From: Oscillospiraceae bacterium
GTDB taxonomy: Bacteria > Bacillota > Clostridia > Oscillospirales > Oscillospiraceae
Reading direction: 5' to 3'
DNA length: 49,501 nt
NCBI GenBank assembly: GCA_017458335.1
Contig: JAFTFT010000031.1
Location: forward strand, 1-49,501
Position numbers and translations under genes: made by a program
In this document: piece after piece, positions 1-49,501 of the stretch
How the letters are laid out: each line of letters begins with the position of its first letter
Numbering within the stretch: the first letter of the stretch is position 1
The notes under the pieces: generated by a model
What the model was told of the DNA's origin: nothing
The model's input: only the letters and a program-made list of their open reading frames with translations
Databases searched by the model: none

Positions 1-140
1 CACCGCTTGGCAGAGGGGATGGCCAAGCGCCGGGGGCCACCTTCTCGGGAAGGGGGCTCCCAAGAGCGAGAACCCAATGAATTCTAAGACATCTGCCTGG
101 TGAGGTGCATTAAGCTACCCACCATCAGTGCAGAAGAGCC
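1..140. mobile_element. Probable end of an ISL3-family insertion sequence
   Basis: Read on the minus strand, the edge at 140 begins GGCTCTTCTGCACTGATGG. ISL3-family terminal inverted repeats characteristically begin GGCTCTT. The neighbouring glycosyltransferase stop codon starts at 142, so the element abuts that gene. ISL3 elements usually duplicate 8 bp of target; the adjacent bases attaaagt (141-148) would be the candidate copy, but the other end is outside the window. No transposase domain is recognisable in 140 bp; frame 1 on the plus strand is open from 1 to a TAA at 85-87 and could be the tail of an ORF. The family call rests on the terminal bases only. Confidence 0.45.
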
Positions 141-141
141 A

Positions 142-1149
142 TTAAAGTAAACAAATAGTGTTTTTGAGTACTATGTCTTTTATTCTTCGTGCGCACAGAT
201 ATAATTCAGGAAACCGCAGTTTTATTCTCTCTCTGAAAGACCAGCTTATTTCCTGTTGTGAATACATATTCCTTGCCATGCTGTAAATTTCACGAACTCG
301 TTCTTTTTCCTCCCTTGTATGAGGCCGGAACTGGCGTATCACATCATAGAACAGCCATATGAACATTTCCCCTTCTGTTTGTAGCAGATCCTGATATTTG
401 TCTCCATGATCACGATAAAAAAGAAAGCGTTCATAAAATGCCTCTACTCCATCCAATCGTTCTACAGAGTAGCCCCTACCCATAATACTGTCCTCATGCT
501 GTACGTAGGAGTAAAGTGGCTCTGCGAGAATGCTGACCCTCTCACACAAGTCCAAAATACGGTAGAAGATCGCCTCATCCTCATGAACCTTTCCTATAGG
601 GAAGCGGATACTTTCGAGCAGTTTTTTAGCATATATTTTATTCACAGGCATTAACATAATTCCTGATGTATTCTGGTAGTGCATCTTTATCGCCTGTACC
701 CCAGAGACAACTGCATCCGGGATCGTTGCAACGCTCAGCTCACGCCCCTCTTCGTCCACTTTTCTGTAGCCGCAGATCGCTATATCAGCTTGATCCGGCA
801 CAATTCTGGAGTATAGATGTTCTATCATAAGGGGAGAAATATAATCATCCCCATCTACAAAGGCAAGATACTCTCCTTTGGCATGCTCTATCCCTACATT
901 CCGTGCAGCAGATAATCCTTTATTATGTTGGTGTATTACCAGAATACGCAAATCTTTCTCCGCAAAAAGATCACAAATCTCTGAGCTTTTGTCTGATGAT
1001 CCGTCATCCACAAGAATAATCTCAAGATTCTTATATGTCTGCGCTAAAACACTCGTAATACACTTATCCAAGTATCTTTCCACGTTATAGACTGGTACGA
1101 TAATACTGATCAGGGCGTTAATTCCCGAGTTTTTATTCTGCTGATTCAC
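142..1149 (-). CDS. GT2 family glycosyltransferase
   Basis: This is a family 2 (GT-A fold) glycosyltransferase that would transfer a sugar from a nucleotide-sugar donor to the growing exopolysaccharide or capsule repeat unit at the inner membrane face. The N-terminal third has the family pattern: SIIVPVYNVERYLDKC near residue 16, LVDDGSSD, the conserved GLSAARNVGI, then FVDGDDY, the metal/nucleotide-binding DXD-type motif. The start is GTG at 1149, 17 bp inside the preceding gene, with a modest GAGGG upstream. It is a close paralogue of the next upstream gene (similar length and similar C-terminal segments such as HEDEA and EEK.RVREI), suggesting tandem duplication. It is the last gene of the operon and its stop codon lies directly beside the IS end, so the original C-terminus may have been altered. 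Base composition is AT-rich compared with genes beyond about 6.4 kb. Confidence 0.88.
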   Translation of the reverse strand: MNQQNKNSGINALISIIVPVYNVERYLDKCITSVLAQTYKNLEIILVDDGSSDKSSEICDLFAEKDLRILVIHQHNKGLSAARNVGIEHAKGEYLAFVDGDDYISPLMIEHLYSRIVPDQADIAICGYRKVDEEGRELSVATIPDAVVSGVQAIKMHYQNTSGIMLMPVNKIYAKKLLESIRFPIGKVHEDEAIFYRILDLCERVSILAEPLYSYVQHEDSIMGRGYSVERLDGVEAFYERFLFYRDHGDKYQDLLQTEGEMFIWLFYDVIRQFRPHTREEKERVREIYSMARNMYSQQEISWSFRERIKLRFPELYLCARRIKDIVLKNTICLL

Positions 1150-2122
1150 ATTTGAACCCTCGCTTTGCTTTGCTTATCCAAATATATACCCCCGGTGCCA
1201 GAAGCTTAATTTTGCGCGGAAGAGACCAGGCTTTGAAGTTGTCAAAACAGATTTCTCTCGCCATTTTGTCTATTTCACGGACTCGTCTCTTTTCCTCTGG
1301 CGTCCGCGGTTTGAATTGCTGTTTACTTCTAAAAAAAACAGGGGTGAAAACATCTCCTTCCGCAGCTAAAAGGCGAAGATAGTCTCCTCCTTTTTTTCGA
1401 TAATAAAAATATCGTTCATAACATGCTTCGATTCCATCCAGTCTTCTTACAGAATACTCCGATGTCATGGTACTGTTGGAATGCTCAACATAATAATACA
1501 TTGGCTCTGACAAAATACTTACTAGGCGGCATTGATCTATCAGTTTATAAACTGTTGCCTCATCTTCATGAAGCCTCCCCTCAGGGAATCGTAATTCTTG
1601 AAACAATTCTCGTTTGTACAGCTTATTCCAGATGATGGAATTCAGCAGAAAACCATTATCGGCATAGGCCAGGTTTAAAGTCTGGAAGCCCGATTGAACC
1701 GAATCGGGAATCAAATAAGTCCCCAGCTCTTTTCCATCCTCATCCTGGAAAACATATCCACAAACCGCTAGGTCTGACCGGTCCTTCTTGATTCTTCCAT
1801 GCAACCGCTCAACCATCTGTTTATCGATATAATCATCACTATCCACAAATAGGAGAAACTCACCTTTGGCAGAATCAATTCCAGTGTTTCTTGCTTTAGC
1901 CTGTCCACCGTTCTCTTGATGAATCACCGTTATTCTGGAGTCTTTTTCTGCGATACAGTCACATATCTTATCGCAATGATCAGTAGAACCATCGTCGACT
2001 AAAATGATTTCCAAATTCTGATATGTCTGATTACATATGCTACTGATACATTTTTCCAAATATTGCTCTGCATTAAAAATTGGAACAACTACACTGATTA
2101 ATGGTTCTCTTTCAGTACTCAT
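1133..2122 (-). CDS. GT2 family glycosyltransferase
   Basis: A family 2 glycosyltransferase for polysaccharide repeat-unit assembly. Visible motifs are SVVVPIFNAEQYLEKC, LVDDGSTD, an ARNTGID segment and FVDSDDYI (DXD-type). The frame is open from an ATG at 2143, but that codon has no ribosome binding site; the ATG at 2122 is preceded by GGGAG at 10-nt spacing and gives the usual family N-terminus (MSTEREPLISVVVP), so I prefer it. Its 3' end overlaps the next gene by 17 bp, implying translational coupling. It is paralogous to the downstream glycosyltransferase. The acceptor and donor sugars cannot be told from sequence. Confidence 0.86.
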   Translation of the reverse strand: MSTEREPLISVVVPIFNAEQYLEKCISSICNQTYQNLEIILVDDGSTDHCDKICDCIAEKDSRITVIHQENGGQAKARNTGIDSAKGEFLLFVDSDDYIDKQMVERLHGRIKKDRSDLAVCGYVFQDEDGKELGTYLIPDSVQSGFQTLNLAYADNGFLLNSIIWNKLYKRELFQELRFPEGRLHEDEATVYKLIDQCRLVSILSEPMYYYVEHSNSTMTSEYSVRRLDGIEACYERYFYYRKKGGDYLRLLAAEGDVFTPVFFRSKQQFKPRTPEEKRRVREIDKMAREICFDNFKAWSLPRKIKLLAPGVYIWISKAKRGFKCESAE

Positions 2123-2166
2123 TCCCGTCATGCTCCCAAACATGTTTGACTATTCATCCGGTTTTG

Positions 2167-3363
2167 TTACCGGCCGTGAAAACTGCCCGCTCTCCAGTAA
2201 ATATTTCTTAAATATGTCTCATACATTTCCGGGCTATGATTTTTCTTTATTCTGTTAAACGACCACTCCGCTTTTTCTCCAAGCCGCCTGGGATTGTCCA
2301 GAATACCGGTAATTGCTGTTTTCAATTGTGCTTTGATGAGCTCGCTGAAGGATTCCACTTCATCTCTCGTATAGTGTGCGAAGTCATCCCCATGCGGTAA
2401 TTGAGCATCTTTTGTATTGATTAACCACCCACAGCGATCGTTGTTGATTTCAGGCAAGGCCTGTCGATCCGTTGTGATAACAGGGCAACCGCTTGCCTGC
2501 ATCTCCAATACGGAGAACCCGAAGGTGTCTCCCATACTGGGCAGGAGACCGATATGTGCCTGTTTTGCCAGCTTCAGGACTTCTTCATTTGTCACTTTCT
2601 CATGATATTCCAACCAATCTGCGTGTTGGATAACACTCTGGATTTCTATCTTCTCCTTTTCATCCAGATAAAAATTGTTATAATTTCCATCCAGACTTCC
2701 AATAAAAACAAGTGAAAAGTCTGGATATTTGCGGTATAGCTCTTGGAACACTTTCAGAACCTCTGCACCGCCTTTGCGTTTCACCTGATTCCCCACATAC
2801 AGAAATTTAACTTTTTGCATATTCGCAAACTTTTGCTTGATTTCTTCCAAGGTTATCAACAGTTCCTGAGGTGGATACAGTACCGTCATTTTTTCTTTCA
2901 TCCGTTTGATTTCTTCCTGATTCGCAAACTGAGACAGCAGCCAGAGTTCATAGTTGTAAGCCCATTGAGACATTGCCAATACTGCGACACACTGATCGGA
3001 CAGAATCAACGGTAGCTGCTTTTTCATTAGCGTGAAATCAATTCTGCTCTCTTCACTGAAATACTCCGGGAATGTCTTTTCAAACGTCGCGATCCAACGA
3101 TTTCTGTCATGCAGGCAAACCCTGTTAAACGTGTGTATTACATCGATATCCGGATAACATGGAGCGTCCAGCGTAAAATGAACTCCCTGCGCGTAGAACT
3201 CCGTTTGTCTGATCGAAGGAAATGTTCTCCCTATAAGGCGAAGTGCTCTTCCTACGTTTTCTCTCCTGTTTTTAATCTGAATGTACTGCGCTTCCGGTAC
3301 TTTATTCAGGATCATTCTCTTGTCCGGATAAGAGTCACTGTAAACACCGACAATTGGATTCAT
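2167..3363 (-). CDS. GT4 family glycosyltransferase
   Basis: A GT-B fold retaining glycosyltransferase of family 4. The C-terminal Rossmann half shows FLYVGNQVKRKGGAEVL (start of the donor-binding domain), LVFIGSLDG, LLPSMGDTFGFSVLEMQASG with the E of the EX7E-type motif, and PVITTDRQALPE. The N-terminal acceptor half is less conserved but includes DVIHTFN. At 398 residues it is of ordinary family length. It lies 12 bp downstream of the flippase gene in the polysaccharide operon and is AT-rich like its neighbours. The specific linkage is not predictable. Confidence 0.85.
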   Translation of the reverse strand: MNPIVGVYSDSYPDKRMILNKVPEAQYIQIKNRRENVGRALRLIGRTFPSIRQTEFYAQGVHFTLDAPCYPDIDVIHTFNRVCLHDRNRWIATFEKTFPEYFSEESRIDFTLMKKQLPLILSDQCVAVLAMSQWAYNYELWLLSQFANQEEIKRMKEKMTVLYPPQELLITLEEIKQKFANMQKVKFLYVGNQVKRKGGAEVLKVFQELYRKYPDFSLVFIGSLDGNYNNFYLDEKEKIEIQSVIQHADWLEYHEKVTNEEVLKLAKQAHIGLLPSMGDTFGFSVLEMQASGCPVITTDRQALPEINNDRCGWLINTKDAQLPHGDDFAHYTRDEVESFSELIKAQLKTAITGILDNPRRLGEKAEWSFNRIKKNHSPEMYETYLRNIYWRAGSFHGR

Positions 3364-3375
3364 CTTTTAAGACCT

Positions 3376-4602
3376 TTACCTTTTCAGAACAGAGCCTCGA
3401 TCGATCACAAAGCAGAATAACAGAATCAGTGCCAGCTTCACCAGATAGCTGACCAGTAAAGCCACACAGCACCCTGCCAGACCGTAAGGCTGATATAGAG
3501 TCAGTGCGAGAAAGATATAACAGACAAGTCCTGCCCCGCTGATGATGATCTGCCGGTTTGTTTTGATGGTTTTCAACGCCAGCGGATGTATGATGTTCAC
3601 AAAGGACGAGACACAAAGGCTGAGCGTGGAAATCGGAATCAGTTTCATCGCCTCATCCACAAACTGTGGATAGAGGACAGTCAGGACAAAACGACTCACC
3701 AGCAGGCAGAAAACATACATTGCCACGCAGAAGCCGCCCCCGACGGAAATGGTCAGTCCCCAGACAGAGCGGGAAACCTTCTTTTCCTTAGAGAGGTAGG
3801 ACAGGATCACATTGGTAATCGGCTCAAGGACCTGAACCACCAGTTTTCCAAAGATATTGGCAGCGAAATAAACCGATACCGCTTCGCCCCCGAGAAGAGG
3901 ATGAAGAAGGATCTTATCAAAATAGGTCAGGCTCTTGTTAAACGCACTGGCCAGAGTAATATTCCCATAGGAACGAGTCGTCTCCGGAAAAGCAGTTGTT
4001 TTTTGAAGCGGTTCCCGGTATAGCCTCGTACTGTACATGCAATACAGTGTTTGAAGGAGGTATGCGGCGATAAAAATATAATGCCAGTCAAAGGTCCAGC
4101 GGAAGATCAGAAATCCGATAAGATATCCGACTGCGCCGATCAGCTTGTTGATAAAAATCTTTCTATAATTCAGGATCAGTCTGAGACCGACTTCAAAATA
4201 CAGCTCCGTATAGTTCAATACTGAGATGACGGTAATCAGGATCAGTTCATAGAGATCTACTTTGCCTAGGTAGAAATAGACGACTATGGGAGTCGCTACG
4301 GCAACCGCGCCGAGTGAATACAGGTTCAGCAGACTGAAATCCCCGATTCTTCCCTGTTCGTCGTAGTCATATTGGTGAATCAGCCGAGTCGTGCTGAGCG
4401 CCCCGCCCAGCGTTCCGCTGATGAGGAAGATCAGAGAAACCAGCGACTGCATCCGGCCATAGTCATCAGCGTCGATTCTGCGTGCAACAATCGGATACAC
4501 AATCAATTGAAGCGCGACCAGCGGCAGACCTGTACCGATCAGATTGATCAGCATGTCTGTCGCTACTCTTTTTTTCTTTTCCGTTATGGTTATTTTTTTC
4601 AA
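3376..4602 (-). CDS. Polysaccharide flippase (Wzx-like, MOP superfamily)
   Basis: A multi-pass membrane protein of 408 residues with roughly 12 predicted hydrophobic segments, starting with a Lys-rich cytoplasmic N-terminus and LINLIGTGLPLVALQLIVYP. This is the layout of Wzx/RfbX transporters, which flip undecaprenyl-linked repeat units across the membrane for Wzy-dependent polymerisation. Residues such as YGRMQSLVSL in the first loop are typical of this family. The start codon is TTG (4602), preceded by AGAGGAAAGG. Position among glycosyltransferases, with a polymerase and a chain-length regulator in the same operon, supports the assignment over a drug exporter. Confidence 0.85.
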   Translation of the reverse strand: MKKITITEKKKRVATDMLINLIGTGLPLVALQLIVYPIVARRIDADDYGRMQSLVSLIFLISGTLGGALSTTRLIHQYDYDEQGRIGDFSLLNLYSLGAVAVATPIVVYFYLGKVDLYELILITVISVLNYTELYFEVGLRLILNYRKIFINKLIGAVGYLIGFLIFRWTFDWHYIFIAAYLLQTLYCMYSTRLYREPLQKTTAFPETTRSYGNITLASAFNKSLTYFDKILLHPLLGGEAVSVYFAANIFGKLVVQVLEPITNVILSYLSKEKKVSRSVWGLTISVGGGFCVAMYVFCLLVSRFVLTVLYPQFVDEAMKLIPISTLSLCVSSFVNIIHPLALKTIKTNRQIIISGAGLVCYIFLALTLYQPYGLAGCCVALLVSYLVKLALILLFCFVIDRGSVLKR

Positions 4603-4632
4603 CTTATGTGTACCTTTCCTCTGAATCCGGTA

Positions 4633-5577
4633 TCATGACGTGCGGCAAACCCGATTCTTGATGATTTCTCCCACATAAATCGCCCGTTTCACATTGTGAA
4701 CGACCGGCATAGTGAAATCTCGGGTGAACCGATATTGCTTCATCGTCATATGAAGCGCATTGGCCCGTTCCGCTTTCGAAAGCCCCATGACATCACAGGT
4801 TTTCTGATAATCGACAAAATCCCTGTAACTGTCCAGTCTGTTTTTTACCTTCAGGCACTGACGAATGTAATAACAATACCCCTGAAAGTTCTTGATGTGC
4901 CCGGATAAGTCGTTTGCACCGCTTCGGGACAGACCATCTTCCAGGTATTCACAGAAATAGATCGGTTCCTGATACCAGCGGAGCTTATATCCGTCCGCGG
5001 CAATGGCATTCCAGCATACATTTTCCGTTACAAAAAACTCACCGTCAAATTCCGGGAATGGATGGCTGCGGAGGACATCCGTACGGAACACTTCCGCCTT
5101 ATCGCCTTCGATATGCAGTTTTTTTCTCTCCAGACTGCTTGCATCAACACTCTCTCCACATATAAAACTCTCACCGACCGCTGTGCCATCAGGGAAAGCT
5201 TTTTGTCCCGCAACACCACATAGCTTTGGAATTCCTTCTATTTCTTTCAGCCATTTCTGCAAGAGTTCTACCGCATAATCCGGGAGCCAGTCATCACTGT
5301 CAACGATATAAAAATAGGATCCTCGCGCCTCTTTTACACCAAGATTGACTGCCCGATGTTTTCCGCCATGCTTCTGTTTATAATATCTGATCGGAAAGGG
5401 TGTTCTTTCGTCCAGGAACTTTTTTACCACAGTCTCGGTTTCATCGGATGACTCGTCATCGACAATGATCCATTCAAATTCAGCAGCTGTCTGCTGCTTT
5501 AGAGATTGAAACAGTCTTGGCAGCAAATGGGCACGATTGTATGTCGGCGTGAAAACTGTAATTAGATATTGCTTCAT
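4633..5577 (-). CDS. GT2 family glycosyltransferase
   Basis: A 314-residue family 2 glycosyltransferase. The N-terminus carries VFTPTYNRAHLLPRLFQSL, WIIVDDESSDET, KHGGKHRAVNLGV and YIVDSDDWLPD, the nucleotide-sugar binding and DXD-type motifs. It belongs to the subgroup with a C-terminal region containing FCEYLEDGLSRSG, seen in many capsule clusters. Its ATG overlaps the stop codon of the upstream GT32 gene (ATGA at 5574-5577), so the two are probably translationally coupled. Substrate unknown. Confidence 0.87.
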   Translation of the reverse strand: MKQYLITVFTPTYNRAHLLPRLFQSLKQQTAAEFEWIIVDDESSDETETVVKKFLDERTPFPIRYYKQKHGGKHRAVNLGVKEARGSYFYIVDSDDWLPDYAVELLQKWLKEIEGIPKLCGVAGQKAFPDGTAVGESFICGESVDASSLERKKLHIEGDKAEVFRTDVLRSHPFPEFDGEFFVTENVCWNAIAADGYKLRWYQEPIYFCEYLEDGLSRSGANDLSGHIKNFQGYCYYIRQCLKVKNRLDSYRDFVDYQKTCDVMGLSKAERANALHMTMKQYRFTRDFTMPVVHNVKRAIYVGEIIKNRVCRTS

Positions 5578-6359
5578 TTCTTCTTCAGTCTCTTTTTCAA
5601 TGCTTGCTGCAGGTATTCAATGTCATTGATGGTTCTGTCGATCCGGCCCCCGACCCTGTCCCCAAAAATCCTGTTCATTTGAAGTGACCGCTCATATTTC
5701 CGTTTTCTTTCATCATCCAGCCAGGTTGCGTCAAAATGGTGGATGGACACGGTTCTTTCTGTCAGATGCAGCTTGATCTCGCCGAATGATTTTGGGCAAA
5801 GCACATCGGATGCATATATGGTAACTCCATCGCTCAATACTTGATCGGCATTCTTATTTTCAAGTCCTCTTCTCTGGAGACACATCGTCGTGTAAAGAGG
5901 TGTCGGCGTGAAGTCATAGCTTCCGTCCGGCTTCACAAACTGCCGATTCGAATAAACCTCCATCATCTCTTTCAGGACGGGGTGGCATGCTTCCGCGCCA
6001 AAGCCTTCACCGGTATTCACATTGTTTTTGGAGTTGTCTTTTGTTCGGTCGAACCCAAAGAAGGCTCTGCTCTCCAGAAGGTGATCTATATTTCCGAGTA
6101 ATTCTACATCTGTGTCAAAGTAGATTCCTCCGTGTTGGTAAATAACATCCAATCTCGCAAAATCCGTCACAAAGCTCCACTTTTTTGCTTCCAATGCCTG
6201 CCGCACGTATTCATTCTTTGTGAAATCATAATTGGTTTCATTCCATTCAATAATTTCATAGTCCGAACAATACTTTTTCCAGCTTTCTATGCAGTACAGA
6301 ACAGATTCCGGCTTAGGGTTCCCTCCGATCCAGAAATAATGAATCTTTTTAGGGATCAT
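5574..6359 (-). CDS. GT32 family glycosyltransferase (DXD sugar-binding)
   Basis: A 261-residue enzyme of the capsular-polysaccharide GT32 type. The start IPKKIHYFWIGG and the later SFVTDFARLDVIYQHGGIYF followed by DTDVELL contain the glycosyltransferase sugar-binding region with its DXD motif (DTD). Families with this layout transfer hexoses using a nucleotide sugar. The ATG at 6359 has a strong GGAGG six bases upstream, unusual in this tightly coupled operon and probably setting independent expression. It marks roughly the point where composition shifts from the GC-rich upstream genes to the AT-rich downstream ones. Confidence 0.87.
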   Translation of the reverse strand: MIPKKIHYFWIGGNPKPESVLYCIESWKKYCSDYEIIEWNETNYDFTKNEYVRQALEAKKWSFVTDFARLDVIYQHGGIYFDTDVELLGNIDHLLESRAFFGFDRTKDNSKNNVNTGEGFGAEACHPVLKEMMEVYSNRQFVKPDGSYDFTPTPLYTTMCLQRRGLENKNADQVLSDGVTIYASDVLCPKSFGEIKLHLTERTVSIHHFDATWLDDERKRKYERSLQMNRIFGDRVGGRIDRTINDIEYLQQALKKRLKKK

Positions 6360-6378
6360 ATTATTCCTCCCGTTGCTC

Positions 6379-7344
6379 TTACTTTCCTCTCAACTTCATG
6401 GAAGCCGTATACAGCGCCGGGCTGAACTGAAATAGTTTCGCCTTTGCACGCTGTTTTTTCGTAAACGGGAGGCCCGGATAATACCGGATCGTCCGTTTCA
6501 GTTCTTCTTTCAGCTGTGCCCGCTGTTCTCTTGCTTCCTGACAGCCTCTGGACTGATAATATACCTTCAGGCCGCTGCCGATATACGCGATCACCGCCGC
6601 GGATTCACACTGCGGGAAATGCTCATGGTAGAAGTCCAGGCGCATCCGGTCCGCCGTGACCCGGTCAAATTCTCTGACCGAGAATCCTTTCCGGCTGATG
6701 CTTCCCGTCCGCTCAAAATAGCAGTAAAACGGTTCCGCGGTATAGGCGATTTTTTCCGCTCTCGCAAAGCACTGCGGGGTAAACGGATTATCCTCATAGA
6801 AAATCTGTTCATTGATGTGCAGGCCCTGTATGGTCTCACGACGGAACAGCTTGTTGCACATGGAGTTTGAAAGGCGCTCGTTCTTTGGCAGTTCTATGAG
6901 CGCTTCTTCTCTGGTATAGACGCGCCGCTCTTCCAGGTTGTCCTGATAATAGCTTACTTCTCCTGTCTCAGAGACCTTCTTGATCCCGCAGGCAATGATC
7001 TGGGCATTTTCACGATGCATGATTTCTGTCAGCGTATCATACATCCCCGGTTCGATCCAGTCATCCGAGTCGATAAAGCTCAGGATCTCTCCTCTTGCCG
7101 CGTCGATTCCGGCATTTCTTGCGGAACCGAGCCCGCCGTTCTTCTTGTGAATCACCCGCCCCCTGCTGTCTCTTCCGGCCAGTTCCTCGCACAGCTCTCC
7201 GGAACCGTCTGTAGATCCGTCATCCACCAGAATGATTTCCAGATTCCGGTAATTCTGCCCCGCAACGCTGTCAAAGCACTTCTCCAGGTACGATCTGACA
7301 TTATAGACCGGCACGATGACAGAGATCAGTTCTTTGCTGTCCAT
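6379..7344 (-). CDS. GT2 family glycosyltransferase
   Basis: A 321-residue family 2 glycosyltransferase with SVIVPVYNVRSYLEKCFDSV, LVDDGSTDGSGE, GGLGSARNAGID and FIDSDDWIEPGMYD. The C-terminal half resembles other clostridial capsule transferases (CNKLFRRE, FYEDNPFTPQ). It follows the chain-length regulator gene by only 3 bp. GC content is clearly higher than in the two GT2 genes at the left end, so it is not a recent copy of them. Donor and acceptor sugars unknown. Confidence 0.87.
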   Translation of the reverse strand: MDSKELISVIVPVYNVRSYLEKCFDSVAGQNYRNLEIILVDDGSTDGSGELCEELAGRDSRGRVIHKKNGGLGSARNAGIDAARGEILSFIDSDDWIEPGMYDTLTEIMHRENAQIIACGIKKVSETGEVSYYQDNLEERRVYTREEALIELPKNERLSNSMCNKLFRRETIQGLHINEQIFYEDNPFTPQCFARAEKIAYTAEPFYCYFERTGSISRKGFSVREFDRVTADRMRLDFYHEHFPQCESAAVIAYIGSGLKVYYQSRGCQEAREQRAQLKEELKRTIRYYPGLPFTKKQRAKAKLFQFSPALYTASMKLRGK

Positions 7345-7347
7345 CTC

Positions 7348-8346
7348 TTATTCGATGACGACGCAGCCCGCCGTCGGGATGCAGAATTTCCGGCATGCAG
7401 CCGTGTTTTTTTCGATTTCCCGGTACCGGCTCTTCCCGATCTGTTCCACAAACAGCACCGATTCCATATCCGCCATCTGTCCGATCAGGTCTCTGTCGCT
7501 CGCCGAGAGCTCTCGTACCGCGATTCCCCGTTCCGTCAGAAGCGCCTTCATTCTCTCACGGACGTGCCCGGCTTCCGTTGAGTCCACGGTGCAGACCGCA
7601 ATACTGGAAAGCTGCTTCTCTCTCAGCAGTCTGCAGAGTCCCTTCACGACCGGCTCGATTTCCGTGTCGGACGCCGACTTCAGTTCTGCCAGCACCGGAA
7701 CGCCATACGGGGACTCCATATCCGCCGCGGAACGCAGTTTGCCGGACATCATATAGCTCAGCGCGATACAGCATATTCCGAGCAATGCCCCCAGCGCACA
7801 GCCGATCACCAGCCATTTGGGCTGTACGAGTCCCGGAGACGAGATACTTTTCTCTGTTACGCTCATGTCGACACCGGAGAGGTTTTTCACCAGAACGTTA
7901 TAGTATGACTTCTCCGCCGAGGTCATGACCTGTGTCGCCGACTGTACTCCTTCGTTGGCATAATAAAGAGTCTGTACAATCTCCAGGTCTCCGTCATCCG
8001 GTTCTCCCACGACAAGCTCCGCGTTGATCTTATCCGAAGCCCACATCCGGTACATATAGAGCTTGGCCGCCGCTTCGACGAAGGACGCCTCCTCTTCCGT
8101 CAGCGCACTGCGAAGTTCCGCCAGTTCCACGGTCATATGTTCCGGCAGGGCATCCACGGTCGTGCCCAGGGACTGCGCATATTCTTCCAGCGCCCTGCGT
8201 TCCCGTTCTGCGGAAAGAGAAGCTCTGCGGTAACCATAGAAGTCCGCGGCAACGGCAACGATCAGAATAAACGCCAGCAGTACCATCCACTTTTTTCTGA
8301 GCTGACGGAGCATATCATAGAAATTGATTTCCAATCCTTTTTGCAT
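7348..8346 (-). CDS. Wzz-like chain-length determinant with degenerate kinase-like C-terminus
   Basis: A polysaccharide co-polymerase that would control chain length with the Wzy polymerase. The N-terminal Wzz segment (EINFYDMLRQLRKKW) runs into a first membrane helix (about residues 19-35), then an extracytoplasmic helical region, then a second helix near WLVIGCALGALLGICCIALS. The last ~100 residues (SIAVCTVDST to the end) look like the Rossmann core of a BY-type tyrosine kinase, but have no Walker A motif and no C-terminal tyrosine cluster, so kinase activity is not expected. The frame is open from 8385, but ATG 8346 is preceded by GGGAAAGGA at good spacing and lies after the upstream stop codon, so I use it. 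Confidence 0.82.
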   Translation of the reverse strand: MQKGLEINFYDMLRQLRKKWMVLLAFILIVAVAADFYGYRRASLSAERERRALEEYAQSLGTTVDALPEHMTVELAELRSALTEEEASFVEAAAKLYMYRMWASDKINAELVVGEPDDGDLEIVQTLYYANEGVQSATQVMTSAEKSYYNVLVKNLSGVDMSVTEKSISSPGLVQPKWLVIGCALGALLGICCIALSYMMSGKLRSAADMESPYGVPVLAELKSASDTEIEPVVKGLCRLLREKQLSSIAVCTVDSTEAGHVRERMKALLTERGIAVRELSASDRDLIGQMADMESVLFVEQIGKSRYREIEKNTAACRKFCIPTAGCVVIE

Positions 8347-8363
8347 AACGCAGTTTCCTTTCC

Positions 8364-9227
8364 CTATGCCTTCATCCAGACGCATGAACCGACCGTTCTC
8401 AGCAGCCCCACATCCGGGTAACGCAGTTTATGGGCCGTACCGCCGGTACAGTAATACTTTGCTCTCCTGCTGAAAGCCCACATTCCAAGCGGGGAGGCAA
8501 TTCCTTTCAGTTTTTCTGCCACTTCCATCTGAGATCGAAGCATGGCCTCGTTGTTGCTGCTGGTATTCTCTCCCGTATAGACGTGCTCATAGACGAGCTC
8601 TTCGTTGATTGCCGCTCTGGCTCCTTTGCACAGCATCAGGATCCAGAGGAACGCATCGTCCGAGCCGTTGTTTTTCATGATCTGTTCCGACCAATATACC
8701 GGGATCGACGCTCTGCGGATCAGGACCTGCCCCGGTGAGCGAATCAGATTGTTGTAGTAATACTGGCACTTTAAATTGCCGGCGGCAGCCTGCTCGGAGG
8801 CGTTTGAATAAAACACATGTTTTCCGCCGTCCGCTTCCCCGTCGTAGCCGTTTCCGATCACGAAATCCGCGTCCCCGATCGCTCTGTACTGACTCAGCAG
8901 ACAGCGATCTGAAATCCGGTCGTCCTGGTCCAGAAACTGAACAAACTCTCCTTCCGCCGCTTTCAGTCCATTGACCCTTGTCGCGTGAATCCCGCTGTTC
9001 TCCGGGTTTGTGAGGATTCGCAGGCGGTAGTTTGTCTCTGTATCCCCTCGTGTGATCCGCTCCACATCCGGCTTTTCCCATGGAGAGTCATTCACCAGCA
9101 GAACTTCCGTTTCTTTCCCCGTTTCATCCCGAAGGATTCTGCTGTTCCGCTCCATCATGGTCAGCAGATCCGGAAGGTATCTCTGTCCCTGATAATAAGG
9201 GATGACCACCGAAATCGCAGCGCTCAT
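8364..9227 (-). CDS. GT2 family glycosyltransferase
   Basis: A 287-residue family 2 glycosyltransferase. SVVIPYYQGQRYLPDLL, VLLVNDSPW (a variant of the usual VDDGS segment), NSGIHATRVNGL and FLDQDDRISD (DXD-type) are visible. The variant motifs set it apart from the other GT2 enzymes of the operon and suggest a different donor. Its ATG overlaps the stop of the polymerase gene (ATGA at 9224-9227). Part of the polysaccharide operon. Confidence 0.85.
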   Translation of the reverse strand: MSAAISVVIPYYQGQRYLPDLLTMMERNSRILRDETGKETEVLLVNDSPWEKPDVERITRGDTETNYRLRILTNPENSGIHATRVNGLKAAEGEFVQFLDQDDRISDRCLLSQYRAIGDADFVIGNGYDGEADGGKHVFYSNASEQAAAGNLKCQYYYNNLIRSPGQVLIRRASIPVYWSEQIMKNNGSDDAFLWILMLCKGARAAINEELVYEHVYTGENTSSNNEAMLRSQMEVAEKLKGIASPLGMWAFSRRAKYYCTGGTAHKLRYPDVGLLRTVGSCVWMKA

Positions 9228-10489
9228 ATCCGTTCCGCCCCCTCATTCTGCAGGATCGGCATGCGTGGCAGGGAGGCCCGGCAGCTTTGCTTCAGTTTTT
9301 CCGTCTCCAGAAAGCCCAGCATCAGATAGAAATATGTCTCCTTCAAATAGTAGGTCACGCTGGCATAATCCTCAACCAGAGCCATGACAAGCAGCGTCGC
9401 ACAGACGGCCGTTTCCAATGTGGCATACCTGCGGTACCGGATATAACGCACAAAAATACAGATATAAATCGAATAGTAGATGGAAAACCCGAGCAGGCCG
9501 CCGCCTGCCAGCACTTCCGCAAAGTTATTGTGCAGATAGAAAGCCTTGTTCAGATACTTCCAGCCTACCAGATGTCCGCTCCCCATTCCGATTCCCAGAA
9601 GCGGAGTCCTCTTAAACTGTTCCAATCCGACATCGATCAGGGCAAGCCGCGTCGTCGCCGATCGGTCCGTTTTCCCCACGCCGGTCATGGCGGATACCAT
9701 GGACAGCATTCGCTTATAGATTCCGGAAAAGGCGGGCAGTCGGGAGATCAGGATCAGCATTCCTGCCAGCAGGAGAACTCCTCCCGCAAGGAGAACGGCA
9801 ATCTCTCCCGGGGACCGCCCCCGAATCACCGTGAGAAACACCAGCAGGATCAGTCCTCCGGCCATGATGGCCAGAGCCTGCCGGCTTCCGGTCGCCGACA
9901 GAATAATGACGCCCGGCAGCAGGAACAGATTCCACCAGTAAATGCGTTTCTCTTTTAGAATATAATAGACATTCACCACCATCGACATCGCGCAGACGAC
10001 GCCGACCACATTGCTGTTCAGATAAAACTCTTCCGGCAGCCGGTCTCCGTATTCCAGCAGGCTCAGGATTCCGTGAACGCCGAAGGTGGCAAAGATCACC
10101 AGCATCACGGCGTTTCCGCCCCAGAGCACCGCCTTCAGCAGTCCATCAACGGAATCAAACTCCTGATAGCACAGAAAAGCCAGGGAATAACAGATCAGCA
10201 TGGAGAATGCCGTCTTCCCTTTCGTCATGGCATTCTCTGTGTCCCAGGCCCAGATCACGCTGAGGAAACAGAAAAGACCGAAGGCCAGCATCCAGACATG
10301 GAAAAAGGTGATCCGAATCGTCAGCCGTCCGCCTCGCAGCAGCATCATGGATACCGCCGTCAGCAGGAACAGCAGCAGGATCGTAACGCTGGCATATGTC
10401 CAGTCAAAGAGGACAAAGAAGGCAGAAAACAGAAGGGCGGCCAGCAGCCTCGGTACAAGGTATTCACTTTTGCCCAGAGTCTGCTGCAT
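9224..10489 (-). CDS. Wzy-like polysaccharide polymerase / O-antigen ligase family protein
   Basis: A polytopic membrane protein with about ten to eleven hydrophobic segments. The large periplasmic-type loop and following helix contain LLGIGMGSGHLVGW and YLHNNFAEVLAGGGLLGF, the conserved region of the Wzy_C/O-antigen ligase family, whose His and Gly residues are diagnostic. It would polymerise flipped repeat units on the outer face of the membrane. The frame is open from a GTG at 10513, but ATG 10489 has AGGAG eight bases upstream and is the likelier start (421 residues). It sits between two glycosyltransferase genes, upstream of the Wzz-like and Wzx-like genes, completing a Wzx/Wzy-dependent set. 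Confidence 0.85.
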   Translation of the reverse strand: MQQTLGKSEYLVPRLLAALLFSAFFVLFDWTYASVTILLLFLLTAVSMMLLRGGRLTIRITFFHVWMLAFGLFCFLSVIWAWDTENAMTKGKTAFSMLICYSLAFLCYQEFDSVDGLLKAVLWGGNAVMLVIFATFGVHGILSLLEYGDRLPEEFYLNSNVVGVVCAMSMVVNVYYILKEKRIYWWNLFLLPGVIILSATGSRQALAIMAGGLILLVFLTVIRGRSPGEIAVLLAGGVLLLAGMLILISRLPAFSGIYKRMLSMVSAMTGVGKTDRSATTRLALIDVGLEQFKRTPLLGIGMGSGHLVGWKYLNKAFYLHNNFAEVLAGGGLLGFSIYYSIYICIFVRYIRYRRYATLETAVCATLLVMALVEDYASVTYYLKETYFYLMLGFLETEKLKQSCRASLPRMPILQNEGAERI

Positions 10490-10509
10490 CGCTGTTTCTC
10501 CTGTTTCGG

Positions 10510-11646
10510 TCACTCCGTGATCAGTTCAACGATTCGTTCTGCCCAGTCGAAGGAAAGCTCTTTTTTTCGCGCGGCCTGTGTTTCACGCAGACGGTTTAAA
10601 AATGCCCTGTCCTGATGGCATTGTTCGATCTTTCCCGCCAGCTGCTCCCAGTCTGTCGGGAACAGGGCATCCTCGTCCAAAAGAATTTCGGGGATTCCGC
10701 CTGCCCGGCTTCCGATCACCGGAACTTCCAGATAGAGCGCCTCCATCACCGTGTTTGGGCAGGAATCCGCCAGAGACGGCACAGCCAGGAGGTCAGAGCT
10801 TCTCATAACGGTTAGAGGATTATCCATTCTTCCCAGGAAGCGGATACGCTCCGACGGGAAGCGCTCCTGCCAGTCCCGGAGTTTTTTTCCGCCCCCGACA
10901 AGAAGAAACTCCATATCCGCGTATTTCCGGGTCAGGTAATCTGACGCTTTCAGAAACAGCTCCTGCCCTTTTCGGAGATCATCAAATCCGCCGACAAAAC
11001 ATACGCGGAACCGGTCGTCTTCTTTGTCTTTTTCCTCCGTCGTCAGCTCCGCACGTCTCACGATCCAGGATGGATCGCAGTTGTTGATCTGGATTCTGAA
11101 CTTCGGCAGTATTTGCCCTTTGATCAGCCGGTGCCGGTTCAGAATCACGTCCCGGTCGTACGCGCACTGACAGATTACCTGCCTGGCTTTCCGAAGGCAG
11201 ATTCCTTCGCAGGCCCACTGATACAGGATTCGAAGCCGTTTCTTCCAGCCCCTGCCGGAGCTCTTTACCCGCTCGTAGCCGATCATGTCCTTCCGGATCA
11301 TCAGGACCATGTTCCTGACACCGTTCAGACTCAGTCCGATCGCCGGCGGCACATCAAACGCAATCACCGCGTCATAAGCGCTCCTCGCGATATGCTTCAA
11401 AGTTGACCGATTGTCCAGCAGGATTCTGGCCTCCTCGGGCAGGAAGCGCGGCGCATGTTCCGGCTTTTTCATATGCACGTCGGCATGCAGCCCGTATGGC
11501 CGGAGCGCCGTTTCCCCGTCGGCACAGCAGAGCTCGGCTCCTTCTTTTCCGGCCAGATACCCGGCCAGCTCCAGAAACCGAAGTTCCCCTCCGGTCGGCT
11601 TCTCCTCCGCAATGATCCCGGAGGAATAAAGAAGAATTCTGTTCAT
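10510..11646 (-). CDS. GT4 family glycosyltransferase
   Basis: A 378-residue GT-B glycosyltransferase. The N-terminus (ILLYSSGIIAEEKPTGGELRF) has the glycine-rich acceptor loop; the C-terminal domain has VCFVGGFDDLRKGQELFL, FLLVGGGKKL, and LLAVPSLADSCPNTVMEALYLEVPVIGS with the EX7E-like catalytic region, then GGIPEIL. It starts 1 bp after the stop of the upstream GT4 gene. Function within the repeat-unit assembly is inferred from context. Confidence 0.86.
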   Translation of the reverse strand: MNRILLYSSGIIAEEKPTGGELRFLELAGYLAGKEGAELCCADGETALRPYGLHADVHMKKPEHAPRFLPEEARILLDNRSTLKHIARSAYDAVIAFDVPPAIGLSLNGVRNMVLMIRKDMIGYERVKSSGRGWKKRLRILYQWACEGICLRKARQVICQCAYDRDVILNRHRLIKGQILPKFRIQINNCDPSWIVRRAELTTEEKDKEDDRFRVCFVGGFDDLRKGQELFLKASDYLTRKYADMEFLLVGGGKKLRDWQERFPSERIRFLGRMDNPLTVMRSSDLLAVPSLADSCPNTVMEALYLEVPVIGSRAGGIPEILLDEDALFPTDWEQLAGKIEQCHQDRAFLNRLRETQAARKKELSFDWAERIVELITE

Positions 11647-11647
11647 C

Positions 11648-12763
11648 TCAGCGTCGTCTCAACGATCCCTGCGGTTTGTTCTTCGCCAGCTCCAGGAAAA
11701 TCTTCTCGATGTTCTCAAAGCAGAGCTGATAGTCAAACTTCTCCACCGCCAGCTTCCGTCCCGCTTCTCCCATTCTTTTCCGGACTTCAGGGTTCTGGTA
11801 CAGGAGGATGATCGCATCCGCGAGTGCCTGGGCGGAGCGTCTGGTCACGACAATGCTCGTTACGCCCGGTTGAGTCGCTTCCATCAGGCCGGGGACATCG
11901 CTGATAATCACCGGGATCCGGCAGGCCTCCGCTTCCACCGCCGAGACGCCGAAGGATTCCGAATCCGTCACGGAAGGCACAACCGCGAGATCCATATTGG
12001 CCCACTCCGCGGCCGCTTCCTCCTGGGAGATAAATCCCAGCCATTTTGTGATTTCTTCAATCCCCAGCTCATCCGCCATTCTGCGGTACTCCGCTTCACA
12101 GGGGCCTTCTCCCGCGATTCTCAGTTCCAGCGGGATCTCCGGATGCTGCCGCTTCACCAGTGCGGCAGCCTGCAGAAGCACGTCGATTCCGTATTTCGGT
12201 TTCAGCGCCTTCACGGTCCCGATGACGAACCGGCCGTCATCTTCTTCCCTGCTGCGTCGCTCCGGTGAGAAGAGCTGTGTTTTCACGCCGAACGGCGTCA
12301 CATAGAACTTTTTGTCTGTGTACTTGCCGACCTCTCTGGCCATGGCCGCGCTGGTAGAGAGCAGGCAGGCCGCATGATCCAGGCTGTACTGCAGCAGGGC
12401 GCGGTGCATCGGGCTTTTATGCGGGAAAGTGTAGACATCTCCGCCCCATACCGAGAGCGCATAGTTTTTCAGGCCCGCAATTCCCGCCGCCGTACCGTAG
12501 CTGGTCGCGTAATGGACGCTGATGATATCCGGTGCGATCTCCGCGACGATATGGCGGATTTTCGGCGTTTTCAGCAGGTACTTGAGTTTTTTGCTGTCCG
12601 ATTGCTGCCAGTCCACCCCGCAATCCAGAAAATGAACCGTGACACCCTCAATCTCGCCCGGAAAGAACGAAATCACATGGACTTCATAGCCCTTTGAGAC
12701 GAAGTACCCGCACCATTTCTGTGTGTGGTAATTGTTGGCCGGCGCAAGGAAAAGAATTTTCAT
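11648..12763 (-). CDS. GT4 family glycosyltransferase (first gene of polysaccharide operon)
   Basis: A 371-residue GT-B enzyme that opens the polysaccharide operon. The N-terminus KILFLAPANNYHTQKW is typical of WcaA/ExpE-like GT4 enzymes; the C-terminal half has GTVKALKPKYGIDVLL, LRIAGEGP, LGFISQEEAAAEWANMD, and VVPSVTDSESFGVSAVEAEA with the EX7E-type motif. The ATG at 12763 has only a distant GGAG (about 16 nt upstream), so initiation may be weak. A good promoter lies about 60 bp upstream. No priming phosphoglycosyltransferase precedes it, so synthesis must be initiated by an enzyme encoded elsewhere. Confidence 0.87.
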   Translation of the reverse strand: MKILFLAPANNYHTQKWCGYFVSKGYEVHVISFFPGEIEGVTVHFLDCGVDWQQSDSKKLKYLLKTPKIRHIVAEIAPDIISVHYATSYGTAAGIAGLKNYALSVWGGDVYTFPHKSPMHRALLQYSLDHAACLLSTSAAMAREVGKYTDKKFYVTPFGVKTQLFSPERRSREEDDGRFVIGTVKALKPKYGIDVLLQAAALVKRQHPEIPLELRIAGEGPCEAEYRRMADELGIEEITKWLGFISQEEAAAEWANMDLAVVPSVTDSESFGVSAVEAEACRIPVIISDVPGLMEATQPGVTSIVVTRRSAQALADAIILLYQNPEVRKRMGEAGRKLAVEKFDYQLCFENIEKIFLELAKNKPQGSLRRR

Positions 12764-12822
12764 GGGTCTGGATCAAAGCTCCGTTCTTTTCAGGAATAGC
12801 AGTGCAAAAAATAATTCTATAT

Positions 12823-12851
12823 ATTATAGCATCTGAAGCAGAAAAATACAA
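12823..12851 (-). promoter_or_regulatory. Sigma-A-type promoter of the polysaccharide operon
   Basis: On the minus strand, TTGTAT (12851-12846) and a perfect TATAAT (12828-12823) are separated by 17 bp. Transcription would start near 12816, about 50 nt before the first glycosyltransferase start codon. The surrounding stretch is the most AT-rich part of this intergenic gap. Confidence 0.65.
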
Positions 12852-12875
12852 TATATGGATTACGTTCTCCGCTAA

Positions 12876-12923
12876 AAACAGGAGCGGAAATCGCTCTTTT
12901 CAGGGCAGTTTCCGCTCCTGTTT
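12876..12923 (-). terminator. Rho-independent terminator after mutS2
   Basis: Perfect 15-bp inverted arms (12876-12890 and 12909-12923) enclose an 18-nt loop. On the minus strand the stem begins at the mutS2 stop codon and runs into five T residues. It closes the ten-gene housekeeping operon and separates it from the polysaccharide operon. Confidence 0.85.
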
Positions 12924-15292
12924 CATTTCAGTTCGACAACGGTCACGCCTGTTTCGCCTTCTCCGTGGCGGCCGAGGCGGTAACTTTTGACCAGCTTGTT
13001 GCGTTTGAGCATCTGCTGGATGGCTTCCCGCAGCGCCCCTGTTCCTTTTCCGTGAATGATGGTCACCGTTTTCATCTTCGCCATCGCGGCGCTGTCAAGA
13101 TAGCGTTCGGCGGCGAGTACGCCCTCCAGGGACTCCATTCCCCGAAGATCGATCTCGGATGCAACATGCATCAGTCTCGTTCCGGCAGAAACGGCGGGCG
13201 CAGTCTTCTGCGGCTTTTTCTTCTCACCTTCCAGCAGGAGAACTTCGTCTTCTCTGGCGGTTACATTCATGATCCCCGCTTTCAGATTGACTGTCCCATC
13301 CTTGTTGACCGAGATGACCTCCGCCTTTACTCCCATTGCTTTGATCCGGACCGTATCCCCCGCCTGAAGCTTTCGGGAGGACTTCTGATCCTGCTGTGCA
13401 GGAAGTTCCTCCTGTTCGCGCAGGGAGGCTTCCTTCTCGTTCAGTCTCCGGCGCAGTTCCGTCCTGGCCCGGTTGATTTCATCCGCCTGCTGCTCGTCGT
13501 TGGCATGGCGGCGCATCTCATCGAGTTCCGCGTAGACGCTCTCTGCCGTCTCGCGTGCCTCGTCCAGGATACGCTGCGCATCGCGTCTGGCCTTGATCTC
13601 CGCTTTCTCCAGGCGCACGGAAAGCTCCGCCCGCAGCTGAGAGGCTTTCTTCTCTTCTTCCGCGGCCTTCCTCAGATGAGCCGCCGCCGTCTCTCTCTCC
13701 CGCTCCAGCGCGTGACGGGTCTGCTCCAGTTTTTCGATCGTCGCCTCAAAGCTCTGTGTTTCGGTTCCGATTCGGTCTCCCGCGTCCCGGATAATGCTCT
13801 CATCCAGGCCGAGGCGTTTGGAAATGGCAAATGCGTTGGATTTGCCCGGAATTCCCACCAGTAGCCGGTAGGTCGGCCGCAGTGTCTCCACATCAAATTC
13901 ACAGGAGGCATTCTGCACGCCCTGCTCGTTGGTGGCATAGACCTTCAATTCCGCGTAATGGGTCGTCGCCGCGATCATGGCCCCGCATTTTCTCGCGTGT
14001 TCGATGATCGCAATCGCAAGCGCCGCGCCTTCTGTCGGATCCGTGCCCGCTCCCAGCTCGTCGAACAGCACCAGCGAGCGGTCCTCACAGGTATCCAGGA
14101 TCTCCACGATGTTCTTCATATGTGCAGAAAAGGTGGAGAGGTTCTGCTCGATGCTCTGCTCGTCGCCGATGTCGGCGAGGATATGGGAGAAGACCGGCAG
14201 CGTGCTGCCGTCCGAAGCCGGGATATGCAGCCCGCACTGGTTCATGGCCGAGAGCAGTCCGATGGTCTTCAGCGCCACGGTTTTCCCGCCCGTGTTCGGC
14301 CCGGTGATGACCAGCGTGTCAAAGTCCTCTCCGAGGTTCAGATCAATCGGCACCGCTTTTGCCGGATCCAGCAGCGGGTGCCGCGCCCGGCGCAGGTTGA
14401 TGCTCCTGTCAGAGAGTTCTGCCGCCGAGGCGTCCATCTTATAGGCCAGCCGCGCCTTGGCAAAAATCAGGTCCAGCCGCACCAGCAGGACGCAGTCCTC
14501 CACGAAATCATCCGCGTGCTCGGCACATTCCGACGAGAGCTCCGCCAGAATCCGCTCAATCTCCAGCTTTTCTTTCGCGGCCAGTTCTCTCAGTTCATTG
14601 TTGGCCTTTACCGCGGCCATCGGCTCGATAAAGAGTGTCATTCCGGAAGCCGAGATGTCATGCACCAACCCCGGCACCGCGCTTTTGTGATCTGCGCGTA
14701 CCGGCAGCACATAGCGGTCGGAGCGCATGGTGATGATCGGCTCCTGCAGCGCTTTGGCATAAGACGGCGAGGAGAGGATCTTGTTGAGGGCCTCCCGGGC
14801 TCGTGCGGAGGCCGCCCGCATCTTGCGGCGGATGTCCGCAAGATCGGACGAGGCGCTGTCGGCGATCTCATCCTCCGCCGGGATCGCGGTATAGATTCGC
14901 TCTTCCAGATACTTGTTTGCACGCAGCGCGTGAAAAAGACTGTCGATGCTGGTCTTCTCGTTCTTTTCCTCGGCGAGATAGGCTTTGCAAAGTCGCGCAC
15001 AGCGTGCCAGTCCCGCGATGTCCAGCAGTTCCCGCGTGTTCAGCGCTCCGCCGAGCTTGGCCCGCTCAAGCGCGGGACGGATGTCCCTCGCTCCGGAAAA
15101 GGACGGGCTTCCCCGAAGCGTCATCAGCCGCGCGGCATCGCTCGTCTCCGTCAGGCGGCGCCGGACTTCCTCCGGATTCGCCGAGGGCTGCAGCTCCCTT
15201 GCGGCTGCTTTTCCCAGCTCGGACTCGGCCTGAGCCGCCAGCATTTCCAAAACAGCCGGCAGTTCCAGCGTGATATATGACTTCTCCAACAT
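12923..15292 (-). CDS. mutS2: Endonuclease MutS2 / recombination inhibitor
   Basis: MutS2 is a MutS-like ATPase with a C-terminal Smr nuclease domain; in Firmicutes it acts on branched DNA and on collided ribosomes (RqcU). The 789-residue length is normal. Visible elements are the N-terminal helical lever (1-300), Walker A GPNTGGKT at 331-338, Walker B and D-loop region LVLFDELGAGTDPTEGAAL, a long charged coiled-coil clamp between about 520 and 640, and the Smr domain at 713-789 with EIDLRG and HGKGTGALR. It is the last gene of the operon, 7 bp after recO, and ends in a strong hairpin terminator. Confidence 0.97.
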   Translation of the reverse strand: MLEKSYITLELPAVLEMLAAQAESELGKAAARELQPSANPEEVRRRLTETSDAARLMTLRGSPSFSGARDIRPALERAKLGGALNTRELLDIAGLARCARLCKAYLAEEKNEKTSIDSLFHALRANKYLEERIYTAIPAEDEIADSASSDLADIRRKMRAASARAREALNKILSSPSYAKALQEPIITMRSDRYVLPVRADHKSAVPGLVHDISASGMTLFIEPMAAVKANNELRELAAKEKLEIERILAELSSECAEHADDFVEDCVLLVRLDLIFAKARLAYKMDASAAELSDRSINLRRARHPLLDPAKAVPIDLNLGEDFDTLVITGPNTGGKTVALKTIGLLSAMNQCGLHIPASDGSTLPVFSHILADIGDEQSIEQNLSTFSAHMKNIVEILDTCEDRSLVLFDELGAGTDPTEGAALAIAIIEHARKCGAMIAATTHYAELKVYATNEQGVQNASCEFDVETLRPTYRLLVGIPGKSNAFAISKRLGLDESIIRDAGDRIGTETQSFEATIEKLEQTRHALERERETAAAHLRKAAEEEKKASQLRAELSVRLEKAEIKARRDAQRILDEARETAESVYAELDEMRRHANDEQQADEINRARTELRRRLNEKEASLREQEELPAQQDQKSSRKLQAGDTVRIKAMGVKAEVISVNKDGTVNLKAGIMNVTAREDEVLLLEGEKKKPQKTAPAVSAGTRLMHVASEIDLRGMESLEGVLAAERYLDSAAMAKMKTVTIIHGKGTGALREAIQQMLKRNKLVKSYRLGRHGEGETGVTVVELK

Positions 15293-15299
15293 CTCTTCC

Positions 15300-16046
15300 T
15301 CACAGGTTTCGTATCAGATTCTTATAATACGTCAGAGTCGAAAAGCTTCTTCCGGAGCACTGCAGCAGCCAGTTCTCCGCCACATCTGCCAGAAGATGCA
15401 GATCCTCATCCCCAACCCGGAAGGACAACAGCTTTTTGGCCGGTGCATGGACAAGATACCGAAGTGCCGCGAGTGCGTTCTCACTCAGCGGCAGCGCTTT
15501 GCCCGCTTTTCGGCAGCCGCGGCAGACAGTCTGCCCGTCTTCCAGCATAAAAACCGGTTCTTTGATATCCTGCCGGCCGCAGACCGCGCAGAATTCTTCC
15601 GCCGGCGCGTAACCTTCCTCGGTCATCAGGCGCAGTTCGAAAGCCGCCTTGATCTTTTCCGGGCTGTACAGGCCTTCGCTCAGCGCGTAGAGGCAGTTCA
15701 ACCCGAGCCGCATCAGGTCCGGCTCCGGCTGCTCTTCCCCCGCGTACTGTTCCAGGCATTCGGCAAAATAGCTTCCGAGCGCCAGGCGCTCCAGATCCGT
15801 TCGAAGCCCCTGAAAGGCTTCCTTGGTCACGCCCTCCCGCACGGAATACCGGCCGTTTTTTTCAAAGAGTGTCAGTTCCGCGTAGGTCAGCTGTTGGGTT
15901 GCCGCCGCAATGCGGCTCTTCTTGCTGAGTGCGCCATGGGCGGCAAGGGTCAGCTTTCCGGCATCCGCCGTCAGCGCGGTCAGAATCCGGTCTGACTCCT
16001 TAAAGCGTACTTCCCGGAGAATGAGCGCGTTTTCCGTCCGGAACAT
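15300..16046 (-). CDS. recO: DNA repair protein RecO
   Basis: RecO loads RecA onto SSB-covered single-stranded DNA as part of the RecFOR pathway. The 248-residue protein has the N-terminal OB-fold beginning TENALILREVRFKESDRIL, the helical core, and a four-Cys zinc finger (CAVC near residue 150, CRGC about 20 residues later). It is 6 bp downstream of era, the same pairing found in Bacillus and many Clostridia. Confidence 0.95.
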   Translation of the reverse strand: MFRTENALILREVRFKESDRILTALTADAGKLTLAAHGALSKKSRIAAATQQLTYAELTLFEKNGRYSVREGVTKEAFQGLRTDLERLALGSYFAECLEQYAGEEQPEPDLMRLGLNCLYALSEGLYSPEKIKAAFELRLMTEEGYAPAEEFCAVCGRQDIKEPVFMLEDGQTVCRGCRKAGKALPLSENALAALRYLVHAPAKKLLSFRVGDEDLHLLADVAENWLLQCSGRSFSTLTYYKNLIRNL

Positions 16047-16052
16047 GTGCGC

Positions 16053-16952
16053 TTACTCCGTATATCCAAAGTTTCTCAGCTGCGCAAGCGAATCGCGCCA
16101 GCTGTCTTTCACCTTGACCCAGGTCTGAAGGTTGACCTTTGTGCCGAGGAACGCTTCCATATCCGCTCTGGCCAGCGCCCCGATTTTCTTCAGCATGGCG
16201 CCTTTCTTTCCAATGATGATGCCCTTGTGGCTTTCCTTTTCACAGAAAATGGTGGCCTCGATGTCCACGATCCCGTTTTCCCGTTCGGAGAAGGAGGTAA
16301 TTTCCACCGCCGTGCCGTGGGGGATTTCCTTCTCCAGGCAGAGCAGCAGCTTCTCCCGGATCAGTTCGGCACAGATCTGCCGCTCCGGCTGGTTGGTGAT
16401 CATGTCATCCGGGAAAAAGTGCGGACCTTCTTCCGCGTACTTCTCCAGTTCCTCCAGAAGCTCCTCGAGGCCCTCTCCCGTCTTTGCCGAGACCGGAAGA
16501 ATCGCGTCAAAGCTGTGCCTTGCCCCGTAAACCGCCATGACCTCCAGGAGTTTTTCCTTCTCCACCGTATCAATCTTGTTGATCACGAGAATTGCCGGTA
16601 GCTTCTGCTCTTCAATTCTGGCAATCAGCGCCTCTTCCTGCGGCCCGATGGCCGGGATCGGCTCCACCACCAGCAGCACGCCGTCCACGTCCGCGACGCT
16701 CTCGCGCACAACATTGACCATATAATCGCCGAGTTTGGTCCGCGGCTTATGAAATCCCGGCGTGTCCATCAGGACAAACTGGGTCTCCCCGCGGTTCACG
16801 ATCGCGGTGATGCGGTTGCGGGTCGTCTGTGGTTTGTTGGAAACGATGGCGATTTTTTCACCCACCAGGGCGTTGGTCAGGGTGGACTTCCCCACATTGG
16901 GTCTGCCGCAGATGGTAATCATCGCACTCTTTGTCAGCGGTTCAGTCTTCAT
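16053..16952 (-). CDS. era: GTPase Era
   Basis: Era is an essential GTPase that binds the 3' end of 16S rRNA and assists 30S subunit assembly. The G1 loop GRPNVGKS (residues 16-23), G2 region KPQTTRNR, G3 DTPGF and G4 NKID are all intact, and the C-terminal KH domain carries GKKGAMLKKIG. The frame is open from 16994, but the ATG at 16952 has GGAG six bases upstream and gives the standard N-terminus (299 residues), while the earlier ATG lacks a ribosome binding site. Confidence 0.97.
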   Translation of the reverse strand: MKTEPLTKSAMITICGRPNVGKSTLTNALVGEKIAIVSNKPQTTRNRITAIVNRGETQFVLMDTPGFHKPRTKLGDYMVNVVRESVADVDGVLLVVEPIPAIGPQEEALIARIEEQKLPAILVINKIDTVEKEKLLEVMAVYGARHSFDAILPVSAKTGEGLEELLEELEKYAEEGPHFFPDDMITNQPERQICAELIREKLLLCLEKEIPHGTAVEITSFSERENGIVDIEATIFCEKESHKGIIIGKKGAMLKKIGALARADMEAFLGTKVNLQTWVKVKDSWRDSLAQLRNFGYTE

Positions 16953-17036
16953 TCTCTTCTCCGTTTTCTCGTAAATTGTCCCGGCATCCGTCATATCATG
17001 TCGGAGCCGCTCTCTGTCTGAGTCTGAGTCCGGGAC

Positions 17037-17516
17037 TTAATCCCGGTCGCCCATAATGGCTTTCTCTCGGGCACGCATCTGTCTTTTCTGTTCGCCCTCA
17101 TCCACATGATCGTATCCCAGAAGATGCAAAACGGAATGGACGGTCAAATACTGAATCTCCCGGTCAAAACCGTGGCCGAATTCCTCTCCCTGCCGCTCAC
17201 AGGCCGGAATCGAAATCATCATGTCGCCCAGCATCACCGCGCCGGTCTCCCAGTCCCGCTCACATTCTTCCGGGTCGAATGCCCCCGGTGTCAGCTCGTT
17301 CAGCGGAAAGGACAACACGTCCGTCTCCCGGTCGACGCCGCGAAACTCCCGGTTCACACGGTGGATTCCCTCCGCGTCCGTCAGCATGACGCTGATGAGG
17401 CAGGGCACCTGCACCTTTTCCGCCGCGAGGGCTTTCTCGGCTGCCCTGCGGATCAGGGAAGCCGCGTTTCTGTGACCGAGGTTCTTCACCTCTCTGCTGA
17501 CCGCGATCTCATGCAT
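17037..17516 (-). CDS. ybeY: Endoribonuclease YbeY (rRNA maturation factor)
   Basis: YbeY is a zinc-dependent endoribonuclease involved in 16S rRNA 3' processing and 70S quality control. The active-site motif is present as HSVLHLLGYDH near residue 130 (the second residue is Ser where Gly is usual; all three zinc-binding His remain), preceded by the family segment TDVLSFP. The start overlaps the end of phoH by 8 bp. The unusual feature relative to Bacillus is that dgkA and cdd do not intervene between ybeY and era; 84 bp separate the two genes here. Confidence 0.95.
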   Translation of the reverse strand: MHEIAVSREVKNLGHRNAASLIRRAAEKALAAEKVQVPCLISVMLTDAEGIHRVNREFRGVDRETDVLSFPLNELTPGAFDPEECERDWETGAVMLGDMMISIPACERQGEEFGHGFDREIQYLTVHSVLHLLGYDHVDEGEQKRQMRAREKAIMGDRD

Positions 17517-18618
17517 GGCCGCGTCTCCTTCCGTTCTGTCCGGCGCTCCTTGCGCCCGGGCGTCTGGTCACCGGGTTCTGTCCGCCGGCAGAGCGGTTCC
17601 CGCTTCTTCCGGTCTGATTCCGGTCGCCGCCGCTCTTCTGCGGCTTTGCGTCCTCTGCCGAAGGATGCTGCTTTTCATAGACCTCATAGGCCTCGATAAT
17701 CTTCTGGACCAGCCGGTGCCGGACCACGTCCGCCCCCGTCAGGGTACAGACGGCAATGTCATCGATTCCTTCCAGCACCCGCATCGCGACTTTTAAACCG
17801 CTGACTTTGTCTTCCGGCAGGTCAATCTGGGTGATATCCCCGGTGATGACGACCTTTGAGCCGAAGCCGATTCTCGTGAGAAACATCTTCATCTGTTCCC
17901 GGGAGGTGTTCTGTGCTTCATCCAGGATGATGAAGCTGTCGTCCAGGGTGCGGCCGCGCATGTAGGCCAGCGGGGCAACTTCGATGTTTCCCTTTTCCAG
18001 ATACTTCTGATAGGTATCCGCTCCCAGCATGTCAAACAGCGCGTCATAAAGCGGCCTCAGATACGGATCCACCTTGCTCTGCAGATCTCCGGGCAGGAAG
18101 CCCAGCCGCTCACCCGCTTCCACCGCGGGCCTGGTCAGGATGATCCGGTTAACCTTCTCCGCGCGGAAAGCCGCGACCGCCGCCGCGACGGCGAGATAGG
18201 TCTTGCCGGTTCCGGCCGGGCCGATCCCCAGCGTCACGGTGTTTTTCGCTATCGCGTCACAGTATTCTTTCTGCCCCAGGGTTTTCGGCTTGATGGGCTT
18301 TCCCTTGGCGGTGATGCAGATCACATCTCCGGCAAGCTTCTGGATTTCATTCTCCTTGCCGCTTTGTACCAGGCCGAGTATATAGCGGACGCTCTGCGCG
18401 TCGATGCTCTCCCCGCGGGCGGCCAGAGCCAGAAGGCCGTTGATCGCCTTCTCGGCAAGCATCACGTTCTCCTCTTCACCGGAGATGTGGATCTGGTTCT
18501 CCCGGTCCAGTATTTTGACGTTCAGTTCCGACTCGATGAGCCGAAGGTTCTGGTCAAAAGAGCCGAACACACTGATCACGTGTTCCATTCTCTCGACTTC
18601 GATGCTTCTGTCAATCAT
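17509..18618 (-). CDS. phoH: PhoH-like ATPase (YbeZ)
   Basis: A PhoH-family P-loop ATPase that typically pairs with YbeY in RNA metabolism. The N-terminal KH-like region (residues 1-70) is followed by the ATPase core: Walker A GPAGTGKT at 133-140, ILTRPAVEAGERLGFLPGD, and DEAQNTSREQMKMFLTRIG with VITGDITQIDLP. About 50 C-terminal residues form a basic, low-complexity tail rich in Gly, Arg and Asn that overlaps the ybeY start; this is an extension not part of the core fold and could bind RNA. Confidence 0.95.
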   Translation of the reverse strand: MIDRSIEVERMEHVISVFGSFDQNLRLIESELNVKILDRENQIHISGEEENVMLAEKAINGLLALAARGESIDAQSVRYILGLVQSGKENEIQKLAGDVICITAKGKPIKPKTLGQKEYCDAIAKNTVTLGIGPAGTGKTYLAVAAAVAAFRAEKVNRIILTRPAVEAGERLGFLPGDLQSKVDPYLRPLYDALFDMLGADTYQKYLEKGNIEVAPLAYMRGRTLDDSFIILDEAQNTSREQMKMFLTRIGFGSKVVITGDITQIDLPEDKVSGLKVAMRVLEGIDDIAVCTLTGADVVRHRLVQKIIEAYEVYEKQHPSAEDAKPQKSGGDRNQTGRSGNRSAGGQNPVTRRPGARSAGQNGRRRGHA

Positions 18619-18634
18619 AGGGTTTCTTCACTCC

Positions 18635-19219
18635 TCAGAAGGAAAACAGGATGCCGATCACGGCCGATGCCGCGATAAAGACGATGGGATGCAGTTTCTT
18701 GAGCGGTTTGATCCTCCTGGTTGCAACCAGAAGCACCGCGGCCAGTGCAATCGCCTTCCACCGGAACAGCCCTGCATAACCCGCGATTCCGTTTCCGGTC
18801 GTCAGCGCTTCCGGGTTCAGAAAGGTGATCTTCGCCACCAGCATGCCTGCCGCCGCGATCAGGGCGACGGAACAGGGCCGAAGCCCGTAGAACGCCGCGT
18901 CCACTGTTTTGTTCTCACGAAACTGCTTCAGTACCCGCGCAATGATCAGAATGATGATGATGGACGGGCAGATGAGGCCCAGTGTCGCGGTCACCGCCCC
19001 CGGAATCCCCGCGGTTTCAAAGCCCACATAGGTCGCCATATTGACGCCGATGGGCCCCGGGGTCGATTCGGATACCGCGATCATGTCCGCGAGTTTTGCC
19101 TGCGTGAACCAGCCGGTTCGGGTACTCATATCATACAGGAAGGGCAGCGTGGCCATACCGCCGCCGACGGCGAAGAGTCCGGTCTTGAAAAACTCCCAGA
19201 ACAGTCGGAGCAGAATCAT
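18635..19219 (-). CDS. Chromate transporter family protein, second half
   Basis: A 194-residue CHR-family membrane protein of the short (half-size) type. The family motif FFKTGLFAVGGGMATLPFL near the N-terminus and the later STPGPIGVNMATYVGFE are clear. Half-size members work as pairs of homologous subunits inserted with opposite topology. Its ATG overlaps the stop of the partner gene (ATGA at 19216-19219). True substrate is uncertain; chromate or sulfate-like anions are the family assignment only. It lies 16 bp before phoH in a housekeeping operon, which is unusual. Confidence 0.9.
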   Translation of the reverse strand: MILLRLFWEFFKTGLFAVGGGMATLPFLYDMSTRTGWFTQAKLADMIAVSESTPGPIGVNMATYVGFETAGIPGAVTATLGLICPSIIIILIIARVLKQFRENKTVDAAFYGLRPCSVALIAAAGMLVAKITFLNPEALTTGNGIAGYAGLFRWKAIALAAVLLVATRRIKPLKKLHPIVFIAASAVIGILFSF

Positions 19220-19755
19220 TTTCCGCGCACCCCCATCCGTGTCAGAACAATCCCCGACGCTGCGCAGAGCAGCACAAATACCACCGGGGAGATGTCAAAG
19301 AACACCGAGAGCACAAACACCAGCAGAAACAGCACCAGCGCTCCCTTATCCTTCACCGCGCCTTTCCACAGCTTCAGCACGGAATTGAAGATCAGAACGC
19401 AGACGCAGACACGGACCGCCGAGAACGCGCTTTTCACAGCCGGGATATCGGCAAAATTCGTCAGGATTCCGGCAATCAGCGTAATGATCACCAGGGACGG
19501 GAAAACCACCCCCAGTGTTGCGATGATTCCGCCCGCAATCCCGCCGACCTTGTATCCGATGAACGTAGCGGTATTGACGGCAATTACGCCGGGGGTACAC
19601 TGACCCACGGCGTAATAGTCCATCAGTTCTTCACTGCTCGCCCATCCCTGCCTGTCGACGATTTCGCGTTCCAGAATCGGGATCATCGCATAACCGCCGC
19701 CGAAGGTCATCACGCCGACCTTCGCGAAGCTGAGAAACAGCGAGAGCAATTTCAT
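19216..19755 (-). CDS. Chromate transporter family protein, first half
   Basis: A 179-residue half-size CHR protein. FAKVGVMTFGGGYAMIPIL and CTPGVIAVNTATFIGYKVGG are the conserved segments, repeated in the partner encoded next. The two probably form a heterodimeric anion transporter. It overlaps the preceding phosphohexomutase by 4 bp (ATGA), so expression is tied to cell-wall and housekeeping genes. Confidence 0.9.
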   Translation of the reverse strand: MKLLSLFLSFAKVGVMTFGGGYAMIPILEREIVDRQGWASSEELMDYYAVGQCTPGVIAVNTATFIGYKVGGIAGGIIATLGVVFPSLVIITLIAGILTNFADIPAVKSAFSAVRVCVCVLIFNSVLKLWKGAVKDKGALVLFLLVFVLSVFFDISPVVFVLLCAASGIVLTRMGVRGK

Positions 19756-21482
19756 TTTCCAAGAGTCTCCGCGTAATCGGTCAGCCGGCCGAGCTTTGCC
19801 TTGCAGTCGTCGGCGCTCGCTCCCCGTACCAGCAGATAGACCTTGATCTTCGGCTCGGTGCCGGACGGACGGACGATGAAGATGCTGCCGTCGGAAAGCT
19901 CAAAGTACAGGACATTGGACCCGAAGTATGGCGTCCTGTCGACCTTGCCGAGGCCCATAACGTTGATTGTGCCGTCCTTATAGTCACGCAGGCGGATCAC
20001 TTCGGTGCCGCCGATGCTGGTGGGCGGATTGCCGCGCAGCTGCTTCATCAGATTCTGCATCTTTTCCAGGCCGTCGACACCCGGCATCACCAGGTTCAAA
20101 GTCTTCTCCATGTACCAGCCGTACTTCTCATAGAGCGTATGCAGCGCGTCCAGCAGGGTCATGCCCTTGGCGTGGTACCAGGCCGCCATCTCGGCGATCA
20201 GCATGGAGATGGTCACGGCATCCTTGTCGCGGACATAGTCGCCGACCATATAGCCGTAGCTCTCTTCAAAGGCGAAGATATAGTTGAAGCTTCCGGCCGC
20301 TTCCCAGGCGGCGATTCTCTCGGCCATAAACTTGAAGCCCGTGAAGGTATCTTCAAAGTGGATGCCGTTGGCCTCCGCGACCGTGCGTGCCATCGGCGTG
20401 GACACCAGGCTGCACATGGTCCCGGGACGCTCCGGCATGGAGCCGGTTGTTTTGCGCGCCTGGATGATGTAGTCCAGAAGCAGGACGCCCATCTGGTTGC
20501 CAGTGATGGTGACATACTCGCCGTCGGCATTGCGGACCATGGTTCCGACGCGGTCGGAGTCTGGGTCGGTGCCGATGATGAGGTCGCTGTCCACTTTCTT
20601 GGCCAGATCTACCGCCAGATAGAAGCCTTCCGGATTCTCCGGGTTCGGACTCACCACCGTCGGGAAGCTTCCGTCGATGACCATCTGCTCCGGCACCGGA
20701 TAAATGTGCTTCATCCCCAGCCGCTTCAGCGCTTCGGGAACCAGCTTGTGGCCGCAGCCGTGGAACGGGGTATAGACGATACGGAACTCATCCGCCACTG
20801 CCTTGACCGCGTCGGGGTTGATGGCCTGCTGCATGACCTTCTTCAGGAAGGCCTCGTCAGTCTCCTCGCCGATCACGGCAATCTGGCCGTTTTTGACCGC
20901 CTCTTCATAGCTGCAGGTCTTGAAGCAGGTGAAGAGATCCGTCTCCGCCATCCGTTTTGCGATTGCGTCGGCATGCTGCGGGGGCAGCTGAGCGCCGTCG
21001 GACCAGTAGACCTTATAACCGTTGTACTCCTTCGGGTTGTGGCTGGCGGTGACGTTGAGGCCTGCGGTCGCGCCGTAGTAGCGCACGGCAAAGCTCAGCT
21101 CCGGTGTCGGGCGCAGTGCGTCGAAAATGCGGACATAGATTCCGTTCGCCGCCATCACCGCCGCGGCTTCTTCCGCGAACTGACGGCCGTTGAGCCGGCA
21201 GTCATGCGCGATGACGATTCCCTTTTTCTTTGCCGTTTCTCCCTCAGCGCAGATCACATCCGCGAAGGCCTGTGTTGCATGGCGAATGATGTGGATATTC
21301 ATGTTGTGCAGGCCGGTTTTCATGGTGCCGCGCAGTCCGGCGGTGCCGAACTCCAGCGGAGCATAAAATCTCTCCCGGATTTCCTTTTCGTCGCCTGAAA
21401 TGGCGTTGAGCTCTGCCCACTCCTGTTCGCTGAGTGCAGGGCTGTCCAGCCAGCGCTGATACTCTTCCATGAATGTTTGCAT
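19752..21482 (-). CDS. Phosphoglucomutase/phosphomannomutase (alpha-D-phosphohexomutase)
   Basis: A 576-residue phosphohexomutase of the long PgcA/Pgm2 type that interconverts hexose-1- and hexose-6-phosphates, feeding nucleotide-sugar synthesis for cell wall and exopolysaccharide. All four active-site loops are present: TASHNP at 145-150 with the phosphorylated Ser147, the metal loop DPDSDRVG, the sugar-binding loop FEESYG, and the C-terminal phosphate-binding RPSGTEPKIK. The ATG at 21482 follows GGAGG by six bases. Its product could supply the downstream polysaccharide cluster. Confidence 0.93.
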   Translation of the reverse strand: MQTFMEEYQRWLDSPALSEQEWAELNAISGDEKEIRERFYAPLEFGTAGLRGTMKTGLHNMNIHIIRHATQAFADVICAEGETAKKKGIVIAHDCRLNGRQFAEEAAAVMAANGIYVRIFDALRPTPELSFAVRYYGATAGLNVTASHNPKEYNGYKVYWSDGAQLPPQHADAIAKRMAETDLFTCFKTCSYEEAVKNGQIAVIGEETDEAFLKKVMQQAINPDAVKAVADEFRIVYTPFHGCGHKLVPEALKRLGMKHIYPVPEQMVIDGSFPTVVSPNPENPEGFYLAVDLAKKVDSDLIIGTDPDSDRVGTMVRNADGEYVTITGNQMGVLLLDYIIQARKTTGSMPERPGTMCSLVSTPMARTVAEANGIHFEDTFTGFKFMAERIAAWEAAGSFNYIFAFEESYGYMVGDYVRDKDAVTISMLIAEMAAWYHAKGMTLLDALHTLYEKYGWYMEKTLNLVMPGVDGLEKMQNLMKQLRGNPPTSIGGTEVIRLRDYKDGTINVMGLGKVDRTPYFGSNVLYFELSDGSIFIVRPSGTEPKIKVYLLVRGASADDCKAKLGRLTDYAETLGK

Positions 21483-21506
21483 TTCATTCCTCCCGCGTTT
21501 CTTGTT

Positions 21507-21989
21507 TTATTTATGGTATCTGGACCCTTCCTTGATCTGAAACCCGCGGTAGATCTGCTCCAGCAGCATCACCCGGGCAAGATGATGCGGAAAGGTCATT
21601 TTCGACATACTCAGGCGAAGATCCGCCCGGTTTTTCAGCTTCTCTGCAAGGCCGAAAGAACCCCCGATTACAAAGCTGAGGCGCGGTCTTCCGGAGTTCT
21701 CCGCCCGGGTCAGTAGCCCGGCAATCGCTTCGCTCTCCATTTGCTCTCCCTCGACGCAGAGGCAGACAAGCGTTCCGTCTTTCAGAAGCTTCTTTTCAAT
21801 CTGTTCGGCCTCTCTGTTCAGCGCCGCTTCAATCTCCGCGGCAGAGGGATGTTCGCCGAGGCGCTCTTCCGCGATCTCGATCAGTTCGAGCCGGCAGAAC
21901 GCGCTCAGCCGCTTGGAATATTCCGCAGCCGCTTCCGCGTAGAAGCGCTCTTTCAGCTTCCCGACACAGATCAGCCGGATACTCAGCAT
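21507..21989 (-). CDS. rlmH: 23S rRNA (pseudouridine1915-N3)-methyltransferase RlmH
   Basis: A SPOUT-class methyltransferase modifying pseudouridine 1915 in helix 69 of 23S rRNA. The 160-residue length and the C-terminal knot are diagnostic: FVIGGSFGL forms the SAM-binding loop, followed by SKMTFPHHLARVMLLEQIYR and the terminal SRYHK. The start codon shares one base with the murA stop (ATGA at 21988 region). Confidence 0.96.
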   Translation of the reverse strand: MLSIRLICVGKLKERFYAEAAAEYSKRLSAFCRLELIEIAEERLGEHPSAAEIEAALNREAEQIEKKLLKDGTLVCLCVEGEQMESEAIAGLLTRAENSGRPRLSFVIGGSFGLAEKLKNRADLRLSMSKMTFPHHLARVMLLEQIYRGFQIKEGSRYHK

Positions 21990-23290
21990 CAGGATATGGA
22001 GAACGCTCTCGCGGAGGCAGATTCTTCCTCGTCGTAGTGTACCTGTATATCCGCTCCCAGCGCGTTCAGTTTCTCTACAAAGCGCTCGTATCCGCGTTCA
22101 ATAAAGTGAATGTCGTCGATCTCCGTCACGCCCGAGGCAACCATCCCCGCGATAACCATCGCCGCGCCCGCACGCAGATCGCAGGCATGCACCGGCGCGC
22201 CCGTCAGTCTCCGCCCGCCGTCGATCACGGCCACCCGGCCGTCCACCTGGATCTCCGCGCCCATCTTGCGCAGCTCGTTGACATACTTAAAGCGGTTGTC
22301 ATAGATTCCCTCGGTGATGACCGAGGTTCCGTTTGCCAGGCACAGCAGCACGCCGAACTGCGGCTGCATATCCGTCGGGAAGCCCGGGTACGGCATGGTC
22401 TTGAGATTGATCCGCCGCAGGCTGGTCGGACCCTTGACCAGAAGGGCTTCTTCAAACTCTTCGATCACGGTTCCGGTTTCACGAAGTTTTGCGCTGATGC
22501 CCTCCATATGCTTCGGGATGATGTTCTTGATCAGAACCTCGCCACCCGTTGCCGCCGCCGCGACCATATAGGTGCCGGCTTCGATCTGGTCCGGGATGAT
22601 GGTGTAGGTGCCGCCGTGCAGCTCCTCCACGCCGTTGATCTTGATGGTGTCGGTACCGGCGCCGCGCACGTCCGCCCCCATGGAGTTGAGGAAGTTGGCA
22701 AGATCCACAATATGCGGTTCTCTCGCCGCGTTTTCAATGATGGTTCTGCCCTCAGCAAGGACCGCCGCGATCATGATGTTCATCGTCGCGCCGACAGAGA
22801 CCTTATCCAGGTAGACTCTGGCCCCGTGAAGTCTTCCGTCTATGGCATCGGCATAGACGAAGCCGTTCTTTACGCTGATCTCGGCCCCCAGAGCACGCAT
22901 GCCCTTGATGTGCTGATCAATCGGCCGTACGCCGAAGTTGCAGCCGCCCGGCATCGTGGTCTTCGCGCTGCCGAAGCGCCCGAGCATGGAACCGATCAGA
23001 TAATAGGACGCGCGGATCTTGCGCATCAGGTCATAGGGCGCGTCCTGATAGCGCGTATCGGTGCAGTCGATTTCAATTGTGCTTTTGCTCAGATAACTGA
23101 CCCTCGCGCCCAGCTGGGTCAGGATCGTGAGCAGCGTATCGGTATCGCTGATTTGCGGAATATTCTCGATCCGGCATACGCCCTTTACCAGGAGCGCCGC
23201 CGGAATGATCGCGACCGCCGCGTTCTTTGCACCGCTGATTTCAACTTCGCCGTGCAGCGTAGCGCCGCCGCGGATAATATACTGATCCAT
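21989..23290 (-). CDS. murA: UDP-N-acetylglucosamine 1-carboxyvinyltransferase MurA
   Basis: MurA catalyses the first committed step of peptidoglycan synthesis, transferring enolpyruvate from PEP to UDP-GlcNAc. The protein has [11 protein letters not shown] with the catalytic Lys22-Asn23 pair, [14 protein letters not shown] with the catalytic, fosfomycin-reactive Cys117, and [11 protein letters not shown]. The frame is open to 23362, but ATG 23290 has GGAAGGTG five bases upstream and yields the standard N-terminus (433 residues). It is the first gene of the housekeeping operon, about 107 nt downstream of the predicted transcription start. Confidence 0.96.
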
Positions 23291-23404
23291 GGAACACCTT
23301 CCCATTCGCTTTGGTGCCGCCGGGGCAGCACCGGCGAAATATACTACCACAGAATCGCGCAATTGGCAAGCATATTCATGATATGCCGGGTAAAACGCAG
23401 TTTT

Positions 23405-23433
23405 AGTATAGCACAGTCACAGCTCTTTTTCCA
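23405..23433 (-). promoter_or_regulatory. Sigma-A-type promoter of the murA-mutS2 operon
   Basis: On the minus strand TGGAAA (23433-23428) and TATACT (23410-23405) are 17 bp apart, upstream of murA. The whole gap 23291-23604 holds this promoter and, at its other end, a hairpin; no gene is recognised in it. Confidence 0.6.
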
Positions 23434-23550
23434 TATAAAACTTCCAAAAAAATCGCTGTTTTGGAGGAAAACCTGATAATATGCCACAAATTTGCCGCAA
23501 AATAGTATATCTCTTTCGTCAAGCGTTGACAATTTGGTTGCATTATGTAA

Positions 23551-23580
23551 ACGAGAGGCCGGCATCTGCCTTCCTCTCGT
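23551..23580 (-). terminator. Hairpin downstream of the partner-switching operon
   Basis: Arms acgagagg (23551-23558) and cctctcgt (23573-23580) form an 8-bp stem about 25 bp after the stop of the last gene of the operon at 23605. The T-tract is poor on the minus strand and better on the plus strand (cgttttctt), so it may act in either direction or as an RNA 3' end. Confidence 0.45.
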
Positions 23581-23604
23581 CGTTTTCTTATTGTCGCTGT
23601 CCGG

Positions 23605-25032
23605 TCAGCCCTTCACGGTGGTCAGGAACAGCAGATACCCGGCCCCGTCTCCAGGATACTGATAGTCTCCGATGCAGAGCTCGTTCGTATATGCCGTGAA
23701 CTCCCCCCATCGGCATTCAAACGGAAGATATTCCCAGTCAGCCGGCAGGCGGACGTTTTCCCTCCGCAGCTGCCGCTCGGTGCCGGAATAAGTCTCCCAG
23801 ACAACTTCTATCGTGCGCAGCGGCATATCCCAGCTATCCAGAAAGCGGTAGGCATCCGGCGCGGCCGAATAGTCAAATACCGTGATATTTCCTACCTCGC
23901 CGTTGTCGTTCAGGCTCATCACTTCCCGCAGCACCAGCGTGCCGCGGTCAAAGGCGAGCTTTTGCCGGTACCCGCTGCGGTAGATCGCGTCCGCCCAGAT
24001 CAGGTCTCCCTCGATCCGGTCCAGCTTCATCACGGCCGGGCCGTCAAAATACCCCAGGATATAGTTCTCGAGATTCTGCAGGATCACCGCATTCTCTTCA
24101 AAGCTTCCTACCTGCGGGCGCACCTTTCCGTCGGTGCTCTGCCCCAGTTCAAAATAGCAGGTCCGGAACTGGCCGGTCACATTCCCGTAGGCCTCCGAGA
24201 TCATCACCGGATCCTTCCCGTGCAGAAAAAGCCAGGTAGAATCGTCCGGGTTGTATGTCCGGCTGTAGATTCGGACTGCGGGGTACACGGAAAGGACGGT
24301 ACTCAGCCGGTTCTGCTCCGTCAGCAGTTCCCAGTCGAAGGTCAGGTTCGGATCCACCTCCGGCACGTCCTCCGGCACGCTCAGGTCCGTGATCCGATAG
24401 CGGAATGTGCCGGCGGGGTCTCCGTTTTCTTCAAATGTGAGTATAAAGCGGCGGTCTGCAGCTGTCCGGAGGTCGAAATGCTGCCTCACCGTCACCGTCT
24501 CCGTGAGGCCGGGCCCTCCTTCAACCGAAAACTCCAGTTCCACGCCCAGCAGTTCGTCAAGGCGCTGCTTATGGAAGGCGAAATCGTAGTTTACGCTCCC
24601 GTCGGCACTCCGCAGCAGCCTCGGTCCACCGTCGCCGAGCCAACCATTCGCCTCACCGATGGGCGCTTCCACGCCGAGAGAGCGCTGAAACTCGTCCACC
24701 GTACTCTGCGGCAGCAGGTCGATCCCTTCCACCCTGTACAGCAGAGCCGCATACCAGCCCGTTGCGTCCCAGGCGAAATACGGCTCCCAGGGGCAGATCC
24801 GGTCCGTATAGGAATTCCAGCACATCATGCCGACCGACAGGGCCTGCGCCCAGGTGTCCTCTTCCAGGTTTTCTGGTGTTGCCGGTGTTGCAGGCGCTGT
24901 GTCCGGGGCCGCACCGATGGGTATTCCCGGTCCCATGATCCGCTCGGCAGGCGGCTCGGCAGCTGCGCTGACACCGCCCAGCAGGGCGGCGGCAAGCAGG
25001 ATGCCCAGCAGCTTTCTCGTCTGTTTTCTCAC
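23605..25032 (-). CDS. Secreted protein of unknown function
   Basis: I do not recognise a domain. The protein has 475 residues, a Sec signal peptide (KLLGILLAAALLGGVSAAA, probable cleavage near residue 25), a short Pro/Ala-rich linker (PDTAPATPATPE), and then a long soluble region rich in beta-type segments and Trp/Tyr residues. There is no membrane anchor or lipobox. The GTG start at 25032 has GGAGG six bases upstream and follows the phosphatase stop by 1 bp, so it belongs to the same operon and is probably translationally coupled. It may be an extracytoplasmic partner of the phosphatase sensor domain or a co-exported product; this is inference only. Confidence 0.8.
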   Translation of the reverse strand: MRKQTRKLLGILLAAALLGGVSAAAEPPAERIMGPGIPIGAAPDTAPATPATPENLEEDTWAQALSVGMMCWNSYTDRICPWEPYFAWDATGWYAALLYRVEGIDLLPQSTVDEFQRSLGVEAPIGEANGWLGDGGPRLLRSADGSVNYDFAFHKQRLDELLGVELEFSVEGGPGLTETVTVRQHFDLRTAADRRFILTFEENGDPAGTFRYRITDLSVPEDVPEVDPNLTFDWELLTEQNRLSTVLSVYPAVRIYSRTYNPDDSTWLFLHGKDPVMISEAYGNVTGQFRTCYFELGQSTDGKVRPQVGSFEENAVILQNLENYILGYFDGPAVMKLDRIEGDLIWADAIYRSGYRQKLAFDRGTLVLREVMSLNDNGEVGNITVFDYSAAPDAYRFLDSWDMPLRTIEVVWETYSGTERQLRRENVRLPADWEYLPFECRWGEFTAYTNELCIGDYQYPGDGAGYLLFLTTVKG

Positions 25033-25033
25033 A

Positions 25034-26854
25034 TCAGGCCTCCTCTTTCTCCGGCTGCCCTGCTTCCTGTTTTCCCCTGTATTCCAGGCAGAGCATGGTC
25101 AGATCGTCAAACTGCATGGCTTCGCCGGTAAAAGTTTCCACATCCTCCTTAACTCCCTGCAGGATTCCCTTCGGGTCACGGTCCGCTACCTGATTCAGCG
25201 CCTCTTCCATCCGTTCCATCCCGTAGAATTCTCCGTCCGTGTTGTTCGCCTCCGGAACGCCGTCGGTATAGACAAAGATGGCATCGCCCGGCATCATCTG
25301 AATCTGATAATCCTTGTATCGTGCCCTGGCCAGTGCGCCGAGCACCAGGCCGTGCTGATCCTTGAACACCTGGAACCGGCCGTCCTGCCCCCGAAGCACG
25401 GGATACTCATGTCCGGCGTTGGTGCAGGTCAGCAGTCCGGTATTCAGGTCCAGAATGCCAAGCCACACCGTGACGAACATCTTGGACTTGTTGTTTTTGC
25501 AGATCTGGGCATTTACCGCGTTCAGGATCTCGCTCGGGCTTCCGCCCTCCTGCGCCCGATAGTTGATGAGGATTTTGGCCGACATCATGAACAGCGCCGC
25601 AGGGACGCCCTTATCCGAGACGTCCGCAATCAGAACGGCCAGATGGCTGTCGTCAATCAGGAAGAAGTCATAGAAGTCTCCTCCCACCTCTTTGGCCGGC
25701 GTCATGCTGGCATAGAGGTCGAAGTCCTCCCTCTCGGGGAAGGCCGGGAAAATGTGCGGCAGCATGGATTCCTGGATCTGGGAGGCCGTGCGCAGCTCCG
25801 TGCTGACACGCTCTTTCTCGGCGGTAACCCGGGTCAGGTGGTCTGTGTAGTCCACGATGCGGCTCTCCATGGACTGGATCTCATGGTACAGGTCGCTGAC
25901 TTCATCATTGGTTCTCAGATCCAGCTCGATCACATCGTTCTTTGTGAACTCTCTGTCCTCATTGGCGAAGCTGGCTGCTGCCCCCGCCAGCTGCCGCAGC
26001 GGGCGTATCGCAGTTCTCCGCAGCAGGATGATACTGGAAAGAATGGCAATCACCAGCAGGAGAGCGACAAACACAAGGCTCTGCCGAAGGAACATGTACC
26101 GCTCTCTGACGATCTCCGTCATGTTGAGATCCACCCCGGCGATGCCGACGGTTTCCCCGGTCTCCGGGTTGACCACCGGTTTGATCACGGTGAGCAGCCA
26201 GCCGAACTCCGAGTAGTAGACGGTTGGGGGAATTGCTGCGTTGTCCTCATAGTCTGAGAATTCCTCGATCGGCGTCTCCGCCGTCCCGACATAGAAGATC
26301 GTTTCTTTCGGATCCGCGATGTTATACGCGATCCCATCCACATCGATCTGATAGTAGGCGCTGTCAACTTCGAAGTAGTCCTGGATAGCCTGCAGTGCGT
26401 ACAGAATCTGCTCGTAATCATTCAGCAGGCTCCAGCTCTCATCATCGGCCTGAGTATCTTCTACGAGCTCGGATTCTTCCTCTTCCGGGGATGCATTTTC
26501 TTCGAAAAGGACGGAATACCAGCCCGGCTTGCTGCGCATCCACTCTTTGATGATCTTCTCGTCATTGGCCTTGACGGCCAGCTCATGAATCTCCCGGAAG
26601 TCATCGGAATCGATCGCTTTCCAGAAGAATTCCAGTTCCTCCACTTCAATGTTGTTTGCACAGGCATCCGCTGCCCGCTCAAGCGACGTGTTGTAGTTGT
26701 CGTCCACCCTCTGACAGAAGATATAATAGCTGATGGCCATCAGGCCCACCGCGACGGCAAGGATATTGCCGATCACCAGCACATTCAGCTTCATCTGCAT
26801 GGTTCGTCTTGGCAGCCGCCGTCTGACGCCCTGTTTTTTCGTTGTTTTTTCCAT
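25034..26854 (-). CDS. Membrane-bound SpoIIE-type serine phosphatase (RsbU/RsbP-like)
   Basis: A 606-residue PP2C-like phosphatase expected to dephosphorylate the STAS protein encoded nearby. It has a first membrane helix near residues 24-47, an extracytoplasmic sensor region of about 200 residues with an acidic insertion (EEEESELVEDTQADDE) and Cache-like features (VGIAGVDLNM), a second helix (SLVFVALLLVIAILSSIILL), a HAMP-like linker, a coiled coil, and the catalytic domain from about 360. There GGDFYDFF, IADVSDKGVPAALFM, YTDGVPEA and FDDLTMLCLEY supply the metal-binding Asp residues. It lies 4 bp downstream of the anti-sigma kinase gene. The signal it senses is unknown. Confidence 0.92.
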   Translation of the reverse strand: MEKTTKKQGVRRRLPRRTMQMKLNVLVIGNILAVAVGLMAISYYIFCQRVDDNYNTSLERAADACANNIEVEELEFFWKAIDSDDFREIHELAVKANDEKIIKEWMRSKPGWYSVLFEENASPEEEESELVEDTQADDESWSLLNDYEQILYALQAIQDYFEVDSAYYQIDVDGIAYNIADPKETIFYVGTAETPIEEFSDYEDNAAIPPTVYYSEFGWLLTVIKPVVNPETGETVGIAGVDLNMTEIVRERYMFLRQSLVFVALLLVIAILSSIILLRRTAIRPLRQLAGAAASFANEDREFTKNDVIELDLRTNDEVSDLYHEIQSMESRIVDYTDHLTRVTAEKERVSTELRTASQIQESMLPHIFPAFPEREDFDLYASMTPAKEVGGDFYDFFLIDDSHLAVLIADVSDKGVPAALFMMSAKILINYRAQEGGSPSEILNAVNAQICKNNKSKMFVTVWLGILDLNTGLLTCTNAGHEYPVLRGQDGRFQVFKDQHGLVLGALARARYKDYQIQMMPGDAIFVYTDGVPEANNTDGEFYGMERMEEALNQVADRDPKGILQGVKEDVETFTGEAMQFDDLTMLCLEYRGKQEAGQPEKEEA

Positions 26855-26858
26855 GATC

Positions 26859-27266
26859 TTACAGTGTTTTCCGTATGGTCAGGATGTTCTTTCCGTCTTT
26901 GTGCTCATACCGGACATCGTCCATGCTTTTCCTGACCAGGAAAATGCCGAGTCCGCCGACTCTGCGCTCTCTGGCGGAGAGGGTAACGTCAGGATCGCCG
27001 CTCTCCAGCGGGTTAAACGGCTTCCCTTCATCCTGAAAAGAGATGCTCACGGCACCGGCGCTGCTGTCATAGTCGACCGCAACAGTCACCTCTCCGCTTT
27101 CTTCGCCGTAGGCATAACTGGCGATGTTGCCGTACAGCTCATCGATGGCGATGCTGATCTGCGTTTTTGTTTTCTCGGGGCAGTCCAGTTCATCCAGCTC
27201 CCGGTTGACAAAGTCAATGACCGCCGGGATGTTTTCCCGTTCCGCCTTCATTGTCAGTTTTTTCAA
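26859..27266 (-). CDS. RsbW-like anti-sigma factor serine kinase
   Basis: A 135-residue GHKL-fold ATP-binding protein of the RsbW/SpoIIAB type. The N box has IDELYGNIASYAY (Glu43, Asn47), the G1 box FQDEGKPFNP (Asp79) and the G2 box GGLGIFLV (104-107). Such kinases phosphorylate a STAS antagonist and sequester a partner when unbound. The TTG start (27266) keeps the first beta strand KKLTM; an internal ATG at 27251 would remove it. It sits between the STAS and phosphatase genes, the classic partner-switching trio. No sigma factor is encoded nearby, so its downstream target is open. Confidence 0.93.
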   Translation of the reverse strand: MKKLTMKAERENIPAVIDFVNRELDELDCPEKTKTQISIAIDELYGNIASYAYGEESGEVTVAVDYDSSAGAVSISFQDEGKPFNPLESGDPDVTLSARERRVGGLGIFLVRKSMDDVRYEHKDGKNILTIRKTL

Positions 27267-27311
27267 GGCTGTTCTCTTCCTCTCCTCAGGGTGCAGGCAG
27301 CGCTTTTCCGC

Positions 27312-27614
27312 TCAGACGATCGTCAGAATATCCAGAAACCCGGTCACATCAAACACATCATGAATGATGTCGTTGACATGGGTAACCTCCATCGTCTTGT
27401 CCTGCTCCTCCATCTCCTGCTCAAACGTGAGGAGAACACGCAGACCCGCAGAAGAGAGATAGTCGAGCTTTTCAAAGTCCAGGGTCAGTCTGGAAATGTC
27501 GTTCAGCATCGGCTCTACTTCGCTCTGGAACTCGGGCGCGGTATTGGTATCCAGACGGCCGTCCAGTTTTACGGTCAGGGTGTTGCCCTCCAGTTTTTTT
27601 GCGATGTTCAGCAT
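27312..27614 (-). CDS. STAS-domain anti-sigma factor antagonist (RsbV/SpoIIAA-like)
   Basis: A 100-residue single STAS domain. LDGRLDTNTAPEFQ and LDFEKLDYLSSAGLRVLL are the family signatures; Ser54 or Ser55 in the SSAG turn is the expected phosphorylation site for the neighbouring kinase. An AAGGAGG ribosome binding site lies eight bases upstream, one of the strongest in the operon. The 74-bp gap to the MATE gene holds no clear terminator or promoter, so co-transcription is likely. Confidence 0.94.
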   Translation of the reverse strand: MLNIAKKLEGNTLTVKLDGRLDTNTAPEFQSEVEPMLNDISRLTLDFEKLDYLSSAGLRVLLTFEQEMEEQDKTMEVTHVNDIIHDVFDVTGFLDILTIV

Positions 27615-27688
27615 GTTATTTTCCTCCTTGTATTGTTCTGGTTAATTCTGTTTTTACTTTATGTTTCAGCCACAAGGCCTGAGCAGAA

Positions 27689-29023
27689 TCAGTATTGATA
27701 AGCAGCGCGATATTTTTTCAGGGCATACAGCGTAACCAGGATGCTGAGCAGTTCCGCCGCCGGCCATGCGCTCCAGAGTCCCGGGCCGCCGAACAGCGCC
27801 GTCAGCCCGTAGAGGCAGCAGGTCAGGATCACAAACGAGCGGATCAGCGACAGCAGGCCTGAGACGATCCCGTTGCCGAAGGCCGTAAACAGCCCCGACC
27901 CGAAGACATTGAAGCCCGTAAACAGGCAGGCGGGCAGGACAATCAGATACCCGAGAGAGGCGATGTCAAAAAACTCCGTCCCCTTCCGGAAGAAGATCCC
28001 GACGACCTGGCCGCGGAAAACGAACAGCAGCAGCATGGTTGCTACGCCGAGAGCCATGATCCAGCGGATGCTCAGGCGGAACACTCTCTGTCTCATCCTG
28101 ACATTCCCGCTGCCGTAATGATAGGAGAACACCGGTTCCACGGCTGAGGTAAAGCCCATGAAGACCATGGAAATCAGCACCTGCACATAGGTCACCACCG
28201 TCAGGGCGCTCACGCCCACCTCGCCGTAGCAGCGGAAGGCCAGGTGATTCATGAACAGCACCGTGATGCCCTCCGCCAGGTTCGACACCATGTCGGAGGA
28301 TCCGTTGAAGCAGATGCCGCCGATCTCCTTCATGTCGGGTTTGGCCAGTTCCAGGTGATAGGAGCTCTTGCGTGCAATGGAATAGAACCAGACCGCATAG
28401 ATGATCGTGCTGCAGTAGCCGATCACCGTCGCGATGGCGGCGCCGCGAATTCCCATATGGAGCTTTGCCATAAAGACATAGTCCAGCACACAGTTGAGTA
28501 CGCCGCCGATCATGATCACGATGGCCGCCACAACCGTCTTGCCCTCTCCGATGATGAGGATGCCCAGCTCCGACTGCAGGAGAATGGTAAGGGAGAAGGC
28601 GCTCAGCATCGTGTAGTACGGCCGCAGATATTCGATGTTTCCGTCCGTTGCACCGCACAGCCGCATGATGGGATCGGCAAAGATCAGGCAGACAGCAGTA
28701 AAAATGATTCCGCAGATGACCGTGAAGGTCATCACTCTCGAAAAGGTCTCGCCGGCTTCCTTCCGCCTGCCTTCGCCGACTTTTTTGACGATGACCGCGT
28801 TTCCGCCGCTGCCGATCATGATCCCCACCGCGATGAAGAGACTGATGATCGGATAGTAGAGGCTGATGGCGCTGATCGCCAGCGACCCGACATAGCGCTC
28901 AATAAACAGTCCGTCCACCATCTGGTATACGCCGATAAAGACGAAGGTGAAGATGCTCGGCGCGACAAACTTCAGCAATGACCAGAAGGTAAATTCCTGT
29001 GACAGCTCCTGTTCCTGATCCAT
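27689..29023 (-). CDS. MATE family efflux transporter
   Basis: A 444-residue, 12-helix transporter of the MATE family (MepA/DinF-like), which exports small molecules using a cation gradient. LLKFVAPSIFTFVFIGVYQMVDGLFI in two consecutive segments and GSGGNAVIVKKVGEG, repeated in related form after the central loop (MGFTSAVEPVFSYHYGSG), show the two-fold MATE repeat. It is 20 bp downstream of the NRPS-like gene, so it probably exports that enzyme's product. Confidence 0.92.
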   Translation of the reverse strand: MDQEQELSQEFTFWSLLKFVAPSIFTFVFIGVYQMVDGLFIERYVGSLAISAISLYYPIISLFIAVGIMIGSGGNAVIVKKVGEGRRKEAGETFSRVMTFTVICGIIFTAVCLIFADPIMRLCGATDGNIEYLRPYYTMLSAFSLTILLQSELGILIIGEGKTVVAAIVIMIGGVLNCVLDYVFMAKLHMGIRGAAIATVIGYCSTIIYAVWFYSIARKSSYHLELAKPDMKEIGGICFNGSSDMVSNLAEGITVLFMNHLAFRCYGEVGVSALTVVTYVQVLISMVFMGFTSAVEPVFSYHYGSGNVRMRQRVFRLSIRWIMALGVATMLLLFVFRGQVVGIFFRKGTEFFDIASLGYLIVLPACLFTGFNVFGSGLFTAFGNGIVSGLLSLIRSFVILTCCLYGLTALFGGPGLWSAWPAAELLSILVTLYALKKYRAAYQY

Positions 29024-29026
29024 CTG

Positions 29027-29054
29027 TTCTTACTTCTTTCTTCTTACTTCTTTC
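29027..29054. repeat. Perfect 14-bp tandem duplication across the NRPS stop / MATE leader
   Basis: Two adjacent copies of ttcttacttctttc (29027-29040, 29041-29054). On the minus strand the first copy carries the stop codon of the NRPS-like gene and the second repeats it just before the MATE start, altering the spacing and ribosome binding region. It looks like a slippage duplication. Confidence 0.85.
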
Positions 29055-32034
29055 TGCTGAAAATACCGGCGATCGTCTTGAAGAAGGTCTTCTTGTCTTC
29101 CAGTTTTTCCTTGATTTCGCCGATGGTCACATCTGCCTGGGAGTTGTGCGTCACAAGGGCCTGGGCCAGCTTGACATAGATGTCCTTGAAGTGCTCCATG
29201 CTCTCTTCGGCATAGAGGCTGGCCGCGAAGTCGATCATCAGGGTCAGTCCGTCGGCGCCGTCCAGGATCTCCATATCCAGCACGGTCTGGGACGCCGCCT
29301 GGTTCTGGCGGATGTCCACCATTTCGATGTCGAAGCCGTCCATTCCGCCCATGTCGCGGATATCCTGCTGGTACAGCAGGTAGGCGCTCTCGCCGTCCTT
29401 GACCTGGTTGCGGCTGTCCACATAGGGGTAGCAGCTGTGCTCAATGCCCTTCTGCACCTGCTCATGCACGTCGGCGAAGACGTTGCGCAGCGTGTCGCTG
29501 TCCTTGAAGCGGATGCCTACGGGCAGATCGCGGAACAGCAGGCCCACCGTCGTCATGTTCTGCAGATCCTCACGGCCGTTGTAGATCCAGGAGATCTTCA
29601 CATCGGGCGCATGGTTGTAAATCGAGATGGCCAGGGCGGCCACGGTGATGAAGAATTCATTCCGGCTGATCTTATAGGCCTTCTCCATGGCGTTCATCTG
29701 CGGCTGGAGAATGCCGAGCGGAGCAAAGAGCTCGCCCATCTCGTTATCTCTGGAGTCGTGGTCGGTCTTCGGGAAGCTCGACCATTCGATTCCGTCGTAG
29801 CGGGCTTCAAAGTACTTCCTGCTCTCCTCATAGAAGGGCGTATTCTCGGCCTCTTCACGCCGCTGCAGCATCAGATAGTAGAAGTCGGGATCCGCTTCCA
29901 TGCCCATATAGGTCTTGCCGATGTCACTCATGAACACCTTCAGCGAGGTGCCGTCGAACACCGAGTGATGCACGTCGAAGAATACATAGCCAGCTTTTTC
30001 CGTTTCAAACACTCTGCAGCGGTAGAGTCTTCCGCCGACGATCTTGAACGGGTAGACCATCGTGTCGCGGACAAAGCGGAACTCAAACTCCGTCATCTTT
30101 TCCACATGGATGTCCTGCAGGAGCTCGGGGTGATAGCTCTGTACCAGCTCTCTGTCCTTGTTCCAGGAGAATTTCGTAAGCAGGGCAGGGTGGCGTGAGA
30201 TGACCTCTTTCAGCGTCTCCGCCATCTTCTCCAGGTCGATCATCTCTTTGTCCAGCTTCATCATGGAGTAGAGATTGTACATGGTGGAATTCGGCGTATA
30301 GAGCTGATAGTCGACCATATAAAGCTGCTCGGTGGTGAGGCGGTGCTCCGTCTCTCTGGCCTGCTGTTCCTTCACGGCGGGGGGCACCCCGTCGTTGTCC
30401 TTCAGGCTTTCGAGGTACAGCTCCGCAATCTTCTCGGGCGTGCGCCCGCGGAAGATGATGCCCGCGCTCAGGCCCTCCAGGCTGCACTGGCTGACCACGT
30501 CGATGGACCCCAGGGAATCGCCGCCCAGCTCATAGAAGTCGTCATGGATGCCCACCTTGGAAAGCCCCAGAACCTGCGCCATTGCGTCGCAGATGGCCGC
30601 CTCGGTGTCATTCGTCGGGGCCACATAGCTGCTCTGGAAATCCTTTGCGTCCGGCGCGGGCAGCGCGCGGCGGTCCAGCTTTCCGCTGGCCTTGAGCGGG
30701 ACCGAGTCGATCTTCATGAAATAGGTCGGGATCATATAGTACGGCAGGCGCTTCAGCAGTTCTTCGCGCAGCACCGCCGGGTCGAAGTCCACATCCGCCG
30801 TATAATAGGCACAGAGGTAGCTCTTCCCTTCATCCTCAAAGCCGCGCGCCGCGCACCAGTCGATGTTGAGGGCCTGTTTGACCGCGGCCTCGATCTCCGC
30901 CGGTTCGATGCGGTTGCCGTTGATTTTGATCATATCGCCGCTGCGGCCCAGCAGGACATAGTTGCCGTTTTCATCTTTGGTCGCCAGGTCTCCGGAATGG
31001 TAGACGCCGTCCACAAAAGCTTTTGCCGTCTCTTCCGGAAGGTTGATATAGCCGCGGACATAGGGGTTGACGAAGCAGAGTTCGCCCGTCTCGCCCTCCG
31101 CGACCTCTCTTCCGTCCTCACCGAGCAGCATGATCTTCGTCTCCACCTGCGGCTGTCCGATGGGGCAGGTCTCATAGGCCTTGTCGATCTTGAAGAAGCC
31201 GACCGCAAAGCCGCTCTCGCTGCAGGCATAGATGTTGATGAGATCCAGATTCTTGTTGTACAGGTTGTTCGCCGGCTCGCTGCCGACAAACAGCATCCGC
31301 AGGAAGGGGCCCGTGTTGTTGCCGAGCTTGCGCACATAGGACGGGGTCAGGAAGGTGATGGTGATCCGCTTGGTCAGGAAGAACTTGGCCAGCGCGGAAG
31401 GATTCTTGATGGTTGAATAACCGACGATGTAGTTTTTCCCGCAGTAGACATTCAGCGCCGCCAGAATCACGATCACCGTCGCGACAAAGTTCATCGGGGC
31501 CAGGGTTGCCAGGCGGTCCTTCTCATTGAAGGGAACCACGCCGTTCATGCGGATCGAATCGATCGCCCGCTGCAGGTTTCCGTACTCATGGAGCACGCCC
31601 TTTGGATTTCCTGTGGTACCGGAGGTATAGATGGCATAGGCCGCGTCGTGCTCATCCGGATTCTCATGTCCGGCGAGCGGCTGGCTGCGCATGATATCCT
31701 CCCAGTTGTCCATGGAGATTTCCAGCTTGCAGTCGCAGTCCTTCCGGATATAGTCGATACGCTCCGGGGCATAGGTGTCCTCCACCAGCGCCCAGGCGGC
31801 GCCCGCCTTCCATACGCCGATCATGGCGATCACAGGCAGCACCCCGCGCGGCAGATCAATCAGCACAAAGTTCTCTTTTCCGATCTTGTTGGCCTTCAGC
31901 CAGGCATAGACCCGCGCCGACATGTCATCCAGCTGGGCATAGGTAACGCCTCTGGCATGCGCATCGTCAAAGAGAATCGGTGCACCGGGGTTCATCTCGG
32001 TGTATTGCTGCAGTTTGTCAATGATTGTTTCCAC
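29044..32034 (-). CDS. NRPS-like protein: adenylation - carrier - condensation
   Basis: A 996-residue single-module enzyme that should activate an acid as acyl-AMP, load it on its own phosphopantetheine arm and condense it. The adenylation domain has YTSGTTGNPKGV near 136, ACSESGFAVG, GVYHSGDLA, and LKASGKLDRR with the catalytic Lys. The carrier domain has ELGGDSLGS (Ser about 507). The last domain is condensation-like with HHSVFDG near 689, matching HHxxxDG. There is no thioesterase or reductase. At the A4 position the sequence is FVAT rather than FDxS, so the Asp that binds the alpha-amino group is missing. The frame is open from a TTG at 32055, but GTG 32034 has AGGAG eight bases upstream. 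It heads the operon with the MATE and partner-switching genes. Confidence 0.9.
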   Translation of the reverse strand: METIIDKLQQYTEMNPGAPILFDDAHARGVTYAQLDDMSARVYAWLKANKIGKENFVLIDLPRGVLPVIAMIGVWKAGAAWALVEDTYAPERIDYIRKDCDCKLEISMDNWEDIMRSQPLAGHENPDEHDAAYAIYTSGTTGNPKGVLHEYGNLQRAIDSIRMNGVVPFNEKDRLATLAPMNFVATVIVILAALNVYCGKNYIVGYSTIKNPSALAKFFLTKRITITFLTPSYVRKLGNNTGPFLRMLFVGSEPANNLYNKNLDLINIYACSESGFAVGFFKIDKAYETCPIGQPQVETKIMLLGEDGREVAEGETGELCFVNPYVRGYINLPEETAKAFVDGVYHSGDLATKDENGNYVLLGRSGDMIKINGNRIEPAEIEAAVKQALNIDWCAARGFEDEGKSYLCAYYTADVDFDPAVLREELLKRLPYYMIPTYFMKIDSVPLKASGKLDRRALPAPDAKDFQSSYVAPTNDTEAAICDAMAQVLGLSKVGIHDDFYELGGDSLGSIDVVSQCSLEGLSAGIIFRGRTPEKIAELYLESLKDNDGVPPAVKEQQARETEHRLTTEQLYMVDYQLYTPNSTMYNLYSMMKLDKEMIDLEKMAETLKEVISRHPALLTKFSWNKDRELVQSYHPELLQDIHVEKMTEFEFRFVRDTMVYPFKIVGGRLYRCRVFETEKAGYVFFDVHHSVFDGTSLKVFMSDIGKTYMGMEADPDFYYLMLQRREEAENTPFYEESRKYFEARYDGIEWSSFPKTDHDSRDNEMGELFAPLGILQPQMNAMEKAYKISRNEFFITVAALAISIYNHAPDVKISWIYNGREDLQNMTTVGLLFRDLPVGIRFKDSDTLRNVFADVHEQVQKGIEHSCYPYVDSRNQVKDGESAYLLYQQDIRDMGGMDGFDIEMVDIRQNQAASQTVLDMEILDGADGLTLMIDFAASLYAEESMEHFKDIYVKLAQALVTHNSQADVTIGEIKEKLEDKKTFFKTIAGIFSRKK

Positions 32035-32089
32035 AGTGCATTCTCCTTTTTCCAATGAATTAGAAAGTCTGAAAGAATACTTCTCTGAT

Positions 32090-32115
32090 AGTATAGGATA
32101 TCACGGAAGCTCCGT
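32090..32115 (-). promoter_or_regulatory. Candidate promoter of the NRPS-like operon
   Basis: On the minus strand a TATACT -10 box (32095-32090) lies about 55 bp upstream of the GTG start. No good -35 box is seen at 16-18 bp; instead a short inverted repeat acggaagctccgt (32103-32115) sits there, which could be an operator or reflect activator or alternative sigma-factor use. Confidence 0.4.
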
Positions 32116-32192
32116 TCCCGCAAGTAAATTCCTGCAAAGTTCCGATTTTTCTCTCCCGGTCCGCGGTGCCCGGGTCTCCCCCTCAGCGGAAA

Positions 32193-32219
32193 AGAAGGAC
32201 CGGTTTTTCCGGTCCTTCT
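32193..32219 (-). terminator. Hairpin terminator after the secreted-protein gene
   Basis: An 11-bp perfect stem (32193-32203 with 32209-32219) and a T5 loop, about 26 bp beyond the stop codon at 32245. The T-tract on the minus strand is short (TTTTC). It separates the two-component/secreted-protein operon from the NRPS-like operon. Confidence 0.7.
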
Positions 32220-32244
32220 CTGTCTGTCTTGTTTCATTCCGCGG

Positions 32245-34107
32245 TCAGTCGTAAATCATACCGCCGCCGGTTTCCCCGGTCAGGGAATTGTAGTATTCAA
32301 AGCTGCCGTCCGCATAGGAGCTGGACCAGCTGCCGTCGGGGTCGATAAAGGTTACGGTTCCGTCCGCCGCTTCGATGACTTCCGTTCCGTCCACCAGGTA
32401 GTAGTCGCTGAAGTATGGCTCCTCAACAATGACCTGGCTGCCGGAGGAGCTGGTGGATGGGCTGTCATAGGATCCGTAGATATCGACCTGATACACCGTG
32501 CTCGTGCTGGGTCTGTCCGTGTAGTAGACCGTGCACGGCGCGCCGTTGTAGAAGGTGCCGCTCACATTGCAGATCCAGGCGTCGGCAAAGATCTCCGTGC
32601 CGTCGATCAGCCGGATGGCGTATCCGCCGCCGCCCTCAGAGGCCGTACCGCTCATGGAACCGTAGCTCGGCTGCGGTGCGGGCTGGCTTCCGGTGATGCT
32701 GCAGTAGGTGTAGTTGAGGCCCTTGGTGGTCGTTCCGTTCCACATAACGGTCGCCGGTGCGCCGATGTAGATCTCTCCGCTCACCGTGCAGATATCCCAG
32801 GGGATGGCCACGACGGTGCTGCCGTCCAGGTTCACGCTGACGCTGCTGTAGTTCCAGTCGACGACCGAGCCGTAGAAGGTGCCGCCGTCCGGTACCGGTA
32901 CCGGCGCGGGCGCCGGTGTGGGCGCGGGAGCTCCGCTGATGCTGATATAGGCGGTGCTGGTGCGGGCCGTCTGTCCCTGATAGTAGAAGGTGCAGTAGGC
33001 GCCCCAGCCGTTCATCCAGTCTTCCAGTCTGCTCACGCTGATCGTCGTACTGTACTCGCCGCTGACCGACGCGGCCGAGCCCGCGACAAAGCTTGCCGGC
33101 GTGTATTCGCCGCCGTTGGGAGAGACAAAGGTCCAGTTCAGCGAGTCATAGATATTGGAGCATGCGACAAACGTGGCTGTCCCGCCGACTTTCTTGTTCT
33201 CGTTGGTCGGGTTTTTGGTGATGCTCAGGAAGGTCGGCCTTACAGGCTGCGGGACCGGAGTCTGGACCGGGGCCGGAACCGGCGTCGCGTTCGGCACCGG
33301 TGTCACAGCCGGGGACGGACTCGCGGCGGGATCTTCCAGCGCCGCGGGTTTGGGTACCGGCATAAACTCCGTCGGGGCTTTCGCGCCGGTGAACACGGCA
33401 TAGCTGTCCGTCAGGCGGGATGTGGTGTTCAGTTCGTCACTCTTGAGCCATTCAAAGGCCGTGTTGCTTCTCTCCGCTCCCGCAAGGGCATTGCCCGCGG
33501 ACGCGTTGAACTGCTCCGGTGAGATCGCCATTCCGTTCATATCCGTATGCGAGACATTGCGGAAGTTGTTGCTGTCGATAACGGTATGCTCGATCGCGAA
33601 GGGGTTGTAGCGTACCACGCCGTCCTTCATGGAGATGGCCGTCTTGACGGCATAGACTTCGGTGTTGGACAAAACGATGTTGTCGTTGAGCACATACGAC
33701 CAGGTATCGGTCTCGGTATTGTGATAGGTGTCCGCGGTATCCGTCAGGATATCCGGGAAGGATTCGTCCGCCTCGATGTCCAGGCTGCACTCGTTGAGCG
33801 CCTTCCGGTCTTCACTGGCTTCCCAGATTTTCAGGTTGGTGGAGCGGTCCTGCGGATGCTGTGCTGCCGCGATGAACTCCAGATTGCCGTCGTGGTCCAG
33901 GTCCGTCACGGTGTAGAACCACCGGATCAGGCCGTCGCTCTGCTTCATTTTCTCCGCCTGGGAGGCGATCAGGCTCAGCTGCAGGTCAATGTCTGAAGCT
34001 TCGATGCTGACCGCCGCAGGCTGTTCCGCTGACGCGGTGCCGAGACTGCCGGCCATCATCAGGATCACCAGTGCAGCCACAAGCAGGTTACTGAGGATTC
34101 GTTTCAT
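32245..34107 (-). CDS. Secreted multidomain protein with Pro-rich linkers
   Basis: A 620-residue exported protein of unknown function. After a signal peptide (LVAALVILMMAGSLGTASA) comes an N-terminal domain to about residue 245 containing DLDHDGNLEFIAA, a dockerin- or FG-GAP-like calcium-type loop. A Pro/Ala/Val linker (about 260-300) leads to an Ig-like domain (NPTNENKKVGGTATF to STAYISISG), a second Pro-rich linker, and two related beta domains sharing the pattern Y.GS...I.VSG..Y.GAP.TV, followed by a Tyr/Ser/Gly-rich tail. No sortase motif or membrane anchor is visible. It follows the response regulator gene by 90 bp and has its own AAAGGAG ribosome binding site. Confidence 0.82.
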   Translation of the reverse strand: MKRILSNLLVAALVILMMAGSLGTASAEQPAAVSIEASDIDLQLSLIASQAEKMKQSDGLIRWFYTVTDLDHDGNLEFIAAAQHPQDRSTNLKIWEASEDRKALNECSLDIEADESFPDILTDTADTYHNTETDTWSYVLNDNIVLSNTEVYAVKTAISMKDGVVRYNPFAIEHTVIDSNNFRNVSHTDMNGMAISPEQFNASAGNALAGAERSNTAFEWLKSDELNTTSRLTDSYAVFTGAKAPTEFMPVPKPAALEDPAASPSPAVTPVPNATPVPAPVQTPVPQPVRPTFLSITKNPTNENKKVGGTATFVACSNIYDSLNWTFVSPNGGEYTPASFVAGSAASVSGEYSTTISVSRLEDWMNGWGAYCTFYYQGQTARTSTAYISISGAPAPTPAPAPVPVPDGGTFYGSVVDWNYSSVSVNLDGSTVVAIPWDICTVSGEIYIGAPATVMWNGTTTKGLNYTYCSITGSQPAPQPSYGSMSGTASEGGGGYAIRLIDGTEIFADAWICNVSGTFYNGAPCTVYYTDRPSTSTVYQVDIYGSYDSPSTSSSGSQVIVEEPYFSDYYLVDGTEVIEAADGTVTFIDPDGSWSSSYADGSFEYYNSLTGETGGGMIYD

Positions 34108-34126
34108 TCTTCTTCTCCTTTTTTAG

Positions 34127-34146
34127 CTCCCGCAGCACTGCGGGAG
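34127..34146 (-). promoter_or_regulatory. Intergenic RNA hairpin in the leader of the secreted-protein gene
   Basis: Arms ctcccgca (34127-34134) and tgcgggag (34139-34146) form an 8-bp GC-rich stem with a 4-nt loop, about 20 bp upstream of the secreted-protein ATG and immediately before its ribosome binding site. It lacks a T-tract on the minus strand, so it is more likely an RNA processing or translation-control element than a terminator. Confidence 0.45.
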
Positions 34147-34197
34147 ATGATTGATAAGATTTTGGTGAAGCAGGCTCTGCTGCGCTTTCGCTCTTTT

Positions 34198-35001
34198 TCA
34201 GATCTTCTGCTTTTTCAGCTGTGCCAGCTGTGCTTCCGTGTTGCTGGCCCAGGTGTACTGGGACATATATTCTCCGAAGTAGGCGTTGACCGCCTCTTCG
34301 TCCCCTTCCAGGAAGCGGTACAGATCACAGTCGATCATCTCCGGCCTCACACGGAGGTTGCGGCTTTTCAGTTCAAACAAGTCGCCGATGCCGTACTTTT
34401 GCAGCGTATCCCGCAGGGATCGGATCACGACGTCCATCTGCTTCTGCATGGACACGTCGTAAGGGCGATCTTCCCAGAGGGCGGCGAAGGCATCCTGCCT
34501 CGTCACGCCCGCTCCTCTGCGGTCCACCAGATAGGCCAGCAGCTCTTTGGACTTGGAACGGCGGAATGCAAGCGCCGTGCCGTCAACCAGGATTTCAAAA
34601 TGACCGAAGGTCTGCATCATGATGTGGGCGGGTTTCCTGGCCGTTCTGCCCCCCAGGGCATATTCGACCTCCTGGGCCAGACGCGCCTGATCAAACGGCT
34701 TGAGCAGATAGCTGACGGGGTGGACTTCATAGGCGTCCAGCGCGTACTGGCTGAAGGCTGTGATAAAAATGATGGCGATGTTCGGATGGATTTTCCGGAT
34801 TCTTCCGGCCAGCTCCAGGCCGTTCATCCCCGGCATATCGATGTCCAGCAGCGCCAGGTCCGCCGAATGTCGTTCCAGCCATTCCAGTGCATCCTGCGTG
34901 CCGGTAAAGCCTTTCACCTCATCCAGCAGCCTTAATTTCTGGCAGGAAGAGACAATATGATTCAGGACCTGTGCCTCGTCGTCTACACAAATTGCCTTCA
35001 T
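34198..35001 (-). CDS. SARP-type response regulator
   Basis: A 267-residue two-component regulator. The receiver domain (1-115) has the acidic pair in ICVDDEA, the phosphorylation site in LLDIDMPGMNG (Asp53), the Thr of FITAF and the Lys of YLLKPF. The output domain (about 125-230) is an OmpR-like winged helix of the SARP type: FGHFEILVDGTALAF, RSKSKELLAYLVDRRG, DAFAALWED, VVIRSLRDTL. It ends in a short helical segment with FGEYMSQYTWA rather than a full BTAD domain. The frame is open to 35085, but ATG 35001 has AAGGAG six bases upstream and overlaps the kinase stop (ATGA). It is the obvious candidate to bind the triple GGTTGGAT repeats at three promoters here. Confidence 0.9.
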   Translation of the reverse strand: MKAICVDDEAQVLNHIVSSCQKLRLLDEVKGFTGTQDALEWLERHSADLALLDIDMPGMNGLELAGRIRKIHPNIAIIFITAFSQYALDAYEVHPVSYLLKPFDQARLAQEVEYALGGRTARKPAHIMMQTFGHFEILVDGTALAFRRSKSKELLAYLVDRRGAGVTRQDAFAALWEDRPYDVSMQKQMDVVIRSLRDTLQKYGIGDLFELKSRNLRVRPEMIDCDLYRFLEGDEEAVNAYFGEYMSQYTWASNTEAQLAQLKKQKI

Positions 35002-36269
35002 CGCTGCTCCTTCTCCAGGGGAATATGGATGGTGACGCTGGTTCCCCTGCCCTCTTCGCTCTCGATGGTCATGGTTCCGCCGCAAAGCTTCTGCAGCCGC
35101 TCCCGCACATTCTGGATTCCGATATGAGACCGCTCCGTTCCGGGCAGTTCCTCCGGGCGGAAGCCCCTGCCGTTGTCCCGGATGATGATCTCGTGGCCGT
35201 CCGGCAGCAGTCCGGTGATGATCTCAATCTGTCCCCTGGGCATGCCCCGGACTCCGTGTCGGATCGCGTTCTCTACCAGCGGCTGCACGGTAAGGGCCGG
35301 CAGAAGGAAGTCCTCATCCTCGATCTCATAGTCCAGATGGATGTTTTGAAACCGCTCCATTTCGATCTGGGCATAGACCAGGGTATGATTCAGTTCTTTG
35401 CGGAACGGAATCAGGCCTGTTTCGTTCAGAGAATCGATGTTCTGCCGCAGGTAGGCGGCGAAACGTTCCGTGATGGATGCCGCCTTTCTGGGATTCTCCA
35501 GGCACAGCGCCTGGATCGTGGTGAGGGTATTGTACAGGAAATGGGGCTGAATCTGGGACATCATGATCTGAATGCGCTGCTCCGCCACCAGGGCCTGCTC
35601 ATGCTCGCGCACAAAGCGAAGATGCAGCCAGATATAGTAGAACGCGAAGCAGAACACCGAACAGATTTCCGTAAAGCTGATCGTACCGTTGTCATGGCAC
35701 CGCGAATCCATCAGCACCCCCAGGATAATCAGCATCACATTGACGATGGGGATCAGCTTTTCCCGGCCTTCCGTCTTTCTGGATTGTGAAAGCGCAATGT
35801 TCAGCTGGCACGCCAGAAGCAGGAGCCCTGTCCAATGGGCTGCGTAGCCCATTGATCCCCGAATGAAATGTCCCTCCGGCGTGATCTGGAACGTCCAGGG
35901 CCGGAAAAACGTCATCAGGTAGACGACCGCGTTCAGTCCGGCCGGGATCCAGAACAGTCGGCGTCTGGGATCATCCCAGATGATATAGATGAACAGCACA
36001 ATGATCACCGGCCGCATGATATAGCAATATACCGACAGCGCGGTCTGCGCTGTGACATACGCCGGGGTCCACGCTGCCTCCAGTCCATTGCTGACGCAGC
36101 AGGCCAGGATGATCGTCGTCACGATGGCATCGATCAGCAGCATGACCCGCTTGATCGGCTTTTTGACATACGGATCCACCGCCACTGCGAAGGCAAGACC
36201 GATCAGCACCAGAAACGGCAGCATCAGCGTATTGAGTTGTTCCTGGAGTTCAAGCGAAAGATATCCCAC
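34998..36269 (-). CDS. LytS-like sensor histidine kinase
   Basis: A 423-residue membrane kinase with six or seven N-terminal helices (to about residue 215) and no large extracytoplasmic domain. The His_kinase domain has QIQPHFLYNTLTTIQ with the phosphoacceptor His, and the ATPase domain has LTVQPLVENAIRHG (N box), IRDNGRGF (G1) and HIGIQNVRERL (G2). It should phosphorylate the response regulator encoded next, with which it overlaps by 4 bp. The GTG start at 36269 has GGGAGGAG upstream. Its own promoter carries three GGTTGGAT-like repeats, suggesting autoregulation. Confidence 0.92.
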   Translation of the reverse strand: MGYLSLELQEQLNTLMLPFLVLIGLAFAVAVDPYVKKPIKRVMLLIDAIVTTIILACCVSNGLEAAWTPAYVTAQTALSVYCYIMRPVIIVLFIYIIWDDPRRRLFWIPAGLNAVVYLMTFFRPWTFQITPEGHFIRGSMGYAAHWTGLLLLACQLNIALSQSRKTEGREKLIPIVNVMLIILGVLMDSRCHDNGTISFTEICSVFCFAFYYIWLHLRFVREHEQALVAEQRIQIMMSQIQPHFLYNTLTTIQALCLENPRKAASITERFAAYLRQNIDSLNETGLIPFRKELNHTLVYAQIEMERFQNIHLDYEIEDEDFLLPALTVQPLVENAIRHGVRGMPRGQIEIITGLLPDGHEIIIRDNGRGFRPEELPGTERSHIGIQNVRERLQKLCGGTMTIESEEGRGTSVTIHIPLEKEQR

Positions 36270-36394
36270 CGAGGCGCTCCTCCCTGCCGGATCCTGCCTT
36301 CCGCGGCAGTCCCATCATACCAGAAACCGCGGTCCGTTTCAATCAAATTAATGGCCTTTTCCGCTTTTTCCCGCGCAGTGGACCTTAATGCTAT

Positions 36395-36439
36395 ATGTTA
36401 ACATAACTTATCCAACCAAGATCCAACCAGGATCCAATT
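36395..36439 (-). promoter_or_regulatory. Triple direct-repeat activator site and -10 box, kinase operon
   Basis: On the minus strand: AATTGGAT (36439-36432), GGTTGGAT (36428-36421), GGTTGGAT (36417-36410), each 11 bp apart, then 9 bp, then TAACAT (36400-36395) as -10 box. No conventional -35 box; the last repeat occupies that place, as in promoters activated by SARP-family proteins. Confidence 0.75.
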
Positions 36440-36557
36440 ATTTTCCAGCTTATGCGCCGCTGCAGTTTACGCTTACGCATGGAGAACTGCCTTTTCAGAT
36501 GATACAGAGTTTAGATCGAAGGCAGCTTATCATATTTTTTTAAAATAATCCGCTTTT

Positions 36558-36601
36558 GGATGGATTTGGATGGATGTTGGTTGGATGTGCTTTGTTATAT
36601 T
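36558..36601 (+). promoter_or_regulatory. Triple direct-repeat activator site and -10 box, giant surface protein
   Basis: GGATGGAT (36558-36565), GGATGGAT (36568-36575) and GGTTGGAT (36579-36586) spaced 10 and 11 bp, then 9 bp, then TATATT (36596-36601). Transcription would begin near 36608, giving a 50-nt leader with AGGAG eight bases before the ATG. Confidence 0.75.
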
Positions 36602-36657
36602 AATATTTCATAATAATACTTATATTAGGAATTAACATAACATCAGGAGAATCGGCT

Positions 36658-39600
36658 ATGATCAAGAATAAAACGTTGAAAAAATATCAACGTGCGCTGG
36701 CTTTGGTGATGGCACTTAACATGTTTGTTGGCTGCCCTGGCTTCACGGCGTTTGCGGAAGAGGACAAAGCGGGTGACCATACGCATGACTGGCAGTTGGC
36801 TGAAGTCAAGGAGCCATCCTGCACCGAACCCGGCTATGAAACCCATCTCTGTTCCATCTGCCAGGAAACGCATACCCACGCGATTGACCCGTTGGGTCAT
36901 ACCCCCGGCGAGGCAGAACGGGAAAGCGAAGTGCCTGCCACCTGCATTGCGGAAGGAAGTTATCAGGAGGTCGTATACTGCACTGTCTGCGGCGCGGAAC
37001 TTTCCCGTGAAACGGCTGTGCTTCCCATACAGGATCATATGTGGGATGAGGGCGTTGTGCGCGTGGAGCCGACGGCGGAAGCCGAAGGAGAAAGGGTCTA
37101 TACCTGTCTGGTTTGCGGAACAGAATATTCAGAAGTTCTTGAAAGGCTCTCCGCGCTCCCGGAAGAGGAACCCGTACAGCAGGTCAGCCCGGAGTTTATT
37201 CCGGAGCATGTTCACAATTACGTTGTCGCGGAGACAAAAGAACCTGCTTGCGAAGAACAGGGATACACGGTCTATACCTGCGACTGCGGAGAAAGTTACA
37301 CAGAATATACCGACCAGCTCGGCTCTCACCAATGGCAGGAGGTCCAGCGCATCCCCGCCACAGCAGAGGCCGAGGGTTCGGTTTCCTATGTCTGCCTGCG
37401 GTGTGAAGCGGAAAAAACAGAAGTTTTGCCGAAGCAGGAGATCAAGCCGGTTACTGTCAATCTGCTCCTGACGCCGGAAGACGCGTTTCTGACTGTCCAC
37501 CCTGCGCCGACCGAGGAAACCCCGGAACCTCCCGAAATTCCTAAACAGGAAGACGGAAGCTATCTTCTGCTGCCAGGGGACTATACATGGTCTGCCTGGG
37601 CAGACGGGTATACCCCATCCCTCTCCGTGCCCTTCACCGTTTCCATGTCGGAGAACGGCGAAGCCCTTACCCTGGAAATAACGCTGGACGAATTGGCCCC
37701 CTTTGAGCAGACCCAGGCAAACAGCGCAGGCAGTGTAACCGTGTCTGCCCCGGCGGGTGTATTCCCTGAGGGTGCGGTGCTGGTTGTCAGCGATCCCGAT
37801 CCCCTGCCGGAGAGGAGACTGCTGAAAACCGCGTTGAATGCAGCCCCGGTTGCTTTTGACAGCGTAGAAGCTGCTGGAGAGGAGATTGTTTACGATGAGG
37901 AGATCATCGAAAGCGACGGCAATGTCCTCTTGGTGAATCCCCGCGGCGCAGAGGAGGAATACAGCGCCATAAATGAAATCGTGGCTTCCTATCGTTATGA
38001 GATCAGCGTGGTCTCCGAAGAGGGCGAAGCGCTCCAGCCGCCCGAGGGTCAGAGCGTGACCCTGGCCTTCAGCCTGCCGGAAGCGGAAGATCCCACGCTC
38101 CAGGTGAAGGTGACGCATATTCCCGCGGATGGGGAGGCGGAGGAGCTACCCGCCCGGGTGGAGAATGGCACAGTTTACGCCGAGACCACGGGCTTTTCCA
38201 CCTTCGTGGTGGAGTTTAGCTTTGCCAACCTTCGGTATACCGTCACAGGCGGCTGGCAGACTTCCGTGAGAACAATTCTTGAAAAGGTGCTCCCTTCTGA
38301 GGCGGATAGCGGTATCAGCGCAGTGACCTCCAGCGCCCCGGAAATTCTGGAGGTGATAAAACAGGGCGAAGACTGGTTCGTTGAGCCTGTCGCCTCCTTT
38401 GATAGTACCATTACGCTGACCATCGATTTTGACGGCGGATATGATTATAAAATCACCGTCACGGTGCCCGGCGTCGCCAGGATCCCCTATCTCAAACTGG
38501 GTAACACGGAGTACTGCACAAAGTATACGCGTGTTTCCGCCTTGCGGGACGTAATGGGTGTGACCCTCAAAGACGGCTGGTATGTGGTCGACCAGGACGT
38601 GTCCTTTACGGGACACCGCCTCACTGTGCTGGGCGATGTGCATCTGATCCTGTGCGACGGCTGCACGCTCACCTGCAACTATGGTATCCGCACCGCTGTA
38701 AATGCCGTTGCCAACACCCGCTTGACGATCTACGGTCAGGATGTGGGTACGGGCTATCTGAAATCCAGTGTTGCATTCGAAAGCTCCGAGGAGAACAAGG
38801 CGGGTATCGGCGGAAATCTGGATGAGGATTGCGGCGTTATCACCATTTACGGCGGGAAGATCGAAGCAAAAGCTTATTGCGGCGGCGCGGGCATCGGCGG
38901 CGGTGGCCACAAAGGCACTTCTGGCACAGGTATTGGAAATCTGCGCGGCTTTACCATGTATGGTGGGGAAGTGACGGCGACAGGCGGCCTCGACGGGGCA
39001 GGAATTGGCGGTGGCACCAGAGGCAACATCACCGGCACGGTCAAAGTAAACGGCGGAGTCTTACAAGCATATGTTTCATCGGAGGGCGGAGCGAAGAACG
39101 GAGCTAAGACCAGGTCAGCGGGCATCGGCGGCGGATCAGAGATGGCGCAGGGCGGTGATGTTGAGATCTATGGCGGCACCGTGTATGCAGAGGGATACCT
39201 CGGCGCGGGCATCGGCGGCGGAGAAAATGGACATGGCGGCCACGTCACAGTGGCTGGTGGTCATGTTGTCGCAGTCAGCTTGCATGGTGCAGGGATCGGC
39301 GGCGGCCAGTACCGCAGCGGAGGAACGGTTGATATCCGTGGCGGGTTCGTCACGGCGATTTCCAACGGGAAAGGCGCGGGGATCGGCGGCGGCAACAGCG
39401 GCAACGGTGGCACAGTAAGTGTTTCCGGCGGAACAGTGATCGCAGCAGGCAAGGATTTTAAGGAGGACCATTCAATAATATGGCTCTCCTTGGGCAATAA
39501 GCAGGGTAATAAATACGGCTCTACTGCCATCGGCATGGAACTGCTGGCAAACTGGATTGCCAGCATGGTGATGAGGACGAATTTCGGCGGCGCGGGTATC

Positions 39601-42600
39601 GGCGGAGGTGACGGTGGAAACGGCGGCACGGTCAATATCACTGGCGGCCAGCTGTATATTTCCGGGGGCTCGTCCGACACAGAGGCGATCGGCATGGGGA
39701 TGAAAGGTAACTCGGATGGCAAGGCCACCATCAGTAATTCCGACGTCAGAATACAGTATGGAAATGATATAAATAAGTTACTTGATCTGTTGCGCACGAA
39801 TGATGCTCAGCGCAATAAGATCCTCACTACCTACAGGTACATCAATATCTTCCCCTGCGCCCATGAGGACATGATCTATGAGGTGGTGGACAGGCAATAT
39901 CATCGGCACGTCTGTAAGTACTGCAAGTACGAGGAAGCAGCGCAGCCACATACATTTGACGAAAACGGCATCTGCGAGCTCTGCCTGTACAATAAAACCG
40001 GAAAGGACGTGAAATACCCCGTCTGGTACCTTGGCACGCAGATCACCTACAGTAACAAGGATCAATATAACTACGATCCGATAACAAAAACATTGACGAT
40101 CTCTGGATATGATGGTACTCCCAGCTCGCTGAAAAACGGCGCGGCCATTTACGCGGAGGGGGACCTGAATATTAAGGCGAACGGCAGTATAAACGCGCTC
40201 GGGGCGGACTACGGCATCTATATAAAGGGCGGAACACTGACCTTTAAAGAGAACTGTGATACCTTCATTCTCGCAAACAAGTACGGTGTTTTTGCGCCGG
40301 ACGGCCTGGTCGTCGAAAAAATCAATCACTTGTACGCAGCTGCAAGAAACAAAGACGGCGTCGGTATCTACTACGGGACAAAAATTCCCATCATTAACAT
40401 CGACACGGACCTCGCCATCAAAACCCCCGCATACGGCAAACAGGGCAGCGTCGCGATTACAGATAAGAACGGACGAAACGCCCAAAATGTAGAGTTGGTG
40501 CCGGGCCTTACCCTCACGTTTGCCGCTGGCGACGGCGGTCTTGGCACGATGCAGCCCATGAAGGGCCTTGTCAAGGATCTGGAGTATACCTTCCCCGCAA
40601 ACGGTTTTACCCATGAGGGCAATGCTTCTCGCGGTTGGATGTTCATCGGTTGGGAAATCAACGGGAAAGATTACGGGCCGGGCGGGACATTCAAGCTCAC
40701 TGAGGACGTGACGGCTACTGCCCGGTGGAGAGAGCATACCCACGACTACAAAATCAAAAGCTGGGAGTGGACCGACCTGACCAAAGCCCAGGCGACTTTC
40801 GTCTGCTCCACATGCGGCAGAGTCTATTCACCGTCCACGGGTATCGCCAAAGAGGTCACCACGCAGCCTACATGCGAAACGACAGGAATCAGAACCTACA
40901 CCGCGATGGCCAGGACGCCCGACTATACCTTGTATACGGATAAGAAAACTGTGGTAATTCCGGCCCTTGGTCATGAATGGGGCTCCGGAGAAGTAACAAA
41001 GGAAGCGACGACTGAGGCCCCCGGTGAAAGGACCTACACCTGCAAACGGGATGCATCCCATAAATTCATTGAGGAAATCCCGCAGCTTCCAAAACCGCTC
41101 GAACATTCGCTCGTGAAAGTAAAGCGTGAGGAACCTACCTGCGTTCACCCCGGTAATATTGAACACTGGAAGTGTGAAACCTGCGGTGCTCTGTTCTCGG
41201 ACGAGGCTGGAAAGAACACCCTATTCAATACCGAAGTGACGCTTCCCGCCACGCAGAAGCATACTCCGGAGTCCACAAAGATAGTAACACAGGCCGCAAC
41301 ATGCACCGAACCCGAGCGGTATAGATACGAGGTAAAATGCAAAGTCTGCGGTACGCCCCTCGAACTCCGCACAGGCTCGACAGTCAGCCTCGGGCACGAC
41401 TGGGGCGAATGGACTGTCACAAAGGCTGCCACAGAAACCGAAACCGGCATGGAAACCCGCACCTGTAAGCGCGATCCTTCCCATACCGAAACTCGTACGA
41501 TTCCCATGCTTGAGCATCGCCATATCATGACGAAAGTCGAAGCTGTGGCTCCCACCTGCACAGAGAAGGGCAATGTTGCCTACTACAGCTGTTCCGGCTG
41601 CGGCAAAACCTTCTCCGACGCGGCGGGCAAGAAAGAACTTCAGGAATCCGACCGTATTATGCCCGCCCTGGGGCACACTGCCGATACGGATTGGTTCTAC
41701 GCCGGCGTTGCCAAGGAACCGTCCTGCACGGCTTCCGGCACAGGAAAATATGAGCTGATCTGCGCCCGTTGCGGCGAAACACTCAGCACACGCGAGGTCC
41801 AGATCCCTGCCTATGGTCACGCCTGGGGCGAGTGGGAGACGGTCAAAGCCGCCACCGAGACTGAGGAAGGCAGCGAAAAGCGCGTCTGCCAACACGATGA
41901 GGGCCATATCGAGACCCGCACCATCCCGGTTCTGGAGCATAAGCACACGCTCGAAAGCGTCGCGGAAAAAGCGGCAAGCTGCACCGAGTCCGGCAGCAGG
42001 GCTTACTACCGCTGCACAGGCTGCGGCAGGTTCTTTGCCGATGCCAACGCAGCGCAGGAGCTGGCTGAAGCCGATCTCATCATTCTGCCCACAGGTCATA
42101 CCCCGGGTGACAACTGGGTTGCGGTCGGTTCCACCGCTGCAACCTGCACCGAACCCGGCAGTCGGCAGCTTGAACTCTACTGCAAGACCTGTAATGCCCT
42201 GCTGAGCTTCCGCACCGAGTCCGTCCCGGCCAAAGGTCACGCCTGGAGTGAATGGACCGTGACGAAGGAAGCCACAGAGACGGAAGCTGGGATCGAGACG
42301 CGCACCTGCGCCCATGACACCAGTCATATTGAAACCCGACCCGTTCCCAAGCTTCCCCACACGCATCAGATGGAGGCTGTGTCCGCAGTCGCTCCCACCT
42401 GCACGGAAGGCGGGAACATCGCCTATTGGAAGTGCACCAAGTGCGGCCAGCTCTTCTCTGACGCAGCGGGAACAACAGAGATTGGGAAGGACGAGACAGT
42501 TCTTCCGTCGACAGGACATCAGGCGGCTGACGTGTGGGTCTCTGCCGGTATAACCAGAGAACCCGGCTGCACCGAGCAGGGCACAGAACGCCTTGAACTG

Positions 42601-45600
42601 CACTGCAAGGTCTGTAACGAGGTGCTTGCCACACGAGACAAACTTGTTCCGGCCACAGGTCATGCCTGGGGCGAATGGGTCACGACCAGGGCCGCCACGG
42701 AAGACACGGAGGGCGAACAGACCCACACCTGCACCCATGACAACAGTCATACCGAAATCCGTATCATCCCCAAGCTTCCCCACACGCATCAATTGGAAGC
42801 TGTGCCCGCAGTCGCTCCCACCTGCACGGAAGGCGGGAACATCGCCTATTGGAAATGCATCAAGTGCGGCAAGCTCTTCTCTGACGCAGCGGGAACAACA
42901 GAGATTGGGAAGGACGGCACTGTTATTCCTCCGGCGGGACATCAGGCGGCCGACGAGTGGGTCCCTGCCGGTATAACCAGAGAACCCGGCTGCACCGAGC
43001 AGGGCATAGAACGCCTTGAACTGCACTGTAAGGTCTGCAACACGGTCCTTGCCACGCGAGACAAACTTGTTTCTGCCACAGGTCATGCCTGGGGCGAATG
43101 GAGCATAACAAAAGAGGCTACTGAGACGGAGGCGGGCGAAGAAACCCGCGTCTGCCAACATGACGAGAACCATATTCAGACCCGCGCTATCTCGGTTCTG
43201 GAGCATACGCACTCCTTTGAAAGCGTCGCGGAAAAGGCTGCAACCTGTACGGAGGAAGGCAATATTGCCTACTTCAAGTGCACAGGCTGCGGCAGGCTCT
43301 TTGCCGATGCGAATGCAACGCAGGAGCTGGATGAAGCCGATCTCATCATTCCGCCTACAGGTCATACCCCGGGTGACAACTGGGTCGAGGTCGGTTCCAC
43401 CGCTGCGACCTGCACCGAACCCGGCAGCCGGCAGCTTGAGCTCTACTGCAAGACCTGTAAAGCCCTGCTCAGCTTCCGTACCGAGTCCGTCCCGGCTCGC
43501 GGTCACGAATGGGGCGAATGGACCGTGACGAAGGCCGCCACCGAAGATGCGGAGGGTGAAGAGACCCGCACCTGCGCCCATGACGGCAGTCATACCGAAA
43601 CCCGCGCAATCCCGAAGCTTCCCCACACGCATCAGATGGCGGCTGTGCCCGCCGCTGCACCCACCTGCACGGAAGGCGGGAACATCGCCTATTGGAAGTG
43701 CACCAAGTGCGGTAAGCTCTTCTCTGACGCGGAGGGAACAGCAGAGATTGCGGAGGACGAGACCGGTCTTCCACCGACAGGCCATGCCCCGGGTGACAAC
43801 TGGGTTGAGGTCGGTTCCACCGCTGCAAGCTGCACCGAACCCGGCAGCCGGCAGCTTGAACTCTACTGCAAGACCTGTAATGCCCTGCTCAGCTTCCGCA
43901 CCGAGTCCGTCCCGGCCACAGGCCACGCCTGGGGTGAATGGGGTACAACAAAGGCAGCCAGCGAGGATGCAGAGGGCGAAGAGACCCGAACCTGCGCCCA
44001 TGACGGCAGTCATACTGAAACCCGCGCAATCCCTAAGCTTCCTCACACGCATCAGATGGAGGCTGTACCCGCAGTCGCTCCCACCTGCACGAAAGGCGGG
44101 AACATCGTCTATTGGAAGTGCACCAAGTGTGGCAAGCTTTTCTCTGACGCTGCGGGAACAACAGAGATCAGGGAGGACGAGACCGGTCTTCCGCCTACGG
44201 GACATCAGGCGGCCGACGAGTGGGTCTCTGCCGACGTCACCAGGGAACCCGGCTGCACCGAGCAGGGCACAGAACGCCTTGAACTGCATTGCAAGGTCTG
44301 TAATGAGGTACTTGCAACCCGTGACGGTATGATTCCAGCGCTCGGTCACGAATGGGGTGAATGGGTCACGACCAAGGCCGCCACCGAAGAGGCAGAGGGT
44401 GAAGAGACCCGCGCCTGCGCTCATGACGCCAGTCACACCGAAACTCGTATCATCCCTAAGCTTCCTCACACGCATCAGATGGAAGCTGTATCCGCAGTCG
44501 CACCCACCTGTACGGAAGGCGGGAACATCGCTTATTGGAAGTGCACCAAGTGCGGCAGGCTCTTCTCTGACGCTGAGGGAACAACAGAGATCCGGGAGGA
44601 CGAGACCGGTCTTCCGCCCACAGGTCATACCCCGGACGACAACTGGGTTGAGGTCGGTTCCACCGCTGCAAGCTGCACCGAACCCGGCAGCCGGCAGCTT
44701 GAACTCTACTGCAAGACCTGTAATGCCTTGCTCAGCTTCCGTACCGAGTCCGTCCCGGCTCTGGGTCACGCCTGGGGCGAATGGGTCACGACCAGGGCCG
44801 CCACCGAAGAGGCGGAGGGTGAAGAGACCCGCACTTGCGCCCATGACGGCAGCCACACCGAAACCCGTATCATCCCCAAGCTTCCCCACACGCATCAATT
44901 GGAAGCTGTGCCCGCAGTCGCTCCCACCTGCACGGAGGACGGCAATATTCAATACTGGCACTGCTCTTCCTGTGGCAAGTACTTTGCCGATGCCGAGGGA
45001 AAGAATCAGCTTGGCGCCGAGAGCATTATCGTTCCCGCTACGGGCCACAGCACAATACTGAAGACAAGCGATGAAATACTCCTGGATCCCACCTGTGAAG
45101 ACGCGGGTCTCAAACTGGTCGAGATTCTCTGCGATACCTGCGGCGAAGTACTGGAATCTTATCTGGAGGAGACCCCCGCCCTCGGCCACATCTGGGGTGA
45201 GTGGCAGTTAACGAAGCCCGCCACGGAAACCGAACTCGGCGCCGAAATCCGTATCTGCGAGTGCGATCCTTCCCATACCGAGACTCGTACGATCCCCATG
45301 CTCGGCCATACGCATACCCTGACAATCGTCGAGGAGAAAGCCGCGACATGCACCGAGGCGGGCAACATCGAATACTGGACCTGCAGCGGCTGCGGGAAGC
45401 TGTTCTCCGACGCGGAAGGCGGGGCGGAAATCCAGGAGAGTGACATCGTTCTCCCTCCGAAGGGTCACAGCGCAAAGGAAACCTGGGATGATGGCGCTAT
45501 TACGGTAAAGCCCACCTGCAGCAAACCCGGCGTCAAACAGCTTGTGCTGCGCTGCGCACTATGCGGCGAGCCTCTTGCCAGCCGTGCTGAAATCATTCCG

Positions 45601-46878
45601 GCACTTGGCCACAACTGGGGTGAGCCGGAGTATACCTGGTCGGATGATTTCAGCGTCGTGATTGCGGAAAGAATCTGCCGCAGGGACAATACACATATTG
45701 AACAGGAGATCTGCGACGAGATCGAGATCTATGAGCTGATCCCGGCGGCCTGCGAGGAAGATGGCGAGCTCCTCTATCTCGCTGAGTTTGGAAACGACGC
45801 CTTTGATGACTGGGCGACGGAAAAAACAGAGCCCGTCGGGCATGAATGGGGCGAATGGATCACCACGAAGGAGGCGACGAATGACGAAGCCGGAGAGTGG
45901 CAGCGTACCTGTAAAAACGACCCGACCCATGTCGAGACGGTCACAATTCCGAAGCTGAACCATGTCCACGGTTTGACAAAGGTTGAAGCCAAAGCTCCCA
46001 CCTGCACGGAAGAGGGCAACAAAGAATACTGGGTCTGCGATCAGGGTGAAGAGCCCTGCGGCGGCGTGTTTACCGACGCTGAGGGAAAGAACGAGCTCGA
46101 TATTGACAAGTACGGCACCCTGATCCTTCCCGCGGCCGGCCATAGCTGGAAGCATATTTACACCATCTGGACGGATGACCTCAACAGTGCAACTTTTTAC
46201 TTCGTCTGTGAAAACGATAAGAAACATACCCGTGAGCTTCTGGTTGAAGCATCGGAAGAGCCCCCCATGACGGAAGAAGGAAAAATAATCCATGTTGCAA
46301 CTGCTTATCTCGACGGGCAGGCTTACGAAGCCGTCGCCGAGGAGGAAATCCTGCATGCAAGCTATTCCTACACAGAGGGGCAGAACAGCACATGGCTTAA
46401 GGGAAGCGGGAAGGACGCTGTGTTCCGCGTCGTGCGCGGCGACGGCAGTTATGACTTAGACAATGACGCATTGACGTTTGAACTCTTTACCGGCATCGAA
46501 GTTGATGGGCAGAGTGTTTCGGCAGATAACTACACCGCCGAGGAAGGCAGCGTCATACTCAGCCTGAAACCTGCATATCTGGAAACACTTTCATTGGGAT
46601 GGCATACTCTGAAATCTGATTTTATCGACGGCGAAGCAACCACACGCTTCCTTGTGGCAAAGCCGCAGCCCTCTCCGGGATCCGGATCAGGTTCAAGCCA
46701 GGGCTCAGGCTCTGCAGGCAGTTCCTCCGGTGCCAGGGCTGTCACCAGTGCCAAAACGGGGGATGACAGTTCTATCAGTCTGTGGATTGCGTGCGCTCTC
46801 GTGTCCGGAACACTGATGATTTGCTGTGTACAAGCCCTGAAACACAAAGAAAAACGCCGCAAAAAAACGGCAAGGTAA
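36658..46878 (+). CDS. Giant repetitive cell-surface protein
   Basis: A 3406-residue exported protein. A signal peptide (cleavage near AFA at 31-33) is followed by: Cys/His repeat modules (41-255); a mixed region with Pro/Glu-rich linkers (256-710); a Gly-rich beta-helix-like stretch with many GAGIGGG units (about 715-1015); a short CxxC segment (about 1085-1110); a second beta-type region; an InlB B-repeat-like stretch (GWMFIGWEINGKDY) near 1320; then about twelve modules of 137-141 residues from 1483 to about 3160, each with HTH, PTCTE.GN..Y.KC..CG and GHAWGEW motifs. The C-terminus has a Gly/Ser linker, SAKTGDD, a hydrophobic helix and a basic tail, like a sortase anchor with Ala where Pro is usual. 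Probably an adhesin or matrix protein; paired Cys could bind metal or form disulfides. Confidence 0.9.
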   Translation: MIKNKTLKKYQRALALVMALNMFVGCPGFTAFAEEDKAGDHTHDWQLAEVKEPSCTEPGYETHLCSICQETHTHAIDPLGHTPGEAERESEVPATCIAEGSYQEVVYCTVCGAELSRETAVLPIQDHMWDEGVVRVEPTAEAEGERVYTCLVCGTEYSEVLERLSALPEEEPVQQVSPEFIPEHVHNYVVAETKEPACEEQGYTVYTCDCGESYTEYTDQLGSHQWQEVQRIPATAEAEGSVSYVCLRCEAEKTEVLPKQEIKPVTVNLLLTPEDAFLTVHPAPTEETPEPPEIPKQEDGSYLLLPGDYTWSAWADGYTPSLSVPFTVSMSENGEALTLEITLDELAPFEQTQANSAGSVTVSAPAGVFPEGAVLVVSDPDPLPERRLLKTALNAAPVAFDSVEAAGEEIVYDEEIIESDGNVLLVNPRGAEEEYSAINEIVASYRYEISVVSEEGEALQPPEGQSVTLAFSLPEAEDPTLQVKVTHIPADGEAEELPARVENGTVYAETTGFSTFVVEFSFANLRYTVTGGWQTSVRTILEKVLPSEADSGISAVTSSAPEILEVIKQGEDWFVEPVASFDSTITLTIDFDGGYDYKITVTVPGVARIPYLKLGNTEYCTKYTRVSALRDVMGVTLKDGWYVVDQDVSFTGHRLTVLGDVHLILCDGCTLTCNYGIRTAVNAVANTRLTIYGQDVGTGYLKSSVAFESSEENKAGIGGNLDEDCGVITIYGGKIEAKAYCGGAGIGGGGHKGTSGTGIGNLRGFTMYGGEVTATGGLDGAGIGGGTRGNITGTVKVNGGVLQAYVSSEGGAKNGAKTRSAGIGGGSEMAQGGDVEIYGGTVYAEGYLGAGIGGGENGHGGHVTVAGGHVVAVSLHGAGIGGGQYRSGGTVDIRGGFVTAISNGKGAGIGGGNSGNGGTVSVSGGTVIAAGKDFKEDHSIIWLSLGNKQGNKYGSTAIGMELLANWIASMVMRTNFGGAGIGGGDGGNGGTVNITGGQLYISGGSSDTEAIGMGMKGNSDGKATISNSDVRIQYGNDINKLLDLLRTNDAQRNKILTTYRYINIFPCAHEDMIYEVVDRQYHRHVCKYCKYEEAAQPHTFDENGICELCLYNKTGKDVKYPVWYLGTQITYSNKDQYNYDPITKTLTISGYDGTPSSLKNGAAIYAEGDLNIKANGSINALGADYGIYIKGGTLTFKENCDTFILANKYGVFAPDGLVVEKINHLYAAARNKDGVGIYYGTKIPIINIDTDLAIKTPAYGKQGSVAITDKNGRNAQNVELVPGLTLTFAAGDGGLGTMQPMKGLVKDLEYTFPANGFTHEGNASRGWMFIGWEINGKDYGPGGTFKLTEDVTATARWREHTHDYKIKSWEWTDLTKAQATFVCSTCGRVYSPSTGIAKEVTTQPTCETTGIRTYTAMARTPDYTLYTDKKTVVIPALGHEWGSGEVTKEATTEAPGERTYTCKRDASHKFIEEIPQLPKPLEHSLVKVKREEPTCVHPGNIEHWKCETCGALFSDEAGKNTLFNTEVTLPATQKHTPESTKIVTQAATCTEPERYRYEVKCKVCGTPLELRTGSTVSLGHDWGEWTVTKAATETETGMETRTCKRDPSHTETRTIPMLEHRHIMTKVEAVAPTCTEKGNVAYYSCSGCGKTFSDAAGKKELQESDRIMPALGHTADTDWFYAGVAKEPSCTASGTGKYELICARCGETLSTREVQIPAYGHAWGEWETVKAATETEEGSEKRVCQHDEGHIETRTIPVLEHKHTLESVAEKAASCTESGSRAYYRCTGCGRFFADANAAQELAEADLIILPTGHTPGDNWVAVGSTAATCTEPGSRQLELYCKTCNALLSFRTESVPAKGHAWSEWTVTKEATETEAGIETRTCAHDTSHIETRPVPKLPHTHQMEAVSAVAPTCTEGGNIAYWKCTKCGQLFSDAAGTTEIGKDETVLPSTGHQAADVWVSAGITREPGCTEQGTERLELHCKVCNEVLATRDKLVPATGHAWGEWVTTRAATEDTEGEQTHTCTHDNSHTEIRIIPKLPHTHQLEAVPAVAPTCTEGGNIAYWKCIKCGKLFSDAAGTTEIGKDGTVIPPAGHQAADEWVPAGITREPGCTEQGIERLELHCKVCNTVLATRDKLVSATGHAWGEWSITKEATETEAGEETRVCQHDENHIQTRAISVLEHTHSFESVAEKAATCTEEGNIAYFKCTGCGRLFADANATQELDEADLIIPPTGHTPGDNWVEVGSTAATCTEPGSRQLELYCKTCKALLSFRTESVPARGHEWGEWTVTKAATEDAEGEETRTCAHDGSHTETRAIPKLPHTHQMAAVPAAAPTCTEGGNIAYWKCTKCGKLFSDAEGTAEIAEDETGLPPTGHAPGDNWVEVGSTAASCTEPGSRQLELYCKTCNALLSFRTESVPATGHAWGEWGTTKAASEDAEGEETRTCAHDGSHTETRAIPKLPHTHQMEAVPAVAPTCTKGGNIVYWKCTKCGKLFSDAAGTTEIREDETGLPPTGHQAADEWVSADVTREPGCTEQGTERLELHCKVCNEVLATRDGMIPALGHEWGEWVTTKAATEEAEGEETRACAHDASHTETRIIPKLPHTHQMEAVSAVAPTCTEGGNIAYWKCTKCGRLFSDAEGTTEIREDETGLPPTGHTPDDNWVEVGSTAASCTEPGSRQLELYCKTCNALLSFRTESVPALGHAWGEWVTTRAATEEAEGEETRTCAHDGSHTETRIIPKLPHTHQLEAVPAVAPTCTEDGNIQYWHCSSCGKYFADAEGKNQLGAESIIVPATGHSTILKTSDEILLDPTCEDAGLKLVEILCDTCGEVLESYLEETPALGHIWGEWQLTKPATETELGAEIRICECDPSHTETRTIPMLGHTHTLTIVEEKAATCTEAGNIEYWTCSGCGKLFSDAEGGAEIQESDIVLPPKGHSAKETWDDGAITVKPTCSKPGVKQLVLRCALCGEPLASRAEIIPALGHNWGEPEYTWSDDFSVVIAERICRRDNTHIEQEICDEIEIYELIPAACEEDGELLYLAEFGNDAFDDWATEKTEPVGHEWGEWITTKEATNDEAGEWQRTCKNDPTHVETVTIPKLNHVHGLTKVEAKAPTCTEEGNKEYWVCDQGEEPCGGVFTDAEGKNELDIDKYGTLILPAAGHSWKHIYTIWTDDLNSATFYFVCENDKKHTRELLVEASEEPPMTEEGKIIHVATAYLDGQAYEAVAEEEILHASYSYTEGQNSTWLKGSGKDAVFRVVRGDGSYDLDNDALTFELFTGIEVDGQSVSADNYTAEEGSVILSLKPAYLETLSLGWHTLKSDFIDGEATTRFLVAKPQPSPGSGSGSSQGSGSAGSSSGARAVTSAKTGDDSSISLWIACALVSGTLMICCVQALKHKEKRRKKTAR
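41104..46140 (+). repeat. Twelve tandem ~420-bp repeats inside the giant surface-protein gene
   Basis: Repeat units begin at 41104, 41515, 41938, 42358, 42781, 43204, 43624, 44044, 44467, 44887, 45307 and 45961. Spacing is 411-423 bp except the penultimate unit (654 bp, carrying an insertion). Units between 42358 and 45306 are nearly identical over long DNA stretches, while outer units are more diverged, the pattern expected of internal amplification. They are in frame, so recombination would change protein length without breaking it. Confidence 0.9.
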
Positions 46879-46966
46879 GTGTAAACTGTAGGTACGCTCT
46901 TCCATAAATACAACAAACGTGAGACAACCCTCCGTTCATACGGCAATACAGATGTTTTTTCAGTTT

Positions 46967-47011
46967 GGTTGGATGCTGGTTGGATGTTGGTTGGATAAAG
47001 TCTGTTATAAT
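46967..47011 (+). promoter_or_regulatory. Triple direct-repeat activator site and -10 box, acidic secreted protein
   Basis: Three perfect GGTTGGAT copies (46967-46974, 46978-46985, 46989-46996) at exact 11-bp spacing, then 9 bp, then a perfect TATAAT (47006-47011). This is the cleanest of the three sites. The gap 46879-46966 has no convincing terminator for the upstream gene. Confidence 0.8.
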
Positions 47012-47046
47012 AGAGTGCCTTATAATTTTATTAAAGGAGAAAACCC

Positions 47047-47940
47047 ATGAAAAAACTATTTGCATTGCTCCTCGCACTGGTCATGCTGTTCGCGCTCTCC
47101 GCGACCGCAATGGCCGAAGAAGCCAAGGGCAGCGACGACACTGCTTCCGCCCCCAAAACTCTGAGCTGGTTCACAGCCAGAAGAGGAATCCAGCAGGCCG
47201 AGCTCACCGGCGAGTTCTACCAGATCCAGGATCTTGATATAGACATCTGGGTTCCGGACCTTCTCCAGCCGGTGGAAGAGGTTTCCGAAAACACTTTCTG
47301 CGCTTTTGAGGCTGAAAACAAGGGCGCTGTCATCTCCGTAAACCATCTCACATTTGACGGGCAGCCTGAGCTTGAGGATGTCGAAAAGATGGCGGTCGAC
47401 CAGGGTTCCGTGAGCGACGGACTGTTCTGGATCAATGGCTTCGATGCTCTGGTTCTTGAGACCAAAGCAGAAGATTCTCTTTCTGTCATCATCATGATCA
47501 CGGACGGCGGCGCGATGGAGTTTGCCTTTGCCCCCATCTCGAATCCTGACGTCTATTCCTTGGCCTCTCTGGTCATGTCCACGATTCAGCATCACACCCT
47601 CGATGTGGAGGATGTTGCGCTCATGATTGATGCGGACCTGAACAGCTTTTGGACCCAGGATAAAAACGTAACCTATTCCGACGATGACAAAGACCGTTCC
47701 ATCCACATCGCCATGTGGGAAGACGGCGTCAACGCCGAGACCATCAAGGACATCAACAACTGGGATGAGGTCAAAAATGCAAGAATCGGCCTCTACAACG
47801 ATTATATGGATGCCTTTGACGGACTCGGTGTCAAGGACATCGCCCTTGGACTGGATTACATCTCTGAGGATCAGGATGTCACCTTCCTGACTCTCGAAAA
47901 CGGCGAGGTCACTTACGACGCCTTTGCCGACGCCGCCTGA
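47047..47940 (+). CDS. Small acidic secreted protein, unknown function
   Basis: A 297-residue exported protein: signal peptide KKLFALLLALVMLFALSATAMA with probable cleavage before EEAKG, then a soluble, strongly acidic mature chain (many Asp/Glu, e.g. YSDDDKDRS, DYISEDQDV). I recognise no domain; two halves with similar alternating beta/alpha character suggest a compact fold. It lacks an anchor, so it is probably released or held by another surface protein. AAAGGAG lies seven bases before the ATG. Its promoter shares the triple-repeat signature with the giant surface protein and the kinase operon, so it is likely co-induced with them. Confidence 0.82.
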   Translation: MKKLFALLLALVMLFALSATAMAEEAKGSDDTASAPKTLSWFTARRGIQQAELTGEFYQIQDLDIDIWVPDLLQPVEEVSENTFCAFEAENKGAVISVNHLTFDGQPELEDVEKMAVDQGSVSDGLFWINGFDALVLETKAEDSLSVIIMITDGGAMEFAFAPISNPDVYSLASLVMSTIQHHTLDVEDVALMIDADLNSFWTQDKNVTYSDDDKDRSIHIAMWEDGVNAETIKDINNWDEVKNARIGLYNDYMDAFDGLGVKDIALGLDYISEDQDVTFLTLENGEVTYDAFADAA

Positions 47941-47963
47941 TCCTTCCCCCTCGGCAGAAAGAA

Positions 47964-47988
47964 TTCTCCCCGCCAGCGGCGGGGAGAA
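47964..47988 (+). terminator. Rho-independent terminator
   Basis: A perfect 11-bp GC-rich stem (47964-47974 with 47978-47988) and AGC loop, 24 bp after the stop of the acidic secreted protein, followed by ctctttc. Flanking gaaag/ctttc can extend the stem. It may also serve the convergent toxin gene. Confidence 0.8.
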
Positions 47989-47997
47989 CTCTTTCAG

Positions 47998-48330
47998 TCA
48001 GTCAATGTTCATTTGTTCAAGCATCCGAAGTTGGTCTCGTCGAGCATAGATGACATTCAAAACGAAGACCTGCTTTCGATCTTCATCAATGCGGTAATAC
48101 ACAAAGAAGTTATTCGCCATGATTCTGCGAATACCTCTGGAGTGCCAAGGTTCATCGTCTACTGGTTTATACCTTGCTGGCATCTCGGAGAGCGTAGCAA
48201 TCTCTTTCCGAATGGTGCGGATATAGTTTCTTGCTGTATCACGGGCGAGGAGCACATCTGCAATATAGTTCCTTAGTTCAAACAGATCTTCTTCTGCGTC
48301 CGGTGTAATGATGATTTTGTATGAGTCCAT
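47998..48330 (-). CDS. Type II toxin of the RelE/ParE family
   Basis: A 110-residue RelE/ParE-fold toxin. The N-terminal helix pair (DAEEDLFELRNYIADVLLA) and C-terminal strands (IRRIMANNFFVYYRID, VFVLNVIYARRDQ) match the superfamily; such toxins either cut mRNA on the ribosome or poison gyrase. The pattern VIYARRD is more ParE/YoeB-like than classical RelE, so the mode of action is open. It overlaps its antitoxin gene by one base (ATGA). Confidence 0.9.
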   Translation of the reverse strand: MDSYKIIITPDAEEDLFELRNYIADVLLARDTARNYIRTIRKEIATLSEMPARYKPVDDEPWHSRGIRRIMANNFFVYYRIDEDRKQVFVLNVIYARRDQLRMLEQMNID

Positions 48331-48626
48331 CAGGCGAGGCCCCTATCAAGCTCGTCAAAAACAGCATCGAAGGGACGGCCTTCTCCTTTAAGGGATTGAT
48401 CATAACTATGCTGCAGCTTTGCGTCAAGTTCAGCTTTTGTCATACTGTCAAGCGTTTTCGGTTCCGCAGGCACGATTAGTGAAAATGGGACGCCGCGTCT
48501 ATAGATGATCTGTCTGTAAAGAGAGTTGATAACAACGGAAACAGGGACACCAAGTTTCTGAAGGATGTCTTCCGCTTCGGTCTTAACATCATACTCCACG
48601 CGGGCGCTGACAGTTGCGTCTTTCAT
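48330..48626 (-). CDS. RelB/DinJ-family antitoxin
   Basis: A 98-residue antitoxin. The N-terminal ribbon-helix-helix (ATVSARVEYDVKTEAEDILQKLGVPVSVVINSLYRQI) is the RelB/DinJ DNA-binding and dimerisation domain; the charged C-terminal part should wrap and neutralise the toxin. AAAGGTGG precedes the ATG. It is expected to repress its own promoter. Confidence 0.9.
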   Translation of the reverse strand: MKDATVSARVEYDVKTEAEDILQKLGVPVSVVINSLYRQIIYRRGVPFSLIVPAEPKTLDSMTKAELDAKLQHSYDQSLKGEGRPFDAVFDELDRGLA

Positions 48627-48641
48627 AGTAGCACCACCTTT

Positions 48642-48677
48642 CGATAATATTGTATTACGATGTTATGCAGATTGCAA
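48642..48677 (-). promoter_or_regulatory. Promoter and candidate operator of the toxin-antitoxin pair
   Basis: On the minus strand TTGCAA (48677-48672), 17-bp spacer, TACAAT (48654-48649). An imperfect palindrome, CG..AATA....TATT..CG (48642-48659), overlaps the -10 box and is a plausible binding site for the ribbon-helix-helix antitoxin. Confidence 0.6.
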
Positions 48678-48717
48678 GACAAATATTCAGGGAAGGCTCG
48701 ATTCTCTACTTTACCGC

Positions 48718-49214
48718 CATCGACAGATGGCCCGGCTCGGTGATACCACGGAGCTGGAGAAGGAGCACCGGAGTCTGGACGAGCAGCTTGACATCGACGC
48801 CAAGTCGGTGAACGACTTGATTGCCCGGAATGCCAGAGTGGTGCAGGACCAGAAAGAGTACAACGAGCGTTATGACGCGTTGGTCAGCCGCTATGAGGAA
48901 ACCGAGCACAAACGCGATGCCGTCATGGAGCAGATCGACCAGATCATGATCCGCCGCAGGAAGATCGAACGGTTCATTGAAAGCGTGAAGGACCTGCCGG
49001 GTGTCCTCACAAGCTGCGCATCCATTCGCTTCCCTCACACGTTCGGAAAGCTCAGTCGCTCCGCTGCTCGTCCTTCTCCCATCAAAACTTGTTTTGATGG
49101 GAGAAGGACGAGTTTGACGAGATCCTGTGGGCCGGCCTGGTGGACAGCATGACGGTGCACAACAAGGACCGGATCGTGTTCCGGCTGACCTGCGGGATGG
49201 AGATTGGAGTGTAA
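48718..49214 (+). pseudogene. C-terminal remnant of a large serine recombinase, disrupted
   Basis: Only the last part of a large serine recombinase remains. The coiled-coil region is recognisable (RQMARLGDTTELEKEHRSL, RNARVVQDQKEYNERYDALV, DQIMIRRRKIERFIESV) and ends DLPGVLT at 49011. The frame then breaks and resumes at 49110 with EFDEILWAGLVDSMTV and stops at 49212-49214. Joining the two parts across a 98-bp insert restores the family sequence. The catalytic Ser domain is absent, so this is a dead relic of an integrated element, perhaps the one that brought the toxin-antitoxin genes. Confidence 0.82.
49012..49112. mobile_element. 98-bp palindromic insert (MITE-like) in the recombinase remnant
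   Basis: Positions 49012-49109 interrupt the recombinase sequence. The right half is a perfect 22-bp inverted repeat (49067-49088 with 49091-49112) with a 2-nt loop; its last three bases overlap the resumed coding sequence. The left half contains no obvious ORF. Size and structure fit a non-autonomous, hairpin-type repeat such as a REP/MITE element. Confidence 0.65.
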
Positions 49215-49215
49215 A

Positions 49216-49248
49216 AAAGGCGCTTCTCTTCAGAGAGGATGCGCCTTT
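49216..49248 (+). terminator. Hairpin terminator of the recombinase remnant
   Basis: Arms aaaggcgc (49216-49223) and gcgccttt (49241-49248) with an inner TCTCT/AGAGA-type stem, starting right after the TAA at 49212-49214. The trailing T run is part of the second arm, so strength is moderate. Confidence 0.65.
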
Positions 49249-49352
49249 GACATACTTTATCATTGAATATTGATACTCCAATGCTTATAATAATCAGAGA
49301 TGATTGTGCGCGATCTGGCCGTCAAGCATGATTTTATTGGGATGGAAAGATT

Positions 49353-49501
49353 ATGGATATAACCCAAACCTTTTATGATAATATGGCTTCTCAGTATGAC
49401 AAGCTGTTTTTTGACTGGAATGCCACTACTCAAGAACAGGCTGTTATATTGAATAAAATCTTTAATAATAACGGCTTCAGTACCAGTGCCCATATCCTTG
49501 A
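49353..49501 (+). CDS. SAM-dependent methyltransferase, N-terminal part (runs off window)
   Basis: An ATG at 49353 opens a frame that stays open for 49 codons to the window end. The sequence (MDITQTFYDNMASQYDKLF, then DWNATTQEQAVIL and AHIL) matches the beginning of class I methyltransferases, in which FYD.(M/L)A..YD lies before the SAM-binding motif I; motif I would begin just past the window. The ribosome binding site is weak (GGAAAG). The AT-rich composition differs from the GC-rich upstream genes. Confidence 0.72.
   Translation, partial: MDITQTFYDNMASQYDKLFFDWNATTQEQAVILNKIFNNNGFSTSAHIL

Follow-up and report, generated by a model that had tools for sequence, protein, structure and literature searches.

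The 49,501-nucleotide stretch of DNA analysed here (contig JAFTFT010000031.1 of the Oscillospiraceae bacterium assembly GCA_017458335.1, a bacterium of rumen/gut type), referred to as the window, carries on its minus strand an operon for a sensor histidine kinase, a response regulator (RR) and a series of further proteins, including one that is NRPS-like (table 1). The start codon of the RR, an ATG at 35001, overlaps the stop codon of the kinase gene. Divergently oriented from the operon are the genes for a giant predicted surface protein and an acidic secreted protein (acid297).

Table 1. Genes of the operon, proposed target genes and proposed promoters, with positions in the window.
Feature	Position	Strand	Basis or remark
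Predicted secreted protein, 475 aa	23605..25032	-	No Pfam match; probable operon end
SpoIIE phosphatase	25034..26854	-	HAMP match weak, below Pfam's cut-off
HATPase_c_2 protein (anti-sigma kinase-like)	26859..27266	-	
STAS-domain protein (anti-sigma antagonist-like)	27312..27614	-	
MATE transporter	27689..29023	-	Pfam and relatives' loci
NRPS-like protein, A-PCP-C (AMP-binding, PP-binding, Condensation)	29044..32055	-	Pfam
Predicted secreted protein, 620 aa	32245..34107	-	No Pfam match
RR, proposed activator	34198..35001	-	LytR-like receiver, OmpR-type winged helix (Trans_reg_C), C-terminal tail
Sensor histidine kinase, LytS/GHKL type (His_kinase, HATPase_c)	34998..36269	-	Pfam; PF06580 = LytS-type kinase
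Promoter 1 (kinase operon)	36395..36439	-	Array, N9 and -10, read from sequence; tied second in window scan
Promoter 2 (giant surface protein)	36558..36601	+	Read from sequence; tied second in window scan
Giant predicted surface protein, 3406 aa, proposed target	36658..46878	+	
Promoter 3 (acidic secreted protein)	46967..47011	+	Sequence; rank 1 in window scan
Acidic secreted protein, 297 aa (acid297), proposed target	47047..47940	+	

Repeat arrays and their promoter frame

The promoter of the kinase operon reads, on the minus strand, AATTGGAT (36439-36432) and twice GGTTGGAT (36428-36421 and 36417-36410), followed by the 9-bp gap AAGTTATGT and the -10 box TAACAT (36400-36395), with TG present at the extended -10 position. 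Ahead of the giant surface protein, the plus strand carries GGATGGAT (36558-36565 and 36568-36575) and GGTTGGAT (36579-36586), then the gap GTGCTTTGT, again of 9 bp, and TATATT (36596-36601). Promoter 3, also on the plus strand, has GGTTGGAT three times (46967-46974, 46978-46985 and 46989-46996), the 9-bp gap AAAGTCTGT and TATAAT (47006-47011). The copy-to-copy steps are 11 and 11 bp in promoter 1, 10 and 11 bp in promoter 2, and 11 and 11 bp in promoter 3, and the distance from the last copy to the -10 box is 9 bp in each, exactly the arrangement and the coordinates that the initial annotation had described. Only the array of promoter 3 consists of perfect octamers; in that of the kinase operon copy 1 agrees at 6/8 positions, and ahead of the giant protein copies 1 and 2 each agree at 7/8.

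The signal lies in the array and not in the word, since the single octamer GGTTGGAT at up to one mismatch is not enriched in the window (32 matches versus 41.9 expected); in what follows only arrays were counted and single GGTTGGAT words were left out. A scan for triple repeats with a period of 10-12 bp, to which no motif was supplied, placed the three arrays at the top of the window (scores 27, 23 and 23; next 21). Doublets (at least 8/9) followed by N9 and a -10 box gave six window matches with overlapping registers included, where 200 dinucleotide shuffles of the window averaged 0.09 and never exceeded 1, and addition of a third copy (at least 7/9) left three matches, one per array, with 0 in the 200 shuffles. 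The genome-wide search proposed in the initial annotation, run on the organism's own assembly (2.95 Mb, 83.7% complete), found TTGGAT-N5-TTGGAT-N9-TANNNT at up to one mismatch exclusively at the three promoters. An RNA-level reading of the window was discarded, as it has neither a tRNA nor an Rfam match that reaches the gathering score.

Repeats of related genomes were sorted into motif A (TTGGAT type, that of the window arrays), motif B (TTGGAC type) and motif D (TGTGACA type). When doublets were picked by the repeat alone and the gap to TANNNT was then scored, this hexamer stood at gap 9 behind 19/22 doublets of type A, 57/66 of type B and 50/52 of type D. No doublet had it at gap 8, two had it at gap 10, both of type A, and gaps 4 and 14 gave smaller secondary counts. 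Motifs B and D share the 11-bp period and the 9-bp gap with motif A. An extended TGn is present in 16/19 sites of type A, 47/52 of type D and 32/57 of type B. A -35 element was sought at the proper spacing, and the best match to TTGACA reached at most 2/6 in all 19 class A sites. A clear third copy occurs in only three of these 19, namely those of the window, so the triple array is not general.

The regulator and its family

Domain scanning of 72 members of the RR family (Pfam, E≤0.01) detected Response_reg in all of them and Trans_reg_C in 66, with the window's RR scoring 26.4 bits for the latter against a cut-off of 26.2. BTAD (PF03704), the domain that defines SARPs, was found in none of the 72 members at this threshold, and a BTAD search of the organism's own genome at E≤10 yielded three matches elsewhere and none at the operon's RR, which leads us to reject SARP membership via BTAD. 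The LytTR domain is likewise absent among the four Pfam families matched by the 72 members. The AF2 model of the RR (mean pLDDT 94.4) is best matched by OmpR/PhoB response regulators, with DrrB, VanR, PrrA and PhoP among the top Foldseek matches. The longest output-domain alignment (4-110) is with EmbR, a SARP-type regulator. Beyond the part matched by Trans_reg_C the protein has a conserved C-terminal tail of about 50 residues (GEYM..Y.WA). A reading of the tail as a shortened BTAD is unproven, because a profile comparison against one of the genome's BTAD-bearing proteins covered the winged-helix part alone. The matches in the VIA comparison of the RR were filled by receiver domains; it has little bearing on the output domain, and its lack of SARP matches is no evidence against SARP kinship. 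The term 'SARP-type' used in the initial annotation can hence be kept for the mode of action and has to be abandoned as a family assignment, given the lack of BTAD in the 72 members and the OmpR/PhoB-like fold.

The hosts of the RR family are mostly Clostridia, Butyrivibrio isolates being represented among the loci, and the organism's own genome holds a second RR of the same family (C16:22488). The near-duplicate loci L138, L141 and L143 were dropped from the locus comparisons. For 32 of 177 distinct RRs a site follows the stop codon at a distance of no more than 170 bp, compared with 1 in the reversed control; in the 2-kb flanks of the 177 RRs the enrichment was modest, with 57 as opposed to 31 when the flanks were reversed and 19-25 when other gaps were used. 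Clade RR-D has a predicted regulon of up to 18 promoters spread genome-wide. The first Asp of the acidic pocket is kept in 6/34 distinct RR-D members versus 137/143 in other clades; a receiver that is dead throughout RR-D is ruled out by the acceptor Asp, kept in 22 of the 34.

Regulator clades and motifs across genomes

Motif A at up to two mismatches occurs in 6/102 genomes of the genus (reversed-pattern control, 0). In these 102 genomes, motif A is found in 5/7 genomes with RR-A and 1/95 without (p=1.5e-6), motif B in 18/21 with RR-B and 3/81 without (p=3.5e-14), and motif D in 36/36 with RR-D and 5/66 without (p=1.6e-22), where the p values ignore phylogeny, clade membership was assigned by hand from the tree, partial RR fragments were omitted from clades B and D, two contig-edge RR-A genomes were counted as misses, and RR genes often adjoin their target operon. 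Crossed clade-motif pairs gave p>0.05 in five of six cases, the sixth being RR-A with motif D (p=1.2e-3). The two RR-A genomes without motif A are G318, in which the RR runs off the contig, and G327, in which the NRPS operon begins 180 bp from the contig end; the sole exception of the opposite kind is G304, which lacks RR-A and yet carries a motif A site at two mismatches. Motif D is present in five genomes without RR-D, the organism's own included, and motif B in three without RR-B, among them its own and G272, so some sites have no visible partner.

The association extends into another genus. In a sample of 250 genomes of the family, an RR-A orthologue is found only in G000 and G235 (next best, 58% identity), and these are also the only genomes with motif A sites at up to one mismatch; 2-mismatch matches occur in two others, with one in the control. 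In a class-wide sample of 291 genomes, motif B was found in 3 (own genome included) versus 7 for the control, which is chance level, and it is thus not a general clostridial signal.

Several motif A sites in relatives stand ahead of genes related to those of the window. In G272 a kinase-RR pair lies behind motif A, the kinase promoter reading GGTTGGATGTTGGTTGGAT-N9-TATAAT, and on a contig of the same genome motif A stands 2.7 kb upstream of NRPS-MATE-STAS on the same strand. In G235 the motif precedes an HD_5 gene leading into the kinase-RR pair; in G355 it precedes both a 50% identical relative of acid297 and an operon whose genes include the NRPS and one homologous to the HD_5 gene of G235. 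Several relatives have an NRPS-like gene close to RR-A or motif A. No motif-bearing relative of the giant surface protein turned up, and it is its own promoter site that suggests it as a target.

Residue 183 of the RR, the first of the recognition helix in the AF2 model, is Arg in 35/35 rows with repeats ending in GGAC and Val in 3/3 rows with GGAT, a switch that amounts essentially to one event, with 2 of the 35 Arg rows coming from another RR clade and some rows sharing one site. Single residues of the recognition helix may decide specificity, as with Arg to Val alongside C to T in the repeat.

A probable activator and its sites

In our view the three arrays are most probably activator sites of the RR encoded at 34198-35001, acting at its own operon and at the genes for the giant surface protein and acid297 (probability roughly 0.83). 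The regulon postulated in the initial annotation has good support in the way clades and motifs co-occur, in the related targets of relatives and in the fixed distance to a -10 box lacking a -35; what the analysis shows is the sequence, the geometry, the co-occurrence and the related target genes, and direct RR binding, activation and not repression, phosphorylation dependence and sigma contact are inferred. Two or three RR molecules would sit head to tail on one helix face, one per 11-bp turn, and the promoter-proximal one, fixed 9 bp upstream of the -10 box (often with an extended TGn and without a -35), would take over the role of the -35 towards sigma and RNA polymerase. Stimulation of the LytS-type kinase would then cause the RR to raise expression of the kinase-RR-NRPS-MATE-STAS-ATPase-SpoIIE operon, and also of its two other proposed targets, acid297 and the divergently encoded giant surface protein. 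The RR would be a member of a large Clostridia family with clade-specific 9-bp repeats and a constant period and gap.

It is improbable that the RR binds the arrays as a repressor or dual regulator instead of an activator replacing the -35. The sign of regulation does not follow from position alone, and the array does cover the place that sigma region 4 would occupy. However, with no usable -35 in any of the 19 class A sites the polymerase would need help, and the 9-bp gap is held over several clades, a constancy that a repressor would not need. Some transcription is nevertheless possible from an extended -10 by itself. We consider it marginally less probable still that the arrays serve another regulator, a paralogue or an orphan, with the RR linked to them by chance or operon history: the tracking of RR-A by motif A across genomes and into another genus, broken only in G304, and the pairing of other RR clades of the same genus with other repeats argue against this, even if motifs D and B turn up in a few genomes without their clade and the organism's own genome offers a second family RR and three BTAD matches.

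The sites might instead be ordinary OmpR/PhoB-type sites with nothing SARP-like, a reading that we regard as possible but not the favoured one, and that is mostly a matter of naming and compatible with the activator reading. The fold matches and the domain counts (Trans_reg_C 66/72, BTAD 0/72) point this way, as does the pho box, which PMC2648988 describes as two 11-bp direct repeats with a conserved part of 7 bp; the conserved tail and the long EmbR alignment do not. Like PhoB and OmpR, the RR has a receiver followed by a winged helix on one chain, but it differs from them in its LytS-type kinase, LytR-like receiver, conserved tail and clade-varying repeats of other sequence. The kinase and the receiver recall the LytS/LytTR systems (LytR, AgrA, BlpR), whose output domain, LytTR, is unreported by Pfam here and replaced by a winged helix. 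In LytTR sites the spacing is about two turns.

With SARPs, as represented by AfsR, the arrays share 11-bp direct repeats upstream of a -10 box and a poor -35. PMC10936776 describes the afs box as two 11-bp repeats of which the first 8 bp are contacted; the distance between repeats is 11 or 22 bp, and 8 bp separate the 3' repeat from the -10. According to PMC10972967, SARP sites are known with two and with three heptamers. Measured from the last base of the 9-mer, the gap here is 9 bp, and whether it matches the published value of 8 bp is a matter of how far the repeat unit is taken to extend. In contrast to AfsR, the winged helix stands behind the receiver, BTAD is absent and the hosts are mostly Clostridia.

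Our literature search found no described binding site for this class of clostridial two-component regulators. Somewhat more probably than its converse, a whole Clostridia family of proteins with a receiver, a winged helix and a short tail follows one promoter grammar (a 9-mer two or three times at 11 bp, a 9-bp gap, often TGn, a -10 and no -35) with 9-mers of each clade's own, so that genome sequence could reveal which partners belong together, specificity may lie in single residues, and the RR-D branch, with its eroded phosphorylation site, governs a genome-wide regulon, perhaps without canonical phosphorylation in many members. The site and promoter grammar is testable for a widespread class of regulators and would permit regulon prediction from unannotated rumen and gut genomes, the regulon predicted here comprising an NRPS-MATE-partner-switch operon and surface proteins, and the RR clades would represent natural variants of protein-DNA specificity on a constant promoter frame.

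Promoter arrays and the genes behind them

The three arrays that the initial annotation had placed upstream of the kinase operon, the giant surface protein gene and the acidic secreted protein gene lie exactly where it put them, and in all three a gap of 9 bp separates the end of the last GGTTGGAT copy from a hexamer resembling a -10 box (TAACAT, TATATT and TATAAT). Perfect copies throughout are seen only in the third array; in the other two, one or two of the upstream copies are weaker, and a single step measures 10 bp. Taken alone, the octamer shows no enrichment in the window, but when triple repeats with a 10-12 bp period are sought without a preset motif, the three arrays rank at the top. 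The combination of triple repeat, N9 and -10 box occurs three times, once per array, and never in the window after dinucleotide shuffling (200 shuffles). Across the organism's own genome (2.95 Mb, 83.7% complete), doublets followed by N9 and TANNNT, at up to one mismatch, are found only at these arrays. A clear third copy is restricted to the three window sites among 19 sites of this repeat type (class A).

Arrays, operon and proposed targets in the window
Feature	Coordinates	Strand	Setting
Kinase operon array	36439-36395	-	
LytS-type histidine kinase		-	first gene of operon
Response regulator (RR)	34198-35001	-	second gene; start codon overlaps kinase stop
Secreted 620-aa protein		-	after RR in operon
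NRPS-like A-PCP-C protein		-	same operon
MATE transporter		-	same operon
STAS protein, HATPase_c_2 protein, SpoIIE phosphatase (partner-switch module)	25034-27614	-	same operon, downstream of MATE
Giant surface protein array	36558-36601	+	
3406-aa predicted surface protein			divergent from kinase operon
Acidic secreted protein array	46967-47011	+	
297-aa acidic secreted protein			behind third promoter

In the RR a LytR-like receiver is joined to a winged helix of OmpR type, with ~50 conserved residues forming a tail, and its AF2 model (mean pLDDT 94.4) finds its best structural matches among OmpR/PhoB regulators. The partner-switch module is encoded together with the NRPS and MATE genes; no sigma factor was detected among the neighbouring window genes scanned with Pfam.

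Co-occurrence of the repeat and its regulator

Among 102 genomes of the genus, motif A (at most two mismatches) is present in six (reversed-pattern control 0/102) and orthologues of the window RR (clade RR-A, at least 76% identity in the output domain) in seven. The motif accompanies RR-A in 5/7 genomes and occurs in 1/95 of those lacking it (p=1.5e-6; here and for the clades below, assignments are our own and the tests ignore phylogeny). Both RR-A genomes without the motif are contig-edge cases: the RR of G318 is cut off by the end of its contig, and only 180 bp separate the start of the G327 NRPS operon from a contig end. In a sample of 250 genomes from the family, RR-A is confined to the window's genome and G235 (87% identity; next best 58%), as are motif A sites with at most one mismatch; two-mismatch sites occur in two other genomes and control matches in one.

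Related genes stand behind motif A in several relatives. The kinase promoter of G272 has a doublet of GGTTGGAT followed by N9 and TATAAT; a further site, on another contig of that genome, precedes NRPS-MATE-STAS by 2.7 kb and shares its strand. A site precedes a STAS gene in G265 and, in G235, an HD_5 gene leading into kinase and RR. G355 has two divergent motif A promoters: one lies ahead of a gene whose product is related to the acidic secreted protein (50% identity), the other ahead of an operon with a homologue of the G235 HD_5 protein and then the NRPS. For the giant surface protein, no relative with the motif was found in the genomes compared.

A promoter layout shared by other clades

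De novo repeat scans of the window plus 77 loci surrounding relatives of the RR, 78 in all, revealed many further tandem 9-mers at the same 11-bp period, with a peak where the gap from the last copy to the -10 is close to 9 bp: 66-80 at gaps 7-10, compared with 24-38 at gaps 3-6 and 12-19 and 33-39 in the reversed control at gaps 7-10. When doublets were chosen on the repeat alone, regardless of downstream sequence, TANNNT stood at gap 9 in 19/22 of class A, 57/66 of class B (TTGTTGGAC), 13/13 of class B3 (TCTTTGGAC) and 50/52 of class D (GTGTGACAG), counts to be read with caution, the repeat words being derived from sites originally found with a -10 and part of the sequence having been fetched after pattern searches. 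Gap 8 yielded none and gap 10 two, both class A; smaller counts appear at gap 4 (A 4, B 10, D 5) and gap 14 (A 10, B 13, D 1). The -10 is of the extended TGn type at 16/19 A, 47/52 D, 32/57 B and 7/13 B3 sites, and a -35 is missing: at a spacing of 16-18 bp, no TTGACA match exceeds 2/6 in A, B and B3 or 3/6 in D. In 32/177 RRs a site follows no more than 170 bp beyond the stop codon (control, 1), and the 2-kb RR flanks show a modest excess (57/177, compared with 31 in reversed flanks and 19-25 for other gaps).

Two other clades pair with repeats of their own. Motif B (TTGGAC type; 21/102 genus genomes, one control match) occurs in 18/21 genomes with RR-B and three of 81 without; motif D (TGTGACA type; 41/102, control 0, with 18 sites in G318) in 36/36 with RR-D and five of 66 without. 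Five of the six crossed pairs lack a clear link, the sixth being RR-A with motif D (p=1.2e-3). In a class-wide sample motif B is at chance level (3/291 genomes; control, 7). The modelled recognition helix starts with Arg where the repeats end in GGAC (35/35 rows) and with Val where they end in GGAT (3/3), a pattern amounting to about a single evolutionary event, with two Arg rows from another clade and some rows sharing a site. RR-D receivers (e.g. L072:9371-10180) keep the first acidic-pocket Asp in 6/34 distinct domains and the acceptor Asp in 22/34, against 137/143 other RRs for each; the receiver is thus eroded without being uniformly dead, yet TGTGACA-type sites number up to 18 in a genome.

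The window's genome holds six TGTGACA-type sites (contigs C4, C9, C11, C25, C33 and C43), that on C43 having a TTGGAC-type match 77 bp away on the same strand; no RR-D gene was found in this 83.7% complete assembly. At L076 (~5758-5813, minus strand, G239), GCAAGGTT-like copies recurring four times with an 11-bp period, possibly another private repeat, lie just upstream of TAGAAT and adjoin a weakly matching kinase/RR pair. TTTTGAG-type doublets (7/9 identical) 91-93 bp downstream of RRs with an AKHxIRNLV-type helix (L312, L314, L315, L316) make a candidate further class. Short ORFs beside class B RR/HK genes (L061, L063, L064) begin with stretches ending, by eye, in double-glycine-like leaders (VGG, AGG, SGG), which suggests a link of class B regulators to exported peptides.

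Mode of action and class membership

On our reading, RR molecules would line up head to tail along the arrays, each taking up one helix turn, with the last positioned as a substitute for the -35. The comparisons above document sequence, spacing, the lack of a -35, co-occurrence and related targets; we infer that the RR binds and activates these promoters, presumably in a phosphorylation-dependent manner and through contact with sigma. AfsR acts in the same mode at the afs box (PMC10936776), and PhoB sites, too, consist of 11-bp direct repeats (PMC2648988). The SARP-like character put forward in the initial annotation is apt for the proposed mode of action, shared with SARP or PhoB-type activators, but not for domain content: the SARP-defining BTAD domain is present in 0/72 members of the RR family. 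It is absent from the window RR, and a search of the same genome matches three other places; at L334:1123-2400 this genome encodes a SARP-like protein that has BTAD but lacks a receiver. In sequence comparisons the window RR's output domain is closest to DrrB (E 0.0004); ArlR (E 0.0014) and EmbR (E 0.0016) are about equally near, and AfsR is more distant (E 0.016). No described binding site for this RR group was found in the largely open-access literature searched. We place the window RR, as a variant form, among the OmpR/PhoB-SARP winged-helix activators.
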